From: Lentilactobacillus rapi DSM 19907 = JCM 15042
GTDB lineage: Bacteria > Bacillota > Bacilli > Lactobacillales > Lactobacillaceae
Length of the DNA: 55,931 nucleotides
Assembly: GCF_001436255.1 (NCBI RefSeq)
Contig: NZ_AZEI01000016.1
Span: 1-55,931 of the forward strand
Direction of reading: 5' to 3'
How positions within the stretch are numbered: the first letter of the stretch is position 1; each line of letters starts with the position of its first letter. Shown here piece after piece: positions 1 to 55,931 of the stretch. Position numbers and translations under genes: made by a program. Under the pieces are notes generated by a model. That model saw only the letters and a program-made list of their open reading frames with translations, did not search any database and had not been told where the DNA came from.

Positions 1-48
1 GAAAACCTACATTTCTTTCTGCCGAAAACCTACATTTTTAAACTGCCC
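1..48. repeat. Two direct repeats of about 23 bp at the window edge
   Basis: The 14-mer GAAAACCTACATTT occurs at 1-14 and again at 24-37, and each copy is followed by a CTGCC tail, giving a period of about 23 bp. The window begins exactly at the first copy, so more copies may lie to the left. Such spaced direct repeats upstream of a gene can be regulator sites, but nothing here identifies the protein. They lie about 80 bp ahead of the XRE regulator gene. Confidence 0.5.
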
Positions 49-124
49 TTGACACCCAGCATAAGAAGTTGCCAACAACTGATACTTATAACAAGCCATT
101 AATGAAAATAAAGGAGTGAAAGTC

Positions 125-766
125 GTGGGTATTTCCACTAAATTAAAGCGACTACGAAAAAATAAGCAAATGACTCAGCAAGATGTGGCAGCATATCTCC
201 ACGTTTCTCGAAAAACTATCTCTGGTTGGGAGAATGAACGCAGTTATCCTGATGTTAGCATGCTCATCAAACTGAGCGATTTATTTGGAATATCAACAGA
301 TGATTTAATTCGGGATCCGAAAATGACTGTCGACGATCGAACCAAGAAACCAAGGTCTAGGAAAAGGCAAACGGTTTTCATCGCCACGTATCGTTTTAAC
401 ATCGTTCTATTAATTATCAGTTACCTACATATGTATGATTTGCCGGGCTTTCATTCAGCGATCACCACTTTGATTTTATTGATCAATGAACTTGCAGTAT
501 TTCTTTCTTACGAGAGTTGGGTAAATCTGAAACGGCGATTAACGTTGCTTGAAATTTTTGGCAGTTTCTTTATGTTGTTGGCTGTCAATATTGTCATTAA
601 TTTTTTGAGTTCTTCATGGAATTCTTCTATTGTTCAGTCAGGCACTTATGAAGCGTTAGGCATGATGATTGGCCGAGTTATATTGGATATGCTGCTGTCG
701 ATCAGTCTGATCATGGTGATTTTCTTCAGGCCAGCGAAAAAAAAGAAGTGGTGGCCAAGCATCTAG
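125..766 (+). CDS. XRE-family regulator with C-terminal membrane segments
   Basis: A protein of about 213 residues. The N-terminal 60 or so residues form a Cro/CI-type helix-turn-helix (KLKRLRKNKQMTQQDVA, then HVSRKTISGWE). A short basic linker with KKPRSRKRQ follows, then three or four hydrophobic segments, so the DNA-binding domain is probably tethered to the membrane. The GTG at 125 is chosen because AAGGAG at 111-116 is 8 nt upstream; the GTG at 116 overlaps that site. Membrane-linked XRE regulators are common in lactobacilli and often respond to envelope signals, but the target here is unknown. No partner gene is fused or overlapping. Confidence 0.8.
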   Translation: MGISTKLKRLRKNKQMTQQDVAAYLHVSRKTISGWENERSYPDVSMLIKLSDLFGISTDDLIRDPKMTVDDRTKKPRSRKRQTVFIATYRFNIVLLIISYLHMYDLPGFHSAITTLILLINELAVFLSYESWVNLKRRLTLLEIFGSFFMLLAVNIVINFLSSSWNSSIVQSGTYEALGMMIGRVILDMLLSISLIMVIFFRPAKKKKWWPSI

Positions 767-899
767 CTGTTTGCAAACTAAAGTTTCCGGTTTCCGTTCC
801 AAAAATTTACGCACTTTTTACAAATAATCTATCAGTTATTTACAACCAACCATTACTCTTAAGATGATTCATGAATGGTTATCAGGGACTATTTGAAAG

Positions 900-1013
900 A
901 TGGTGAAACTGATGTCAACGATGATTAACGAAATCAAGCATACCCCCAAGTTGGGTTGGGAAATTGCGTTCGCCGTATTGTTCATTATTGCCGTTCTGAT
1001 AAGCATTTCTTAG
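900..1013 (+). CDS. Possible 37-residue single-span membrane peptide
   Basis: An ATG at 900 opens 37 codons ending at TAG 1011-1013. The N-terminal half is mildly basic (EIKHTPKLGWE) and is followed by one clear hydrophobic helix (IAFAVLFIIAVLI). It ends 25 bp before the PAP2 phosphatase gene. The ribosome site is weak (GAAAG just ahead of the ATG; internal ATGs are alternatives). It may be a real small membrane protein, a remnant of a larger gene, or chance. No known family is recognised. Confidence 0.3.
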   Translation: MVKLMSTMINEIKHTPKLGWEIAFAVLFIIAVLISIS

Positions 1014-1038
1014 TTATTATATTTTGGGAGGTTTAGTC

Positions 1039-2805
1039 ATGATCACTAAACGGAAATCGGTTTTACAGACAGTCATTAAGAGTGCCTTTGTGTTCACTTT
1101 ATCAGGGGCAGCGTTATTTGGTGCAGAAACTAATACGCAGGCCAGTAGTTCTAATGATGATTCAAGCCTTGCAAAAACGTTAGCACCACAGGCCGCATCA
1201 TACGGGTACTTCGTTGATCAGTATCAGCAGAACATCAAAACGAACACGACACCGGAAACCAATCCGGCAATTGCGTTATTCAACAACACGTTCCTCAGTT
1301 ATTGGGATCCGACAACCAAGACTGCAAAGAATGCAGATCTCTTAAAAGAGAATCTTGATAAATCAGTCCAGATATCAAATGGGGCATCCCAAGCAGAGAT
1401 TGATCGTTCGTACCTCACGGATCGCCGCGATCTTCGCTATAATTTAATCAGTGGCTTTGGGCCATACGCCAACGCATTCATCAAGGATGCTGGTGCCCAA
1501 ACTGATTTTAATTCCGTTCCCGACGCCCCGCTCCCCGCGGACTCACCTTATAGTTCGATGAAGTGGGCGGATGAGAATTCTAAATTGGGTTCGGTGGTTA
1601 AATTAGTTGATACTGCCGAAGATTCCGACTGGTCCGGAACCGGAACCCCCAAGGCCTACATTCAATTTACCCGGCCTTATCGGCAAAGCAGCCAGGTCAA
1701 AGTTAATCCATACCTCGCAAACGTCATGGCCGCTGCCAAACAAAATGATTACGATTTCCCAAGCGGGCATACCACTGCCGCCTTTGAAACTGGGGAAACA
1801 TTGGCTTACACTTTCCCACAACGTTATCAGCAATTAATCACCCGTTCCTCAGAAGTCGGTTATGACCGAGTCCTCGCTGGCCGGCATTCACCATTGGCAG
1901 TTATGGGTGGTCGAGTTATCGGTACTGCAATGACCGCTGCAACCTTAAATGATCCAAACAATCAACAATTGGCTGACCAAGCTTACAAGGATGCACAGGC
2001 TGATTTGCCAAGTCAAAAAGATTCGAGTGCCGACGACACGTTTAGTGATTATCAAAAGAACCTTGAGGATTACACTTATCGGTTGACTTACGGCTTCTCT
2101 CCAATTGGCGACACCACTAAAGCAATGGTTGTGCCAAAGGGAGCTGAAGTTCTCCTCAAGACAAGATTGCCATACCTGTCAGACATCCAACGCCGGGAAG
2201 TTCTTTACACGACTGGCTTGCCATCCGGTTACCCTATGGGCGATGATACCGAAGGCTGGGGTCGTTTGAACCTCTTCAAGGCCGCTAATGGTTTTGGCGA
2301 ATTGCTCACCAACACGACGGTTAACATGGACGCCGCTAAGGGTGGCTTTGATGCCAACGATACTTGGAAGAACAATATTTCCGGTAAAGGTGGCTTGACT
2401 AAAGAAGGTTCCGGTTCATTGGCATTACTTGGCAAGAACAGTTATCAGGGTGGCACCACTGTTAAAGGCGGTTCACTGGTTGCTCAAAACGAAGCTGCTT
2501 TTGGTAATGGTAGCTTGAACCTAACTGATGGAACTGTTAAGTTGGATTCACGGGCTGTCACGGTTAAGGGCAATTACACCCAAGCAAACAAGGGAACGTT
2601 GAACTTGGCAGCTAATGACAAGGTTGCGATTTCTGGTTCTGCTAAGCTGGGTGGTAAATTAGTGCTGAGTTCAGCCAAGAATCTTAAGTCTGGAACGAAG
2701 ATCTTGTCATTTAAGAGTCACTCCGGCAAATTTGCCCACGTTCAAGGATTACCAAAGGGTTGGCACTTAGACTACACTAAGAAGTACGTGCAAGTGGTTA
2801 AATAA
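1039..2805 (+). CDS. Secreted PAP2/acid-phosphatase-like protein with beta-strand C-terminal repeat
   Basis: A protein of about 588 residues with a signal peptide (MITKRKSV, a hydrophobic core, then NTQAS). The ATG at 1039 follows GGGAGG at 1026-1031. PAP2 motifs are present: TRPYR near residue 209, PSGHT near residue 240, and a DRVLAGRHSPLA block near residue 276. The family motif is SRxxxxxHxxxD; here the residue four after the His is Ala (codon GCA) instead of Asp, and Ser is Asp, so activity is uncertain. Around residue 455 a Gly-rich stretch (GGLTKEGSGSLALLG) resembles the autotransporter-associated beta-strand repeat. There is no LPXTG. A phosphomonoesterase or lipid phosphatase acting outside the cell is the likely role. 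The next transcript starts at a separate promoter. Confidence 0.8.
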   Translation: MITKRKSVLQTVIKSAFVFTLSGAALFGAETNTQASSSNDDSSLAKTLAPQAASYGYFVDQYQQNIKTNTTPETNPAIALFNNTFLSYWDPTTKTAKNADLLKENLDKSVQISNGASQAEIDRSYLTDRRDLRYNLISGFGPYANAFIKDAGAQTDFNSVPDAPLPADSPYSSMKWADENSKLGSVVKLVDTAEDSDWSGTGTPKAYIQFTRPYRQSSQVKVNPYLANVMAAAKQNDYDFPSGHTTAAFETGETLAYTFPQRYQQLITRSSEVGYDRVLAGRHSPLAVMGGRVIGTAMTAATLNDPNNQQLADQAYKDAQADLPSQKDSSADDTFSDYQKNLEDYTYRLTYGFSPIGDTTKAMVVPKGAEVLLKTRLPYLSDIQRREVLYTTGLPSGYPMGDDTEGWGRLNLFKAANGFGELLTNTTVNMDAAKGGFDANDTWKNNISGKGGLTKEGSGSLALLGKNSYQGGTTVKGGSLVAQNEAAFGNGSLNLTDGTVKLDSRAVTVKGNYTQANKGTLNLAANDKVAISGSAKLGGKLVLSSAKNLKSGTKILSFKSHSGKFAHVQGLPKGWHLDYTKKYVQVVK

Positions 2806-2848
2806 ACAACCATTTGCCCACTTTTGCCAAATTATTTTCATAAATTGG

Positions 2849-2877
2849 TTGACATCTGGATGTAAAGGTAATAATAT
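2849..2877 (+). promoter_or_regulatory. Promoter of the brnQ T-box transcript
   Basis: TTGACA at 2849-2854, a 17-bp spacer, and TAATAT at 2872-2877, a near-consensus sigma-A promoter. The predicted transcript start, about 2884, is just upstream of the T-box leader. Confidence 0.8.
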
Positions 2878-2884
2878 TAGTCTC

Positions 2885-3183
2885 AATCAAAGAACATTAG
2901 AGTTTGCTAAGACAAGGAGAGTAATTTCTTAGGACTTTTTTCAGGGAGAATCGGGTAAGTGAGAACGATTCAAAAGCCTAAGCAATGAAAGTAGCCTTCG
3001 AGCGACAAATGCGAACAGTATTGTGAGTATTTGTTGGGAGCGCCCATTACAGCGCCAGTGTATCGCTGAATTTGATTTGGCCGTACATGGTGAGGTAGCA
3101 GTCGTGAGGCTGTTGCGAATTTGGGTGGTAACACGTGCAAACGTCCCTTGAAGTCATATCGATTTCAAGGGACGTTTTTTTGT
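2885..3183 (+). promoter_or_regulatory. T-box leader (branched-chain amino acid class) for brnQ
   Basis: The core T-box GGGTGGTAACACG lies at 3123-3135, just ahead of a factor-independent terminator, matching the family consensus AGGGUGGNACCGCG. Upstream, Stem I features are visible: GGAGAGTA near 2916, then GGGAGA and GTGAGAACG near 2945-2970. The likely specifier is GTA (Val), in the context GAAA-GTA-G-CC-TTCGAGC near 2986-3005; this reading is tentative because Stem I was folded by eye. Uncharged tRNA would stabilise the antiterminator and allow transcription of the carrier gene. Val, Leu or Ile control is usual for brnQ genes. Confidence 0.85.
3141..3183 (+). terminator. T-box regulated terminator
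   Basis: Perfect 12-bp arms ACGTCCCTTGAA (3141-3152) and its complement (3164-3175), followed by a run of seven T. It lies directly after the T-box sequence and is the attenuator of the brnQ leader. Confidence 0.9.
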
Positions 3184-3203
3184 ACAGAAAAGAGGGAATC
3201 TAA

Positions 3204-3260
3204 ATGAGAAAATTATTATTTGAAGCAAAATCGGGTGGGATTATCCGAGTCACCGAATAA
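3204..3260 (+). CDS. Possible 18-residue leader ORF between T-box terminator and brnQ
   Basis: An ATG at 3204 preceded by GAGGG (3192-3196) opens an 18-codon ORF, MRKLLFEAKSGGIIRVTE, ending at TAA 3258-3260. It lies downstream of the T-box attenuator and upstream of brnQ, and has paired Leu-Leu and Ile-Ile codons. A second translational control by leader peptide is conceivable but unproven; short ORFs of this size arise often by chance. Confidence 0.3.
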   Translation: MRKLLFEAKSGGIIRVTE

Positions 3261-3365
3261 CACAGGGGTTTCGATCATAAGGATCAGCCCTTTAGAACCC
3301 ATTTCGACACGGTTACCGGAAATTTCAATTATTTATTTTAGATGTATTTATAAGGAGCGGTCATT

Positions 3366-4748
3366 ATGGAAACAAAATCAAAGAAATTAACGTTTAAACA
3401 TTATCTGATTATTGGCTCAATGCTTTTTGGCATGTTCTTCGGAGCTGGTAACTTGATCTTTCCCATTCATTTAGGTCAACTGGCTGGAGCCCACTGGTTT
3501 AGTGCCGGCATTGGCTTCTTACTTACCGGGACCCTGTTACCTTTGTTAGCAATTATTGCGATTGCCGTTACCCACAGCAATGGTATTTACGACTTAGCCA
3601 AACCAATTGGCACCAAGTATGCGACCTTCTTCATGGTACTGGTTTGTGCCACTTTAGGACCGTTGTTTGCCACTCCACGGACAGCGACGACACCCTTTCA
3701 AATTGCCTTTTCAACTCATTTAGCCCCATCTCAACAGCCAATGTGGTTATTCATTTATTCACTGATCTTCTTCGGAATTACCTTCTGGGCATCCAGAAAG
3801 CCCTCAGGCATTTTAAATTCGATTGGTAAATTATTGAACCCAGCCTTTCTCGCATTATTAGCCATTATCTTTATCTTTGCATTCACTAACCCAATCAGTA
3901 AAGCTTCCACAGCACCAATTACGAGCAGTGCTTATCAAAATGGTTCTGTTTTAAATGGGTTCCTTCAAGGCTATAACACTATGGATTGTATTGCCGGTTT
4001 GCTCTTTGGAATTGCCATCATCACAGCGATCCGCAGTTTAGGTCAAACCAATGCCAAAGATATTTCCATGACGACGATTAAGTCAGGGGCGTTGGGAATT
4101 GGCTTGGAAGCCATCATTTATATCGGCTTGGTATGGTTGGGCGCAACCAGCCTTGGGTCATTTAAGACTTCTATCGATGGTGGGATTGCGTTTAACCAGA
4201 TCGCAAACCATTTCTTAGGAACCACTGGAGAAATCCTTTTGGCAATGATGGCAACCTTGACTTGTCTCACGACCGCTGTTGGGTTGTCGACATCATTTTC
4301 TGAAGCATTGCACCTCAAGTTCCCATCAATTTCATATCGAACTTGGTTAATGATTGCAACCGGCTTCTCATTTATCATTGCAAACTTTGGGCTGGATACC
4401 ATCATTGCATGGTCAACCCCAATGCTGATGTTCCTTTACCCACTGGCCATCACCCTGATTATCCTTGCAATCAGTTCACCATTGTTCAAGCATGACCGTC
4501 GCGTATACATCTGGACAACCATTTTCACTATCATTCCATCAATTCTTGACGCCATTGCTTCGGCACCAGCCATTATCTCTAAGTCAGCACTTGCTCAATC
4601 AATTCTCAAGTTAGATAACTTTTTACCAGGGGCATCCCTTGGAATGGATTGGTTATTGCCAGCCGCAATTGGCTTGATCCTTGGCTTGGCCATTCACTTC
4701 ATCAGTGAATTAATGGGCGAAAAAAGTACCCAACAAAGTTTAGATTAA
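3366..4748 (+). CDS. brnQ: Branched-chain amino acid carrier, BrnQ/LIVCS family
   Basis: A 460-residue membrane protein with about 12 hydrophobic segments. The start matches the LIVCS family (LIIGSMLFGMFFGAGNLIFP, then a Gly-rich helix), and length is typical. The family imports Leu, Ile and Val coupled to Na+ or H+ across the cytoplasmic membrane. The ATG at 3366 follows AAGGAG with normal spacing. Transcription is under the T-box leader just upstream, so expression should rise when a branched-chain tRNA is uncharged. No terminator is evident before the antiporter gene 69 bp downstream, so partial read-through is possible. Confidence 0.92.
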   Translation: METKSKKLTFKHYLIIGSMLFGMFFGAGNLIFPIHLGQLAGAHWFSAGIGFLLTGTLLPLLAIIAIAVTHSNGIYDLAKPIGTKYATFFMVLVCATLGPLFATPRTATTPFQIAFSTHLAPSQQPMWLFIYSLIFFGITFWASRKPSGILNSIGKLLNPAFLALLAIIFIFAFTNPISKASTAPITSSAYQNGSVLNGFLQGYNTMDCIAGLLFGIAIITAIRSLGQTNAKDISMTTIKSGALGIGLEAIIYIGLVWLGATSLGSFKTSIDGGIAFNQIANHFLGTTGEILLAMMATLTCLTTAVGLSTSFSEALHLKFPSISYRTWLMIATGFSFIIANFGLDTIIAWSTPMLMFLYPLAITLIILAISSPLFKHDRRVYIWTTIFTIIPSILDAIASAPAIISKSALAQSILKLDNFLPGASLGMDWLLPAAIGLILGLAIHFISELMGEKSTQQSLD

Positions 4749-4817
4749 AGCCGTCAACACATAGAAAACCAGTATAATAGAGAAAACACATAATCTTAGA
4801 AGAAAGGAAGTCATTGT

Positions 4818-6038
4818 ATGGCCTTTATCGGTGCGCTCTGCTTACTGCTGGTGCTCACCACGTTGGCAGGACATTTATCAAATCGAATCGGGGTTCCATC
4901 GGTTATTGGCCAAATTGTCGTTGGAATCGTCGTCGGTCCAGCCATGTTGAACTGGATTCACTTGGATAGCATGTTGAACATGTTTTCTCAGATTGGCGTG
5001 ATTATCCTCATGTTCATTGGCGGCTTGGAAAGTAACTTGAAGCTGCTGCGTAAATATTTGCGCCCAGCCGTGATCGTTGCCATCGTTGGGGTCATCTTCC
5101 CGGTTGTGATGATTGGCGGCGCCACGTTGGCGTTCTCGTTTTCACCACTAGAGGCAGCCTTTATTGGCGTTGTCTTCAGCGCCACATCAGTTTCGATTTC
5201 CGTTGAAGTATTGCGGGACTACAAAGCACTGGATACCAAAGAAGGTGCCACAATTTTGGGAGCGGCGGTCGCTGATGACATTATCGGGGTTATCCTGTTG
5301 TCGATCATGATCAGCATCATGGGAACTGAGGGTGTTAAAACCAGTGGTTCCTCAACCAACATTGCTTTGATCTTTCTTGAACAAGTTATCTTCTTTGGTG
5401 GGACTTATCTCATGGTTCGCTGGATTGTTCCCTATCTCATGCAAATTGGCGAGCGCCTGTTGATGACCAATAGTGTGACGATCACTTCGATGGTGATTTG
5501 TTTAGGGATGGCTTGGGCTGCGGATGCTGCTGGCTTGAGCGGTGCAGTTGGCGCGTTCTTTGCCGGCATTGCCGTGGCTCACACGCCATACCGGGATACG
5601 ATTGAAGTTCATATGGAGCCGATCGGTTACGCCGTGTTTGTCCCACTGTTCTTTGTCAGCATCGGCCTGAACATGTCATTTGCCCACCTTGGCAATTCGA
5701 TCTTCTTTGTCCTAATTTTGACCTTCCTGGCCTGCATCAGTAAGCTGTTTGGTTGTGGATTGGGTGCGTTAATGAACGGCTTCAATATCCATAGCAGCTA
5801 CATGATTGGTTCGGGGATGATTTCCCGTGGTGAAATGGGTTTGATTACCGCCCAAATCGGGTTTTCATCAGGGCTGCTGTCGGGTTCATACTATTCTGAT
5901 TTAATCCTAGTCATTATTTTGTCAACGATTATTGCCCCATTCCTATTGAAGCACGCAATTCATCATTTGCCAGCTGATGATAGAGCTGATCTTCCCGTGG
6001 ACGTTGGTGAAGGGATTGCCGAGAATGGGCATTCTTAA
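4818..6038 (+). CDS. CPA2-family cation/proton antiporter (NapA/Kef-type)
   Basis: A 406-residue protein, nearly all membrane segments, without a C-terminal RCK/TrkA domain. Features of the CPA2 family are the N-terminal GHLSNRIGVPSVIGQIVVG and the paired acidic residues in AAVADDIIGV (near residue 150), which bind the cation and proton. It probably exchanges Na+ or K+ for H+ for pH and salt homeostasis. The ATG at 4818 follows AAAGGAAG. A TATAAT at 4773-4778 may give it its own promoter, though no good -35 is seen. A strong terminator follows. Confidence 0.88.
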   Translation: MAFIGALCLLLVLTTLAGHLSNRIGVPSVIGQIVVGIVVGPAMLNWIHLDSMLNMFSQIGVIILMFIGGLESNLKLLRKYLRPAVIVAIVGVIFPVVMIGGATLAFSFSPLEAAFIGVVFSATSVSISVEVLRDYKALDTKEGATILGAAVADDIIGVILLSIMISIMGTEGVKTSGSSTNIALIFLEQVIFFGGTYLMVRWIVPYLMQIGERLLMTNSVTITSMVICLGMAWAADAAGLSGAVGAFFAGIAVAHTPYRDTIEVHMEPIGYAVFVPLFFVSIGLNMSFAHLGNSIFFVLILTFLACISKLFGCGLGALMNGFNIHSSYMIGSGMISRGEMGLITAQIGFSSGLLSGSYYSDLILVIILSTIIAPFLLKHAIHHLPADDRADLPVDVGEGIAENGHS

Positions 6039-6060
6039 TTGAAGAATTTATCCGTAAATT

Positions 6061-6098
6061 AAACGATTATTCCAAAAAATAAGGAATGATCGTTTTTT
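6061..6098 (+). terminator. Terminator after antiporter gene
   Basis: A 13-bp stem AAACGATTATTCC (6061-6073) pairs with 6083-6095 with one G-T wobble, followed by a run of T to 6098. Confidence 0.85.
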
Positions 6099-6248
6099 CT
6101 TTATCAGAAGGGAATCTGACGGCCATTATTGATATCTTGAGAGTTATATTTATTGAAATACCCTCCCACAAATTAGCCAATTAGTGTCATAATGACCTCA
6201 TAGGGGAATATCTATCATCCTTTGTTTATAGAATCAGGGGGAAAAACA

Positions 6249-8876
6249 ATGAAAATATGTAATGATCAAAGCAAGAAATGGCGCAAGCTCTTTGTGACTG
6301 GTGTATTCAGTTTGATCGCCCTTGCAGCTGTTCTGCTTGGCTGCTTAAAGGTGGTTAATGCTGCGGATGAACCTACATATCCGCCAGTGTCCGCCTCTGA
6401 GCTGCAGTATAGCTCAAACTTTCAAAAGGGTGACGAGCTAACAACTGGTAACAGTGCGCAATTCAAGGTTAATTTCAATGCACCAGGCAGTTCTCAGGAA
6501 AGAGTTCATGAAGGCGATGTCTTCACGATTAACCTGGATCAGGATGTTTTGGAAAAAGTCACGATGGATTTATCAAGCACGACAAGTTCAGTCGATCCCA
6601 ACAAAGATTTCAACTTGGTTGTGAATGGTGGAACGATCACTGTCACCGCTAAACGGGATTTGCCAGATGTGCAACAATTATCCATTGTGGTGTCAGGAAC
6701 GATTAAGAGTGGGCTGGGAATGACTAAGCAGTTGGTTAATGTCAAAACTTCCTTTACGCCAGACGGTCAGGCTAAAATTGATTTTCCTGATTCATCGATC
6801 CTGGTTACGAGTGGGAAATCAGATGGCGGGGGCACTACCCCGTCTGACACACCAGATCAAATCTCTCACGCAGTTTTTGGCGGCTTTGGTGGCTTTCCAG
6901 ATAACGCCGCTGATAAGGTCGAAAAAAACTATACTGATAACTATGTTGGGCGGACGGAAGCAACTGGTAGTGCGTTAGCTCAGCTGTATTATCAACATAC
7001 CCAGGATGCCATGAGTGCTTTTGGAATGATTAAGCTGCCAGTGCAGGCAGCGATGCCAAAGAGCGTTACTTGGACACTTGAACCAACGGATGGTCATACG
7101 ATTGATATGGATTCCGTTGTTCCATGGGTCGATTCTTATGGGACTGGCGGTCTGTACCACGGCGTGAATTATGATGTGATGACCCCCGGCACATATAGTT
7201 TAACGAGAACGCCGGATGGTAAGGGCGTTGTCTTCAAGTGTTCGACGGAAGCCATGCATCCTGGCTGGTCGATTGATTTGACATTTTACACGCCGACAAC
7301 TCCTTGGCGGGCAAATGTAAAGGGAACTGGAGCGGCTGATTATGTCCAGATGCAAACGAGTTTGCAGTATGTTGATCAAAGCGGTGCCACTCAAAGTGCC
7401 GGTTCGCACTCGGTTCAAATGCGCTATGTGAATCCAGATCAGACCGGGTACACTCCGACATTGGATCTGCGGACAAAAACGGCAGATCTTAGTAAGGCAC
7501 TTGATTCTGACTTTAACTTCGTGTTAGGAACCGTTACCTCGCCGGAATTTGTGAAACAATTCGTTGAAGATGCTCACGATCCAGCCAATCCATTAGTTGG
7601 TGACGAAACTATTGCCGCAGGGTACACGTTTACCGCAAAGTATGATGGAAATGTGTTTGATCCCGCCCATCCGGTTGATGGTACGTATACACTGGAGATC
7701 ACGGCCAAAAACGCCCAGGGTAATGAAACAACTAAGAAAACAACTTTTGTAGTCAAGAACTCTCAGGTTGTCCCACTGCCTGACAGTGCGGCCAACATTG
7801 TGATTCACTATGTCGATGTAGCAGATCCGACCCATACGATGAGAACAATTGAAGTTCCTGGTTACAATCATAAAGTTGGCGATCCGATTACAACGGTGAC
7901 CCCTTCTCAAGGTGGGTTGAATCTGCAACTTTGGATTAATGAAAACATGCCGAATAGTTATCATACTGCAACTGCCAGTGAACTTAAGAGTGGGCAAGTG
8001 CAAACCCCATTGCCAACGACTTGGCCGGCTAAACAAGCCTCAATCATTTATTACATTGCTAAGGACGGGACGGTTCCAAATGGTGGCGGTGGCACAACCC
8101 CAACGCAGCCGGTTACACCAGCAACTCCAAGTACGCCAACAACGCCAACGGTTACGACCCCGACGACTGCAGCAGAACCAAGTGTGGTTGCCAAGAAAGG
8201 TGAAGCTGTCTATGCTTTGAAGAAGGTTTATCTCTACAAGAATAATACCTTTGTCAAGAAAGATCGCCAGGCTGGCTATGTAAGTAAGCCGCGGGTTTAC
8301 CGACCGATGTTTGTGGTAATAGGTTACAGTCATTCCAAGAATGGTTATCTGCGATATAAGGTTCGCGATGTCAACCACTTAACCAAGAATAAGGGTAAAA
8401 CCGGGTACCTCACTGCAAATTGGAACTATGTTCGCCCAGTATACTATCAGAGCAAACACAAAACATTGACGGTGATTAATCCACGTGGTGTGAATGCATA
8501 CAAGAAAGCAAACCTGACTAGCAAAGTTCGCAATTACAAACAAGGGGCAGTACTTCATGTCACCAAGTTTGTTCACCATAATTTAACGACTCGTTATGTT
8601 TTGAGTAACGGAAACTACATTACTGGAAACCGCAAACTTGTTAAGATGGGCAAACAAAAGATGCCCCGTTATGTCAAAGTGAAGCAGAATATCAACCGTT
8701 ACAAGACGGTGAACTTAACTAAGCGTAATAAGCACATCAAGAAGGGTACCAAGATTCGAATTAAGAATTACGATTATTCTCAAGCTAATAGTGTTACCAA
8801 ACACGGTGCATTACGGTATCGAATTGCCGGGGGTTATATTACTGGGAATTCGAAGTATGTGAAAGTTTATGATTAA
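6249..8876 (+). CDS. Secreted surface protein with DUF5776/SLAP-like C-terminal domain (first of three)
   Basis: About 875 residues. The ATG at 6249 follows CAGGGGG; a TTG at 6222 in the same frame has no ribosome site. The signal peptide spans residues 1-38 (cleavage near VNA-ADEP). Residues 40-200 look like an adhesin-type beta-sandwich module (FKVNFNAP, GDVFTINLD), followed by a second extended module, a MucBP-like strand around residue 515 (IVIHYVDVADP) and a Pro/Thr linker (residues 620-645). Residues 648-875 are Lys/Arg/Tyr-rich and contain three related repeats, each ending in a YITGN-like strand (YLTAN, YITGN, YITGN). I read this as DUF5776, resembling SLAP cell-wall binding. With no LPXTG or membrane anchor, non-covalent wall attachment is inferred. 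The ligand is unknown. Confidence 0.85.
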   Translation: MKICNDQSKKWRKLFVTGVFSLIALAAVLLGCLKVVNAADEPTYPPVSASELQYSSNFQKGDELTTGNSAQFKVNFNAPGSSQERVHEGDVFTINLDQDVLEKVTMDLSSTTSSVDPNKDFNLVVNGGTITVTAKRDLPDVQQLSIVVSGTIKSGLGMTKQLVNVKTSFTPDGQAKIDFPDSSILVTSGKSDGGGTTPSDTPDQISHAVFGGFGGFPDNAADKVEKNYTDNYVGRTEATGSALAQLYYQHTQDAMSAFGMIKLPVQAAMPKSVTWTLEPTDGHTIDMDSVVPWVDSYGTGGLYHGVNYDVMTPGTYSLTRTPDGKGVVFKCSTEAMHPGWSIDLTFYTPTTPWRANVKGTGAADYVQMQTSLQYVDQSGATQSAGSHSVQMRYVNPDQTGYTPTLDLRTKTADLSKALDSDFNFVLGTVTSPEFVKQFVEDAHDPANPLVGDETIAAGYTFTAKYDGNVFDPAHPVDGTYTLEITAKNAQGNETTKKTTFVVKNSQVVPLPDSAANIVIHYVDVADPTHTMRTIEVPGYNHKVGDPITTVTPSQGGLNLQLWINENMPNSYHTATASELKSGQVQTPLPTTWPAKQASIIYYIAKDGTVPNGGGGTTPTQPVTPATPSTPTTPTVTTPTTAAEPSVVAKKGEAVYALKKVYLYKNNTFVKKDRQAGYVSKPRVYRPMFVVIGYSHSKNGYLRYKVRDVNHLTKNKGKTGYLTANWNYVRPVYYQSKHKTLTVINPRGVNAYKKANLTSKVRNYKQGAVLHVTKFVHHNLTTRYVLSNGNYITGNRKLVKMGKQKMPRYVKVKQNINRYKTVNLTKRNKHIKKGTKIRIKNYDYSQANSVTKHGALRYRIAGGYITGNSKYVKVYD

Positions 8877-8885
8877 TATTGACAA

Positions 8886-8921
8886 AAGCTCTGGCAAAAA
8901 CTTGCTGGGGCTTCTGTTTTT
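8886..8921 (+). terminator. Terminator after first surface protein gene
   Basis: A 12-bp stem with G-T wobbles: AAGCTCTGGCAA (8886-8897) against TTGCTGGGGCTT (8902-8913), then CTGTTTTT. Confidence 0.75.
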
Positions 8922-8960
8922 GTAGAAGTAATTCCATTTACTTATATATAGTTAGCAGGG

Positions 8961-8989
8961 TTGACTATATTTAATAACAGTTATATTAT
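8961..8989 (+). promoter_or_regulatory. Promoter of the 1377-residue surface protein gene
   Basis: TTGACT at 8961-8966, a 17-bp spacer, and TATTAT at 8984-8989. The -10 lies in the string AGTTATATTAT, which recurs ahead of the other two surface protein genes. A palindrome GTCGATCGAC at 9009-9018 lies in the untranslated leader. Confidence 0.6.
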
Positions 8990-9097
8990 GCGGGTGTACG
9001 TTAGAATCATGTCGATCGACTATAGCGGGGACCATAGTTGATGGCTTTTACAGTAATTGTTAGGGAAGAATATGGATACAAATAGGGGGAATTAAAT

Positions 9098-12000
9098 ATG
9101 AATAGTTATCTGCACAATGTTAAACACAACGTTCAGGCCCTGTTGCTTGTCGTGTTTGCTTTTGTGCTTTTTTTAATACCATTTGGTTTGAAGGTGAGTG
9201 CTGATTCTGGTGTGCAGTTGACGCCGATATCTCAGTTGAGTAACTCGGCAGCAACCAGCAATGACGGATCTGGAGATTCTGGGGTTATTAATGGTCAGCA
9301 GTTACCTGTAAGCAGGCCACAAGCTGCTGTAACTGGTAGTTCGGATTTAACAGATAGCGGTTTGATCTATGATGATTTGGGAACTGAAGGACCATTTTAC
9401 CCTGGTGATTTGATTAAGTTACAAGTTTACTCAAATGTTCAAGGAAGCAGTCCAGACTACGTTGATGGTCACGCTAAAGTATATCTGAATAAGGATGACT
9501 TCGAATCTGTTGATCCTAATGATGTATCACAGAGTGGATTCTTAAAAACTCCAGCAACCGTGACTACGGATGGAAATTATTATGTTATTAATTTAGATTA
9601 CAATACGATCCAAAGTGGGGCCCATGTTGGAATTCCATTTTTTGCAACCTTAAAGCCTGGTAAAGTATCAACCAATGGGGACAACAAGGGACCATATAAA
9701 GTTCCAGTAAAGTTCTATGACAGTAAGAACAATCTGTTATTAGATAATGAGAATTTTAAAATAACTCCAATAACGGATAATCCAAGCGGTGTTGAAGCCC
9801 CCACTACTAATAATGAATTAGGTAGCAGTGCTTGGAAGGATAACAAGTTAATTGATAATAGCGATCAGAACATTAGTAGTGCAAGTTATTACTTTAGCCA
9901 ACGAACGGAACCAGGACAGTATACATTTACATTAACCGTTCCGAAAGGCTACAAGGTTTCTAATCTGGGTTCGTGGAAACTGGATTCAACTAATAATACG
10001 TTGACGCAAACGGTTAATATTGACACAACCAACGCTTCTGCATCTAATCAGTATGTGTCATTGGGTGGCTTTACCGCTACTTTTCCCAAGGGTTATGAAG
10101 CTGGTACATCTGTTCCGCTGAAGCTAAATGTTACTGGTCCGAAGGGTGCCGTTGATTCTAGTGATGGTTCAATGTCGTTAAGCGTTTATAATCCACCTCA
10201 CTATGACTACTATTTTAAAGCCTACCCGGATAAATCTATGCAATTTGGTGGAAGTATTAATAGTCGATATGCCGATGCCGGGAAAGTCACAAAGGATACA
10301 CCAATCATTTCAACCTTGTGGCCTATCGACTCTCAATACTGGTCAGATGGGATTAATAATACCGGTGGTACAGGAAATAACTCAGTTACATTAAGCAGTT
10401 TTACCGACAAGCCTGAATTTGATTATCCGACCAATAAGTTAGCGTTTATCAATGATGATTCATTTGATGACTCAATGAAGGCTAAATTGGATAATAATGA
10501 AGTCTATGGGACATATAAAGATGGGAACACAGATAAAACGGTAAAATTGGGTACCGTGAAATTTGGGACACCCCTGACGTTTACTGAACGAAATTACACC
10601 AGTATCAAGGTCGACTATTCTAAAACTGCACCGGTGAAGTTTACTGATGGCTCTCTGGCGGGCAAGTTTGAGGCTCAACTAACTGGACATATGACCGAAG
10701 ATGCTATTAATGATTTTAAGAGTAGCGGCGATTCAGAACAAGACTATAGCAATGATTTGGATGCTTCTTATAGTCAATCAACTTCAGATTACGATAGTAA
10801 CTCAAATAGCGATTATGTTGGGTTAACCAAAGATGTCCCAGAAATTAATATGGATTATAGTGATGGTTTGACTCTAATTGGTCAAGCTGGTAACCAAATG
10901 CTTGGTGGTCACCCGCTTAAGGCCAACTTCAGGTTCATTGTTAATAATAATGAAAATTTAAAGCTTCAACCAAAGAATGGCCGGATGGTTTATATCGTTC
11001 CCGATGGCGTTAGTTATGATACTAAGGATCCAGGAGATGTTCAGAATCTCAAAAACATTCAGGTTGAACCGAATTATAATGGGTCTTCGTACACAGCCAT
11101 TACCGCGGATATTACCAATCCAAGTGATTTTAATGATAGTGGATCAACTGTGTCTTATCAATTGCCGTTAGCTGCTGATGATTCAGTTATTTCAGGTCAA
11201 TACAATGTTTCGGCATTCTTTGTCCTTGATAATAATAATGGTAAGGCTGGATCAAAAACCGATTTTGGAGTTAATTCTAACGCCAATAAAACACCTGATG
11301 TTTATGGCCTTTACCAAAACACAGCCAATAGTAATGCGATTATTTCTGACAAGCAAGGATACACGTATTTACCAGATCGAAAGTTGGTTAATTCTACTCT
11401 AGTAAGTATATTTAACCCAGAAACTGGGCAGTATGGCACGCCTGTTCAAGATACTGGTAATAGTGCTTATGTTGGTGATAAGTTAATGTTCCATTCATCA
11501 CTAATTAATGATGGGTTCCGAGATTATTCATATCTGGATACGATCAGTGTCTTGCCTTATGCAGGTGATAAAACTGAAAAGGGAGATTCCAGAGGTTCTA
11601 ACACCCAATTACCTCTAACAGGGCCAGTTCAGGTTCCGGCCGGCTATACGGTCTCATACTCAACTGATAAAGTCCTCTATCCGATTTTGAATAATTACAC
11701 GTCAAGTAAAGTGAAGTTTTCTGATTCAGTTCCTAACAATAATTATGAGAAAGTAACGATGATTAGGCTGAAGGCAAAGAGCGGGACAGTATTGAAGATG
11801 GGACAGAAAATTGAGTTCACCTATCCTTCAAAAGTTCCAGATATTTCAAAGACTGATCCATTAGCCGACAAGGCAAAGGCCGTTAATTCGTTCTTCGTAA
11901 GAACTAGTGGTAATAATGATGATATTACTGAGTCTCATCCAGCAAAAGTCTTTGCCAAACAACCATATGTTGATGTTACAATTCAGTACTATGACCAAGC

Positions 12001-13231
12001 GACTAATGAGCCAATCGTAGGTAAGCAGCCGACTGTTGTTGCTGATCAAAAGATTGGTGACTCATTTAGTGCAAACGCAGCCGATTATCCAATTGAGGGT
12101 TATCAGCCCGTAGACAGCCAAGATCATAAAATCACCGTTAGTCGTGATTTAACTAAAAATGTCATTAAACTTTATTACAAGAAGACCGATAATACATCCA
12201 AGGTATCTGGTGTGGCACAGTTCCAAGATCAATCAGGCCAGTCGATTGCTTCAGATATTGATTTTAGTGGAATTAGCGGTTACCGCTATAACTTGACTAA
12301 AAATGCTGATGTGATAAAGACTCAAAAGAAATTAGCCAATGAACAATATCGCTTAGTTAAAACAATTGGTCAGCCAATTGGCATATTTACAAAGGATAAG
12401 CTGGTTAACGTGGTTTATCAATATGAGAAATCCGTCAACCCAACGCCACCAGAACCAAATCCTAAACCGACGCCGACACCTTCACCAACACCAACTCCAG
12501 CCCCAACGCCGCAACCAACGACGACAACTGAACCAAGTGTGGTTGCCAAGAAAGGTGAAGCCGTTTATGCCTTGAAGAAGATTTATCTGTACAAGAATAA
12601 TACCTTCGTCAAGAAAGATCGCCAGGCTGGCTATGTAAGTAAGCCGCGGGTTTACCGACCGATGTTTGTGGTAACAGGTTACAGTCATTCTAAGAATGGC
12701 CATCTGCGATATAAGGTTCGCGATGTCAATCACTTGACCAAGAACCGTCACAAGAAGGGTTATATCACTGCTAATTGGAGTTACGTTCGTCCTGTTTATT
12801 ATCAAAGTAAACACAAGACGTTGACGGTGATTAATCCACGAGGGGTTAATGCTTATAAGAAGACGAACCTGACGAATAAAGTTCGCAATTACAAGCAAGG
12901 TACAATACTTCACGTTACCAAGTTTGTTCACCATAATTTAACGACTCGTTACGTTTTGAGTAACGGAAACTACATTACTGGAAACCGCAAACTTGTTAAG
13001 ATGGGCAAACAAAAGATGCCTCGTTACGTCAAAGTGAAGAAGAATATCAACCGTTACAAGACGGTCAACTTAACCAAGCGCAATAAGCACATTAAGAAGG
13101 GCACCAAGATTCGGATTAAGAATTACGATTATTCTCAAGCTAATAGTGTTACCAAGCACGGTGCATTGCGGTATCGAATTGCCGGGGGTTATATTACTGG
13201 AAATTCTAAATATGTGAAGATTTATTATTAG
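9098..13231 (+). CDS. Large secreted surface protein with MucBP-type and DUF5776/SLAP-like domains (second of three)
   Basis: A protein of 1377 residues. The ATG at 9098 follows AGGGGG. The signal peptide ends near VSA-DSG (residue 36). A long beta-rich Asn/Asp/Ser-rich region (residues 40-950) has no recognised catalytic motif. A MucBP domain follows at about 957-1028 (VDVTIQYYDQ to IKLYYKK), then a related half-domain to about 1110, a Pro/Thr repeat linker, and the basic three-repeat C-terminal domain at about 1150-1377. That domain is close to identical with the one in the 6.2-kb gene, often over long DNA stretches. A mucus or matrix adhesin held non-covalently on the wall is the best inference. 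The gene is monocistronic between its own promoter and a strong terminator. Confidence 0.85.
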   Translation: MNSYLHNVKHNVQALLLVVFAFVLFLIPFGLKVSADSGVQLTPISQLSNSAATSNDGSGDSGVINGQQLPVSRPQAAVTGSSDLTDSGLIYDDLGTEGPFYPGDLIKLQVYSNVQGSSPDYVDGHAKVYLNKDDFESVDPNDVSQSGFLKTPATVTTDGNYYVINLDYNTIQSGAHVGIPFFATLKPGKVSTNGDNKGPYKVPVKFYDSKNNLLLDNENFKITPITDNPSGVEAPTTNNELGSSAWKDNKLIDNSDQNISSASYYFSQRTEPGQYTFTLTVPKGYKVSNLGSWKLDSTNNTLTQTVNIDTTNASASNQYVSLGGFTATFPKGYEAGTSVPLKLNVTGPKGAVDSSDGSMSLSVYNPPHYDYYFKAYPDKSMQFGGSINSRYADAGKVTKDTPIISTLWPIDSQYWSDGINNTGGTGNNSVTLSSFTDKPEFDYPTNKLAFINDDSFDDSMKAKLDNNEVYGTYKDGNTDKTVKLGTVKFGTPLTFTERNYTSIKVDYSKTAPVKFTDGSLAGKFEAQLTGHMTEDAINDFKSSGDSEQDYSNDLDASYSQSTSDYDSNSNSDYVGLTKDVPEINMDYSDGLTLIGQAGNQMLGGHPLKANFRFIVNNNENLKLQPKNGRMVYIVPDGVSYDTKDPGDVQNLKNIQVEPNYNGSSYTAITADITNPSDFNDSGSTVSYQLPLAADDSVISGQYNVSAFFVLDNNNGKAGSKTDFGVNSNANKTPDVYGLYQNTANSNAIISDKQGYTYLPDRKLVNSTLVSIFNPETGQYGTPVQDTGNSAYVGDKLMFHSSLINDGFRDYSYLDTISVLPYAGDKTEKGDSRGSNTQLPLTGPVQVPAGYTVSYSTDKVLYPILNNYTSSKVKFSDSVPNNNYEKVTMIRLKAKSGTVLKMGQKIEFTYPSKVPDISKTDPLADKAKAVNSFFVRTSGNNDDITESHPAKVFAKQPYVDVTIQYYDQATNEPIVGKQPTVVADQKIGDSFSANAADYPIEGYQPVDSQDHKITVSRDLTKNVIKLYYKKTDNTSKVSGVAQFQDQSGQSIASDIDFSGISGYRYNLTKNADVIKTQKKLANEQYRLVKTIGQPIGIFTKDKLVNVVYQYEKSVNPTPPEPNPKPTPTPSPTPTPAPTPQPTTTTEPSVVAKKGEAVYALKKIYLYKNNTFVKKDRQAGYVSKPRVYRPMFVVTGYSHSKNGHLRYKVRDVNHLTKNRHKKGYITANWSYVRPVYYQSKHKTLTVINPRGVNAYKKTNLTNKVRNYKQGTILHVTKFVHHNLTTRYVLSNGNYITGNRKLVKMGKQKMPRYVKVKKNINRYKTVNLTKRNKHIKKGTKIRIKNYDYSQANSVTKHGALRYRIAGGYITGNSKYVKIYY

Positions 13232-13252
13232 TTTGGAAAATATTGGTTAGAT

Positions 13253-13293
13253 CAAAAGGGATTCAGCAGTTCAAAAATTGCTGAATCCTTTTT
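13253..13293 (+). terminator. Terminator after second surface protein gene
   Basis: A perfect 10-bp stem GGATTCAGCA (13259-13268) / TGCTGAATCC (13279-13288), extended by A's upstream and five T's downstream. Confidence 0.9.
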
Positions 13294-13405
13294 GATTTGT
13301 TTTGATTTTTTTAATAGTAAAGGGAGATCAACAATTAACCCATTAAAGTAGGCCTGTTCACGGATACAGATCGAACGATGATATCTTTTTAGACATGGTG
13401 ATTGG

Positions 13406-13434
13406 TTGCCATAATGCTTTCCGAGTTATATTAT
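13406..13434 (+). promoter_or_regulatory. Promoter of the third surface protein gene
   Basis: TTGCCA at 13406-13411, a 17-bp spacer, TATTAT at 13429-13434. As at 8.98 kb, the -10 lies in AGTTATATTAT. The untranslated leader would be about 155 nt, with no structure that I can name. Confidence 0.55.
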
Positions 13435-13595
13435 AAATGTATGGGTAAACAACATGCCACTTATTAATGTATAGTATCCTACTTGGTTTGGGGGAATGAA
13501 CAACGGGGAATTTGGTTCATTACAAGTAGAGCGGATTGCTGAGGGAACATGTTTACCTACATAAATTAATAAATGTCATTAGGAGGGCATTATTT

Positions 13596-16500
13596 ATGAT
13601 TAGAAAATATTGCAGCCCAACCCCAATTGGGAGGCTAATTAAGTATGTGTTGATTACATTATCAGTCATACTATTTACTGGAATGTTTGTGGCTGGTTCA
13701 GTTAGTGCTGATGACAATACGCCAACTAAAAACACCACATTAAATCAGGATACGGTATATAATAATGATCTTTCGTTTCAGTATACTTTTAAATTTGCAA
13801 AGAATCAGAAATTGAATTACGGGGATCAATTTATTTTTAAAGTTTCTAACACAGGTGGCAAGCCTGGCATCGACACCGATACTAATTCGGTCGATTCAAG
13901 TATCCAACCACTCAATGTATCTAGTTCTGGTAACGTTTTTTCTGTGGCTACTAAACAGAGCTCCGATGGCAAATATACTTATGTTATTTTGACCGCAAAT
14001 AGAAATGCTCCTACAGATTACTACAGTAGTATGGTAGAGCCCACTGTCACCATCAACATGAAACCGTCAAAAAATTCTGTAAATACATCAAAAGCTAGCG
14101 AAAATAAAGATCCTATTAATTATACGATTCAATCGGCTTTCAAACCTGCAAATGGTGAGGAGCATGATTATGATACTCAAACCTTTAAAGTAAACAACGT
14201 GATTGATGATAGCCATGGGGATTATAAACAATTTACCCAAATGATCTTTAAGAATAAAGCTGGATTACCCTTCCCTGACCTTTTTAAAGATGGTACGCCA
14301 TATGCAGATAATGGGTATTCTGATGTAACCAGAATCAATGAAGATTGTTTAGATCCTGGTACAAACAGTAAAAATATTATGTATTTATACAGTCAGAACG
14401 CGTTTATAGGATATTCCGAAATTGCTTTACCGAAATCATATGTAACCGGAACTAATGCGATTAAACAAATGCAAGATCGAACCAATGGCTATAAAGATTT
14501 GACTTGGACGGTTCAAATTGTAGGTTCTAAATCTGGTCAGGCAAAATTCGATATTCAGGATTCTTCGCCATTAGGCGTCTATCGATCGGGTTCAACCACA
14601 CCAGATAGCAATTGGCAATTAGATAAAACCAAGTCAACAGATACAAAGTTAGTTTATACTCTTAATCAAGCCGGGATAGACAGCTTAGACCCCGAAAAGG
14701 ATCAAGGAATTGCTTTGAACGTTGCAATGCCAATTCTTACAAAGGATGCTAGTGATTGGGCAAATGTAACAACTTCTCTTACCGGAGATCCTGCTAGTGA
14801 CAAAGCCAAGATCCCTGATTCAATTGCATTACCTGATAAACCGTATGAGGCACACATGTTCTTTAGTGATCCAAATGCGGCAGCCTTTCAACCGGTTTTG
14901 TATGAAAATGAAAATGCAATCGGTAGAACTGCAGAACAGTTGATTCAGATGAGCAACCAAAAGGACGGAAAGAATTATTTCAAAGATTCCGTTGCAAATG
15001 GTGATAACCCATATCCATATGATGCGACTACTGAACCAGGCCTTACGGGTGATGGAACGGGTTTAATCAGATTTGGATACTGGAAAGATGATAGTGGTCA
15101 ATCAATTTCCAATAATGATACTTTTGTTCGGGATTGTTACGATTTCAACAATAATGCCAACCCAGGTAATGTAAATAGAAAAAATATTACATTACATTAT
15201 GATTTTGATGGTTTATTCCAAAAAGTTGTTTCTTCATCATCTTCGACTGATGCTAATGGAAATCCTGAGCCAGAATTAGATGACGATGGACAAATTCAGA
15301 TTGCCACTGGTTCTGATGCCGCATCATTTAACATTACCAAGGATCTTGCAGCTGACAATCTGACAAAAGGCTTATATGTGGGTTATATCTATGCAACAAA
15401 TGATGTGACTGTTGGCGGAAAAGAGTATCAATATCGAAGCCCTAATAAGATGGTGAAATTATACATTTCAACTGACAAAGATGCTACAGATACTTTGCTC
15501 AATTTTGAGTTTGTAGATGTTGAAAATGGTCAGGTAGTTGGAACAGTTGGAAAATCATATTCAGATACTGGCACGCCAGGAAATTCAGCTACTTGGACAG
15601 CCTCTGATGGCACTAAGTATGAACTTAATCAAGATTTACCAAAGGGAACAAGTAGTGCTTTTGTAAAACAGAATATGCCAGATGGCTACGAGTACTTGAC
15701 ATCAGGGCTTCCAAACGGAATGAAGCAGCCGATTGGTAACGATTGTCTTTTCCCTGATACGAAAGACTCACCGAAAACAGTTAAGATTTATGTACACAAG
15801 AAAGGGGTAACTCCAACTCCAGTAACCCCAGTCAATCCAACGCCTGTAACGCCGACTCCTACACCAAACCCAACTCCTGTTACCCCAACCCCTGAAGAAC
15901 CATCAACGCCTTCTGAGCCAATTGCCAAGAAAGGTGAAGCCGTTTACTCATTGAAGAAGATTTACCTGTACAAGAACAATACCTTCTCTAAGAATGAACG
16001 CCGGGCTGGCTATTCACGGAAGCCGCGGGTATATCGACCAATGTTTGTGGTAACGGGTTACAGTCATTCTAAGAATGGTCGCCTACGTTACCAGGTTCGC
16101 GATGTTAACCACTTAACCAAGAACAAGGGTAAGAAGGGTTACATCACCGCTCAATGGGCTTACGTTCGTCCGGTTTACTACCAGAGCAGTCACAAGACAT
16201 TGACCGTCATTAATCCGCGTGGGGTTAATGCTTATACCAATGTCAACCTGACTGGCAAAGTCCGCAACTACAAGCAAGGCACGGTCCTTCATGTGACCAA
16301 GTTCGTTAAGCACAACTTAACCACCCGTTACGTTCTCAGCAATGGCCAATACGTCACTGGGAACCGCAAACTCGTCGAGATGGGCAAGCACAAGCAAGTT
16401 CGTTACGTCAAAGTTAAGAAGACGATCAATCGTTATAAGACCGTCAACTTGACCCAACGCAACAAGCGCCACATCAAGAAGGGGATGAAGATTAAGGTAC

Positions 16501-16613
16501 AGCGCTATGACTTCTCACACGCTAACAGTGTCAACAACGTGGGTGCCTTGAGATACAAGGTTGCCGGTGGTTATATCACTGGTAATTCTAAATTTGTTAA
16601 AGCTTATTACTAA
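13596..16613 (+). CDS. Secreted surface protein with DUF5776/SLAP-like C-terminal domain (third of three)
   Basis: About 1005 residues. The ATG at 13596 follows a perfect AGGAGG (13581-13586); in-frame codons upstream lack a site. The signal peptide ends near VSA-DDN (residue 41). N-terminal beta-rich modules have the same order as in the 6.2-kb protein: an SpaA/adhesin-like sandwich with GDQFIFKVS, then a segment with LYSQNAFIGYSEIALPKSY. After a MucBP-like strand (near 630-730) comes a Pro/Thr/Val linker (730-770) and the three-repeat basic domain at about 776-1005. Its C-terminal cassette is more diverged than the other two (TAQWAYVRP, MGKHKQVRYV). No LPXTG. Inferred wall-associated adhesin; ligand unknown. 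Confidence 0.85.
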   Translation: MIRKYCSPTPIGRLIKYVLITLSVILFTGMFVAGSVSADDNTPTKNTTLNQDTVYNNDLSFQYTFKFAKNQKLNYGDQFIFKVSNTGGKPGIDTDTNSVDSSIQPLNVSSSGNVFSVATKQSSDGKYTYVILTANRNAPTDYYSSMVEPTVTINMKPSKNSVNTSKASENKDPINYTIQSAFKPANGEEHDYDTQTFKVNNVIDDSHGDYKQFTQMIFKNKAGLPFPDLFKDGTPYADNGYSDVTRINEDCLDPGTNSKNIMYLYSQNAFIGYSEIALPKSYVTGTNAIKQMQDRTNGYKDLTWTVQIVGSKSGQAKFDIQDSSPLGVYRSGSTTPDSNWQLDKTKSTDTKLVYTLNQAGIDSLDPEKDQGIALNVAMPILTKDASDWANVTTSLTGDPASDKAKIPDSIALPDKPYEAHMFFSDPNAAAFQPVLYENENAIGRTAEQLIQMSNQKDGKNYFKDSVANGDNPYPYDATTEPGLTGDGTGLIRFGYWKDDSGQSISNNDTFVRDCYDFNNNANPGNVNRKNITLHYDFDGLFQKVVSSSSSTDANGNPEPELDDDGQIQIATGSDAASFNITKDLAADNLTKGLYVGYIYATNDVTVGGKEYQYRSPNKMVKLYISTDKDATDTLLNFEFVDVENGQVVGTVGKSYSDTGTPGNSATWTASDGTKYELNQDLPKGTSSAFVKQNMPDGYEYLTSGLPNGMKQPIGNDCLFPDTKDSPKTVKIYVHKKGVTPTPVTPVNPTPVTPTPTPNPTPVTPTPEEPSTPSEPIAKKGEAVYSLKKIYLYKNNTFSKNERRAGYSRKPRVYRPMFVVTGYSHSKNGRLRYQVRDVNHLTKNKGKKGYITAQWAYVRPVYYQSSHKTLTVINPRGVNAYTNVNLTGKVRNYKQGTVLHVTKFVKHNLTTRYVLSNGQYVTGNRKLVEMGKHKQVRYVKVKKTINRYKTVNLTQRNKRHIKKGMKIKVQRYDFSHANSVNNVGALRYKVAGGYITGNSKFVKAYY

Positions 16614-16621
16614 TAACAAAT

Positions 16622-16669
16622 CGCAAACTAAAAACGTCTACCGAAAATGGTAGGCGTTTTTAGTTTGCG
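16622..16669. terminator. Bidirectional terminator between convergent genes
   Basis: A long stem, GCAAACTAAAAACG plus CTACC, with the loop GAAAAT and its complement at 16648-16669. A-rich and T-rich arms make it usable from both strands. It separates the third surface protein gene from the minus-strand deoxyribosyltransferase gene. Confidence 0.92.
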
Positions 16670-16680
16670 GTTGTGATTGA

Positions 16681-17163
16681 TTAGAGTACTTTCTTCTCTG
16701 TATACTTCTGTTCAAGGTTATTGAAATCGTAATCCTTCAATCCCTGAATATCATCTTTGCCATTGAAGAAGGCTGTATAACTTCTCGCCAGCATTAAGTT
16801 GAGCTGACTGTTTTCGCCAAATTGAACCATAATGACGGGGATGTTGGCTTCATGGGCTGAGCCAATTTCAAAAATGGTTCCAGAATCCGGTTCGGTTAAG
16901 CCGTCCTCGAGTTGATAATCCAGAATGGCAACAACGACGTCTGCTTTGTGAACCTGGCGCATATCCGAAGCAAAGACGGCGTCCTGCCACTTAAAGCTGC
17001 CAAATGGTTCTTGTTCAAATTGATGTTCCTGCGGATTGAAGATTGCGTCATTATCAATCGTAGGGTTTTGCTTCAATAGCGTAATCACCTGATCGATCCG
17101 ATCTTTTTGACCATCGCTAAAAAACGGTGAAGCGAGATATACTTTGTTTTTATAGGCTGCCAT
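16681..17163 (-). CDS. Nucleoside 2-deoxyribosyltransferase
   Basis: A 160-residue protein matching the NTD family used by lactobacilli to salvage deoxynucleosides by moving 2-deoxyribose between bases. Visible marks are KVYLASPFFSDGQ at the N-terminus, KADVVVAILDYQLEDG mid-protein, and DSGTIFEIGSA, which carries the nucleophilic Glu of the family. The start at 17163 follows AAGGAGG (17170-17177 region); longer in-frame starts lack a site. The length is typical. It is a single gene with convergent and divergent neighbours, so its regulation is independent. Confidence 0.88.
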   Translation of the reverse strand: MAAYKNKVYLASPFFSDGQKDRIDQVITLLKQNPTIDNDAIFNPQEHQFEQEPFGSFKWQDAVFASDMRQVHKADVVVAILDYQLEDGLTEPDSGTIFEIGSAHEANIPVIMVQFGENSQLNLMLARSYTAFFNGKDDIQGLKDYDFNNLEQKYTEKKVL

Positions 17164-17363
17164 GAGTAAATCCTCCTTATGTTTACCATTATTGTACACG
17201 AAATCCGAACAAAATTGTCATTAATCTCGATATTTTTCTGGTTTTGTGGGAAACTGACATCCCAAGTTAATCAATTTGCGGTATCATCAAAGCGATGTAG
17301 ATGTGCTTCAATTCGATTTAGTTTACAATACTGATAGAATACTATTTTGGAGAGGACCTTGTC

Positions 17364-17819
17364 ATGATTATTCATACCCACGGGCTTTCCGGCCCCCAAT
17401 TAGATGAAGTCACCAACATCTGGCTAACGGCTAACTTGGAAGCCCACTGGTTTATTGACGGCAATTATTGGCGTAATTACTATGCGGAAGTTAAACCACA
17501 AATCGGTGATTCGGAGCTCTTTTTGTATGAGGAAGCGAAAGCCATTCAAGGCTTCCTGGGTATTGAGGACAATTATATCGCCGGCCTATTTGTTGATAAA
17601 CGGTACCGCGGGCAGGGAATCGGTCAAAAGCTCATGGCGGCGGCCAAGCGCACGCGTAATGAGCTGACCTTATCCGTTTATGAGAAGAACCAGCCAGCAT
17701 ATCAATTTTATCTCAAGCAGGGGTTTATTGAGATATCACGGGAAATCGACCCAGTTACGAATGAAATGGCGATCAATATGGCGTGGCGGGATGCAGCTTC
17801 AAAGAGGAGGGGATCGTAA
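17364..17819 (+). CDS. GNAT-family N-acetyltransferase
   Basis: A 151-residue GNAT protein. The acetyl-CoA loop reads RYRGQGIGQKLM (near residue 75), preceded by the beta-4 strand IAGLFVDK and followed by the conserved YEKNQPAYQFYLKQGF segment typical of small-molecule or amino-terminal acetyltransferases of the YjaB type. The ATG at 17364 follows GAGAGGA. Its stop codon directly abuts the start codon of the Bcr/CflA efflux gene, so the two are cotranscribed; acetylation plus efflux suggests drug or metabolite detoxification. The substrate is not predictable. Confidence 0.85.
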   Translation: MIIHTHGLSGPQLDEVTNIWLTANLEAHWFIDGNYWRNYYAEVKPQIGDSELFLYEEAKAIQGFLGIEDNYIAGLFVDKRYRGQGIGQKLMAAAKRTRNELTLSVYEKNQPAYQFYLKQGFIEISREIDPVTNEMAINMAWRDAASKRRGS

Positions 17820-19022
17820 ATGAGTTCCAGCAAAGTTCAACCCCGGTTAGGGAATACTGGTTTTATTATTTTTTTAGCCTTGTTAAGTGCTTTTGTGCCA
17901 TTATCTACGGATCTTTATTTACCAGCCCTTCCTGAAATGACCCACTTCTTCAATGTTCCAGAAATCACGATGAACCTGACCCTCATTCTGTTCTTTATTT
18001 TTTACAGTATCGCAACTTTATTCTGGGGACCACTGAGCGATCGGTATGGCCGCCGACCAATTTTATTAATCGGCTTGGTTGGCTACCTGATCGCCAGCAT
18101 TTTGTGTGGGATTGCCACCAGTGCTACTCAAATCATTCTGTTTCGAATTCTCCAAGCCTGTGGTGGTGGCGTGGCAACCACGGTGGCGACTGCTGTGATC
18201 AAAGATGTCTATGTGGGTAGAAAACAAGAAACAACGTTGGCAATTGTTCAGTCAATGGTGGTGATTTCACCTGCGATCGCCCCAGTTATTGGGTCACTGT
18301 TATTAACGTTTATTTCCTGGCGCGGGATTTTCTTTGCCCAAGCGTTGTTAGGGCTCACCGTTGTCCTTGGGGCGCTTATATTCAAAGAAACCCATCACCC
18401 GGAACATGAAACCATCAGCGTGATGCGTTCATTTGGCCGTTTGGGGGTTCTGTTGAAGGATCCGGGATTTACCGCGCTATTGTTAGTATTTTCGACTATG
18501 TCGATCATTTCGCTGGGATTTATTTCCTCATCGTCGTACATCTATCAAAATACTTTCCATCTCAGCAGTCAGATGTTCAGCTTCTTCTTTGCTTTTAACG
18601 CAATTGGCATGCTGTTGGGGCCGCTGGTTTATATTCCATTATCGAAATTCATTGATCGGTTCGTGATCATTTACAGCTGTTTCTTCCTCAGCATCGTGAG
18701 TGGTGGCTTGATCCTCATGTTTGGCCTGGGCAGCCCGATTATGTTTGCCCTCACCCAATTTCCAGCCACTCTGGCTAGTAGTGTAATTCGGCCACCTGGC
18801 ACCTACCTGGTTTTGAAGCAGCAGGAAAACGATAATGGGTCCGCGTCGTCACTGTATAGCGCTGGCGGGACCATTATGGGCAGTGTGGGGATGGTTTTCG
18901 TTTCGGTTGCCGAAGCCTTTCCAGTCCAGGCAATCGCATTTATCAATATTGTGATCGGGGCAATTTGCTGGTTGGCACTGTGGCTGTCCATGAAGGGATT
19001 CAAAAATCAGATTAAGATTTAA
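17820..19022 (+). CDS. Bcr/CflA-type MFS drug efflux transporter
   Basis: A 400-residue, 12-helix MFS protein. The motif after helix 2, GPLSDRYGRRPILLIG, is MFS motif A. VPLSTDLYLPALPEM in helix 1 and the Gly/Pro-rich helix 5 (SPAIAPVIGSLL) are characteristic of the Bcr/CflA group of H+-coupled exporters of bicyclomycin, sulfonamides and other drugs. The ATG at 17820 follows AGGAGGGG and directly abuts the GNAT gene. The EEP hydrolase gene starts 17 bp after its stop, suggesting a three-gene operon from 17364 to 20107. Confidence 0.9.
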   Translation: MSSSKVQPRLGNTGFIIFLALLSAFVPLSTDLYLPALPEMTHFFNVPEITMNLTLILFFIFYSIATLFWGPLSDRYGRRPILLIGLVGYLIASILCGIATSATQIILFRILQACGGGVATTVATAVIKDVYVGRKQETTLAIVQSMVVISPAIAPVIGSLLLTFISWRGIFFAQALLGLTVVLGALIFKETHHPEHETISVMRSFGRLGVLLKDPGFTALLLVFSTMSIISLGFISSSSYIYQNTFHLSSQMFSFFFAFNAIGMLLGPLVYIPLSKFIDRFVIIYSCFFLSIVSGGLILMFGLGSPIMFALTQFPATLASSVIRPPGTYLVLKQQENDNGSASSLYSAGGTIMGSVGMVFVSVAEAFPVQAIAFINIVIGAICWLALWLSMKGFKNQIKI

Positions 19023-19039
19023 ATAGATGAGAGGTTGCT

Positions 19040-20107
19040 ATGAAAAAGTTTTTCAAAGTTTGCTTAATGTTCGTGTTTGGATTTGCCATCATTATCGGCG
19101 GTTACGTTGCTTACTTGTATTTGAGCTATCATCGATTAGCGGACAACATTAAGTTGCGTCCCCAGAATCATCAGGAAACGGCCCTGAAAACTGGCACGAC
19201 TTATAAAGCGATGACGTTTAATATTGGTTATGCCGCGTACCCAGCCAGCTATTCGTTCTTCATGGACGGCGGCAAGTATTCTCGGGCTTATAGTCGACAA
19301 TCGGTTGAACAGGATATGGCCGGGATCACGAAGGCTGTGAAGGAAGAAAATCCCACGCTGGCTTTTTTCCAAGAAGTTGATACGAATGCCGATCGTTCAT
19401 TTCATGTCAACGAAGTTAATTGGCTGCAGCGGCAATTCATTGACTATTCCAATGTTTATGCGCAGAACTATGATTCAGCTTACTTGTTTTATCCATTCAC
19501 CCGACCAATCGGAAAAGCTAAATCTGGGTTGGTGACCTTAGCCAAAGCGAAGATGACTGATAGTACGCGTTATTCGTTGCCAATCGACACGGATTTCAAT
19601 AAGTTCATGGATTTAGACCGAGCATTTTCGGTCACTCATATTCCGGTTGAGAATGGGAAAAAATTATCGGTATTCAATTTGCATTTATCTGCGTTCACTC
19701 AGAATGCCAAAGTGAGAAGGGCACAGCTAAATAAGCTGTTTACCAAAATGAAATCGGAATCCGCAAACGGAAACTACGTACTAGTTGCCGGTGACTATAA
19801 TCATGACATGCTGGGCGACAGTCCAAAAGTGTTCGGCACGACTGAAAAGCGGGAAAATTGGACCCATCCGTTCCCCGTGGATCAATTACCCAAAGGCTTT
19901 CGAGTGGCGAATGATGGTCTGGCTGCCGCAAAGGTGCCGTCTGTGCGGGCAAACGGCACCCCATTTCATCCAGGGAAGACTTACGTATCACTAATTGACG
20001 GGTTCCTGGTTTCCGATAACATTCAAGTGAAGAGCGTTCACGTGAAATATCTGGGCTTTGCGAACTCGGACCACAATCCTGAGATCCTTCAGTTTGAATT
20101 GAAATAG
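19040..20107 (+). CDS. Membrane-anchored endonuclease/exonuclease/phosphatase-fold hydrolase
   Basis: A 355-residue protein with an N-terminal membrane anchor (residues 1-30). The rest is an EEP fold: MTFNIGYAA (metal-binding Asn), AFFQEVDTNAD (catalytic Glu), FNLHLSAF, VLVAGDYNHD and the terminal SDHNPEIL. These five blocks are the active-site motifs of the EEP superfamily (exonuclease III, sphingomyelinase, inositol phosphatase). An extracellular phosphodiesterase or phosphatase is inferred; the substrate is unknown. The ATG at 19040 follows GAGAGG. It is the last gene of the presumed GNAT-efflux-EEP operon, and a family A repeat follows its stop codon immediately. Confidence 0.85.
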   Translation: MKKFFKVCLMFVFGFAIIIGGYVAYLYLSYHRLADNIKLRPQNHQETALKTGTTYKAMTFNIGYAAYPASYSFFMDGGKYSRAYSRQSVEQDMAGITKAVKEENPTLAFFQEVDTNADRSFHVNEVNWLQRQFIDYSNVYAQNYDSAYLFYPFTRPIGKAKSGLVTLAKAKMTDSTRYSLPIDTDFNKFMDLDRAFSVTHIPVENGKKLSVFNLHLSAFTQNAKVRRAQLNKLFTKMKSESANGNYVLVAGDYNHDMLGDSPKVFGTTEKRENWTHPFPVDQLPKGFRVANDGLAAAKVPSVRANGTPFHPGKTYVSLIDGFLVSDNIQVKSVHVKYLGFANSDHNPEILQFELK

Positions 20108-20228
20108 ATTGGAACGAAATGCGTTTTGATTTCAAAATAAAAAATAACCAATTATTCCTGGTTGTTGGAATAGTTGGTTATTTTAATATGGCCAGAATCA
20201 GCCGTTTGTCATAGGCTTCAAATTTAAT
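20108..20228 (+). repeat. Family A intergenic element, copy A1 (diverged), also a bidirectional terminator
   Basis: It begins directly after the EEP stop codon. Hairpin 1 has TTGGAA pairing with TTTCAA. Hairpin 2 has an 18-bp stem (AAAATAACC outer part, ATTATTCC inner part, G-T tolerant) around 20142-20187. It then has the conserved AATCAGCCGTTTGTC block. In other copies hairpin 1 is TGGGA/TCCCA, so both arms changed together. The tail is shortened relative to copies A3-A5. It fills the gap between two convergent genes and probably ends both transcripts. Confidence 0.8.
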
Positions 20229-20233
20229 TGATA

Positions 20234-21688
20234 TTATTCATCTTTATGTTCAGCAATTTTATCAGCAGTCGATGTGGAATGTCTAATCCCGTAAGCAAAG
20301 TAGATTAACATGCCAAAGATGAACCAGCCAAGCGCATAAGTTTTCGCTTGAATATCCAAGCCCATGAAGATGGCCAGGGCACCAAGGAAGCCGAGCCCAG
20401 GTAAAACTGGATACAAGGGCATTCGGAAACTCGGTGTCGGAATATCTTTACCTTCACGAGGACGCAAAGCATAAATTCCGATTGAAACGAACATAAACGC
20501 GATTAGGGTTCCAGCAGAGATCAGTTGTGCCAGGAACGTGAATGGGAAGAATGCCCCCAGCAAGATGCCAATCACCGTTAAGACGAGTAATGCCCGGTTA
20601 GGCAGGTTATGTTCAAGCTTTCCAAGCCACTTTGGCAATAGGCCATCTCGCCCGAATGAATAAACAAGTCTTGAACCCGCCAGCATCATGCCAATTAAAG
20701 CGGTGAACATTCCAACAACCGCGATTGATTGAACGACTGTCGCAACAATTGCGTGACCACTTCTTCTTAATGCGTAGCCAACTGGTTCAGCGTTGTTGGC
20801 ATAGTCTGAGTAGTGGAACATTCCGACTAATACCAAGGCAACGGAAACAAACAGGATGACGGCAATCACTAATGACCCTAAAATTCCACGGGGCATGGTT
20901 TTTTGCGGATTTTTCGCTTCAGCTGAGTTAGCGGCAATTGAATCAAAGCCAATATAGGCCAAGAAGATTTCCGAAACCCCGGCGTAGATACCTTGCCACC
21001 CACCGAATGCCGAACCATCAGCGTTTGGATGATACTTAGGGATAAATGGGCTGTAGTTGGACATCTTAATTGCAGTGACCCCAACAAAGATGAAAATCAG
21101 GATGGCGATCACTTTTAAGACAACCAAGGTATTTTCAACTCGGGTAGTTTGGGAAGCCCCTCGGGAAAGCAATAGGGTTACCAAGATAATGGCAACAATG
21201 GCTACCAGGTCCATGAGGCCACCATTATTTCCTGTGGAGGCCGCCGCTAAACTCTTCGGAAGTTTCCAGCCAATCGTTGAAATCAATCCTTGGAAATTGG
21301 CAGAAAGCCCGGATGCCACGAACGCAACCGCAATAAAGTATTCAGCAAGCAGTGCCCAGCCGGCAATCCAACCCCAGAATTCGCCGAAGACAACGTTAAT
21401 CCAAGAATATGCGGATCCGGCGAATGGCATTGCGGCTGCCATTTCTGCGTAGGCAAATGCAACTAAGCCGGCAACGATTGCGGCCGTTAAACATGATAAT
21501 GCAACAGCAGGACCGGCATGCTGTGCAGCGACGACTCCCGGCAAGGTAAAGATTGAAGCTGAAACAATTGTCCCAACCCCCAGTGCGAGGAAGTCTTTGG
21601 TGGTCATGCTGCGGATCAGGTGTGAATCCTTGTCTTGATAGACTAACGGATCCTCTTTACGGAACATTTTTTCAGTTAAACGACTCAT
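20234..21688 (-). CDS. APC-family amino acid permease
   Basis: A 484-residue protein of about 12 helices. The helix 1 motif LGVGTIVSASIFTLPGVVAA and the FAYAEMAAAMPFAGSAYSW segment are those of the amino acid-polyamine-organocation family, closest by pattern to the CAT/YfnA subgroup. It imports or exchanges an amino acid at the cytoplasmic membrane; the substrate is not evident. The ATG at 21688 follows GGAG (21698-21701); an upstream in-frame ATG at 21703 overlaps that site. A single gene, convergent with the EEP operon. The gap of about 390 bp upstream holds no gene of its own apart from the promoter noted for the DUF536 gene. Confidence 0.88.
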   Translation of the reverse strand: MSRLTEKMFRKEDPLVYQDKDSHLIRSMTTKDFLALGVGTIVSASIFTLPGVVAAQHAGPAVALSCLTAAIVAGLVAFAYAEMAAAMPFAGSAYSWINVVFGEFWGWIAGWALLAEYFIAVAFVASGLSANFQGLISTIGWKLPKSLAAASTGNNGGLMDLVAIVAIILVTLLLSRGASQTTRVENTLVVLKVIAILIFIFVGVTAIKMSNYSPFIPKYHPNADGSAFGGWQGIYAGVSEIFLAYIGFDSIAANSAEAKNPQKTMPRGILGSLVIAVILFVSVALVLVGMFHYSDYANNAEPVGYALRRSGHAIVATVVQSIAVVGMFTALIGMMLAGSRLVYSFGRDGLLPKWLGKLEHNLPNRALLVLTVIGILLGAFFPFTFLAQLISAGTLIAFMFVSIGIYALRPREGKDIPTPSFRMPLYPVLPGLGFLGALAIFMGLDIQAKTYALGWFIFGMLIYFAYGIRHSTSTADKIAEHKDE

Positions 21689-21987
21689 CAAGTACCACTC
21701 CAATTATTATAGATAAGAATCTAACGAAAGTTCTAACAGTAACCTCACAATAAACAGTTGATTAACTGCAAACCTTCTATAAACTAAATACGAAAACGAT
21801 CGCGGTTTTCTCCTCGATCAAAGCAATTAAATCGTGTTAATCCTGACTAAATCCATTTTATTATCGTTAGACGTTGCGAGTAGTTTACCGCAATTTTCAT
21901 GAGATTGTCAATAAGAAACTTTAATCTCATTTTAATGTTGAGGATTTTACCTTCAAAATAATTTTATGAATGGAAACAGAAATTGAG

Positions 21988-22016
21988 TTGCCGAATGCCA
22001 GTTTAATCATTATAAT
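21988..22016 (+). promoter_or_regulatory. Promoter of the DUF536-like gene
   Basis: TTGCCG at 21988-21993, a 17-bp spacer, and a consensus TATAAT at 22011-22016, about 60 bp ahead of the ATG at 22078. The rest of 21689-21987 holds no gene that I can support. Confidence 0.65.
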
Positions 22017-22077
22017 GAATGTTGTGTATCTGCGAACTGGACTGTTCGCGAATCAAATCCTATTTGGGGGCGACATT

Positions 22078-22620
22078 ATGGAACTAACGATTAAAGAGTT
22101 AGCGGACGAATTAGCAGTTTCCAAAACTGCAATCAGGAAACATATGGACGACAAGTTCCGATCTACATATACGATCAAAAAAGGTAACAAGATCTTAATT
22201 AAGGATGAGGGTATCGAGTTACTTAAAGGTCAATTCAAGAACCAGTCGGCATCGGCAACCCGGAAGTCTGAAAAGGAAACCGGAAATAAGGTTTCTGTGA
22301 AGGGTAACCAGGACCAAAGCGCACTATTGGCGGAACAATTGGATGACCAGCGTAAGCAGATCGAAGAAAAGGACAAGCAAATCGCTGAACTCCATCAATT
22401 ACTGGATCAATCGCAACGTTTGCAGTTAGATGTTCAAAACAAGCTCAAACAACTTGAGAACAAGAGTGCAAACCCAGTGCAAACTAAGACAATTGAGGCC
22501 AAAACGGCTGAGGAACAAACTGACGACCACATTCCAGATAACTATCAACCAACCTCAGCAAACGGGACTCATTATGAATCGACGGGTCATAAAAAACACT
22601 GGTGGCAGTTTGGCAGATAA
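22078..22620 (+). CDS. DUF536-type HTH/coiled-coil protein
   Basis: A 180-residue protein. The N-terminus is a winged or simple HTH (LTIKELADELAVSKTAIRKHM), followed by a variable region and a coiled coil (residues 75-130; EEKDKQIAELHQLLDQSQRLQLDVQNKLKQL split in heptads) that matches the DUF536 family. The C-terminus is basic and aromatic (KKHWWQFGR). Members are common on lactobacillus plasmids next to replication genes and also occur on chromosomes; no replication gene is near here. The ATG at 22078 follows GGGGG with good spacing and the promoter at 21988. DNA binding is inferred; the role is unknown. Confidence 0.8.
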   Translation: MELTIKELADELAVSKTAIRKHMDDKFRSTYTIKKGNKILIKDEGIELLKGQFKNQSASATRKSEKETGNKVSVKGNQDQSALLAEQLDDQRKQIEEKDKQIAELHQLLDQSQRLQLDVQNKLKQLENKSANPVQTKTIEAKTAEEQTDDHIPDNYQPTSANGTHYESTGHKKHWWQFGR

Positions 22621-22691
22621 TCATTTATTTTAAATTCATCCTTTGCAATTTTTTGAAGCTAACATCAGTTGGTATTTCGATCATGTAACGA

Positions 22692-22736
22692 AAGAAGTCT
22701 AACGATTCCAATCTAAGGAGTCATTGGGCTTCTTTT
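22692..22736 (+). terminator. Probable terminator after DUF536-like gene
   Basis: An 11-bp stem with wobbles: AAGAAGTCTAA (22692-22702) with TTGGGCTTCTT (22724-22734), a 21-nt loop and a short T-run. The rest of 22621-22906 has no supportable gene. Confidence 0.55.
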
Positions 22737-22906
22737 GTGCCGTTCTGAGATCAAAAACGCCGATTGTGCCCTGTTCCTTTTGCATCTTAAATGCGATCTG
22801 GGCCACGTTCCTGCTTATTTTCTCCATAAGCGAACGACAACTTCCTTGCTACTCGTCCTGTTTGCGCTTACAATTGCGCTAGTACAACGATTAAGGAGGC
22901 AGCACA

Positions 22907-23818
22907 ATGAAAGCATATGGATATGTCAAACATGGGAGCCCAGACGTTTTTCAAGAATATGAAATTGACAAACCGACTCCTGCACCAGATCAAGTATTAG
23001 TGCAAACGATTGCGGTTGGTCTCAATAATCGTGAGCGTTCCGAACGGGCAACTGGTGGTAGCTTGGGATCACCATTAATTCCCGGTCGAGATGTTGTTGG
23101 TGAAGTGACAGAAATTGGCAGCCGGGTTTCTGATTTCGGTGTTGGCGAATTAGTGATGACTCACACGGAACGGGGATACGCGGAATATGTATTGGCAGAT
23201 GTTGACGCGACGGTTCACGTTCCTGGCGGAATTACCCCAACCCGAGCAGCCGGGATCATTACGCCTGGATTAACTGCCTACAAAGCTGTGAAGTATTTTG
23301 CCAATGTCCAACCTGACCAGACGGTTATCGTGAAGGGCGCTTCTGGTGGGGTTGGCTCGCTGTCTGTCCAGATTGCGACGGATTTGGGTGCCAACGTCAT
23401 CGGGATTGCGTCAAGCCACAATGAAGATTTTGTTAAATCGATTGGGGCAACCCAGTTTGTCGCCTACGATCAAAGTGATCCAGCCACTGTACTGGCTGAC
23501 CAAGGAGATGTCGTGATTAACAGCGCGATGAATGGTGCCGGCACTGATGACGATGTCAAAATGGTGAAACCCAACGGTACGATTGCCAGCGTGGCCCACA
23601 ATTCACCAATGACCGACAAACCGATCAAATTTGTGCACATTCATCCAACAAATGCCATGACTGATCGAGAAGCGTTGAAAGCAGTTGTGGATTTGATGCG
23701 GGATGGAAAATTAACCGTGAATATCGGCTATACTTTGCCATTTAATCGAGATGGCTTTGTAAAAGGTCACCAGTTGCTTGAGGAGAAGCACGATGGCCGG
23801 GTGATTATTGTTAAATGA
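22907..23818 (+). CDS. NADPH-dependent quinone oxidoreductase-like MDR protein
   Basis: A 303-residue zinc-free medium-chain dehydrogenase. It has the N-terminal GroES-like barrel (GLNNRERSERATGG, PLIPGRDVVGEV) and a Rossmann fold with VKGASGGVGSLSVQIA (near residue 143-160), the nucleotide motif of the QOR/zeta-crystallin branch. The zinc-binding Cys residues of alcohol dehydrogenases are absent. It likely reduces quinones or enals with NADPH. The ATG at 22907 follows a perfect AAGGAGG. Single gene, followed by family A copy A2. Confidence 0.88.
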   Translation: MKAYGYVKHGSPDVFQEYEIDKPTPAPDQVLVQTIAVGLNNRERSERATGGSLGSPLIPGRDVVGEVTEIGSRVSDFGVGELVMTHTERGYAEYVLADVDATVHVPGGITPTRAAGIITPGLTAYKAVKYFANVQPDQTVIVKGASGGVGSLSVQIATDLGANVIGIASSHNEDFVKSIGATQFVAYDQSDPATVLADQGDVVINSAMNGAGTDDDVKMVKPNGTIASVAHNSPMTDKPIKFVHIHPTNAMTDREALKAVVDLMRDGKLTVNIGYTLPFNRDGFVKGHQLLEEKHDGRVIIVK

Positions 23819-23825
23819 TGCTTAA

Positions 23826-24004
23826 ACTGGGACAAGAGGCGTTTTGATCCCAGAACTTAAAAAAGGACCAATTATTCCTGGCGTTGGAATAATTGGTCCT
23901 TTCCGTTAAGTGATCGGGATCAGCCGGTTGGTGCAACTTTAATCAATATAAGAGTGGCAATCACAGTCGCCATTACAAATGAAAGAAATGACTAAGGTCT
24001 CAGC
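23826..24004 (+). repeat. Family A intergenic element, copy A2
   Basis: Hairpin 1 is CTGGGA (23827) with TCCCAG. Hairpin 2 is a perfect 17-bp stem with outer bases GGACC/GGTCC, where other copies have TAACC/GGTTA or TGACC/GGTCA. The conserved block GGGATCAGCCG follows, and the element ends in AAGGTCTCAGC. It starts 8 nt after the oxidoreductase stop codon. Confidence 0.85.
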
Positions 24005-24044
24005 TGCTTTTGGGTTTCGCGGTTGGTCTAGTTTATATAGAGCA

Positions 24045-24161
24045 GGACAGCTCCTCCAAGCAGGAATCGGAACCTAAGCACCTGAATCATAAATCCCACA
24101 AACCGGGATTTATGATTCAGGACACTTAGGTTCCGATTCCTAACCGCTTGGATCCGCTCAC
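24045..24161. repeat. Family B 117-nt long hairpin element, copy B1
   Basis: Read on the plus strand it runs from GGACAGCTCC to ATCCGCTCAC. It folds as AGC/GCT, an internal loop, CCAAGC/GCTTGG, an AACC bulge on the 3' side, a perfect 17-bp stem beginning AGGAATCGG, an internal loop CA/ACA, a second perfect 17-bp stem beginning CCTGAATCA, and a 7-nt loop. On the minus strand it begins 5 nt after the stop codon of the ThrE-type gene. It contains no ORF and no T-run. Confidence 0.9.
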
Positions 24162-24166
24162 TTACG

Positions 24167-25519
24167 CTAATCAAAATGTCGCCACTCTCTATCCAGCAAT
24201 GCTCTCGCCACAAACAGCCCGAGTGGTAGGAACATAATAATCAAGGCAGCCTTTGTGAGCCACAATGCGCCCACGCTGATCTGGTTGATGCCGATGCTGT
24301 AAACGGCCCTGTAAATGTACAGTCCTGGCACCATGATAACGATTGACGGGACAGTGAGTGAAATCCTTGGGTAACCGTTGAATCGGTTGACGACCGATGC
24401 GATCAAGCCCGCTAACAAGGCGGCCAGGAATGCGGCGGCAGCTGGTGGTAACGTTGTTAAATCCACCAGTTCAAGCCTTAACGTATTCGCAACGGCACCA
24501 ATACAGCCAGCAACGGTTGCCATTCTGACGGTACTATTGAACATAATTGAGAAACCGAAAACCCCACAGAAACTTGCGGGCAATCTCAGTAACATTAAAA
24601 CAATTGGCGAGAGGCCGAGGGGCAAAAAGTTCTCTGGCTGAAAATGAAAAAGTAGGGCGACCAGCCAACCAACTAATGAGGCGATTAACGTGATCATAAT
24701 CGCGTATGCCAGCCTTTCCAGACCTGATCGCATATCTAACTTCGAAAGGTCTAAAATGCTTGTAATGAACGGGAAACCGGGAATAACGAATAGCATTGCG
24801 CCAATGTAGCCTGCCTCATGTTGAGCCAGAACTTGGAAATTTGCCTCAAAAAGCTTGAATGAAATCATGTACGCAATTCCAGCAATCGCCACGGCAATCG
24901 CAATGCTGGCAAAGGTTGTCATGCGATGCTTCCCCATCAGACTTTTGGTAAAGTTACCGATCCCAGCCCCGATGAACGAACAAATCATTTCGGGGATGCC
25001 ACCGCCGAGCAGAAAAATAAAGCCACTGCAGGCTAGAGCGGCTGCCAATCCGGAAATAACGGACGTATACTGAGCTGGTTTTTGCTGAATCTTATCAATT
25101 TGGTTGTGAATGGTCCGAATGGTTGTCGTTGAAAAGTCGTTGGCAAAATTGGCGACAAAGCCTTCCATGATGTTTAGTTTATCCGTATTCACGCCGGTGT
25201 TGGGGAGTGACAGAATTTGTGAGTAGCTGTCATCGTCGGCGAAACAGGTAAACTGAATTGAAGTCAGGCCGATGTCAGCTGAACAAGTTACACCCAAGAC
25301 CCGGGCAATGGTGTTCATTGCGTCACGAACACGCCACGCCCCAGTTCCACAGGACAACATGATAATGCCAACTCGGCCAACAACCGATGCCCGTTCGCGC
25401 AAAGGCGCGTTTTTGGCGGGTATTTTCTTTTGACTGATGAAAGCATTCCATGGAATGGTCATATGATGATTTTGGGATAATCGAAATTTTTTAGGTTCGT
25501 CGGGTTGGCTGTTTACCAT
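24167..25519 (-). CDS. ThrE-family threonine/serine exporter (fused two-domain)
   Basis: A 450-residue protein with an N-terminal cytosolic ThrE-1 (DUF1212) domain (IIMLSCGTGAWRVRDAMNTIA, IQFTCFADDD) and about ten membrane helices that include the ThrE-2 half; in many firmicutes the two halves are separate genes. The family exports threonine and serine using the proton gradient. The ATG at 25519 follows GGAGG (25524-25528); a longer in-frame start at 25594 has no site. The threonine biosynthesis cluster lies 5 kb away, a fitting context. Copy B1 of the long hairpin begins immediately after the stop codon. Confidence 0.88.
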   Translation of the reverse strand: MVNSQPDEPKKFRLSQNHHMTIPWNAFISQKKIPAKNAPLRERASVVGRVGIIMLSCGTGAWRVRDAMNTIARVLGVTCSADIGLTSIQFTCFADDDSYSQILSLPNTGVNTDKLNIMEGFVANFANDFSTTTIRTIHNQIDKIQQKPAQYTSVISGLAAALACSGFIFLLGGGIPEMICSFIGAGIGNFTKSLMGKHRMTTFASIAIAVAIAGIAYMISFKLFEANFQVLAQHEAGYIGAMLFVIPGFPFITSILDLSKLDMRSGLERLAYAIMITLIASLVGWLVALLFHFQPENFLPLGLSPIVLMLLRLPASFCGVFGFSIMFNSTVRMATVAGCIGAVANTLRLELVDLTTLPPAAAAFLAALLAGLIASVVNRFNGYPRISLTVPSIVIMVPGLYIYRAVYSIGINQISVGALWLTKAALIIMFLPLGLFVARALLDREWRHFD

Positions 25520-25564
25520 GAGATCCTCCAAGATGAGTCGAATTGTATTATTAGCAATATTTGC

Positions 25565-25594
25565 ATTATATCCATGACATGGGGTTGGGTTCAA
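25565..25594 (-). promoter_or_regulatory. Promoter of ThrE-type gene
   Basis: On the minus strand: TTGAAC (25594-25589), an 18-bp spacer, and TATAAT (25570-25565), about 45 bp upstream of the start codon. Confidence 0.65.
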
Positions 25595-25638
25595 GTTGGA
25601 AAAGGCTTACAGGAGAAAATAGTACGAATCATTTTATA

Positions 25639-25908
25639 ATGTTAGGACGTTATAGCATAATAACAGGCAAGGCTCTTCGTGGAACCGTCAAAAATATAAA
25701 AGTTGGTAATTCGAGTGCAGTCATTATTCCTGCACATCTATTTAATAAACCTCGTCCTTCTACTGGAGATGATATCGTGACTAATGAACAACAGGACTCA
25801 AGCAAAATGACAAAATCCAAGCTCTCGGACTCGTTCCAGGAAGTATTAGCTGAGGCACTTGACAAATATCGCGGTGCTTTGGAAGACCTCCGCAGGGGCG
25901 ATGAATAA
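25639..25908 (+). CDS. AbrB/MazE-like antitoxin-type protein
   Basis: An 89-residue protein with the swapped-hairpin pattern VKNIKVGNSSAVIIPAHLF (residues 15-35), typical of AbrB/SpoVT/MazE DNA-binding antitoxins, followed by an acidic helical tail ending DKYRGALEDLRRGDE. The ATG at 25639 is used; an AGGAG sits about 24 nt upstream, too far for a good site, so the start is uncertain. It is divergent from the ThrE-type gene. No complete toxin gene follows: only a 25-codon ORF before copy A3, so this looks like an orphan antitoxin or transcription factor. Confidence 0.65.
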   Translation: MLGRYSIITGKALRGTVKNIKVGNSSAVIIPAHLFNKPRPSTGDDIVTNEQQDSSKMTKSKLSDSFQEVLAEALDKYRGALEDLRRGDE

Positions 25909-25937
25909 GCGAAATTATTAAGTATTGGAGGAAATCA

Positions 25938-26015
25938 TTGCGAATAGCGAAAGCTGATGATTCCAATTTAAACTACCACGATGTGTGTTTACAGTTTGAA
26001 AAACATTTGAAATAG
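25938..26015 (+). CDS. Possible truncated toxin remnant or 25-residue ORF
   Basis: A TTG at 25938 stands 7 nt after a strong GGAGG (25927-25931) and opens 25 codons to TAG at 26013-26015. The peptide (MRIAKADDSNLNYHDVCL...) is not recognised. It sits 29 bp after the antitoxin-like gene, where a toxin gene would be, and copy A3 begins 10 nt after its stop, so a toxin cut short by the repeat is conceivable. Confidence 0.3.
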   Translation: MRIAKADDSNLNYHDVCLQFEKHLK

Positions 26016-26025
26016 TTCAAGTTAT

Positions 26026-26209
26026 GAGATTGGGACGCCAGGCGATTTGATCCCAGAACTTAAGTGAAAAAAGGAATGCATTCTGATTTTGGAATGCATT
26101 ATTTTTTGGCTTAAACGGTGGGGATCAGCCGTTTGTCGCAAGTTTTGTCAATATCAGAATGGAAAGCCAAGTTACATTTATGAACACTTTGCCGACTAAT
26201 GTCTCAGCC
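26026..26209 (+). repeat. Family A intergenic element, copy A3
   Basis: A full-length copy of 184 bp. Hairpin 1 is TGGGA/TCCCA. Hairpin 2 uses a different inner arm (AATGCATTC) from copies A1, A2 and A4 (ATTATTCC), yet still pairs. The block GGGATCAGCCGTTTGTC and the tail GCCGACTAATGTCTCAGCC follow. The beginning (TGAGA) and the reverse complement of the end (TGAGA) agree over five bases, a weak hint of terminal inverted ends. Confidence 0.85.
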
Positions 26210-26329
26210 TATTTTTTAGTGGTTGGGGAGTTCAGAGATTCTAAATCGGTGGGTGCTTTGAAAAAGTTCATAAAAAATTCATTGGATTAATGATATGTAT
26301 GTAGTAGCATTCAATTATGAAAGGGCGTG

Positions 26330-27517
26330 TTGAATATTAGGAAGACGATGAAGTTATCAGCATCTTTAGTTATGAAGATAGAATGTGCTGGGGTTGTGAT
26401 CTTGCCATTACTGGCTTTACTATTTCGGAATAGCAGGATCGTACCTATTGATCAAACTGATATTATTATGGCAGTGGTTGCCGGTTTGCTTGGCTTTTTA
26501 TTAGTCCTCTGGCAGCCAAGATCCAAAGTGAATCATTTCATACAACAATTTGTTCGACTGGTTGAATTATTTATATTCCCTGCGTCATTGACGACCGGGT
26601 TGTGTGCATTAACCAGACTATTAGTTGGGGAATTGATTCCGGCTAATATTTTGGCATACATCATAATATTGATTTTATTAATTTGTTTGTTTCCACTTAT
26701 CCAGCTCGTTATAGTACCTGAATCAAACACCCTGTTTAGGATGCTCTTTATTTTTGTTTTCTTTGCTTCACGGGTGCCACTTTCAATGCGACTTTATATT
26801 ATCAATTATTCATCCTCCAGTAATTCGGTGGCCACTTGGATGTTGTTAATTGGTTTTTCGATGCTATGCATATACGTCATGCGTGAATGGGGTTATCCCT
26901 TGCCGAAATTTAGGATTAATACCACAGTTAATTATGGCTGGTTGCTTCTATTAGTAGTTGTGGCGTTGCTGGAATTAGGACTCAGTGCTGGTAGCTGGCA
27001 CGTGATCTTTACCAAGTTTGAACTTCAAGTTGCGAGTGGGTCGATTGGGTATATTTTGGCAACAGTGATTGGAATTTGTTTAAAAGAGGAATTTATCTTC
27101 CGTTACCTGATGTTATTTCCACTGTTTGATAGGAGAAAGGCTTTTAATCATTCGCAGATTATATTGGGTGTATTAGTGAGTTCGCTTCTGTTTGGATTAT
27201 GGCACGTTCAAAACATCCCCTATCAAGGATTGGCAGCAACTTCTTTACAAGTTGTGAGTGGTTTCACCGCTGGCGTCATTTGGAGTACGATTTGTCTTTA
27301 TACCGGGACTATTTGGATTGCGGTTATCTTGCACTGCTTGCTTGACCTGGTTGGGTTTCCCGAGGTTAGCAGTGTTTATGCTCAAGGTGTGAGTCCATTT
27401 TTAATCCAATTTACGGTCGTTGTTGGAATACTTGAAATAATGGTTTCGACATTTTTATTAGTAAATCGCAACCAGTTGGGCGCTTTTGAAGAAACTGTAA
27501 AATATTTGGATAGTTAA
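26330..27517 (+). CDS. CPBP-family intramembrane glutamic endopeptidase
   Basis: About 395 residues, around ten hydrophobic segments. The C-terminal third holds the CPBP (CAAX protease/Abi) motifs: LKEEFIFRYL (EExxxR), GLWHVQNI (the second motif His) and VILHCLLDL (third motif). These residues form the intramembrane active site. Roles in the family include bacteriocin self-immunity and peptide processing; the substrate here is unknown. The start is ambiguous: TTG at 26330 after GAAAGG, GTG at 26327, or ATG at 26348. The lipoprotein gene follows at 48 bp and is probably cotranscribed. Confidence 0.8.
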   Translation: MNIRKTMKLSASLVMKIECAGVVILPLLALLFRNSRIVPIDQTDIIMAVVAGLLGFLLVLWQPRSKVNHFIQQFVRLVELFIFPASLTTGLCALTRLLVGELIPANILAYIIILILLICLFPLIQLVIVPESNTLFRMLFIFVFFASRVPLSMRLYIINYSSSSNSVATWMLLIGFSMLCIYVMREWGYPLPKFRINTTVNYGWLLLLVVVALLELGLSAGSWHVIFTKFELQVASGSIGYILATVIGICLKEEFIFRYLMLFPLFDRRKAFNHSQIILGVLVSSLLFGLWHVQNIPYQGLAATSLQVVSGFTAGVIWSTICLYTGTIWIAVILHCLLDLVGFPEVSSVYAQGVSPFLIQFTVVVGILEIMVSTFLLVNRNQLGAFEETVKYLDS

Positions 27518-27565
27518 GTGGCTGATAACGAAATGGTCACTAAAAGATTAGGAGGCAAGAATCGC

Positions 27566-28051
27566 ATGTATAACAGCGGGTTGAAAATTAAGAGCTTGAT
27601 ACTAGTATTTTTATTGATGTTGGTCCTTGGTGGTTGTTCGAGTACGAAAACAGGAAAGGCAGTTTCACAAAAGACCAATCATACCGTCTCTGCTAATAAG
27701 AAAAGTCATTTTCGTAAGTATGATTGGGTAAAAGTTACGAGCCCGAATAGTGATCAGACAATTCAAATTACAAATCGGAAATCTATTGATTATATCGCAA
27801 ATACCTTCGGTGATATTGGTAATATCAGTCATTTTAGGGTAGGTAATTTCAAAAAACATCCTCGAACTGCTTATCATTACACGCTTTATGAAGCTAAAGC
27901 AAAGCATACCATCAATATGTACGTATTCCGAAATTCAAAAGATGTAGAGATTAATCGGGTTCCTGAATTTAAAAAGATTCGCTATAGACTGTCGGAAAAG
28001 CAGCACACAGTGTTGATGTCCCCTCGTAAACTCGCAAATGGGAATTTTTAA
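27566..28051 (+). CDS. Small lipoprotein of unknown function
   Basis: A 161-residue protein with a type II signal peptide and lipobox LGGC (Cys near residue 22), so it should be lipid-anchored on the outer face of the membrane. The mature part is basic (pairs of Lys/His) with no recognised domain. The ATG at 27566 follows AGGAGG (27550-27555); an upstream GTG directly after the CPBP stop lacks a site. Tight spacing after the CPBP gene suggests one transcript and possibly a joint role. Confidence 0.75.
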   Translation: MYNSGLKIKSLILVFLLMLVLGGCSSTKTGKAVSQKTNHTVSANKKSHFRKYDWVKVTSPNSDQTIQITNRKSIDYIANTFGDIGNISHFRVGNFKKHPRTAYHYTLYEAKAKHTINMYVFRNSKDVEINRVPEFKKIRYRLSEKQHTVLMSPRKLANGNF

Positions 28052-28195
28052 TGTAAGATGTAGAAGAATTCTACAGGGGATTAGACGTTGGACTTGTCTG
28101 GAATGTTTCCCAGCCCATATTATTTTGCTAGTAGCACTAAAATGACAAATAGATTATAATCAGCTTAATTAAATCCACAGAAAGTGGTGGTTCCA

Positions 28196-28966
28196 ATGAT
28201 GATTGAGAGTCGGCGGTCTTGGGTTGAGCAACTGTTTGTCGCGATTATTATCCTGATTGTCTTTATTTTTATGGCTTTTGCCCTGTTTGATAGCGGTGAA
28301 GCGACCTATGCGAAAGCGCAGTTACTGTTCGCACTGATTGTTTTATTGATTACATACAGAGAGATTGGCACCTTTAAAGTCACCAAGCCCAGGGTAAAGC
28401 TTTCTGCAAACTTAAAAATATGGTTGGGGCTCATTGGAATCAGCCTGATTGTGATGGCATTGCTAGAACAAGTGCCTTCGCAGATATTGCTGAACTGGAA
28501 TTCAGCAAATCTTGCCGAAAATACCATGTTTGCTTTAGCCGCGGGGATCTTTGAAGAAAGTCTGACTCGCGGGTTGTTCTTTTCAATCTTTCTGCAAAAC
28601 ATGCAATATCGCAGCCGGTCCTTGAAGTTTACCAGATCCACGATCTATTCGGCACTGATATTTGGCAGCCTCCATCTCATGAATTTAAGAAGTGGCAACT
28701 CAGCAGCGATCATTCAGCAAATTTTTTACGCATTTGCATTGGGAATTGTGTTGGCCGCAATTCGGGTGACCACAAATACCTTGTTTTGGGGAATTGGCGT
28801 TCATTTCCTGATAGACTGGCAACCAGGAATCGCCAACCCTTTAAGCACTGCAACAAGTTGGCTCCCCGTTTTGTTAATCTTTGGCAGTATGCTGGTTGTT
28901 GGAATTGTTTATTTGGTTAAATTTGATCGTGAGTATGAAAAACAAAGCCACTTAGCGAAAAGTTGA
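28196..28966 (+). CDS. CPBP-family intramembrane protease, tandem paralogue 1
   Basis: A 256-residue membrane protein with the CPBP motifs FEESLTRGLFFSIFL (EExxxR), SLHLMNL (His) and IGVHFLIDW (His). The start is set at the ATG that aligns with its neighbour's ATG (both read ATGAT.ATT..AAGTCGG); the ribosome site is weak. It and the next gene are the same length and alike from about 20 bp upstream of the start to the C-terminus, showing a tandem duplication. Possible functions are immunity to bacteriocins or processing of membrane peptides; no bacteriocin gene is visible. Confidence 0.82.
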   Translation: MMIESRRSWVEQLFVAIIILIVFIFMAFALFDSGEATYAKAQLLFALIVLLITYREIGTFKVTKPRVKLSANLKIWLGLIGISLIVMALLEQVPSQILLNWNSANLAENTMFALAAGIFEESLTRGLFFSIFLQNMQYRSRSLKFTRSTIYSALIFGSLHLMNLRSGNSAAIIQQIFYAFALGIVLAAIRVTTNTLFWGIGVHFLIDWQPGIANPLSTATSWLPVLLIFGSMLVVGIVYLVKFDREYEKQSHLAKS

Positions 28967-28984
28967 ATGGGAATTTATGTAGGC

Positions 28985-29160
28985 GAGATTGGGACGAAAG
29001 GTGTTCTAATCCCAGAATTTAACGAAAATGACCAATTATTCCTGATTTTGGAATAGTTGGTCATTTTTGTTAAATGGCCGGGATCAGCCGTTTGTTGCAA
29101 ATTTTGCCAATGTAAGAATGGATAGCCGAGTGGCATTTATAAACACTTGGCCGACTAATT
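28985..29160 (+). repeat. Family A intergenic element, copy A4
   Basis: It lies between the two tandem CPBP genes, 18 nt after the first stop. Hairpin 1 is TGGGA/TCCCA; hairpin 2 is an 18-bp stem with outer TGACC/GGTCA and one G-T pair; the tail ends GCCGACTAAT. The segment 29161-29350 after it has a further structured leader: CTGACGAT (near 29263) pairs with ATTGTCAG (near 29317), and no gene. Confidence 0.85.
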
Positions 29161-29350
29161 TTCAAAAACTGCAAATTTTTTCAAATTTCGGAAAAATATT
29201 GGGATATAAAAACGTAATTAATATATATAGGGCAAAAGAAGTGAGGTGAACTCAACTGTCCTTACTGACGATCAGCCGAGAATAGCGGGGGAAAATCCCA
29301 GCTAACTCATTGTCAGAAACACATTATTCTTTCAGAAAGTAGTGATTCTA

Positions 29351-30121
29351 ATGATTATTAAAAGTCGGCGCTCATGGGTCGAACAAATTCTGGTAGCAAT
29401 TGTTTTCCTGATTGCCTACCTTGGTCAAATGTTTCTGCTTCAAGGGGTTAACAGTCTGGTCTTTGCGGCCATCCAACTAGTTTTTGGCGGCATCATCCTA
29501 TTGTTCGTGTATATTGAAGTTGGGACGTTCAAAGTAACGGTGCAGCGGCCTAAATTTACGCTCAGTTTAAAAATATGGTTGGTGATATTTGGTATGACCG
29601 TCACGGCGATGTTATTACTGGTGAGTGTGCCTTCAAATGTGATGACAATTTTAACCACTGGCCATTTAGCCCAAAACACTTTGGTTGCGCTGGCAACGGG
29701 GATTGTTGAAGAGAGCCTTACCCGCGGGCTGCTTTTATCAGCCTTCCTACAAAACCTGCGACGCCGTGACCGATCGTTGAAAATGACGAAAGCGGGAATT
29801 TATTCATCATTAGTATTTGGTTCCCTTCACATGGTGAATCTGACTTCCAGCGGTTTCGAAGGAGTTGCTCAGCAGGTTCTGTACACCTTTGTATTGGGGA
29901 TGCTATTCATGGTCATTCGGGTGACCACGAATACACTCATTTGGAATATCGGGCTCCATTTTTTGATCGATTGGCAGCCGGATATTGTTAATGCAACCTC
30001 GGAACCAACAAACTGGTTCGTGATTATTGGTGTGTTTGGGATTATCTTGGCCGCCAGTCTGATTTGCTTGATTAAGTTTGATCAAGATCTTGAACGGCAA
30101 CCAGTTTTGAATTCTAACTAA
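29351..30121 (+). CDS. CPBP-family intramembrane protease, tandem paralogue 2
   Basis: A 256-residue membrane protein, same length as paralogue 1. Motifs: VEESLTRGLLLSAFL, SLHMVNL and IGLHFLIDW. The ATG at 29351 aligns with that of paralogue 1; a GTG at 29342 is possible. All three family motifs are kept, so both copies may be active. Differences cluster in the first two and last membrane segments, hinting at divergence in substrate or partner. Family A elements stand on both sides of it (copies A4 and A5). Confidence 0.82.
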   Translation: MIIKSRRSWVEQILVAIVFLIAYLGQMFLLQGVNSLVFAAIQLVFGGIILLFVYIEVGTFKVTVQRPKFTLSLKIWLVIFGMTVTAMLLLVSVPSNVMTILTTGHLAQNTLVALATGIVEESLTRGLLLSAFLQNLRRRDRSLKMTKAGIYSSLVFGSLHMVNLTSSGFEGVAQQVLYTFVLGMLFMVIRVTTNTLIWNIGLHFLIDWQPDIVNATSEPTNWFVIIGVFGIILAASLICLIKFDQDLERQPVLNSN

Positions 30122-30130
30122 AAATATAGA

Positions 30131-30307
30131 GAGTGGGACGAGAGGCGTTTGGATCCCAGAATTTAAGTGACAAAAGTAATGCATTCTGGTTTTGAATGCA
30201 TTACTTTTTTGCTTAAATGGCAGAGATCAGCCGTTTGTCGTAAGTTTTATCAATATAAGAATGGAAAAACCAAGCTGCATTTATAAACACTCTGCCGAGT
30301 AATCTTA
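30131..30307 (+). repeat. Family A intergenic element, copy A5
   Basis: It starts 10 nt after the CPBP stop. Hairpin 1 is TGGGA/TCCCA. Hairpin 2 is a perfect 15-bp stem beginning AAAAGTAATGC. The third block GAGATCAGCCGTTTGTC and the tail TGCCGAGTAAT follow. A4 and A5 together bracket paralogue 2, a layout that could have served recombination during the duplication. Confidence 0.85.
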
Positions 30308-30376
30308 GATTGTTTAGCGATTTTGCTTGATTGTGAGGAACTACTGGATCCAATGATTGTGCGAAATGGTGGTTAC

Positions 30377-30502
30377 AAGGCAGGGGTCTGCCCGTAAGTA
30401 TCCCAGGATTCCGCCGTTATATAGCCTAATAGTGCTCCGCAAAGCAGCAATCTGCCCATAAGCACCTTCATCAAAAATCCCCAAACCCAGGATTTAGCTT
30501 CG
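30377..30502. repeat. Degenerate fragments of family B
   Basis: Two decayed pieces precede copy B2. The segment 30441-30502 matches the left half of B2 (AAAGCAGCAATC, then CCATAAGCACCT, then AAAAATCCCC) and stops just inside the returning arm. The segment 30377-30413 (GGCAGGGGTCTGCCCGTAAG then CCAGGATT) is a shorter, more eroded version. Together with B2 they show repeated insertion or duplication at one site. Confidence 0.65.
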
Positions 30503-30517
30503 CCGATACATAGATTA

Positions 30518-30634
30518 GGACTGCTGCACCAGGCAGAAACTGGACCATAAGCACCTCAAACAAAAATCCCCAAGCCCAGGATTTTTGCTTGAGGAGACTT
30601 ATGGTCCAGTTTCTAAGCGCCTGGCTCCGCACAC
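30518..30634. repeat. Family B 117-nt long hairpin element, copy B2
   Basis: The same architecture as B1 with different arms: outer pair TGC/GCA (AGC/GCT in B1 and B3), CCAGGC/GCCTGG, bulge AAGC, a perfect 17-bp stem beginning AGAAACTGG, internal loop CA/AGA, and a 16-bp stem with one mismatch. On the minus strand it begins 4 nt after the stop codon of the ACT-domain gene. Confidence 0.9.
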
Positions 30635-30638
30635 TGGT

Positions 30639-31073
30639 CTACTCAATCGAAACCAACTGCACATTACTAGCGCCATCAACTTTTTTGATGCCATTAAGCA
30701 AATTATCGACAGTGCCGCTAAAATGGCTTAGATCCAGCGAGATGACGATACTGGCAATATTATGGATTGGGATGTTTTGGTTAATCGTTAAGACGCTGGC
30801 GCTGGAATCTGAGATGGTTCTTAGGACCTCCGACAGAATTCCTCGCTTATTTTCCAGCATGAGCGAGATCACTGCTTTTCGGTCCATCATGTTTTCTTCC
30901 GGCAGAAACACCAGGTCTTTATATTTATAATAAGTTCCGCGACTAATGCCAACGATCTTAACCGCCTCGCTAACTTGGCGAACCTTACCGCTTTCTAGCA
31001 ATTGTCTGGCTTGAATGACCTTATCAAAGGATTCAGGGAGAATCGAACTATCAACGATGTAGTACTTTTCCAC
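30639..31073 (-). CDS. ACT-domain protein, UPF0735/PheB type
   Basis: A 144-residue protein. The N-terminal half has a helix-turn-helix-like stretch (VSEAVKIVGISRGTYYKYKD); residues 70-144 are an ACT domain (AVISLMLENKRGILSEVLRTI), which in this family binds amino acids. GTG at 31073 is chosen because GAGG is 9 nt upstream; GTG at 31079 is the alternative. The gene overlaps the 3' end of thrB by 23 bp, so it is translationally coupled. A role in sensing threonine or another aspartate-family amino acid and controlling the pathway is inferred from context; the family's function is not firmly known. Confidence 0.82.
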   Translation of the reverse strand: MEKYYIVDSSILPESFDKVIQARQLLESGKVRQVSEAVKIVGISRGTYYKYKDLVFLPEENMMDRKAVISLMLENKRGILSEVLRTISDSSASVLTINQNIPIHNIASIVISLDLSHFSGTVDNLLNGIKKVDGASNVQLVSIE

Positions 31074-31956
31074 GTTCACTTACCTCACTTGTTACGCCGG
31101 TTGAATCGACTGTTAGTTTGCGAATTTGCCAAGCTGGAAATGCAGCTTTGGCGTTCGCAACAATCTCATCGGCGGCTTGTTGGCTGGCAGTAATGGCCAT
31201 CATGGTTGAACCGCTGCCGCTGATATACATTGTACCGCCAGCTTGCTCACAAATGGCCTTGACGTCGCCATAATCTGGAATCAATTTGGCCCGGTACGGC
31301 TCGTGCATTCGATCATCGCAAGCTTCGTGGATCATGTGCATGTCACCGAGTTCCAAGGTCTTAGTCATCGCAGCACAATGGCTGACTTGGTGAATCGCAT
31401 CCGCGTAACTCATGGTCGTTGGCAACACCTTGCGGGCTTCATGGGTGCTCACCTCATAATCCGGAATCAGCGCGACAAAATGCAGCCGTTGATTGACCTG
31501 ATACTTAACGATCTGGGGCTCATCGTGCTCATCCATAAAGGAAACGCACAAGCCACCGAGAATGGCCGGGGTCACGTTGTCTGGATGGCCTTCCATCTGG
31601 GTTGCCAAGATTAACAATTGTTCCTCTGAAATGCCCCCACCATACCAGTCACTGGCTGCTTTTAGGCCGGCAACCACGCAAACGGATGAGCTGCCAAGCC
31701 CTCGAGCAACCGGAATGTCACTCTCAACGGTAATCTTAACGTTGGGGACGGTCTGATTGAGAAAAGTACAGCCCTTAACAAATGCCTGGTAAACCAGATT
31801 ATGCTCGTTTTGAAATTCTTTTGGCGAACCGCTAATTTCCAGATGCTGAGAACTCGGCTCAAAAGTAATGGTTGAGTAGTATGAAACGGCCAGGCCAAGA
31901 CAGTCGAAGCCAACGCCAACATTGGCGCTAGTTGCGGGAACTTTGATCTTGATCAT
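31051..31956 (-). CDS. thrB: Homoserine kinase
   Basis: A 301-residue GHMP kinase that phosphorylates homoserine, the step before threonine synthase. N-terminal VPATSANVGVGFDCLG and the ATP-binding PVARGLGSSSVCVVAGL (near residue 85) are diagnostic; the C-terminal block has GTMYISGSGSTMMAI. The ATG at 31956 follows GAGGAGG at 6-7 nt; an upstream in-frame start lies inside thrC. It overlaps the end of thrC by 29 bp and the ACT gene by 23 bp, so thrC, thrB and the ACT gene form one coupled unit. Confidence 0.95.
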   Translation of the reverse strand: MIKIKVPATSANVGVGFDCLGLAVSYYSTITFEPSSQHLEISGSPKEFQNEHNLVYQAFVKGCTFLNQTVPNVKITVESDIPVARGLGSSSVCVVAGLKAASDWYGGGISEEQLLILATQMEGHPDNVTPAILGGLCVSFMDEHDEPQIVKYQVNQRLHFVALIPDYEVSTHEARKVLPTTMSYADAIHQVSHCAAMTKTLELGDMHMIHEACDDRMHEPYRAKLIPDYGDVKAICEQAGGTMYISGSGSTMMAITASQQAADEIVANAKAAFPAWQIRKLTVDSTGVTSEVSERGKVLHR

Positions 31957-33433
31957 AGAATACCTCCTCAACCTTTGCCTTAACGTAATCACTCATTTGA
32001 TCCTTTTCAATCACACTTTGATGCCGAATTGGCAAGTCCCAAACCTGACGCAAATTAGCGGGAATTGGAACCTGGGTTGCTGCTGAAAGGTCCTTCATGA
32101 CTTGGAGAACATCGTCAGCAGTCTTTGGCAAGACCGCGTCAGCCACTGCGTTAACAAACTTATATGGGCTGGCAGTGCTCAATAGGACCATCGGTGTTTC
32201 ACTATCAAGCTTTTGGTAGTCGCGCATTACCTTGTAGCCAGCGGCCGTATGGGGATCCATCAGATAGCCATCGTGGTTGTAAACATCTGAAATGGATTTT
32301 TCGATTTCTTCGTCGGTACTGTAACCGCAATAAAAGTCTTCTTGAATCCGCGCCAATACATCCTTAGAAACCTCGTATTTGCCGCTATCTTCCAAGTCAT
32401 CCATCAATTGTTTAACGTATTCCGCATCTTCGCCACTCTTGTAGTACAGAAGCCGTTCAAAGTTACTTGAAATTTGAATATCCATACTTGGCGCAACGGT
32501 CTGGAAGAATGGCCGGTTGCGGTCATAGACACCGTGTTCAAAGAAGTTGGCTAACACATTGTTTTCGTTGCAGGCAACCACAAATTTGTTCACAGGTAAG
32601 CCGAGTAATTTAGCATAGTAACCGGCTAGGACATCGCCAAAGTTTCCGGTTGGGACGGTGAAGTTCACCTTGTCGCCGGCCTTGATTGAGCCATTATTAA
32701 CCAGTTGTTTGTATGAATCAAAGTAGTAAACGACTTGGGGGATCAGCCGACCAATATTGATCGAGTTGGCACTGGAGAGGCTGACTTCCTCTCCAAGTGC
32801 GCTTTTCAACTCATCATCATTGAAAATCCGCTTGACGTTGGTTTGGGCATCGTCAAAGTTCCCCTTGATGGCAGCAACTTTGGTGTTGTTCCCGCCGGTG
32901 GTGACCATCTGCAATTTTTGAACCTTGCTGACACCGCCGTCTGGGTAAAAGACAATAATGCCCATATTGTGTAGGTCCTTAAAGCCTTCCAGAGCGGCCT
33001 TACCGGTATCACCACTGGTGGCTGTGAGGATCATTACCTTATTATTATTGGTTAAAACGTGTTTCATTAATTGAGGCAGCAGTTGCAAGCCAACGTCCTT
33101 GAATGCACTGGTTGGGCCATGGAAGAGTTCGAGCACATGGAAGTTGTCAACGTCGACAACTGGGGTAATCTTATCGGAATCAAAAGAATCACGATAGGCG
33201 TTGTCGACACTTTCACTAATTTCTTGGGCGGAAAAGTCGGGCAATAATCTGGTTAGGACGGCCCGAGCAATATCTTGATAGTTTAATTTAATGAGTTTAT
33301 TCAAATTAACTTGGGTATCGCCAAGGTGAGGGTAAACGAACAGGCCTTTGTCGTCAGAAAAGCCTTTTTTAATTGCTTCCTTAGCTGATAGTTGGACGGA
33401 ATTATCTCTGGTACTCGTATAATTTTTCATCAT
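31928..33433 (-). CDS. thrC: Threonine synthase
   Basis: A 501-residue PLP enzyme that converts O-phosphohomoserine to threonine. PTSAFKDVGLQ (near residue 112) holds the PLP-binding Lys, and ILTATSGDTGKAALEGF binds the phosphate. The length fits the long ThrC form found in lactobacilli and yeasts. The first ATG follows AAGGAG at 10 nt (a second ATG is adjacent). It is the first gene of the minus-strand thrC-thrB-ACT unit, divergent from hom with only 107 bp between. Confidence 0.95.
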   Translation of the reverse strand: MMKNYTSTRDNSVQLSAKEAIKKGFSDDKGLFVYPHLGDTQVNLNKLIKLNYQDIARAVLTRLLPDFSAQEISESVDNAYRDSFDSDKITPVVDVDNFHVLELFHGPTSAFKDVGLQLLPQLMKHVLTNNNKVMILTATSGDTGKAALEGFKDLHNMGIIVFYPDGGVSKVQKLQMVTTGGNNTKVAAIKGNFDDAQTNVKRIFNDDELKSALGEEVSLSSANSINIGRLIPQVVYYFDSYKQLVNNGSIKAGDKVNFTVPTGNFGDVLAGYYAKLLGLPVNKFVVACNENNVLANFFEHGVYDRNRPFFQTVAPSMDIQISSNFERLLYYKSGEDAEYVKQLMDDLEDSGKYEVSKDVLARIQEDFYCGYSTDEEIEKSISDVYNHDGYLMDPHTAAGYKVMRDYQKLDSETPMVLLSTASPYKFVNAVADAVLPKTADDVLQVMKDLSAATQVPIPANLRQVWDLPIRHQSVIEKDQMSDYVKAKVEEVFYDQDQSSRN

Positions 33434-33466
33434 TTGCTTTTAACTCCTTGCATTTCTGTGATTACT

Positions 33467-33495
33467 ATGATAATCTGTTTTCATTGGAAAAACAA
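33467..33495 (-). promoter_or_regulatory. Promoter of thrC-thrB-ACT operon
   Basis: On the minus strand: TTGTTT (33495-33490), a 17-bp spacer, and TATCAT (33472-33467). It lies in the thrC-hom divergent gap, so a single regulator bound here could control both arms; no operator is evident by eye. Confidence 0.55.
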
Positions 33496-33540
33496 GTGTT
33501 TATTATTCGTGAACACAAACTAAAAAAGGAGGTTATTACT

Positions 33541-34722
33541 GTGAACATCGCAATACTAGGGTTTGGAACAGTTGGTTCAGGCGTTTATAAAATTATCAAG
33601 AAGGCCAACCGCCAGACCCAAAACCTCCATGTGAAGCATATTTTAATCAGAAAAAATAAAAAACCGGATTTCCCGGAAATGACCGATAGTATTGATGAAA
33701 TTTTAAATGATGACGATGTTGACGTTGTGGTTGAGGTGCTTGGCGGCATCGAACCAGCCCATCAATACATAGTAGAAGCTCTCAAGCACAAGAAACACGT
33801 GATTACCGCCAACAAGGCTGTTATTGCTCAGTATATGGATGAATTCACCAAGGTTTCCCGCGAAAATGGGGTTAAGTTCTACTTCGAATCAAGCGTTGGC
33901 GGTGGGATCCCTTGGATTCAAGGATTGGAACGGGCATTGCGGATCGATGACGTGAATAAGATTAAGGGAATTTTCAATGGAACTTCTAATTTTATTCTTG
34001 ATCAGATGCATCGCACCGGCGAACCATTCAATGACGTGTTGATGCAGGCGCAACAGTTAGGTTACGCAGAAGCTGATCCCAGCGCCGACATTGATGGCTT
34101 GGATGTTGCCAACAAGTTATGCATCAGCGTTGACATCGCTTATGACTTGTTCATCAAGCCAACCGCTGATTTGCCGATCTTCGGGATTCGTAACATTACC
34201 GAAGATGACATGGCCCACTTTGATCAGTTGGGGATGACTATCAAGTTGATGGGAGTCAGCCACCAGGTTGGCAATGAATTTGATTATATGGTTGAGCCGA
34301 CGTTGTATTACGGTGACACCTTAGAGGCCCACACCACCGACAATTACAATTTGATTTCGCTTCACGGTGAAACAATTGGTGTCTTGAAGTTTATGGGCCA
34401 AGGAGCTGGTCAATTACCAACTGCCAATGCCGTTATCCAAGATATCCTGGATATTTTCCAGAATAAGGAACATCTCAAGCGCGAATTCAAGAGCACATTT
34501 AAGTACAGTGCTAATTTAACCAAACATAGTTACATTGTTCGTTCAGAAATTGATTGTTCAACATTATTTAAGAAATTTAACCCATCGGTTCGGGGCGACT
34601 ACCTGGTTGTAACCGACATTCCGGTTGGGGAAATGCACAGGTTGATGAAGCAGGTGCTCCAAAAAGACGAAACAGCCTTTATGGCAAGCTTACCAATGAA
34701 AAAGGGAGGTGCAGCAAAATGA
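33541..34722 (+). CDS. hom: Homoserine dehydrogenase
   Basis: 393 residues when started at GTG 33541, which follows AAGGAGG (33526-33532). It reduces aspartate semialdehyde to homoserine with NAD(P)H. The N-terminal Rossmann motif LGFGTVGSGVYK and the catalytic-domain block GGGIPWIQ ... GIFNGTSNFIL are clear. It is shorter than the approximately 430-residue form with a full C-terminal ACT domain, so feedback control may be reduced or replaced by the separate ACT protein. The stop overlaps the start of the aspartokinase gene (ATGA). Confidence 0.93.
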   Translation: MNIAILGFGTVGSGVYKIIKKANRQTQNLHVKHILIRKNKKPDFPEMTDSIDEILNDDDVDVVVEVLGGIEPAHQYIVEALKHKKHVITANKAVIAQYMDEFTKVSRENGVKFYFESSVGGGIPWIQGLERALRIDDVNKIKGIFNGTSNFILDQMHRTGEPFNDVLMQAQQLGYAEADPSADIDGLDVANKLCISVDIAYDLFIKPTADLPIFGIRNITEDDMAHFDQLGMTIKLMGVSHQVGNEFDYMVEPTLYYGDTLEAHTTDNYNLISLHGETIGVLKFMGQGAGQLPTANAVIQDILDIFQNKEHLKREFKSTFKYSANLTKHSYIVRSEIDCSTLFKKFNPSVRGDYLVVTDIPVGEMHRLMKQVLQKDETAFMASLPMKKGGAAK

Positions 34723-36044
34723 AAGTAGCAAAATTTGGTGGTAGTTCAGTTGCTGACGCGGGTCAGTTCAAAAAAGTGAAAGAAATCGTTCAAGCAAATG
34801 CCGATAGACGAGTGGTTGTTGTCAGTGCTGCAGGTAAGAGTGATGACGAACCAATTAAGGTAACGGATTTGCTGATTGAAGTTGAAAAATTAAGGGATGC
34901 CGGTGAGAATTATCAGCCAATTTTTAACCATATCGAACAGCGGTTTATTGGTATTCGCGATGCATTGGGCTTAAACGTGGCCATTGAAAATGATTTACAA
35001 AAAATTGAACGCCACATTGAAGACGGCAGCCACGATTATTTGGTATCAAGAGGCGAATACTTGACCGCCAAGCTGATGGCTGATTTCTTAGGATTTCAAT
35101 TCATTGATGCTGCTCGTTTCCTGGTATTCGACGGCAAAGAGGTCAATTACGGCGAATCCATCAATCGGCTGCGTGACTTTTTGACTGAAGACTCCCAAAT
35201 TGTTGTTCCGGGCTTTTATGGAGTTGACGAAGCAGGAGCAATCCACATCATGGCTCGCGGTGGCGGCGACGTTTCCGGCGCAATCATGGCTAACTTGGTG
35301 GATGCAGACCTATATGAAAATTGGACGGATGTTTCCGGAATCAAGATGGCCGATCCCCGGATCATTGACCATTCCAGACGGATTAGTGAATTAACGTATG
35401 ATGAATTACAAGAACTCTCATACATGGGCGTGAGCGTTTTCCAAGAAGAGGCGATTAAACCGGTTGCTCAACGCCAGATTCCGATTGCAATTTTAAATAC
35501 AAATCATCCAGAAGAAGACGGTACTTTGGTTCATGACCGGGTTCACCGTGATCGTGATCAGCTGGTAACTGGTGTCGCTGGGAAGAAAGATTATGTGATT
35601 ATTTCGATTAAAAAATATCAATTAAATAAACGATTTGATATTATGGCGACGGTCTTCTCCAAAATTCAAAAGTTTAACGTGCCATTTGAATATGTATCGT
35701 CAGGAACGGACTCATTCAGTTTTCTCGCGAAAAAGGACCAGCTCGATGGCAAGCTGGATGCTATTTTGGCAGCACTGAAGAAATGCGACCTGGACAGAGT
35801 TGACTTGGACCAAAATATTGCATTAGTTGCTGCGGTTTCTCACGAATTAAGTGAACGGCCAGCAAATGCCGGCAGAATTTTGGACCTATTAGACGATAGT
35901 CAGATTAAGGTTCACCTCGTGATCCAAGAAGGTAGTGACATCAAAGTTGTGTTTGGTGTTGCCAATGAAGACTACGAGAAGACCATCAAAAAGATCTATC
36001 GGGATGTCAACTTGCCAGCAAAAAAGTTGCGAATGGTTATCTAA
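34719..36044 (+). CDS. Aspartate kinase
   Basis: A 441-residue monofunctional aspartokinase, first enzyme of the aspartate pathway. KFGGSSVADAGQFKKV is the N-terminal signature; FYGVDEAGAIHIMARGGGDVSGA holds the Ser/Gly-rich catalytic segment; tandem C-terminal ACT motifs start near residue 300 (VAGKKDYVIISIKK, then LVAAVSHELSERPANAGRIL). The start overlaps the hom stop by four bases after GGGAGG, so the pair is translationally coupled. Pairing with hom suggests the isozyme dedicated to the threonine branch. Confidence 0.93.
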   Translation: MKVAKFGGSSVADAGQFKKVKEIVQANADRRVVVVSAAGKSDDEPIKVTDLLIEVEKLRDAGENYQPIFNHIEQRFIGIRDALGLNVAIENDLQKIERHIEDGSHDYLVSRGEYLTAKLMADFLGFQFIDAARFLVFDGKEVNYGESINRLRDFLTEDSQIVVPGFYGVDEAGAIHIMARGGGDVSGAIMANLVDADLYENWTDVSGIKMADPRIIDHSRRISELTYDELQELSYMGVSVFQEEAIKPVAQRQIPIAILNTNHPEEDGTLVHDRVHRDRDQLVTGVAGKKDYVIISIKKYQLNKRFDIMATVFSKIQKFNVPFEYVSSGTDSFSFLAKKDQLDGKLDAILAALKKCDLDRVDLDQNIALVAAVSHELSERPANAGRILDLLDDSQIKVHLVIQEGSDIKVVFGVANEDYEKTIKKIYRDVNLPAKKLRMVI

Positions 36045-36147
36045 ACGGATAGCCTTTCATTTGGAAGCAGCACTGGCTGGGGTGGCTGAGATATTAGCCC
36101 CGATCGCGCCATATTTTATAACAATAAAGTTAATAATGTCTGTAAAG

Positions 36148-36185
36148 TAGTTTCGAGTTGAACCTTAACTTGAAACTATTTTTTT
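36148..36185 (+). terminator. Terminator after aspartokinase gene
   Basis: A 12-bp stem with one G-T pair: TAGTTTCGAGTT (36148-36159) / AACTTGAAACTA (36167-36178), followed by seven T. The rest of 36045-36378 holds this, a short GGCT...AGCC hairpin near 36080 and the promoter below. Confidence 0.9.
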
Positions 36186-36284
36186 GTCTAAGTGTTTAGA
36201 TTCAATGGTTTGAAGCTCCTCTCCAACTTGATCATGACCGATACGAAATTTGCGTGCAAAATTTCCCATAACTTTTTTGGAACA

Positions 36285-36293
36285 TGATATTAT
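36285..36293 (+). promoter_or_regulatory. Extended -10 promoter of the giant adhesin gene
   Basis: TG at 36285-36286, one base, then TATTAT at 36288-36293 makes an extended -10. No good -35 lies 17 bp upstream. The leader would be about 80 nt. Confidence 0.45.
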
Positions 36294-36378
36294 ATTTATG
36301 GTAAATGACCAATGAGTTATGAGGGATATAACAAGTAAGGCATTAAAACGTCTGATCAAGGGGAGGAGTTTGTTAACA

Positions 36379-39300
36379 ATGAATAAATTTTCAAAAATAC
36401 GCGAGGAAAAAGTACATTACAAAATGTACAAAGCTGGTAAGCAATGGCTGTTCGCGGGACTGGCAACAATTAGTTTGGGGCTTGGTTTAGGCTTGTCACA
36501 GGGGAATGTCAAAGCCGATACGAGTGCCGAGGTCTCAGCAACAGAAAGGACTACAGCAAGTAGCGCGGTCGGTACGTCCGACGCTGCGAAAACGCCAAGT
36601 CAGGGCGCTACTAGTCAAAGTACTGAGGGGGCTAGCACTGCGGCTGAATCTGAAGCCGTGAAGGTGGCTGAACAGAAAACTGAAACGGCCCAGGCTGATC
36701 AGGTTGATACTGCGACGCCAGAGTCGACAGCACCTGCAAACGACCAGCAATCACAAGCAAGTGCCAGCCAGTCAGTGGCCGCAAAGCCCGCAAGTGCGGC
36801 TTCTTCAGTGACGCCGCAAACAAGTAACAGCACCGCTGCCAAACCAGCTGCTGAGCAAGGGCAACCAACAGCTAGTGCAGCGCCGGTACAACCCAAAGCC
36901 GCCACAAATGAGGCTGTAGAAGAAACTCCAGAAGTTCATACGAAAGACACGGCGGCCAACGTTGCGACCGACAAAGCAGAATCAATTGCTCATGCTGATA
37001 AAAAAGTGACTGAGCAACCAGAAGCTGATTTGGATCAGACGCCAAAATCAACCAAAGATTCCGGGGTCGCAAGTCAAACCGATCAGCTTTCTGATAAGAA
37101 AGCAGCCATTAAAGATGCTGAAACACAAGCTGACCAGGATATGAACCAACTTGTGATGAAAGGGACCAGTGCCAAGCTTTCGATGAAGCTCCAATCAAAG
37201 TTGATGCCCAAAGGTGTCAGCCTCATGATGGCTAACGATGAGCCGGCAACTGTTATCAAGACTGGTTACTGGGGTTCAAGTGAGTGGAAATTCATGTCGG
37301 ATGGCACTTTGAGCATCGGTGAAGGGACCCTGTCAACAGTGAATAAGACGAACAATCCACTGAAGGATTTTGCTAAGGACATCAAGAAGATTATGATTGC
37401 CCCGAATACGAAGGCCCCAGTAGATTCTTCCTACCTATTTTCACAGCCTGACGGCAGTGGGTTACCTAACGTGACCTATATTCAAGGTGAGAACTTGAAT
37501 GTAAAAAATACCCAAAACTTTGCTCGAATGTTCCAAAATGATAAGAGTCTTAAAAGCGTTGATGTTGGCAAGTGGAATGTTAAAAATGCAGTAATGGTAG
37601 TGCATTTTCCAGATGATAACCATTTGGGAGCAATGTATCAAATGTTTGACGGTGCCAGCAGCCTACAAACACTCGACCTTAGTAGTTGGGATACTTTTGC
37701 ATTTCAGACAGCTGGCGGATTTGGCTGGCTCGCAATGCAGGATATGTTGAGAGGGACGTCAAGTCTCTGGAAAATTACCCTCGGTCCCAACACTTTTCTT
37801 GCGGCACTCAGTGATTTTGGGGGAACCGTGGTCATTCAAAATGCTCCTGGTAACAACCAAAAGATAGGCGATTCAGATGAGCCGCCATTCTATGCAAGTA
37901 TTGATCAAACGTGGCAAATGGTCGGGAACGGAACCGATCACAGTCCTGCGGGACGAAAAATAACCCCAGAAGAGATTCAAAAACAGGTGAATGACGGTCA
38001 GTTTAATCAGCCAGTTACCTTCGTTTGGAGCCAAGTTCAGCTGGAAGTTGCTAAAGTTCATTTTATCCGCTCAATAGACGGCCAAGAACTGGGGACAACG
38101 GACACAGAGCCTACCGCTAAAGGAGAGCAGTTATCCTTAGTAGCTGGTAGTAAGTTTCTTACAAAGAATATGCCTGCTGGGTATCATCTAAGCTCAAAGG
38201 ATCAGCTGCCAGCCAACGCCAAGCAGCCAACTTCATTAACGTTTGGGACAGATAAGAATGTCAATATTTATGTTACGTCTGACAAGCCGTATTTCAAGGC
38301 AGTCACCATTCGCCAAGTTGAAGTTGATCAGGATGGAAACGTAGGCAAAACGTTATCATCAAAGGATATCTTTGCCTTTGCGGGCGATACGATTACAACC
38401 AATACCAACGACCCAGAGTGGAAGGCGCCATGGGGATACGAAGTCGTTCCTCAAGACACAGCTTATACGGTGCCTAATGATGCCAGCGCTGGTACTCACA
38501 CGATTGATATTCAGTATAAGAAGCTTCAAGTGGCAACCATTACTGTCAACTATGTTAATACCAAGACGGGTAAAACCATTGGGCAAAGTAATCCAGTCGG
38601 GGACGCTTATGGGATTATTGATTTAGGCGCCAACAGCACCCATTTGGACATTCCAGCTGGGTACCACTATGCGACAACTCCAACGGAACTTGGCAGTAAC
38701 ACCCAGCCAACTACCTTGGAATTTAAGCAGGATTTGCAAACGACAAACGTATACGTTGCTCCTGATGAAATCAAGGCAGAAGACGTTGGCGCTATTACGG
38801 TTCATTATTACTTGGATAAGTCAACGACCAAGATTCAAGAAGACCGGAAAGTTGGCGGCTTCGTTGGTGATACCATTACGATTAACGCCCAAGACGCTGA
38901 ACAAACAATTGCCGGCTACACGCTTGTTCCAGGACAGGCAGCTCAGAGCTTGACATTGGATGGCAAAGCTAAAGAAGCAGTCTTTTACTATACGGCTAAC
39001 GATACCAATAACATTACAGTGAAGTATATTGATACAACGACTGGTAATGAAATTAGTTCTAATACGCCGGCTGGCCATACGGGTGAGGATCTGAATCTAG
39101 GTTCCGACAGCAAGCAGATCACAATTCCAGAAGGGTATCACTATGCAACTCAGGAAGAATTAAAAGATGATCAACAGCAGCCATCGACCTTAACCTGGAA
39201 AACGACCGATCAAGAAGCGAAGGTCTATGTCACCGGTAATGAAGTTAAAATGGGCGATGTTAATGCAATTACGGTTCATTACTATGTTGAAGCCACAACT

Positions 39301-42300
39301 GACAAGGTAAAAGAGGATGCATCAGTCGGCGGCAAGGTCGGTGATCAAGTGACAATCGATCCGGCGGCCGTGAACGGGTATCGCTTAGTTGACGGTCAGG
39401 CTGCCAAAAAGTTGACCCTGGATGCCAAAAATGGCCAAACAGTTATTTTCTACTACAAGGCCAATGAGCAAAAGAATATCACCATTGCGTATGTCGACAC
39501 CAATACCGGAAAAGAAGTTGGCACTAGCACGCCTGATGGGCATACAAATGAAAAGCTCAATTTAGGATCAGATAGTCCTCAGATCAGTGTTCCTGAAGGG
39601 TATCATTATGCCACTCCGGAAGAATTGCAAGGCAAACACGAACAACCAACTGATTTAACTTGGACGACCGATGAGCAGAAGACAACTGTTTACGTTGTTG
39701 GCAATGACGTGAAGGACACCGACGCTAACGCAGTTAAGGTTCACTACTATTTGAATCATACTGAACAATCATTGAAGCCAGATGACTCATTTGGTGGCAA
39801 GGTCGGCAGTCCAGTAACGATCACACCAGTTGATATTAAGGGATATACCGGCATTGACGGTCAGTCAGCTCAGGTTATCACCCTCGATGCCAAAAATGGG
39901 CAAACAGTTACCTTCTATTACGAGGCTAATCCGCAAAACAATATTACGGTTACCTATATTAACCAAAAGACCGGTGATAAGATTGGCGAAAGCGAGAATC
40001 CGAGCGGTCATACCGGTGAAAAGCTTGACCTTGGTGAAAAGAGTCCCCAAATCAGTGTACCGGAAGGCTACCATTATGCCACTCCAGAGGAACTGGACGG
40101 GACCCAAAAACAACCAACCGAGATGACTTGGACGACCGACGACCAGGACGCGAAAATTTTTGTGGTTGGTAATCAGGTTAATCCTGGTGACACGAATGCG
40201 ATTACTGTTCATTATTATTTGGATAAGACCACCACATCACTTCAGACAGACGGGTCAATTGGTGGCAAAGTTGGTGACTCAGTAACGGTTAATCCCGCCA
40301 CTATTGATGGTTATTCCTTGGCTGCTGGTCAGAATCCGCAGACGTTGAAGTTGGATGCGAAGAAAGGCCAAACGGTTACCTTCTATTACCAAGCTGACGA
40401 TCAAAACAACATTACGGTCAACTTAGTAGATCTAAATACTGGCAAACAGGTTGGCGATCCTCAAGTTCCAGCTGGTCATACCGGCGAAGAACTTAATTTA
40501 GGCAAAGATAGTGACAAGATCACGATTCCAGACGGCTACCATTACGCAACGCCTGATGAATTACCAGTTGGAACGACTCAGCCAGGTAACTTAACTTGGA
40601 CCACCGACAAACAGGACACTAAGGTTTATGTTATCGGGAATGAAGTTGAGAAGACAGACGCAAATGCCGTTATGGTTCATCACTACCTCGAAAGTACCAC
40701 GACAGCACTGAAAGTCGACGACCAACTTGGCGGTCGAGTTGGCGGTCAAGTAACCGCTAAGCCTGCTGAAATTGCGGGTTATACGTTAGTTGATGGTCAG
40801 ACCGAGCAAGTATTGACGTTAGATGCAAAGCAGGGTCAAACGGTTACCTTCTATTACAAAGCCGATGATCAAAACAATATTACGATCACCTATGTTGATA
40901 CCAACACCGGCAAAGAGGTTGGCACGCCACAACAACCCACTGGGCACACTGGCGAAGAGCTCAATTTAGGCAAAGACAGTGACAAGATCACGATTCCAGA
41001 CGGTTATCACTACGCAACGCCTGAAGAATTGCCAGCTGGAACCACTCAGCCGGGGAACTTAACTTGGACGCCAGATAAACAAGCCACCAAAGTGTATGTG
41101 ACCGGGAATAAAGTTGGAGAAGGCGATACCAATGCCATCACCGTTCACTATTTTGTTGAAAACACGACAAAATCACTGAAGGCTGACGACTCAATTGGTG
41201 GTACAATCGGTGTTCCTGTAACGGTTAATCCAGCTGAAATTAAGGGCTATACGCTCGTTGACGGCCAAACAGCCCAAACGATCATGCTAGATGCTAAGAA
41301 AGGCCAAACGGTTACTTTCTATTACCAAGCGGATGATCAAAACAACATCACCGTTACCCTGGTGGATCCAAAAACTGGCACCCAAGTTGGGACGCCGCAA
41401 CAGCCAGCCGGCCATACTGGCGAAGAACTCAATTTGGGCAAGGATAGCGACAAGGTCACGATTCCAGACGGTTATCACTACGCAACCCCTGAGGAATTGC
41501 CTGCCGGAACCACCCAACCAGGTAACTTGACTTGGACGACAGACGAACAAGCCACTAAGGTTTATGTCATCGGCAATGAAGTTAAAGAAACCGATGAAAA
41601 TGCGGTTACAGTTCATCACTACCTTGAAAATACAACAACATCGTTGAAGACCGATGATAAAATTGGTGGTCGGGTTGGCGTTGAAGTAACGGCTTCACCA
41701 GCACAAATCAATGGTTACACCTTGGTTGATGGCCAGACGGCACAAACATTGACATTAGATGCCAAGAAGGGTCAAACAGTTACCTTCTATTACAAGGCTG
41801 ATCCTCAAAACAACATCACCGTTACCCTGGTAGATCCAAATACTGGTAAACCGGTTGGTGATCCGCAACAACCAGCTGGCCATACTGGTGAAGAACTTGA
41901 CTTGGGTCAGGACAGTGACAAGATCACCATCCCGGATGGCTACCATTACGCCACTCCTGACGAGTTGCCGACAGGGACGACGCAACCAGGCAACTTAACT
42001 TGGACGCCAGATAAACAAGATACCAAGGTTTACGTTGTTGGCAATGAAGTGAAGGAGACCGATGAAAATGCGGTTACCGTTCATCACTACCTTGAAAGTA
42101 CCACGACATCATTGAAAGCCGATGACAAGCTCGGTGGCCGCGTTGGCGGTGAAGTTACTGCCAAACCTGCCGAAATCGCTGGTTACACTTTGGTTGATGG
42201 TCAAACGGCCCAGGTATTGACATTAGATGCCAAGAAAGGTCAAACGGTTACCTTCTACTACAAAGCGGATGGTCAGAACAACATCACGATCACCTATGTT

Positions 42301-45300
42301 GATACCAACTCCAACAAAGAAGTTGGAACTAGCACACCAGCTGGTCATACTGGCGAAGAACTCAATTTAGGCAAAGATAGCGACAAGATTACAATTCCTG
42401 AAGGTTATCACTACGCAACGCCGGAAGAGTTGCCTGCAGGGATGGAACAACCCAAAAATACAACGTGGACGACCACGGAACAGGCAACGAAAGTATACGT
42501 TACGGGAAATAAAGTTCAAGATAAAGACGCCAACGCCATTACGGTTCACTATTTTGTTGAAAACACGACAACATCATTGAAGGCTGACGATTCAATTGGT
42601 GGGACTATTGGGGTTCCTGTAACCGTCACCCCAGTTGAAATCAAGGGCTATACACTGGCTGATGGCCAAGCAGCTCAAACAATCATGCTAGACGTGAAGA
42701 AGGGCCAAACGGTTACTTTCTACTATCAAGCTGATGATCAAAAGAATATCACCATCACTTACGTTGACACGGATACTGGTAACCCAATTGGTACCAGCGT
42801 TCCAACTGGTCATACCGATGAAAAGCTTGATCTTGGTTCAGACAGTCCGCAAATCAGTGTGCCGGAAGGTTATCACTATGCTACTCCGGAAGAACTAATA
42901 GAGACACAAAAGCAACCAACTGAAATGACTTGGACGACCGACAATCAAACTGCCAAAATTTATGTTGTGGGTAATACGATTGATAAGAGTGATAAAAACG
43001 CGGTTACGGTTCATCATTATTTGACAAATACGACAACCCAGTTGAAGGCTGATGAAGCGTTTGGCGGCAAAGTTGGCGGTCAAATTACGGTTAATCCGGC
43101 AGAAATTAACGGCTACACATTAGTTGACGGCCAAGCTGCCAAGACCTTAACGTTTGACGTCAAAGAGGGCCAAACGGTCACGTTCTATTATCAAGCCGAC
43201 GATCAAAACAACATTACGGTTAGCTTGATAGATCCAAATACTAACAAACCGGTTGGTGAACCACAACAACCAGCTGGGCACACTGGTGAAGAACTCAATT
43301 TGGGCAAGGATAGTGACAAGATCACCATTCCAGAAGGCTATCACTACGCAACTCCTGATGAATTGCCAGCTGGAACGACCCAACCAGGCAACTTGACATG
43401 GACGACCGACAAGCAAGATACCAAGGTTTACGTTGTCGGTAATGAAGTGGGGAAGACGGATGCAAATGCCGTTACAGTTCATCACTATCTTGAAAATACG
43501 ACGACGTCATTGAAAGTTGATGACCAGCTTGGTGGTCGAGTTGGCGGTGAAGTAACTGCCTCACCCGCTCAAATCAGCGGCTACACCTTGGTTGATGGCC
43601 AAACGGCACAGACATTGACATTGGATGCCAAGAAGGGTCAGACGGTTATCTTCTATTACCAAGCGGATGATCAAAACAACATCACCGTTACCCTGGTTGA
43701 TTCAAATACTGGTGATCAGGTTGGTAACCCGCAACAACCAGCCGGCCATACGGGTGAAGAGCTTAACTTGGGTAAGGATAGTGATCAGATCACGATTCCG
43801 GAAGGCTACCATTACGCTACCCCTGATGAATTACCAATCGGAACGACGCAACCCGGTAACTTAACTTGGACTACGAATAAACAAGATACGAAAGTTTATG
43901 TTGTTGGTAACGAAGTGAAGGAGACGGACGAAAATGCCGTTAAGGTTCATCACTACCTCGAAGGGACAACAACATCATTGAAAGCTGATGATGCACTTGG
44001 TGGCCGAGTTGGCGGTAAAGTAACGGCTTCACCAGCCCAAATCGACGGGTACACCTTAGTTGATGGTCAAGTAGCTCAGGAATTAACGTTGGACGCGAAG
44101 AAGGGCCAAACGGTTACCTTCTATTACCAAGCAGATGATCAAAATAACATCACTGTTAACCTCGTTGATCCAAATACGAACAAACCGGTTGGCGAGCCGC
44201 AACAACCGGCTGGTCACACTGGCGAAGAGCTTAATTTAGGCAAGGATAGCGATCAGATCATGATTCCAGAAGGCTACCATTACGCAACGCCTGAGGAATT
44301 GCCAACAGGAACGACCCAACCAGGTAACTTGACTTGGACCACAGATAAACAAGATACGAAAGTTTATGTTGTTGGCAATGAAGTGAAGGAAACCGATGCA
44401 AATGCCGTCACAGTTCATCACTACCTGGAAAATACGACAACATCATTGAAATCAGATGACAAACTTGGCGGCCGAGTTGGCGGTGAAGTAACTGCCAAGC
44501 CTGCCGAAATTGCTGGTTACCGATTAGTTGATGGTCAGACGGATCAAGTGCTGACATTAGACGCTAAGAAAGGCCAAACAGTTACTTTCTATTACAAGGC
44601 TGATGGTCAAAGTAACATTACGATCACTTACGTTGACACCAACACTAACAAGGAAGTTGGTACCAGCACACCAGCTGGTCATACTGGCGAAGAACTCAAT
44701 TTGGGCAAAGATAGTGACAAGATCACGATCCCAGAGGGCTACCATTATGCAACGCCTAATGAGTTACCAGCTGGAACGACCCAACCAGGCAACTTGACTT
44801 GGACGACTGACAAACAAGATACGAAAGTTTATGTTGTTGGAAATGAAGTGAAGGAAACCGATGCAAATGCGGTCACCGTTCACCACTACCTTGAAAATAC
44901 AACAACCTCATTGAAAGTTGACGATGCACTTGGCGGTCGAGTTGGCGGTGAAGTAACCGCTAAGCCTGCCGAAATTGCTGGTTATACGCTACTTGATGGC
45001 CAAACCGCCCAAGTATTGACATTAGATGCCAAGAAGGGTCAAACAGTTACCTTCTACTACAAAGCCGATAATCAAAATAACATCACGGTTAGTCTGGTGG
45101 ATCTAAACACGGGCAAGCAAGTTGGTGAGCCACAACAACCAGCAGGCCATACCGGCGAAGAACTCAACTTAGGTAAGGATAGTGACAAGATCACCATTCC
45201 GGAAGGGTATCATTACGCCACCCCTGATGAGTTACCAACTGGTACGACACAACCAGGTAACTTAACTTGGACTACTGACAAACAGGACACTAAAGTTTAT

Positions 45301-48300
45301 GTTGTTGGGAATGAAGTCAAAGAAACCGATGCAAATGCCGTGACGGTTCATCACTACCTTGAAAGTACCACGACATCATTGAAGTCAGATGATAAGATCG
45401 GTGGCCGCGTTGGTGGTGTAGTCACCGCTAAGCCCGCTGAAATCGCTGGTTACACGTTGGTTGATGGTCAAACGGCTCAGGTATTGACATTAGATGCCAA
45501 ACAGGGCCAAACGGTTACCTTCTATTACAAAGCGGATGGTCAAAACAATATCACGATCACTTACGTTGACACTCATACCAACAAGGAAGTTGGTACCAGC
45601 ACACCAGCTGGCCACACTGGTGAAGAGCTTGATTTAGGTTCTAACAGCCAGCAAACCAACATTCCAGAAGGTTACCATTACGCAACCCCTGATGAATTAC
45701 CAGCTGGAACCAAGCAGCCAGGAAACTTGACTTGGACCACGGATAAGCAGGACACTAAAGTTTATGTTGTTGGAAATGAAGTTAAGGGAACCGATGCAAA
45801 TGCGGTCACAGTTCATCATTACCTTGAAGGCACAACGACATCGTTGAAAGCTGATGAAGGAATTGGTGGTCGAGTTGGTGGTGAAGTCACCGCCAAACCC
45901 GCTGAAATTGCTGGTTACACGTTAGTCGATGGTCAAACTGCCCAAGTATTAACATTGGATGCGAAGAAGGGCCAAACAGTTACCTTCTACTACAAGGCCG
46001 ATGGTCAAAATAACATTACCGTGACCTTCGTAGATCCAAAGACTGGCAAGCAGATTGGTGATCCGCAGCAACCAGCTGGTCACACCGGCGAAGAGCTTAA
46101 TTTAGGTAAGGATAGTGACAAGATCACCATTCCTGAAGGTTATCATTACGCAACGCCAGCAGAATTGCCTGCAGGAACCACCCAACCAGGTAATCTCACT
46201 TGGACAACCGAGGGTCAGGACACCAAAGTTTACGTTATTGGTAATGAAGTTAAAGAAACGGATGAAAATGCGGTAACGGTTCATTATTACTTGGTAAATA
46301 CCACTCAATCACTTAAAGACGATGGCTTGATTGGTGGGATAGTTGGCAACTCAGTGACAGCTGCGCCAGTAGATATCAATGGTTACACCTTGGTACCTGG
46401 TCAAAAAGCCCAAACTTTAACGCTGAAAGCAAAGGGCGGTCAGACCGTTACCTTCTACTATCAAGCTGATGGCCAAAACAACATCACGGTAACCTATACA
46501 GATGCAAACACGGGTAATGTGGTGGGCACAAGTACCCCGGCCGGCCACACTGATGAAAAGCTTAATCTAGGTTCTGATAGTAAGCAGATTGATGTTCCAG
46601 CAGGTTACCACTATGCAACCCCAGAAGAGTTAAAAGATGGTCAGAAGCAACCAGGTGATTTAACTTGGACAACCACTGATCAGCAAACTCAAGTCTACGT
46701 GGTTGGTAATGATGTGAATGCTGGTGACAAGAACGCAGTGACAGTTCACTACTATTTAGAACACACAACGAAGGCTCTCAAAGACGACGATTCCCTTGGT
46801 GGCAAAGTCGGCAGCCCGGTTGTTGCTAACCCAGCTCAAATTGATGGGTATACGTTAGTTGATGGCCAACCTGCCCAAACCCTGACATTGAAAGTTGATG
46901 AAGGCCAGACGGTCACCTTCTACTACAAAGCTGATGAACAGAAGAACATTACGATTACCTACAAGGATCCGACAACCGGAAATCCAATTGGCGATAAGCA
47001 AAATCCAACTGGTCACACTGGAGAAGAACTTGATTTAGGTAGGGATAATGACCAACTCGATATCCCCGAAGGTTATCACTATGCAACACCGGAAGAATTA
47101 CCTAAAGGCGTTAAACAACCAGGGAACTTGACTTGGACCACTAAAGATCAAGATACTGAAGTCTATGTGATTGGTAATCCGGTCCAACCGGGTGATCCAA
47201 ACGCAGTGACGGTTCATTACTACGCTGAAGATACAACCAAATCTCTGAAGGACGATGCGTCAGTTGGCGTTGTGGTTGGCAGTCCAGTGACAATTGCCCC
47301 AGCAGAGATCAAGGGCTATACGCTGGTAGGTGACCAAACTGCCAAGACATTGATTCTTGATGCCAAGGACGGGCACACGGTTACCTTCTACTACAAAGCC
47401 GATGCTCAAGATAACATTACGGTTACCTATGTGGATATCAACACCGATAAAGAAGTTGGTAAAGATACTCCAAGTGGCCATACTGACGAGCAGCTTGATT
47501 TAGGCTCCGACAGTAAGCAAGTTGTTATCCCAGCGGGTTATCATTATGCAACTCCGGATGAATTGAAGGACGGTCAACAGCAGCCTAAGGATTTAACTTG
47601 GACGACTGATGATCAGAGTGCCAAGATCTACGTTGTTGGTAATACTGTTGGAGAGACGGACGAGAATGCCGTTACGGTTCACCATTATTTGGAAGGAACC
47701 ACCCAAGTGCTTAAAGAGGATGATTTCTATGGCGGTAAGGTTGGTGATTCAATAACAGCCGGTCCAGCTGAAATTGAAGGTTATACACCAGTTGACGGCC
47801 AGCAGGCTCGGACAGTGACACTGCGGGCAAAAGATGGTCATGAGTTAACCTTCTACTATCAAGCAGACGAGCAAAAGAATATTACGATCACGTATATTGA
47901 TCCAAATACTGATGAGGTGATTGGCAGCCCTGATACGCCAACTGGGCACACTGGCGAGGAACTGAACCTCGGTCCTGATAGTCACCAAATCGATGTTCCT
48001 GATGGTTATCACGTTGCAACACCTGAAGAATTGAAAGATGGTCAAAAACAACCTGACAATTTGACTTGGACAACCGAAGATCAGGATACTCACGTGTACG
48101 TTGTTGGAGACAAGGTTAATCCAGGGGATGCCAATGCCATAACGGTTCATTACTATGAAAAAGGCACAACTAATCCTGTGAAGCCAGACAGCCAAATTGG
48201 TGGCGTTGTCGGTCAAACAATCACTGTTGACCCAGCTAAGGAAACAGTTCCTGGTTACACATTGGTACCTGGTCAAGAAGCCCAAGACTGGCAATTGGTT

Positions 48301-49149
48301 GCTCATACTGGTCACGATATCATCTTCTATTACACGAAGAATGCTGTTGCGACTGGGACGACCACTGATTCATACCGACCGGTGGCCGATGTCCAAGTGA
48401 CGACGACAACCAATCGGGATCAGGATACGCAAGCACCTCAATCAGTCACAACCGATAAGCTGTTACCAAAGGGCGAAGCGGTCTATTCATTGAAGAAAAT
48501 CTATCTCTATAAAGATAAGAACTTCTCCAAGAAGGGTAGAATTGCTGTCTATGCTGGTAAGAATCGGGCATATCGACCAATGTTTGTTGTGATTGGTTAC
48601 GCCTACTCGAAGAACGGACACTTACGTTATAAGGTTCGCGATGTGAACCACCTAAGCAAGACCAATAACATGGTCGGTTACATCACGGCACAATGGGCTT
48701 ATGTTCGTCCGGTTTATTACCAAGGTAAGCATAAAGTTTTAACGGTCATTAACCCACGCGGTATTAATGGCTACAAGAAGAAAGACTTGACTGGCAAGGC
48801 AATTCACTACAAGCAAGGCACAGTGCTTCACGTTAAGAAAATTGTTCACCATAATTTGACGACCCGGTATGTATTGGATAATGGGCAATACATTACTGGA
48901 AACCGAAAACTGGTGATGATGGGTAAACACAAACTACCACGTTTCGCAACGGCTAAGCATGCAATTAATCGTTATCAAAACGCAAACTTAACCAAACGGA
49001 ATCGACACCTCAACAAAGGAACCAAAGTGAAGATTAAAGGCTACGATTATTCACACGCAAATGATGTTACCAAGACCGGCGCATTAAGATATCAAATCGC
49101 TGGTGGTTACATTACTGGTAATGCCAAGTTTGTGAAAGTAACTTATTAA
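36379..49149 (+). CDS. Giant mucin-binding-repeat adhesin, about 4256 residues, with DUF5776/SLAP-like C-terminus
   Basis: The ATG at 36379 lies 10 nt after GGGAGGAG. The signal peptide is of the KxYKxGKxW type (MYKAGKQWLFAGLATISLGLG), cleaved near VKA-DTS. Residues 45-290 are Ala/Ser/Thr/Gln-rich. Residues 300-540 look like a BspA/DUF285 repeat fold (FARMFQNDKSLKSVDVGKWN, MYQMFDGASSLQTLDLSSWD). Residues 555-3990 carry one diverged and 21 regular units of about 156 residues, each a Mub B2-like half (GYHYATPEEL, YVVGN) and a MucBP half (NAVTVHHYLE, GQTVTFYYKA). A 40-residue linker and the basic three-repeat domain (4030-4256) end the protein; no LPXTG. A mucus adhesin with non-covalent wall attachment is inferred. 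Sequencing collapse could miscount units. Confidence 0.92.
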   Translation: MNKFSKIREEKVHYKMYKAGKQWLFAGLATISLGLGLGLSQGNVKADTSAEVSATERTTASSAVGTSDAAKTPSQGATSQSTEGASTAAESEAVKVAEQKTETAQADQVDTATPESTAPANDQQSQASASQSVAAKPASAASSVTPQTSNSTAAKPAAEQGQPTASAAPVQPKAATNEAVEETPEVHTKDTAANVATDKAESIAHADKKVTEQPEADLDQTPKSTKDSGVASQTDQLSDKKAAIKDAETQADQDMNQLVMKGTSAKLSMKLQSKLMPKGVSLMMANDEPATVIKTGYWGSSEWKFMSDGTLSIGEGTLSTVNKTNNPLKDFAKDIKKIMIAPNTKAPVDSSYLFSQPDGSGLPNVTYIQGENLNVKNTQNFARMFQNDKSLKSVDVGKWNVKNAVMVVHFPDDNHLGAMYQMFDGASSLQTLDLSSWDTFAFQTAGGFGWLAMQDMLRGTSSLWKITLGPNTFLAALSDFGGTVVIQNAPGNNQKIGDSDEPPFYASIDQTWQMVGNGTDHSPAGRKITPEEIQKQVNDGQFNQPVTFVWSQVQLEVAKVHFIRSIDGQELGTTDTEPTAKGEQLSLVAGSKFLTKNMPAGYHLSSKDQLPANAKQPTSLTFGTDKNVNIYVTSDKPYFKAVTIRQVEVDQDGNVGKTLSSKDIFAFAGDTITTNTNDPEWKAPWGYEVVPQDTAYTVPNDASAGTHTIDIQYKKLQVATITVNYVNTKTGKTIGQSNPVGDAYGIIDLGANSTHLDIPAGYHYATTPTELGSNTQPTTLEFKQDLQTTNVYVAPDEIKAEDVGAITVHYYLDKSTTKIQEDRKVGGFVGDTITINAQDAEQTIAGYTLVPGQAAQSLTLDGKAKEAVFYYTANDTNNITVKYIDTTTGNEISSNTPAGHTGEDLNLGSDSKQITIPEGYHYATQEELKDDQQQPSTLTWKTTDQEAKVYVTGNEVKMGDVNAITVHYYVEATTDKVKEDASVGGKVGDQVTIDPAAVNGYRLVDGQAAKKLTLDAKNGQTVIFYYKANEQKNITIAYVDTNTGKEVGTSTPDGHTNEKLNLGSDSPQISVPEGYHYATPEELQGKHEQPTDLTWTTDEQKTTVYVVGNDVKDTDANAVKVHYYLNHTEQSLKPDDSFGGKVGSPVTITPVDIKGYTGIDGQSAQVITLDAKNGQTVTFYYEANPQNNITVTYINQKTGDKIGESENPSGHTGEKLDLGEKSPQISVPEGYHYATPEELDGTQKQPTEMTWTTDDQDAKIFVVGNQVNPGDTNAITVHYYLDKTTTSLQTDGSIGGKVGDSVTVNPATIDGYSLAAGQNPQTLKLDAKKGQTVTFYYQADDQNNITVNLVDLNTGKQVGDPQVPAGHTGEELNLGKDSDKITIPDGYHYATPDELPVGTTQPGNLTWTTDKQDTKVYVIGNEVEKTDANAVMVHHYLESTTTALKVDDQLGGRVGGQVTAKPAEIAGYTLVDGQTEQVLTLDAKQGQTVTFYYKADDQNNITITYVDTNTGKEVGTPQQPTGHTGEELNLGKDSDKITIPDGYHYATPEELPAGTTQPGNLTWTPDKQATKVYVTGNKVGEGDTNAITVHYFVENTTKSLKADDSIGGTIGVPVTVNPAEIKGYTLVDGQTAQTIMLDAKKGQTVTFYYQADDQNNITVTLVDPKTGTQVGTPQQPAGHTGEELNLGKDSDKVTIPDGYHYATPEELPAGTTQPGNLTWTTDEQATKVYVIGNEVKETDENAVTVHHYLENTTTSLKTDDKIGGRVGVEVTASPAQINGYTLVDGQTAQTLTLDAKKGQTVTFYYKADPQNNITVTLVDPNTGKPVGDPQQPAGHTGEELDLGQDSDKITIPDGYHYATPDELPTGTTQPGNLTWTPDKQDTKVYVVGNEVKETDENAVTVHHYLESTTTSLKADDKLGGRVGGEVTAKPAEIAGYTLVDGQTAQVLTLDAKKGQTVTFYYKADGQNNITITYVDTNSNKEVGTSTPAGHTGEELNLGKDSDKITIPEGYHYATPEELPAGMEQPKNTTWTTTEQATKVYVTGNKVQDKDANAITVHYFVENTTTSLKADDSIGGTIGVPVTVTPVEIKGYTLADGQAAQTIMLDVKKGQTVTFYYQADDQKNITITYVDTDTGNPIGTSVPTGHTDEKLDLGSDSPQISVPEGYHYATPEELIETQKQPTEMTWTTDNQTAKIYVVGNTIDKSDKNAVTVHHYLTNTTTQLKADEAFGGKVGGQITVNPAEINGYTLVDGQAAKTLTFDVKEGQTVTFYYQADDQNNITVSLIDPNTNKPVGEPQQPAGHTGEELNLGKDSDKITIPEGYHYATPDELPAGTTQPGNLTWTTDKQDTKVYVVGNEVGKTDANAVTVHHYLENTTTSLKVDDQLGGRVGGEVTASPAQISGYTLVDGQTAQTLTLDAKKGQTVIFYYQADDQNNITVTLVDSNTGDQVGNPQQPAGHTGEELNLGKDSDQITIPEGYHYATPDELPIGTTQPGNLTWTTNKQDTKVYVVGNEVKETDENAVKVHHYLEGTTTSLKADDALGGRVGGKVTASPAQIDGYTLVDGQVAQELTLDAKKGQTVTFYYQADDQNNITVNLVDPNTNKPVGEPQQPAGHTGEELNLGKDSDQIMIPEGYHYATPEELPTGTTQPGNLTWTTDKQDTKVYVVGNEVKETDANAVTVHHYLENTTTSLKSDDKLGGRVGGEVTAKPAEIAGYRLVDGQTDQVLTLDAKKGQTVTFYYKADGQSNITITYVDTNTNKEVGTSTPAGHTGEELNLGKDSDKITIPEGYHYATPNELPAGTTQPGNLTWTTDKQDTKVYVVGNEVKETDANAVTVHHYLENTTTSLKVDDALGGRVGGEVTAKPAEIAGYTLLDGQTAQVLTLDAKKGQTVTFYYKADNQNNITVSLVDLNTGKQVGEPQQPAGHTGEELNLGKDSDKITIPEGYHYATPDELPTGTTQPGNLTWTTDKQDTKVYVVGNEVKETDANAVTVHHYLESTTTSLKSDDKIGGRVGGVVTAKPAEIAGYTLVDGQTAQVLTLDAKQGQTVTFYYKADGQNNITITYVDTHTNKEVGTSTPAGHTGEELDLGSNSQQTNIPEGYHYATPDELPAGTKQPGNLTWTTDKQDTKVYVVGNEVKGTDANAVTVHHYLEGTTTSLKADEGIGGRVGGEVTAKPAEIAGYTLVDGQTAQVLTLDAKKGQTVTFYYKADGQNNITVTFVDPKTGKQIGDPQQPAGHTGEELNLGKDSDKITIPEGYHYATPAELPAGTTQPGNLTWTTEGQDTKVYVIGNEVKETDENAVTVHYYLVNTTQSLKDDGLIGGIVGNSVTAAPVDINGYTLVPGQKAQTLTLKAKGGQTVTFYYQADGQNNITVTYTDANTGNVVGTSTPAGHTDEKLNLGSDSKQIDVPAGYHYATPEELKDGQKQPGDLTWTTTDQQTQVYVVGNDVNAGDKNAVTVHYYLEHTTKALKDDDSLGGKVGSPVVANPAQIDGYTLVDGQPAQTLTLKVDEGQTVTFYYKADEQKNITITYKDPTTGNPIGDKQNPTGHTGEELDLGRDNDQLDIPEGYHYATPEELPKGVKQPGNLTWTTKDQDTEVYVIGNPVQPGDPNAVTVHYYAEDTTKSLKDDASVGVVVGSPVTIAPAEIKGYTLVGDQTAKTLILDAKDGHTVTFYYKADAQDNITVTYVDINTDKEVGKDTPSGHTDEQLDLGSDSKQVVIPAGYHYATPDELKDGQQQPKDLTWTTDDQSAKIYVVGNTVGETDENAVTVHHYLEGTTQVLKEDDFYGGKVGDSITAGPAEIEGYTPVDGQQARTVTLRAKDGHELTFYYQADEQKNITITYIDPNTDEVIGSPDTPTGHTGEELNLGPDSHQIDVPDGYHVATPEELKDGQKQPDNLTWTTEDQDTHVYVVGDKVNPGDANAITVHYYEKGTTNPVKPDSQIGGVVGQTITVDPAKETVPGYTLVPGQEAQDWQLVAHTGHDIIFYYTKNAVATGTTTDSYRPVADVQVTTTTNRDQDTQAPQSVTTDKLLPKGEAVYSLKKIYLYKDKNFSKKGRIAVYAGKNRAYRPMFVVIGYAYSKNGHLRYKVRDVNHLSKTNNMVGYITAQWAYVRPVYYQGKHKVLTVINPRGINGYKKKDLTGKAIHYKQGTVLHVKKIVHHNLTTRYVLDNGQYITGNRKLVMMGKHKLPRFATAKHAINRYQNANLTKRNRHLNKGTKVKIKGYDYSHANDVTKTGALRYQIAGGYITGNAKFVKVTY
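38530..48345 (+). repeat. 21 tandem coding repeats of about 468 bp
   Basis: Counting the conserved GYHYAT (last: GYHVAT) blocks gives 21 regular units, with one more diverged unit at 38035-38525. Period is about 468 bp (for example NNIT blocks at about 40402 and 40870). Units from about 40.4 to 46.5 kb share long identical runs, while the first three or four and the last four are more diverged. Units 6 and 9 share a rare variant (HYFVEN, GGTIGVPVTV), and unit 10 resembles units 3-4 (SPQISVPEG), evidence of past block duplication and unequal exchange. Confidence 0.9.
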
Positions 49150-49190
49150 TTCTCATGGACTGTGATTGACTAAGTTAGGTGAAAGAAAAC

Positions 49191-49243
49191 AAAAGGGAGG
49201 GCCCGTTGAATTCGAAACTCGAATTCAACGGGCCCTCCCTTTT
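49191..49243. terminator. Very strong bidirectional terminator
   Basis: Perfect 24-bp arms (49191-49214 and 49220-49243) with a 5-nt loop AAACT, flanked by A's on one side and T's on the other. It serves both the adhesin gene and the convergent LysR gene. Confidence 0.95.
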
Positions 49244-49260
49244 TATTATGTTCATTAAAG

Positions 49261-50082
49261 TTAAAGTTGATTAACTAGTTTGATAATCTCCGCAACCGTT
49301 TTAAGGAGCGGATCATCTAAGTCATCGTCACGAATCAATAAATAGAAGTCGCGAATGAATGCGGTCCCCAAGGTTTGCACTTCAACGCCGGTCGGGACAT
49401 CTTTTGAAGAGAGGAGTGCCTGACCCACGCCGGTTGAAACAATTCGGCGGATCAGCCCACTGTTGTTAACATGAATGAGCCGGTCAGGGTGGATATCAGC
49501 TTCACGAAAATATTGCTCGGTATAGTATCCAATTCCAGAACCAGGTTCACGGGTTATCCAAGTGCCTGTTGGGGCCCCAGCCTTGACCAGCTGGTCTTTG
49601 CCAATTGACGTTCGACGGACATTTTGGGTAACCAGTGGTTTTTCAATGATTCCCAGATCAATTTTGTATTCTTCAAGTTGGCTTAGAACCCCCTCGGAAT
49701 TAGAAACCATCACATCGTAATGAATGGTTGGGTCGCTGACACTGATCTGATTAGCGATTTTCGCAAACATAATTCGTGAGACGGTTTGCGAAATCCCGAA
49801 ACGGACGTGGGATTGTTCGTTAGTTTGCAGGTCCTTGATTTCAGTATTGATATCGTGCCAATCGTCCAATATCTTGGCGCTACGCTTGTAAAGAATGTCG
49901 GCGGCTTCGGTCGGGATGCTTTCCCGCCGGCTTTTACGCTCAAATAATTCAGTGTGCAGTTGGGATTCTAACTGTTTGATCTGATTGGAAACAGTTGGCT
50001 GCGTAATAAACAGCTGTTGAGCTGCCAATGAAAAGCTGTGGGTCCGGTAGACGACCATGAAGGTTTCTAAGAATTTAAACAT
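49261..50082 (-). CDS. LysR-family transcriptional regulator
   Basis: A 273-residue regulator. The N-terminal HTH is typical (FMVVYRTHSFSLAAQQLFITQPTVSNQIKQLE split across residues 8-40), followed by a linker helix and a substrate-binding domain (residues 90-273) with GISQTVSRIMFA and GSGIGYYTEQYF. It is divergent from the TDT transporter gene with 109 bp between, the classic layout for a LysR regulator controlling its neighbour and itself. The inducer is unknown. The ribosome site ahead of the ATG is weak. Confidence 0.9.
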   Translation of the reverse strand: MFKFLETFMVVYRTHSFSLAAQQLFITQPTVSNQIKQLESQLHTELFERKSRRESIPTEAADILYKRSAKILDDWHDINTEIKDLQTNEQSHVRFGISQTVSRIMFAKIANQISVSDPTIHYDVMVSNSEGVLSQLEEYKIDLGIIEKPLVTQNVRRTSIGKDQLVKAGAPTGTWITREPGSGIGYYTEQYFREADIHPDRLIHVNNSGLIRRIVSTGVGQALLSSKDVPTGVEVQTLGTAFIRDFYLLIRDDDLDDPLLKTVAEIIKLVNQL

Positions 50083-50114
50083 TTAATCACCACTTATAAA
50101 GTTTGCCTATAATA

Positions 50115-50161
50115 AATATTAATATTATCAATTTTATTTATTGTAGCATAATCGTTATAAT
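50115..50161 (+). promoter_or_regulatory. Divergent control region of LysR and TDT transporter genes
   Basis: An exact palindrome AATATTAATATT (50115-50126), inside a longer imperfect one, is the likely LysR site (T-N11-A spacing is available). TATAAT at 50156-50161 with a poor -35 (TTTATT at 50133-50138, 17-bp spacer) fits an activator-dependent promoter for the transporter. Confidence 0.5.
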
Positions 50162-50191
50162 TAATCTCATCGAAAGACAGGAGGAGAATAT

Positions 50192-51175
50192 ATGAAGGTA
50201 TTTTTAGAGAAATTGCCCTTACCAATTTGCGGATTGATTTTAGGTATTGCATCATTAGGAAACTTATTCAAAGCAATCGGCTTTACGGCTGCTGGGAATG
50301 GTTGGGGAATTTTATCCTTAATCTTGATCCTACTTGTCATTGCCAAAATTGCGGTTCATTTTAAAAACAGCATGATGGATTTAAACGATCCAGTGATTGC
50401 ATCAGTTGCCCCAACTTTCACGATGTCACTGATGATTATCAGCACGTTCTTGAAGGCTTGGGGGTTACCAGTTGTGGCCATCACTCTTTGGACGGCAGCG
50501 GTTATTTTACAATTTGTTATTATGGGTTACTTCGTTTACCGCCATTTATTACGCCCCGTTGTTCAGTTAGACCACGTCTATCCAAGCTGGTTCGTGACCT
50601 TTGTTGGTATCGGCGTCATTCCGGTTACCGCCAATAACTTTATTCCAGCAATCGGAACCCCAATCTTGTGGTTATCCCTTGGACTATACGCAATCCTCTT
50701 GCCAATTGTCTGCATTCGGTTGCTTAGACGCGAATTTATGTTTGAAGCAACCTTGCCATTATTGACGATCATGGCTGCGCCGGCATCACTTTGTTTGACT
50801 GGTTACCTCTCAATGAATTCGGCTCCTGCTTGGACGTTCTCACTGATTATGGTCTTGCTTGCCCAGGGACTCTACTGGGGAACGTTGTTGAAGATCGTGA
50901 AATACGTTAGATTGTCATTTTACCCAAGCTTCGGTGCCTTCACATTCCCACTGGTTATTTCCGCTACGGCGCTGAATCTGTGGAATCACAGTTTTAATTT
51001 GGCCAACGGGCTTAACGCTGTGATCGGCATTGTTGCAGACGTCGAGATTACCTTGGCAACTTTGATGGTTGCGTTTGTGGTGGTTCGCTATGGTAAGTTC
51101 CTGGTTAAACTTGCCGTGGACGCGTTGCAAAGCAAAAAAGTCATCGCTTCAGAAGATGAAACAGTTAGTAAATAA
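50192..51175 (+). CDS. TDT/SLAC1-family transporter
   Basis: A 327-residue, ten-helix membrane protein. LPLPICGLILGIASLGNLFKAIG at the N-terminus and the pattern of Phe/Pro-rich helices match the tellurite-resistance/dicarboxylate transporter (TDT) family, which includes TehA, malate transporters and plant SLAC1 anion channels. Substrate likely an organic or inorganic anion; not predictable. The ATG at 50192 follows AGGAGG. Expected to be controlled by the divergent LysR regulator. A bidirectional terminator follows. Confidence 0.82.
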   Translation: MKVFLEKLPLPICGLILGIASLGNLFKAIGFTAAGNGWGILSLILILLVIAKIAVHFKNSMMDLNDPVIASVAPTFTMSLMIISTFLKAWGLPVVAITLWTAAVILQFVIMGYFVYRHLLRPVVQLDHVYPSWFVTFVGIGVIPVTANNFIPAIGTPILWLSLGLYAILLPIVCIRLLRREFMFEATLPLLTIMAAPASLCLTGYLSMNSAPAWTFSLIMVLLAQGLYWGTLLKIVKYVRLSFYPSFGAFTFPLVISATALNLWNHSFNLANGLNAVIGIVADVEITLATLMVAFVVVRYGKFLVKLAVDALQSKKVIASEDETVSK

Positions 51176-51181
51176 GTTAGA

Positions 51182-51225
51182 ATAAGAAAAACCGGCGCCG
51201 CTCATTGGCTGCCGGTTTTTCTTAT
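51182..51225. terminator. Bidirectional terminator after TDT transporter
   Basis: A 15-bp stem ATAAGAAAAACCGGC (51182-51196) with its complement at 51211-51225; A-rich and T-rich arms. It separates the convergent transporter and GNAT genes and overlaps the last codons of the latter. Confidence 0.9.
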
Positions 51226-51749
51226 AGATTAAATGCGTTCAGATACTTCACCGTCCCACTAACGCCCCGTAAACCGCCAGGGACCAGCTCCTTAATCATA
51301 TACGTTTCATCAGGAACTGGGAATGGGGACTTAATCCCGTAATTGCTGGCTTTATGATAGCCGAATCTTGGATAATACTCAGGCCAACCAAGCACGCTAA
51401 TAAATTTGTAGCCTTGATTAATGGCCCGGGTTTCCAGCTCGTTGATGATGGCCGTCCCAATCCCAGATTTTTGAAAATCGGGATGAACATCGAGGGGCGC
51501 TAAACAAAGGCCGGGAAATGACTGATGACTATTGACAATGGAGATTTTGCTTAACAGCCCGTGGCCAACAATTTGATTGTTATCATCAGCGACGACCTCT
51601 AACTTTTTATGATACGAGGGATCTAACCGAATCTTACTAACCAATTCTGCCTCGTTGCGGTAACCGTTGGCCGTTTTGGAAAATGTCGTCCGAATCAGAT
51701 CATCCACTGCTGAATAATCTTCTTGGCGAATCGTTCTAATTAACATCAT
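51222..51749 (-). CDS. GNAT-family N-acetyltransferase (YhbS-like)
   Basis: A 175-residue acetyltransferase. APLDVHPDFQKSGIGTAIINELE carries the acetyl-CoA loop, and VLGWPEYYPRFGYHKA is characteristic of the YhbS branch. The N-terminus IRTIRQEDYSAVDDLIRTTF is standard for GNATs. The first of two adjacent ATGs is used, after AAAGGTGG. Single gene. The acceptor is unknown. Confidence 0.87.
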   Translation of the reverse strand: MMLIRTIRQEDYSAVDDLIRTTFSKTANGYRNEAELVSKIRLDPSYHKKLEVVADDNNQIVGHGLLSKISIVNSHQSFPGLCLAPLDVHPDFQKSGIGTAIINELETRAINQGYKFISVLGWPEYYPRFGYHKASNYGIKSPFPVPDETYMIKELVPGGLRGVSGTVKYLNAFNL

Positions 51750-51860
51750 GATTGTCCCACCTTTCTGGAAAAATTAGATTGGTGATGCTTTGCTGGTTTG
51801 GTGATGGATGGCCCTGGGTAATTGTTAACGCAAACCACTATTCGAAAACCACAAACCATG

Positions 51861-52034
51861 TCACCGCTTTGGCTTGTTCACGCTTCTTGAAAAGAATATG
51901 TTAACAATCATCATAACTAAGCCGATCATTAGGAGAATGAAAGCAACTGAGTTATTTCCAGTTGCTAAAAATGCCATCGCGCCCAAACAAAAAATTAGGG
52001 AAATGATACTTGCCGCGGTTACTAAGATTCGCAT
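51861..52034 (-). CDS. Small two-helix membrane protein
   Basis: 57 residues: helix ILVTAASIISLIFCLGAMAFLA, a short NNS loop, helix VAFILLMIGLVMMIVNIFF, and a basic tail ending VNKPKR. The ATG at 52034 follows GAGGTGA at a good distance; in-frame codons upstream lack a site. Family not recognised. It lies alone between the GNAT gene and the T-box leader. Confidence 0.6.
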   Translation of the reverse strand: MRILVTAASIISLIFCLGAMAFLATGNNSVAFILLMIGLVMMIVNIFFSRSVNKPKR

Positions 52035-52206
52035 TTGACTCACCTCAATGTCTTGTTTCGTAAATGGACCTTGGTTAAAGTATAACGAAAATGATGAATA
52101 TTGCCAAAAATGATCAGACAATCCGGAATAAAAAATAGATTAATGCTGAAAGCCTGATAAAATGGCATTTTGATGAGATTATCCTCACAAAATTTTAAAA
52201 AAGAGG

Positions 52207-52236
52207 TTGACATTGGGTCGGCTCATGGCTTAAACT
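52207..52236 (+). promoter_or_regulatory. Promoter of the panE-like T-box transcript
   Basis: A consensus TTGACA at 52207-52212 with TAAACT at 52231-52236 (18-bp spacer; TTAAAC at 17 is the alternative). The T-box leader begins just downstream. Nothing else is seen in 52035-52206. Confidence 0.6.
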
Positions 52237-52244
52237 TCATTCAA

Positions 52245-52521
52245 CATTCAAATACGACTAAATGAGTTGTTTCGATGGAGTCACCCCACAGTCTTACAAA
52301 GAGAGTACCGATTAGGTGTGAAGGTATTAAAACTGTGAAGGCAAAAGATCGTTACAAGCAAGTTCACTTTTCGAGGTGAAATGGTGGCACCCATTAACAT
52401 GCGGCCCCTAAGAGGATTTCTCTTGTGGGTTTGAAGGAATTGCTTGAAAGAGTCATTCAAAATAAGGTGGTACCACGTTATCTTAACGTCCTTTGGTTTT
52501 ATAACCAGAGGGCGTTTTTTA
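52245..52521 (+). promoter_or_regulatory. T-box leader upstream of the panE-like gene (probable Ile class)
   Basis: The core AAGGTGGTACCACG at 52464-52477 closely matches the T-box consensus and precedes a terminator. Stem I marks are AAGAGAGTA near 52298 and GGTGTGAAGG near 52315. The likely specifier is ATC (Ile), in AAAG-ATC-G near 52345-52352, followed by a purine as in most T-boxes. The specifier is assigned by eye and is tentative. Ile control would link this enzyme to branched-chain amino acid starvation. Confidence 0.85.
52485..52519 (+). terminator. T-box regulated terminator of panE-like leader
   Basis: The stem AACGTCCT plus TGGTT, a TTAT loop, AACCA plus AGGGCGTT (one internal mismatch and one G-T pair), and six T's. 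It is the attenuator of the leader. Confidence 0.88.
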
Positions 52522-52534
52522 GTCGGATTTGAAA

Positions 52535-52651
52535 GTGAGCGTATCAAAGCGGTTAGAAACTGTCGTATAAGTCTCCTTGGTCAGAAATTCCCAGGTTTGG
52601 AATTTTTGACCGAGGTGCTTATGTGGAAGTTTCTGCTTTGTATAGCTGTCC
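52535..52651. repeat. Family B 117-nt long hairpin element, copy B3
   Basis: It is in the opposite window orientation to B1 and B2. Read on the minus strand it begins GGACAGCTAT and ends CGCTCAC. It has AGC/GCT, CAAAGC/GCTTTG, the AACC bulge, a stem beginning AGAAACT with a mismatched middle, the internal loop CA/AGA, and a final stem with two mismatches. It lies between the T-box terminator (15 nt before it) and the ribosome site of the panE-like gene (about 12 nt after it), so it is in the leader of every full-length transcript. Confidence 0.9.
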
Positions 52652-52677
52652 TAATCAAAATAAAAGGAGTGGTCATT

Positions 52678-53676
52678 ATGAAGTACGGCATTATTGGTGC
52701 AGGCGCAATGGGAGTAAGGTATGGTGTCATGTTACAGGAAAACGCCAATGTTGACGTTGACTTCATCGAGACCTGGGAACCAAACATCAACCAGATTCGT
52801 GAACAAGGCGGCGTTTCAGTTGCTCGTGATCACCAAAACCGGCGAATCGTTCCCATCAACATTTATCGACCAGAAGAATATCAGGGTCATCCAGATGTCT
52901 GGATTGTCTTTAAGAAGCAAATGCAGTTAGCTGATGAACTAGATCGTGATCGTGCTGCTGGGATCTTCCATGATGATCAATATGTCTTTTCTGCAATGAA
53001 CGGCATGGGCCACTTTGAAAAGATTGCGAACTACTTCCCGAAGGATCATATTATTTGCGGCACAGCGATGATTGCAACCCGAATGGATGGACCCGCAGAC
53101 ATTGATTTCATGGGAGCTGAAGGTGACGAGGTCATGCACATGGCCCGCTACACCAACGAAAAGCCGGATCAGACGACCCAAGCGGTCTTCGATGATTTTA
53201 CCAAGGCCAAGTTAGGACCAGTGTTCGCGGATGAATGGAAAGGTATGTGCATGTCCAAGGTCGTCTTCAACGCCGTTACCAACACATTATGTACGATGTT
53301 TGAAATGCAGATGGGTCAATTCATTGAGTACCCTGGCGTGCGGGAAATGTCGCGGCAATTATTTGATGAAGCTTATGATGCGTGTGAGCGGGCCGGCATT
53401 TATCTAATCCCCACCCGCCAAGAGCAGGTCGATTCCGTGATTACCGTCAGCAAAGAATACAAGTACCACTATCCATCAATGTACCAAGACTTTTCCAAGG
53501 GGCGGCCAACGGAAGTTGATTATATCAACGGTTATATTGCCAAAATCGGCCGGGAGCATAACTATGTGTGCCGCACCCACGAGTTTGTGGTTCACGAAGT
53601 TCACATGGCGGAAATGATGAGAAAGTATCATCAACCGCAAACCAACGATACTGATAAGGAGCGTGTCCACGCATGA
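52678..53676 (+). CDS. Ketopantoate reductase-family protein (PanE/ApbA-like)
   Basis: A 332-residue oxidoreductase. The N-terminal YGIIGAGAMGVRYG is the NADPH motif GxGAxG. KVVFNAVTNTLCTMF (near residue 197) has the catalytic Lys, and PSMYQDFSKGRPTEVDYINGYI the substrate-binding block of the family. Members reduce ketopantoate to pantoate for coenzyme A or reduce branched-chain 2-keto acids to hydroxy acids. Control by an apparent Ile T-box favours the second role. The ATG at 52678 follows AAGGAG; a longer in-frame reading from 52444 runs through the T-box and the B3 hairpin and is rejected. The stop overlaps the start of a 55-codon ORF (ATGA). Confidence 0.88.
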   Translation: MKYGIIGAGAMGVRYGVMLQENANVDVDFIETWEPNINQIREQGGVSVARDHQNRRIVPINIYRPEEYQGHPDVWIVFKKQMQLADELDRDRAAGIFHDDQYVFSAMNGMGHFEKIANYFPKDHIICGTAMIATRMDGPADIDFMGAEGDEVMHMARYTNEKPDQTTQAVFDDFTKAKLGPVFADEWKGMCMSKVVFNAVTNTLCTMFEMQMGQFIEYPGVREMSRQLFDEAYDACERAGIYLIPTRQEQVDSVITVSKEYKYHYPSMYQDFSKGRPTEVDYINGYIAKIGREHNYVCRTHEFVVHEVHMAEMMRKYHQPQTNDTDKERVHA

Positions 53677-53840
53677 CAATTCAATTTTCTGACCAAGTTC
53701 CCAAAAGTGATCGTGATCCAGTCGGTGACATTCTCAAAGTCGCTGAAGAGCGGATCAAGATTGGCATCGAACGATTAGGCAGTGCAATTAAAGAAACTAT
53801 TGAAGCTAATCAAAACTCACGGGTCATTGAGCAGGTCTAA
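53673..53840 (+). CDS. 55-residue protein, translationally coupled to the panE-like gene
   Basis: An ATG at 53673 overlaps the panE-like stop (ATGA) and lies 11 nt after AAGGAG (near 53656-53661). It reads 55 codons to TAA 53838-53840. The peptide is hydrophilic with a central amphipathic helix (DILKVAEERIKIGIERLGSAIKE) and no signal or membrane segment. No family is recognised. Coupling and co-regulation by the T-box suggest a subunit or modulator of the reductase. Confidence 0.7.
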   Translation: MTIQFSDQVPKSDRDPVGDILKVAEERIKIGIERLGSAIKETIEANQNSRVIEQV

Positions 53841-53860
53841 TTGAAATAATAACGAGCATA

Positions 53861-53993
53861 TAAGGGGATGGTACCAGCATTTTAGATATCAATTGCCTGT
53901 ATGACCCACTTTCACATAGCACCATCATCCGGGAGTTAACTCCCGACACATATATAGAAGTAACGTGAGCGCTGGCGGTGGCTGGCGTTTTTT
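53861..53993. other. Structured intergenic element with palindrome and terminator
   Basis: GATGGT (53867-53872) can pair with ACCATC (53921-53926), enclosing about 50 nt. A perfect 16-bp palindrome CGGGAGTTAACTCCCG lies at 53930-53945. A weak terminator hairpin at about 53962-53987 is followed by TTTTTT (53988-53993). The core GGGGATGGTACCAGC looks a little like a T-box but is a poor match. It may be a 3' UTR, a small RNA or a decayed leader. Confidence 0.45.
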
Positions 53994-54123
53994 GCATAGA
54001 AGTGATCTTATTCATAGTAACGATTTACTATTCGTATTTTACTAAAATTCCCATTTCTTTACCCCCGGGGTTCAGTGGTACTATGGTTAAGTATCGATTT
54101 ATCCGAAATTAGGGGGCAGTTCA

Positions 54124-55524
54124 TTGGATTCAACCGCAAACTTAAACGCAAACCAGAATAACACCAAGCAACATCCGTTCCTAGCGATCACAATTGTCGC
54201 CTTGATGACCTTCATGGGAGTTCTAACGGAAACGTCAATGAACGTGACCTTTCCAACGTTGATGAAGCAATTCAACATTTCCCTGGCAACTGTCCAGTGG
54301 GTAACTACCGGCTATCTCTTGACGGTGGCCTTACTCACCATTACGTCCGCATTTTTGAAACGGCGCTTTACCAACAAGCAATTATTTATTTCCGCCGCGC
54401 TGCTATTTATTGCCGGCGACATCATGTGTGGCTTAGCGACCTCCTACTGGCTATTACTAATTGGCCGCATCATTCAGGCAGGCTGTGTGGGCCTTTCCGG
54501 ACCGTTGATGAATAATATCATTTTAGATATTGTGCCCCCACGGAAATTAGGAACTTATATGGGGATGGCGAACCTGATTGTGCTGGTCGCGCCAGCGCTT
54601 GGACCAACGTTTGGTGGTTCAGTGGTTGCCTTTGCCAGTTGGCGGATGATTTTTTGGCTGACGGTGCCATTCACATTAATCCTGCTGGCTTTGGGTGTGT
54701 TTATCATCAAGCAGTATTCACCAACCCAGCACTACGAGTTCGATTGGCTGCGGTTTGCGTTGTTAGCAGTCGGGTTAGTCAGTCTATTAATGGGCTTCAA
54801 TATTTTGGGTCAACCGCATGTGCTGGTTAAATTTTTATTGTACATCGGATTAAGTGTTTTGATGTTTAGTTTATTCGGCTGGCGGTCAAAATACAGTCAT
54901 AAAGCCCTATTTAAGCTCGCCGTTTTTAAACAACCAGTCTTCTTGTTCAGTTTCTTACCATATGTCCTCCTGCAATATTCTAACATTGGGATTAACTTCA
55001 TGCTGCCAAGTTACGTTCAAATGGTCAACGACGCCAGTTCGTTCATTGGTGGCCTGATTCTCTTGCCAGGGAGTGTGCTAAACGGGTTGGGTCAGCCTTT
55101 GTATGGTTGGATGCTCGATCACCTGGGTGGCAAAGTGCCATTGTACCTGGGTAACACGCTGTTCTTCATTCCGTTAATTTTATTCACGATTTTTGGTCAG
55201 CACATTAGTATCATCAACATCATCATCTTGTACACCGTCTTTGCGGCTGGTCGTTCGATGGCATTTGGCAATAGCATGGCCTATGGGTTGAAGAAATTAG
55301 CTCGAAATGAGCGCAACGATGCCAACGCCATTTACGGAACGGGCAATATGGTTGCCGGTTCATTGGGCACAACGATCATTGCGACGTTGATGACTTCGGT
55401 AACCTTACCCAACTTTTCAAACGCGCAAAACATTGCTGCTGGTAGTCAACTGGCGTTTGGGATGTTGGCCGTAATCGGGGTGGTCAACTTCTGGTTGTTT
55501 AGGCGGTTATTTAGAAGTAACTAG
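54124..55524 (+). CDS. DHA2-family (EmrB/QacA-type) MFS multidrug transporter
   Basis: A 466-residue, 14-helix MFS exporter. ETSMNVTFPTLMKQFNISLATVQWVTTGYLL is the DHA2 helix 1-2 signature (split here in two for reading: ETSMNVTFPTLM, then WVTTGYLL). Helix 5 antiporter motif is visible as APALGPTFGG. Drives H+-coupled export of lipophilic or cationic drugs. The TTG start at 54124 follows AGGGGG at 7 nt and precedes a short hydrophilic N-terminus; no ATG fits better. Single gene with a terminator after it. Confidence 0.88.
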   Translation: MDSTANLNANQNNTKQHPFLAITIVALMTFMGVLTETSMNVTFPTLMKQFNISLATVQWVTTGYLLTVALLTITSAFLKRRFTNKQLFISAALLFIAGDIMCGLATSYWLLLIGRIIQAGCVGLSGPLMNNIILDIVPPRKLGTYMGMANLIVLVAPALGPTFGGSVVAFASWRMIFWLTVPFTLILLALGVFIIKQYSPTQHYEFDWLRFALLAVGLVSLLMGFNILGQPHVLVKFLLYIGLSVLMFSLFGWRSKYSHKALFKLAVFKQPVFLFSFLPYVLLQYSNIGINFMLPSYVQMVNDASSFIGGLILLPGSVLNGLGQPLYGWMLDHLGGKVPLYLGNTLFFIPLILFTIFGQHISIINIIILYTVFAAGRSMAFGNSMAYGLKKLARNERNDANAIYGTGNMVAGSLGTTIIATLMTSVTLPNFSNAQNIAAGSQLAFGMLAVIGVVNFWLFRRLFRSN

Positions 55525-55533
55525 TTTAGCTGG

Positions 55534-55559
55534 AGGATTCATTTGGTTGGATCCTTTTT
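55534..55559 (+). terminator. Short terminator after DHA2 transporter
   Basis: A 7-bp stem AGGATTC (55534-55540) / GGATCCT (55549-55555, one G-T pair), followed by TTTT. Confidence 0.65.
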
Positions 55560-55625
55560 ATGTGTGCTAAAGTTTGCATAAATGCATCTTGAGTATGTTT
55601 GTTTTTGAGAATCAAGAAAATAACG

Positions 55626-55822
55626 ATGAGTTCAGTAACAGTGTTGATTGTGGGCGAAGCAGTTTTAAATGGTATCTGGTTAAAGACACTAGAAATCGGA
55701 AGAAGAAAGCCCGTAAAGAAATTGAAGAAATGAAAGCCAAAGATTTGTCGGGGTGGTCTAGGCACGGGTTATGGCTATTGGTTGAAGCACTGTGGTTTGG
55801 ATGGTATACTGTAACCGAATGA
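55626..55822 (+). pseudogene. Possible frameshifted small two-helix membrane protein
   Basis: The ATG at 55626 opens a 35-codon frame with a hydrophobic helix (SVTVLIVGEAVLNGIWL) that ends at TGA 55731-55733. Another frame running over 55670-55822 supplies a basic linker (RNRKKKARKEIEEMKAKD) and a second hydrophobic helix (HGLWLLVEALWFGWYTV). Joined near 55675 they would make a plausible 65-residue, two-helix protein, so a frameshift or sequencing error is suspected. Alternatively ATG 55730, overlapping the TGA, starts a 30-residue second peptide. No family is recognised. Confidence 0.35.
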
Positions 55823-55839
55823 AATGCAAATATTCACTT

Positions 55840-55874
55840 AACTGCTTATCACCGCTAGGGTAGGCAGTTTTTTT
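55840..55874 (+). terminator. Terminator near right edge
   Basis: An 11-bp stem with G-T pairs: AACTGCTTATC (55840-55850) with 55859-55869, followed by a run of seven T. Beyond it, 55875-55931, nothing is seen. Confidence 0.8.
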
Positions 55875-55931
55875 GTGGCTTGAATTTACACTTTAAGTGC
55901 AACACTAATTAAATAAAGAATGGCCCATGGC

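Follow-up and report, generated by a model that had tools for sequence, protein, structure and literature searches.

A high-copy 117-nt hairpin repeat of Lentilactobacillus with near-constant loops and stems exchanged as paired arms

The locus and its three hairpin copies

The window, that is, the whole stretch of 55,931 nucleotides analysed, comes from Lentilactobacillus rapi DSM 19907 = JCM 15042 (contig NZ_AZEI01000016.1). It contains three copies of a hairpin-forming element, and both their exact length of 117 nt and their positions are as an initial annotation of the sequence had given them. The copies, their neighbouring genes and the parts of the fold in copy 3 are listed below, with column numbers referring to A3, the alignment of 86 copies from the same genome.

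22907-23818, plus strand: zinc-type alcohol dehydrogenase gene, neighbour of copy 1
24045-24161, minus strand: copy 1, 117 nt, reading GTGAGCGG...CTGTCC on the minus strand
24167-25594, minus strand: ThrE-type exporter gene, the other neighbour of copy 1 and convergent with the first
29342-30121, plus strand: Rce1-like gene, neighbour of copy 2
30432-30517, minus strand: putative decayed right-half relative of the element with a GTGCTCC-type end, adjoining copy 2, recognised by reading the sequence and without a full-length model match
30518-30634, minus strand: copy 2, reading GTGTGCGG...CAGTCC on the minus strand
30639-31079, minus strand: open reading frame with a below-cut-off ACT match, the other neighbour of copy 2
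52528-52534, plus strand: A-ending leader TTTGAAA to the left of copy 3, mostly missing from empty sites, its boundary putative
52535-52651, plus strand: copy 3, reading GTGAGCGT...CTGTCC on the plus strand
52544-52550, plus strand: 5' arm of the outer stem of copy 3, partner 52635-52641 (A3 columns 10-16 with 104-110)
52551-52554, plus strand: one-sided bulge GGTT of copy 3 (A3 columns 17-21)
52555-52561, plus strand: 5' arm of the middle stem of copy 3, partner 52628-52634 (A3 columns 22-28 with 97-103)
52576-52591, plus strand: 5' arm of the inner stem of copy 3, partner 52599-52614 (A3 columns 43-58 with 68-83)
52678-53676, plus strand: ApbA/PanE-type gene, with copy 3 immediately upstream of its Shine-Dalgarno sequence

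The three copies align without gaps at a mean column identity of 85%. Copy 3 is oriented opposite to copies 1 and 2, a point on which the initial annotation needs correction, and its orientation relative to the gene is the rarer one of the 117-nt family. The arm sequences differ and still pair, as had been described, with AGC/GCT or TGC/GCA at the base and CCAAGC, CCAGGC or CAAAGC with their complements in the outer stems; the unpaired parts, namely an AACC or AAGC bulge (GGTT or GCTT on the other strand) and an asymmetric inner loop, are indeed nearly constant. The earlier statement that the copies fold identically holds for the overall shape, which is one long rod in all three, but not base by base, and copy 3 is interrupted on its weaker strand. 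Folding energies of the GTG(A/T)GCG...GTCC strand are -77.1, -73.0 and -52.1 kcal/mol for copies 1, 2 and 3, respectively, and the complementary strand folds less well in every case (-69.7, -61.1 and -38.3 kcal/mol). The orthologue of copy 1 in genome G011 has a second tandem copy.

Half-elements containing only the right half (GGTGCTTA...GGAGCACxTTTCC) were also seen, arranged head to tail with a period of about 60 nt, at about 1490-1780 of locus L022 (contig C66 of the L. rapi genome, G000) and at about 30375-30517 of the window. They are joined by a CTATATAG-like palindrome, and their right end is of the GCAC type, not GTCC.

Secondary structure and covariation

The outermost parts of the element are unpaired GTG and GTCC, a 3-bp base AGC/GCT and an open stretch of 3 nt by 3 nt. 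Further inward there is a 7-bp outer stem, the one-sided GGTT bulge, a 7-bp middle stem and a 3 x 3 loop. Another stem and the asymmetric inner loop come next, and the inner stem is capped by a short end loop. The 3 x 3 loop consists of GGA facing GCA, GGA or GTA in 263 of 321 copies.

In the alignment of 86 copies from the L. rapi genome, from which a covariance model was built, 97.8% of 3523 cells are paired, and 500 shuffles give 82.9% (sd 0.4). Sliding the partners by one to three columns, a control that keeps the relatedness of the copies as the shuffles do not, leaves only 37.5-48.5% of the cells paired. Both sides have changed at 28 of the 41 pairs, and the covariation score is 0.478 versus 0.186. 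The non-Watson-Crick cells on the GTGAGC...GTCC strand are GU in 924 cases and AC in 221, or 432 and 214 once three family-wide GU-rich pairs are removed. Taken pair by pair, GU exceeds AC at 29 of 41 positions and AC exceeds GU at nine, most clearly in columns 56/70 (19 GU, 42 AC). Such an excess on one strand suggests that selection probably acts on the folded GTGAGC...GTCC strand, in the form of RNA or of single-stranded DNA; the asymmetry could also arise from strand-biased mutation.

The elements could also be mutational by-products: template switching would re-pair the two arms of each long palindrome, gene conversion would homogenise the copies, and selection would not act on the fold. 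The 3 x 3 loop is fully paired in nine of 321 copies, including copies 1 and 2 of the window, where the open GGA/GCA loop has been converted to perfect pairing as such a process would do. Middle stems with at most four of their seven pairs formed are found in six of 321 copies, which shows that unmatched recombinants do arise, as this explanation would also have it, but rarely, which it would not. Arm correction should moreover close the loop as often as the stems, and 312 of 321 copies have a loop that is at least partly open, so that arm correction is rejected as the sole cause; nor is an excess of GU over AC expected from a double-stranded DNA process without strand bias. We regard this explanation as improbable. 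Gene conversion between arms, which the initial annotation had named as the process that might account for the arm changes, is a real effect but a minor one.

Exchange of stem segments between copies

Linkage between stem modules was expressed as normalised mutual information over 321 distinct full-length copies. These remained from 407 after restriction to full-length copies (329), removal of repeated stretches and of copies with less than 30 nt of flank (325), and removal of two copies with N (323, with 321 distinct rows). The loci L079-L173 were fetched by an exact conserved-core pattern, among the matches listed, with a bias to typical copies, and the linkage and flank counts rest largely on such pattern-fetched loci (222 of 325 copies).

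The two arms of a module are linked at 0.56 in the outer, 0.70 in the middle, 0.59 in the upper, 0.39 in the inner and 0.22 in the tip stem, and neighbouring modules on the same arm at no more than 0.28. The inner value is weak because most inner modules (80% and 72%) fall into a pooled class of rare types; a narrower inner module gives 0.57 in the L. rapi genome and 0.53 in other species. When the two sets are taken separately, paired arms of the outer, middle, upper and inner stems score 0.57-0.74 in L. rapi against 0.20-0.43 for same-arm neighbours, and paired arms in other species score 0.49-0.65 against 0.14-0.24. Linkage is thus tighter across the fold, between segments separated by a long distance in the DNA, than between segments only a few bases from each other. 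The L. rapi genome has 79 combinations of outer, middle and inner types among 100 distinct copies. Stem segments therefore reassort between copies as paired arms, with the bulges staying much alike. The initial annotation had seen in arms covarying around fixed loops what a selected RNA or a folded single-stranded DNA would show; the covariation and the near-constant loops stand, but much of the covariation comes from the exchange of whole paired segments between copies.

Copy number and distribution

A blastn search of the L. rapi genome (2.85 Mb in 87 contigs) returned at least 78 matches, with the best 40 of 119 candidates scored. The covariance-model search that had been suggested with the first description of the three copies reveals a far larger family: the weakest of 150 scored matches still reaches 94.5 bits and all are full length, so that the true number of full-length copies in this genome is at least 150.

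Absence from related genomes would have spoken against the element, and it is instead found in 20 of 60 related genomes (L. rapi included) and in 5 of 31 genera, in a survey that scored the best matches, up to 61 per genome. Sixteen of the 24 Lentilactobacillus genomes, again counting L. rapi, are positive by the covariance model, and four other genera of the family have 2-12 copies per positive genome. No match to the covariance model (R1) was found in 23 genomes from other families of the same order. The named records that contain the exact core pattern are, among the matches listed, all but one from Lentilactobacillus. Genomes of this genus with copies measure 2.0-3.3 Mb and those without 1.2-2.3 Mb.

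Seven of 72,556 plasmid records contain the element, six from Lactiplantibacillus plantarum and one from Lentilactobacillus parabuchneri. In the two plasmid copies inspected (L174 and L175) the neighbour is a LacI-type or substrate-binding-domain gene. In L174 and L175, which come from L. parabuchneri and L. plantarum plasmids, one base of the copy falls within the annotated end of the neighbouring LacI-type gene, and the element thus appears to contribute one base of the stop codon. At the blastn sensitivity used, none of 50,697 phage records matches the element, which speaks against a phage origin.

Arrays, flanks and gene placement

The 325 unique full-length copies form 170 tandem, one-way arrays of one to six copies with a period of about 125 nt, some of which are orthologous across species and hence non-independent. 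Mixed strands occur in one of 49 clusters of the L. rapi genome. The 155 spacers are 4-10 nt long, mostly 7 or 8; every one begins with T (TA in 149) and ends with A. Spacer pairs within an array are identical in 19% of 99 cases, against 2.5% of random pairs, and the end of a spacer shares a mean of 3.0 bases with the left flank of its own array, against 1.9 with the flanks of other arrays. Flanks were counted where they do not meet another element, which leaves 161 left flanks, 130 right flanks and 122 arrays with both, out of 170. The base preceding GTG is A in all 161 left flanks, and GTCC is followed by T in 95% and then by A in 85% of the 130 right flanks. In the 122 arrays with both flanks, the left and right sides share matches of 2-9 bases no more often than randomly paired flanks do, and target duplication was thus not detected.

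Several of these features recall the attC sites of integrons, which recombine as single strands. A recombinase would then cut out units of leader plus hairpin in circular form and insert them again next to TA. The head-to-tail arrays with unit order and number changing at one site, the near-constant bulges around free stem sequence, the strand bias, the spacers starting with TA and ending with A, the additional A-rich bases that flank the insert on one side in several cases and the lack of a detected target duplication would all suit such a system. We nevertheless consider it very improbable, as the attC core triplets are absent from the base of the hairpin, the "cassettes" carry no genes, and the exchange of stem segments inside copies suggests ordinary recombination.

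A Shine-Dalgarno-like sequence and a start codon, directed away from the element, are present in 80 of 161 left flanks and in 4 of 130 right flanks, and the Shine-Dalgarno motif in the wrong sense, taken as a control, in 10 and 3 of them, respectively. Because of this bias to the left end, most arrays in 5' leaders put the less well folding strand into the mRNA. In the 141 of 170 arrays with enough flank, the element meets the start of the left neighbour gene in 95 and its end in 42; since these gene distances include open reading frames that run into the element, the Shine-Dalgarno count is the sole firm evidence on orientation. The 18 genes scanned downstream of arrays in the L. rapi genome, of which three gave no Pfam match, are transporter and enzyme genes unrelated to one another, and a common function of the downstream genes is ruled out for this set.

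The one-way placement, with its low wrong-sense controls, is what would be expected if the copies were host regulatory elements, 5'-leader hairpins upstream of Shine-Dalgarno sequences that set mRNA stability or translation, are kept for that role and are varied by recombination. The array sites are also retained in G011, and some in G004, G006 and G014 too, while the copies in them change. However, the mRNA bears the weaker-folding strand and the strand on which GU is favoured is antisense to the gene, the neighbouring genes have no function in common, some of these sites are empty in other species, and the remaining half of the left flanks lack such a start site. That the copies are host regulatory elements therefore appears doubtful to us.

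Empty sites and turnover between species

Several genomes, including G008, G009, G021 and G022, lack copy 3 at the orthologous place, and G005 retains a remnant of its right end. Altogether 11 filled arrays, corresponding to seven distinct sites, have an empty counterpart. At several of them the filled site has 117 nt plus about 4-9 extra bases on the left, and at several the GTCC is joined to a TA that occurs once in the empty site. As these comparisons cross species, with flanks 75-95% identical, the exact junctions are uncertain and some of the events may be losses. The TTTGAAA leader of copy 3 probably belongs to the inserted unit, to judge from the aligned sites. With the leader counted as belonging to the unit, a TA duplication would fit some of the empty and filled pairs; other pairs do not fit it, copy 3 in L. 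rapi and in G006 lacks a TA on the left, and two sites give no clear reading.

A closer comparison is possible with G011, which is about 94% identical to the L. rapi genome over most long matches. It covers 17 common sites, in about 80 kb of genome and the window, and with partial copies included in the counts the copy number is equal at nine and different at eight (e.g. 7 vs 2, 3 vs 1 and 3 vs 0). At the 12 copy positions that can be compared, identity averages 79% (range 70-99%) and is 80% or less at nine of them; the flanks are 81-100% identical and random pairs of copies from L. rapi 71%. In a five-copy array common to both species the first two units are in swapped order. In another shared array, an outer stem of rare sequence has been kept and the middle and inner stems differ together. 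At one shared position the copies of both species have an unmatched middle stem, which fits the remnant expected of a one-sided exchange. Copy 3 is shortened to 42 nt in G011 and to about 60 nt in G014, which fits an internal deletion and would suit elements that are mutational by-products.

Search for a mobilizing enzyme and a longer element

Gene families that could mobilize the element were searched for in the 24 Lentilactobacillus genomes, in assemblies of 2-120 contigs (two in G006, 20-120 in the others), from which such a gene may have been lost or left unassembled. The Y1 transposase of the RAYT/TnpA-REP type (PF01797) occurs in 7 of the 24 and in none of the element-rich G003, G004, G006 and G014; the comparison with REP/RAYT hairpins proposed at the outset accordingly gave no fit. 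DDE_3, the IS630-type domain, has no match above the cut-off in any of the 24 and one below it in G019. Reverse transcriptase (PF00078) is present in eight, among them the element-free G002, G007 and G017, and in none of the element-rich G004, G006 and G014. Mobilisation by RAYT/IS200 or IS630-type enzymes and by reverse transcription is ruled against by these absences from element-rich genomes.

Of 347 matches in the loci L051-L181, 298 are full length. Nine clear matches contain only the left end and 12 only the right end, and no pair of them frames a stretch of 0.1-6 kb, which argues against a longer autonomous element with the same ends. A regular expression aimed at short versions with the same ends retrieved 89 elements, all of 114-122 nt, although inspection of the sequence does show shorter relatives that have other features.

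Relation to known repeat families

In a search of the whole window against Rfam 15, the sole match at the gathering score is a T-box at 2900-3151. With E values up to 10, all matches to the region of copy 1 stay below gathering; there are 12, of which 10 are to miRNA-precursor models, and a known RNA family was rejected on this basis. The remark in the initial annotation that no described family matches is borne out both in Rfam 15 and in the open-licence literature, where we found no description of the 117-nt family. It looks undescribed.

In integrons, the core sites R'' and R' (GTTRRRY and RYYYAAC) of attC frame the hairpin. The folded single strand, the fixed bulges, the free stem sequence and the arrays are similar here; the conserved columns of A3 give a base of GTG-AGC and GCT-GTCC, with no core triplets, and there are no cassette genes. 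The EFAR elements of Enterococcus faecalis are palindromic mosaic mini-elements whose length varies by assembly of modules. Compared by description only, they resemble the present family as mosaic palindromes in a related member of the order; in 23 genomes from other families of that order, model R1 finds nothing. ERIC, Correia and RUP elements are MITEs that duplicate TA. RUP has been linked to IS630-Spn1 in the part of the BOX study that was available (PMC3049150). All three are, like the 117-nt element, imperfect palindromes of about 100-130 nt, and TA follows the right end here as well; the differences are the lack of a detectable duplication in 122 flank pairs and of DDE_3 above the cut-off in 24 genomes, and the variable terminal stems. 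The general features of MITEs are nonetheless present, as the element is short, strongly base-paired, found in many copies and too short for a transposase gene.

According to the available portions of the same study, the BOX elements of Streptococcus pneumoniae are modular, hairpin-forming intergenic repeats with more than 100 copies per genome (125 in the strain studied) that are considered parasitic; they have terminal inverted repeats, target duplications and a repeated internal boxB, and are slightly over-represented between divergent genes (PMC3049150). Their modular hairpins, copy numbers above 100 and tandem modules in variable number are much like what is seen here. In architecture, on which this comparison rests, the 117-nt family differs from BOX as there described in that whole hairpins are in tandem, paired arms are exchanged, target duplication is not detected and the placement relative to Shine-Dalgarno sequences is strongly one-way. 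REP and REPIN sequences, which are associated with the Y1 transposase RAYT, are described in the portions available as high-copy intergenic hairpins possibly recognised as folded single strands (PMC3116915, PMC2817692, PMC8266576, PMC3733652), with REP defined as a palindrome of 20-40 nt with a GTAG or CGTC tag at one end (PMC3733652). The present element is likewise an intergenic high-copy hairpin, but compared with REP so defined it is 117 nt long rather than 20-40, ends in GTGAGC and GTCC, has free stem sequence and forms one-way tandem arrays. For lactobacilli, the accessible part of a survey of stem-loop families assigns to Lactobacillus johnsonii one family, Lac-1, inside coding regions (PMC2267715), and the part available of a review of prokaryotic MITEs does not mention lactobacilli (PMC10969869).

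Proposed origin and recognition of the element

We consider it rather probable that Lentilactobacillus has in these copies an undescribed family of small interspersed hairpin repeats, non-autonomous and dependent on their structure, that is similar in kind to BOX and RUP. The high copy number, patchy distribution, plasmid copies, unrelated neighbours and empty sites fit a non-autonomous mobile repeat, from which mobility of the element may be inferred. The near-constant loops, the free stems and the strand bias suggest that its shape on one strand matters, most simply through recognition by a protein during mobility. The inserted unit would consist of the short A-ending leader and the 117 nt, and would go in beside T(A) in A-rich DNA. 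The candidate enzyme would recognise the folded GTGAGC...GTCC strand, as single-stranded DNA or RNA, and copies with a broken hairpin would therefore cease to spread. After insertion, recombination or gene conversion among the many copies would keep swapping stem segments, and the recombinants that persist would mostly be those with both arms matched; any influence on the adjacent gene would be a side effect.

Against a mobile repeat stand the absence of a mobilizing enzyme among the Y1, DDE_3 and reverse transcriptase families, the filled and empty comparisons that cross species, the lack of a target duplication signal, the weak linkage of the tip stem (0.22) and the nine of 41 pairs at which AC is the more frequent. 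The one-way placement by Shine-Dalgarno sequences also exceeds what a random parasite would need, which leaves room for a host function. A bolder version, which we hold to be doubtful, is that this is mobile DNA recognised purely by the shape of the folded strand: a recombinase would act through the fixed bulges of the GTGAGC...GTCC hairpin, join its right end to TA, and build and edit cassette-like arrays upstream of ribosome-binding sites. With the sequence free and the shape fixed, the stems would then evolve by paired-arm exchange.

Small hairpin repeats are common in bacteria, and how they spread and why the fold is retained are mostly open questions. Here one genus offers a natural experiment, with hundreds of copies, near-fixed loops, free stems, paired-arm exchange, arrays rebuilt between close relatives and empty sites for comparison, and the family permits direct testing of a folded single strand as the substrate of mobility. 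The placement of arrays by ribosome-binding sites is relevant to gene expression in food and silage bacteria, and the array variation could be used for strain typing.

Other features of the window

A second repeat family, probably the Family A of the initial annotation, is present at 23820-23945 and 28990-29100 as a near-perfect hairpin ACCAATTATTCC...GGAATAATTGGT framed by GATCCCAG...GGGATCAGCC. It has many copies elsewhere in the L. rapi genome at about 82-85% identity, and at one of its sites G011 has a different, terminator-like hairpin instead. An open reading frame of 4276 aa at 36319-49149 contains a repeat of 465-468 nt (155-156 aa) in about 20 copies, and its product is perhaps a large surface protein. 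The T-box leader at 2900-3151 scores 101.7 bits in Rfam 15.
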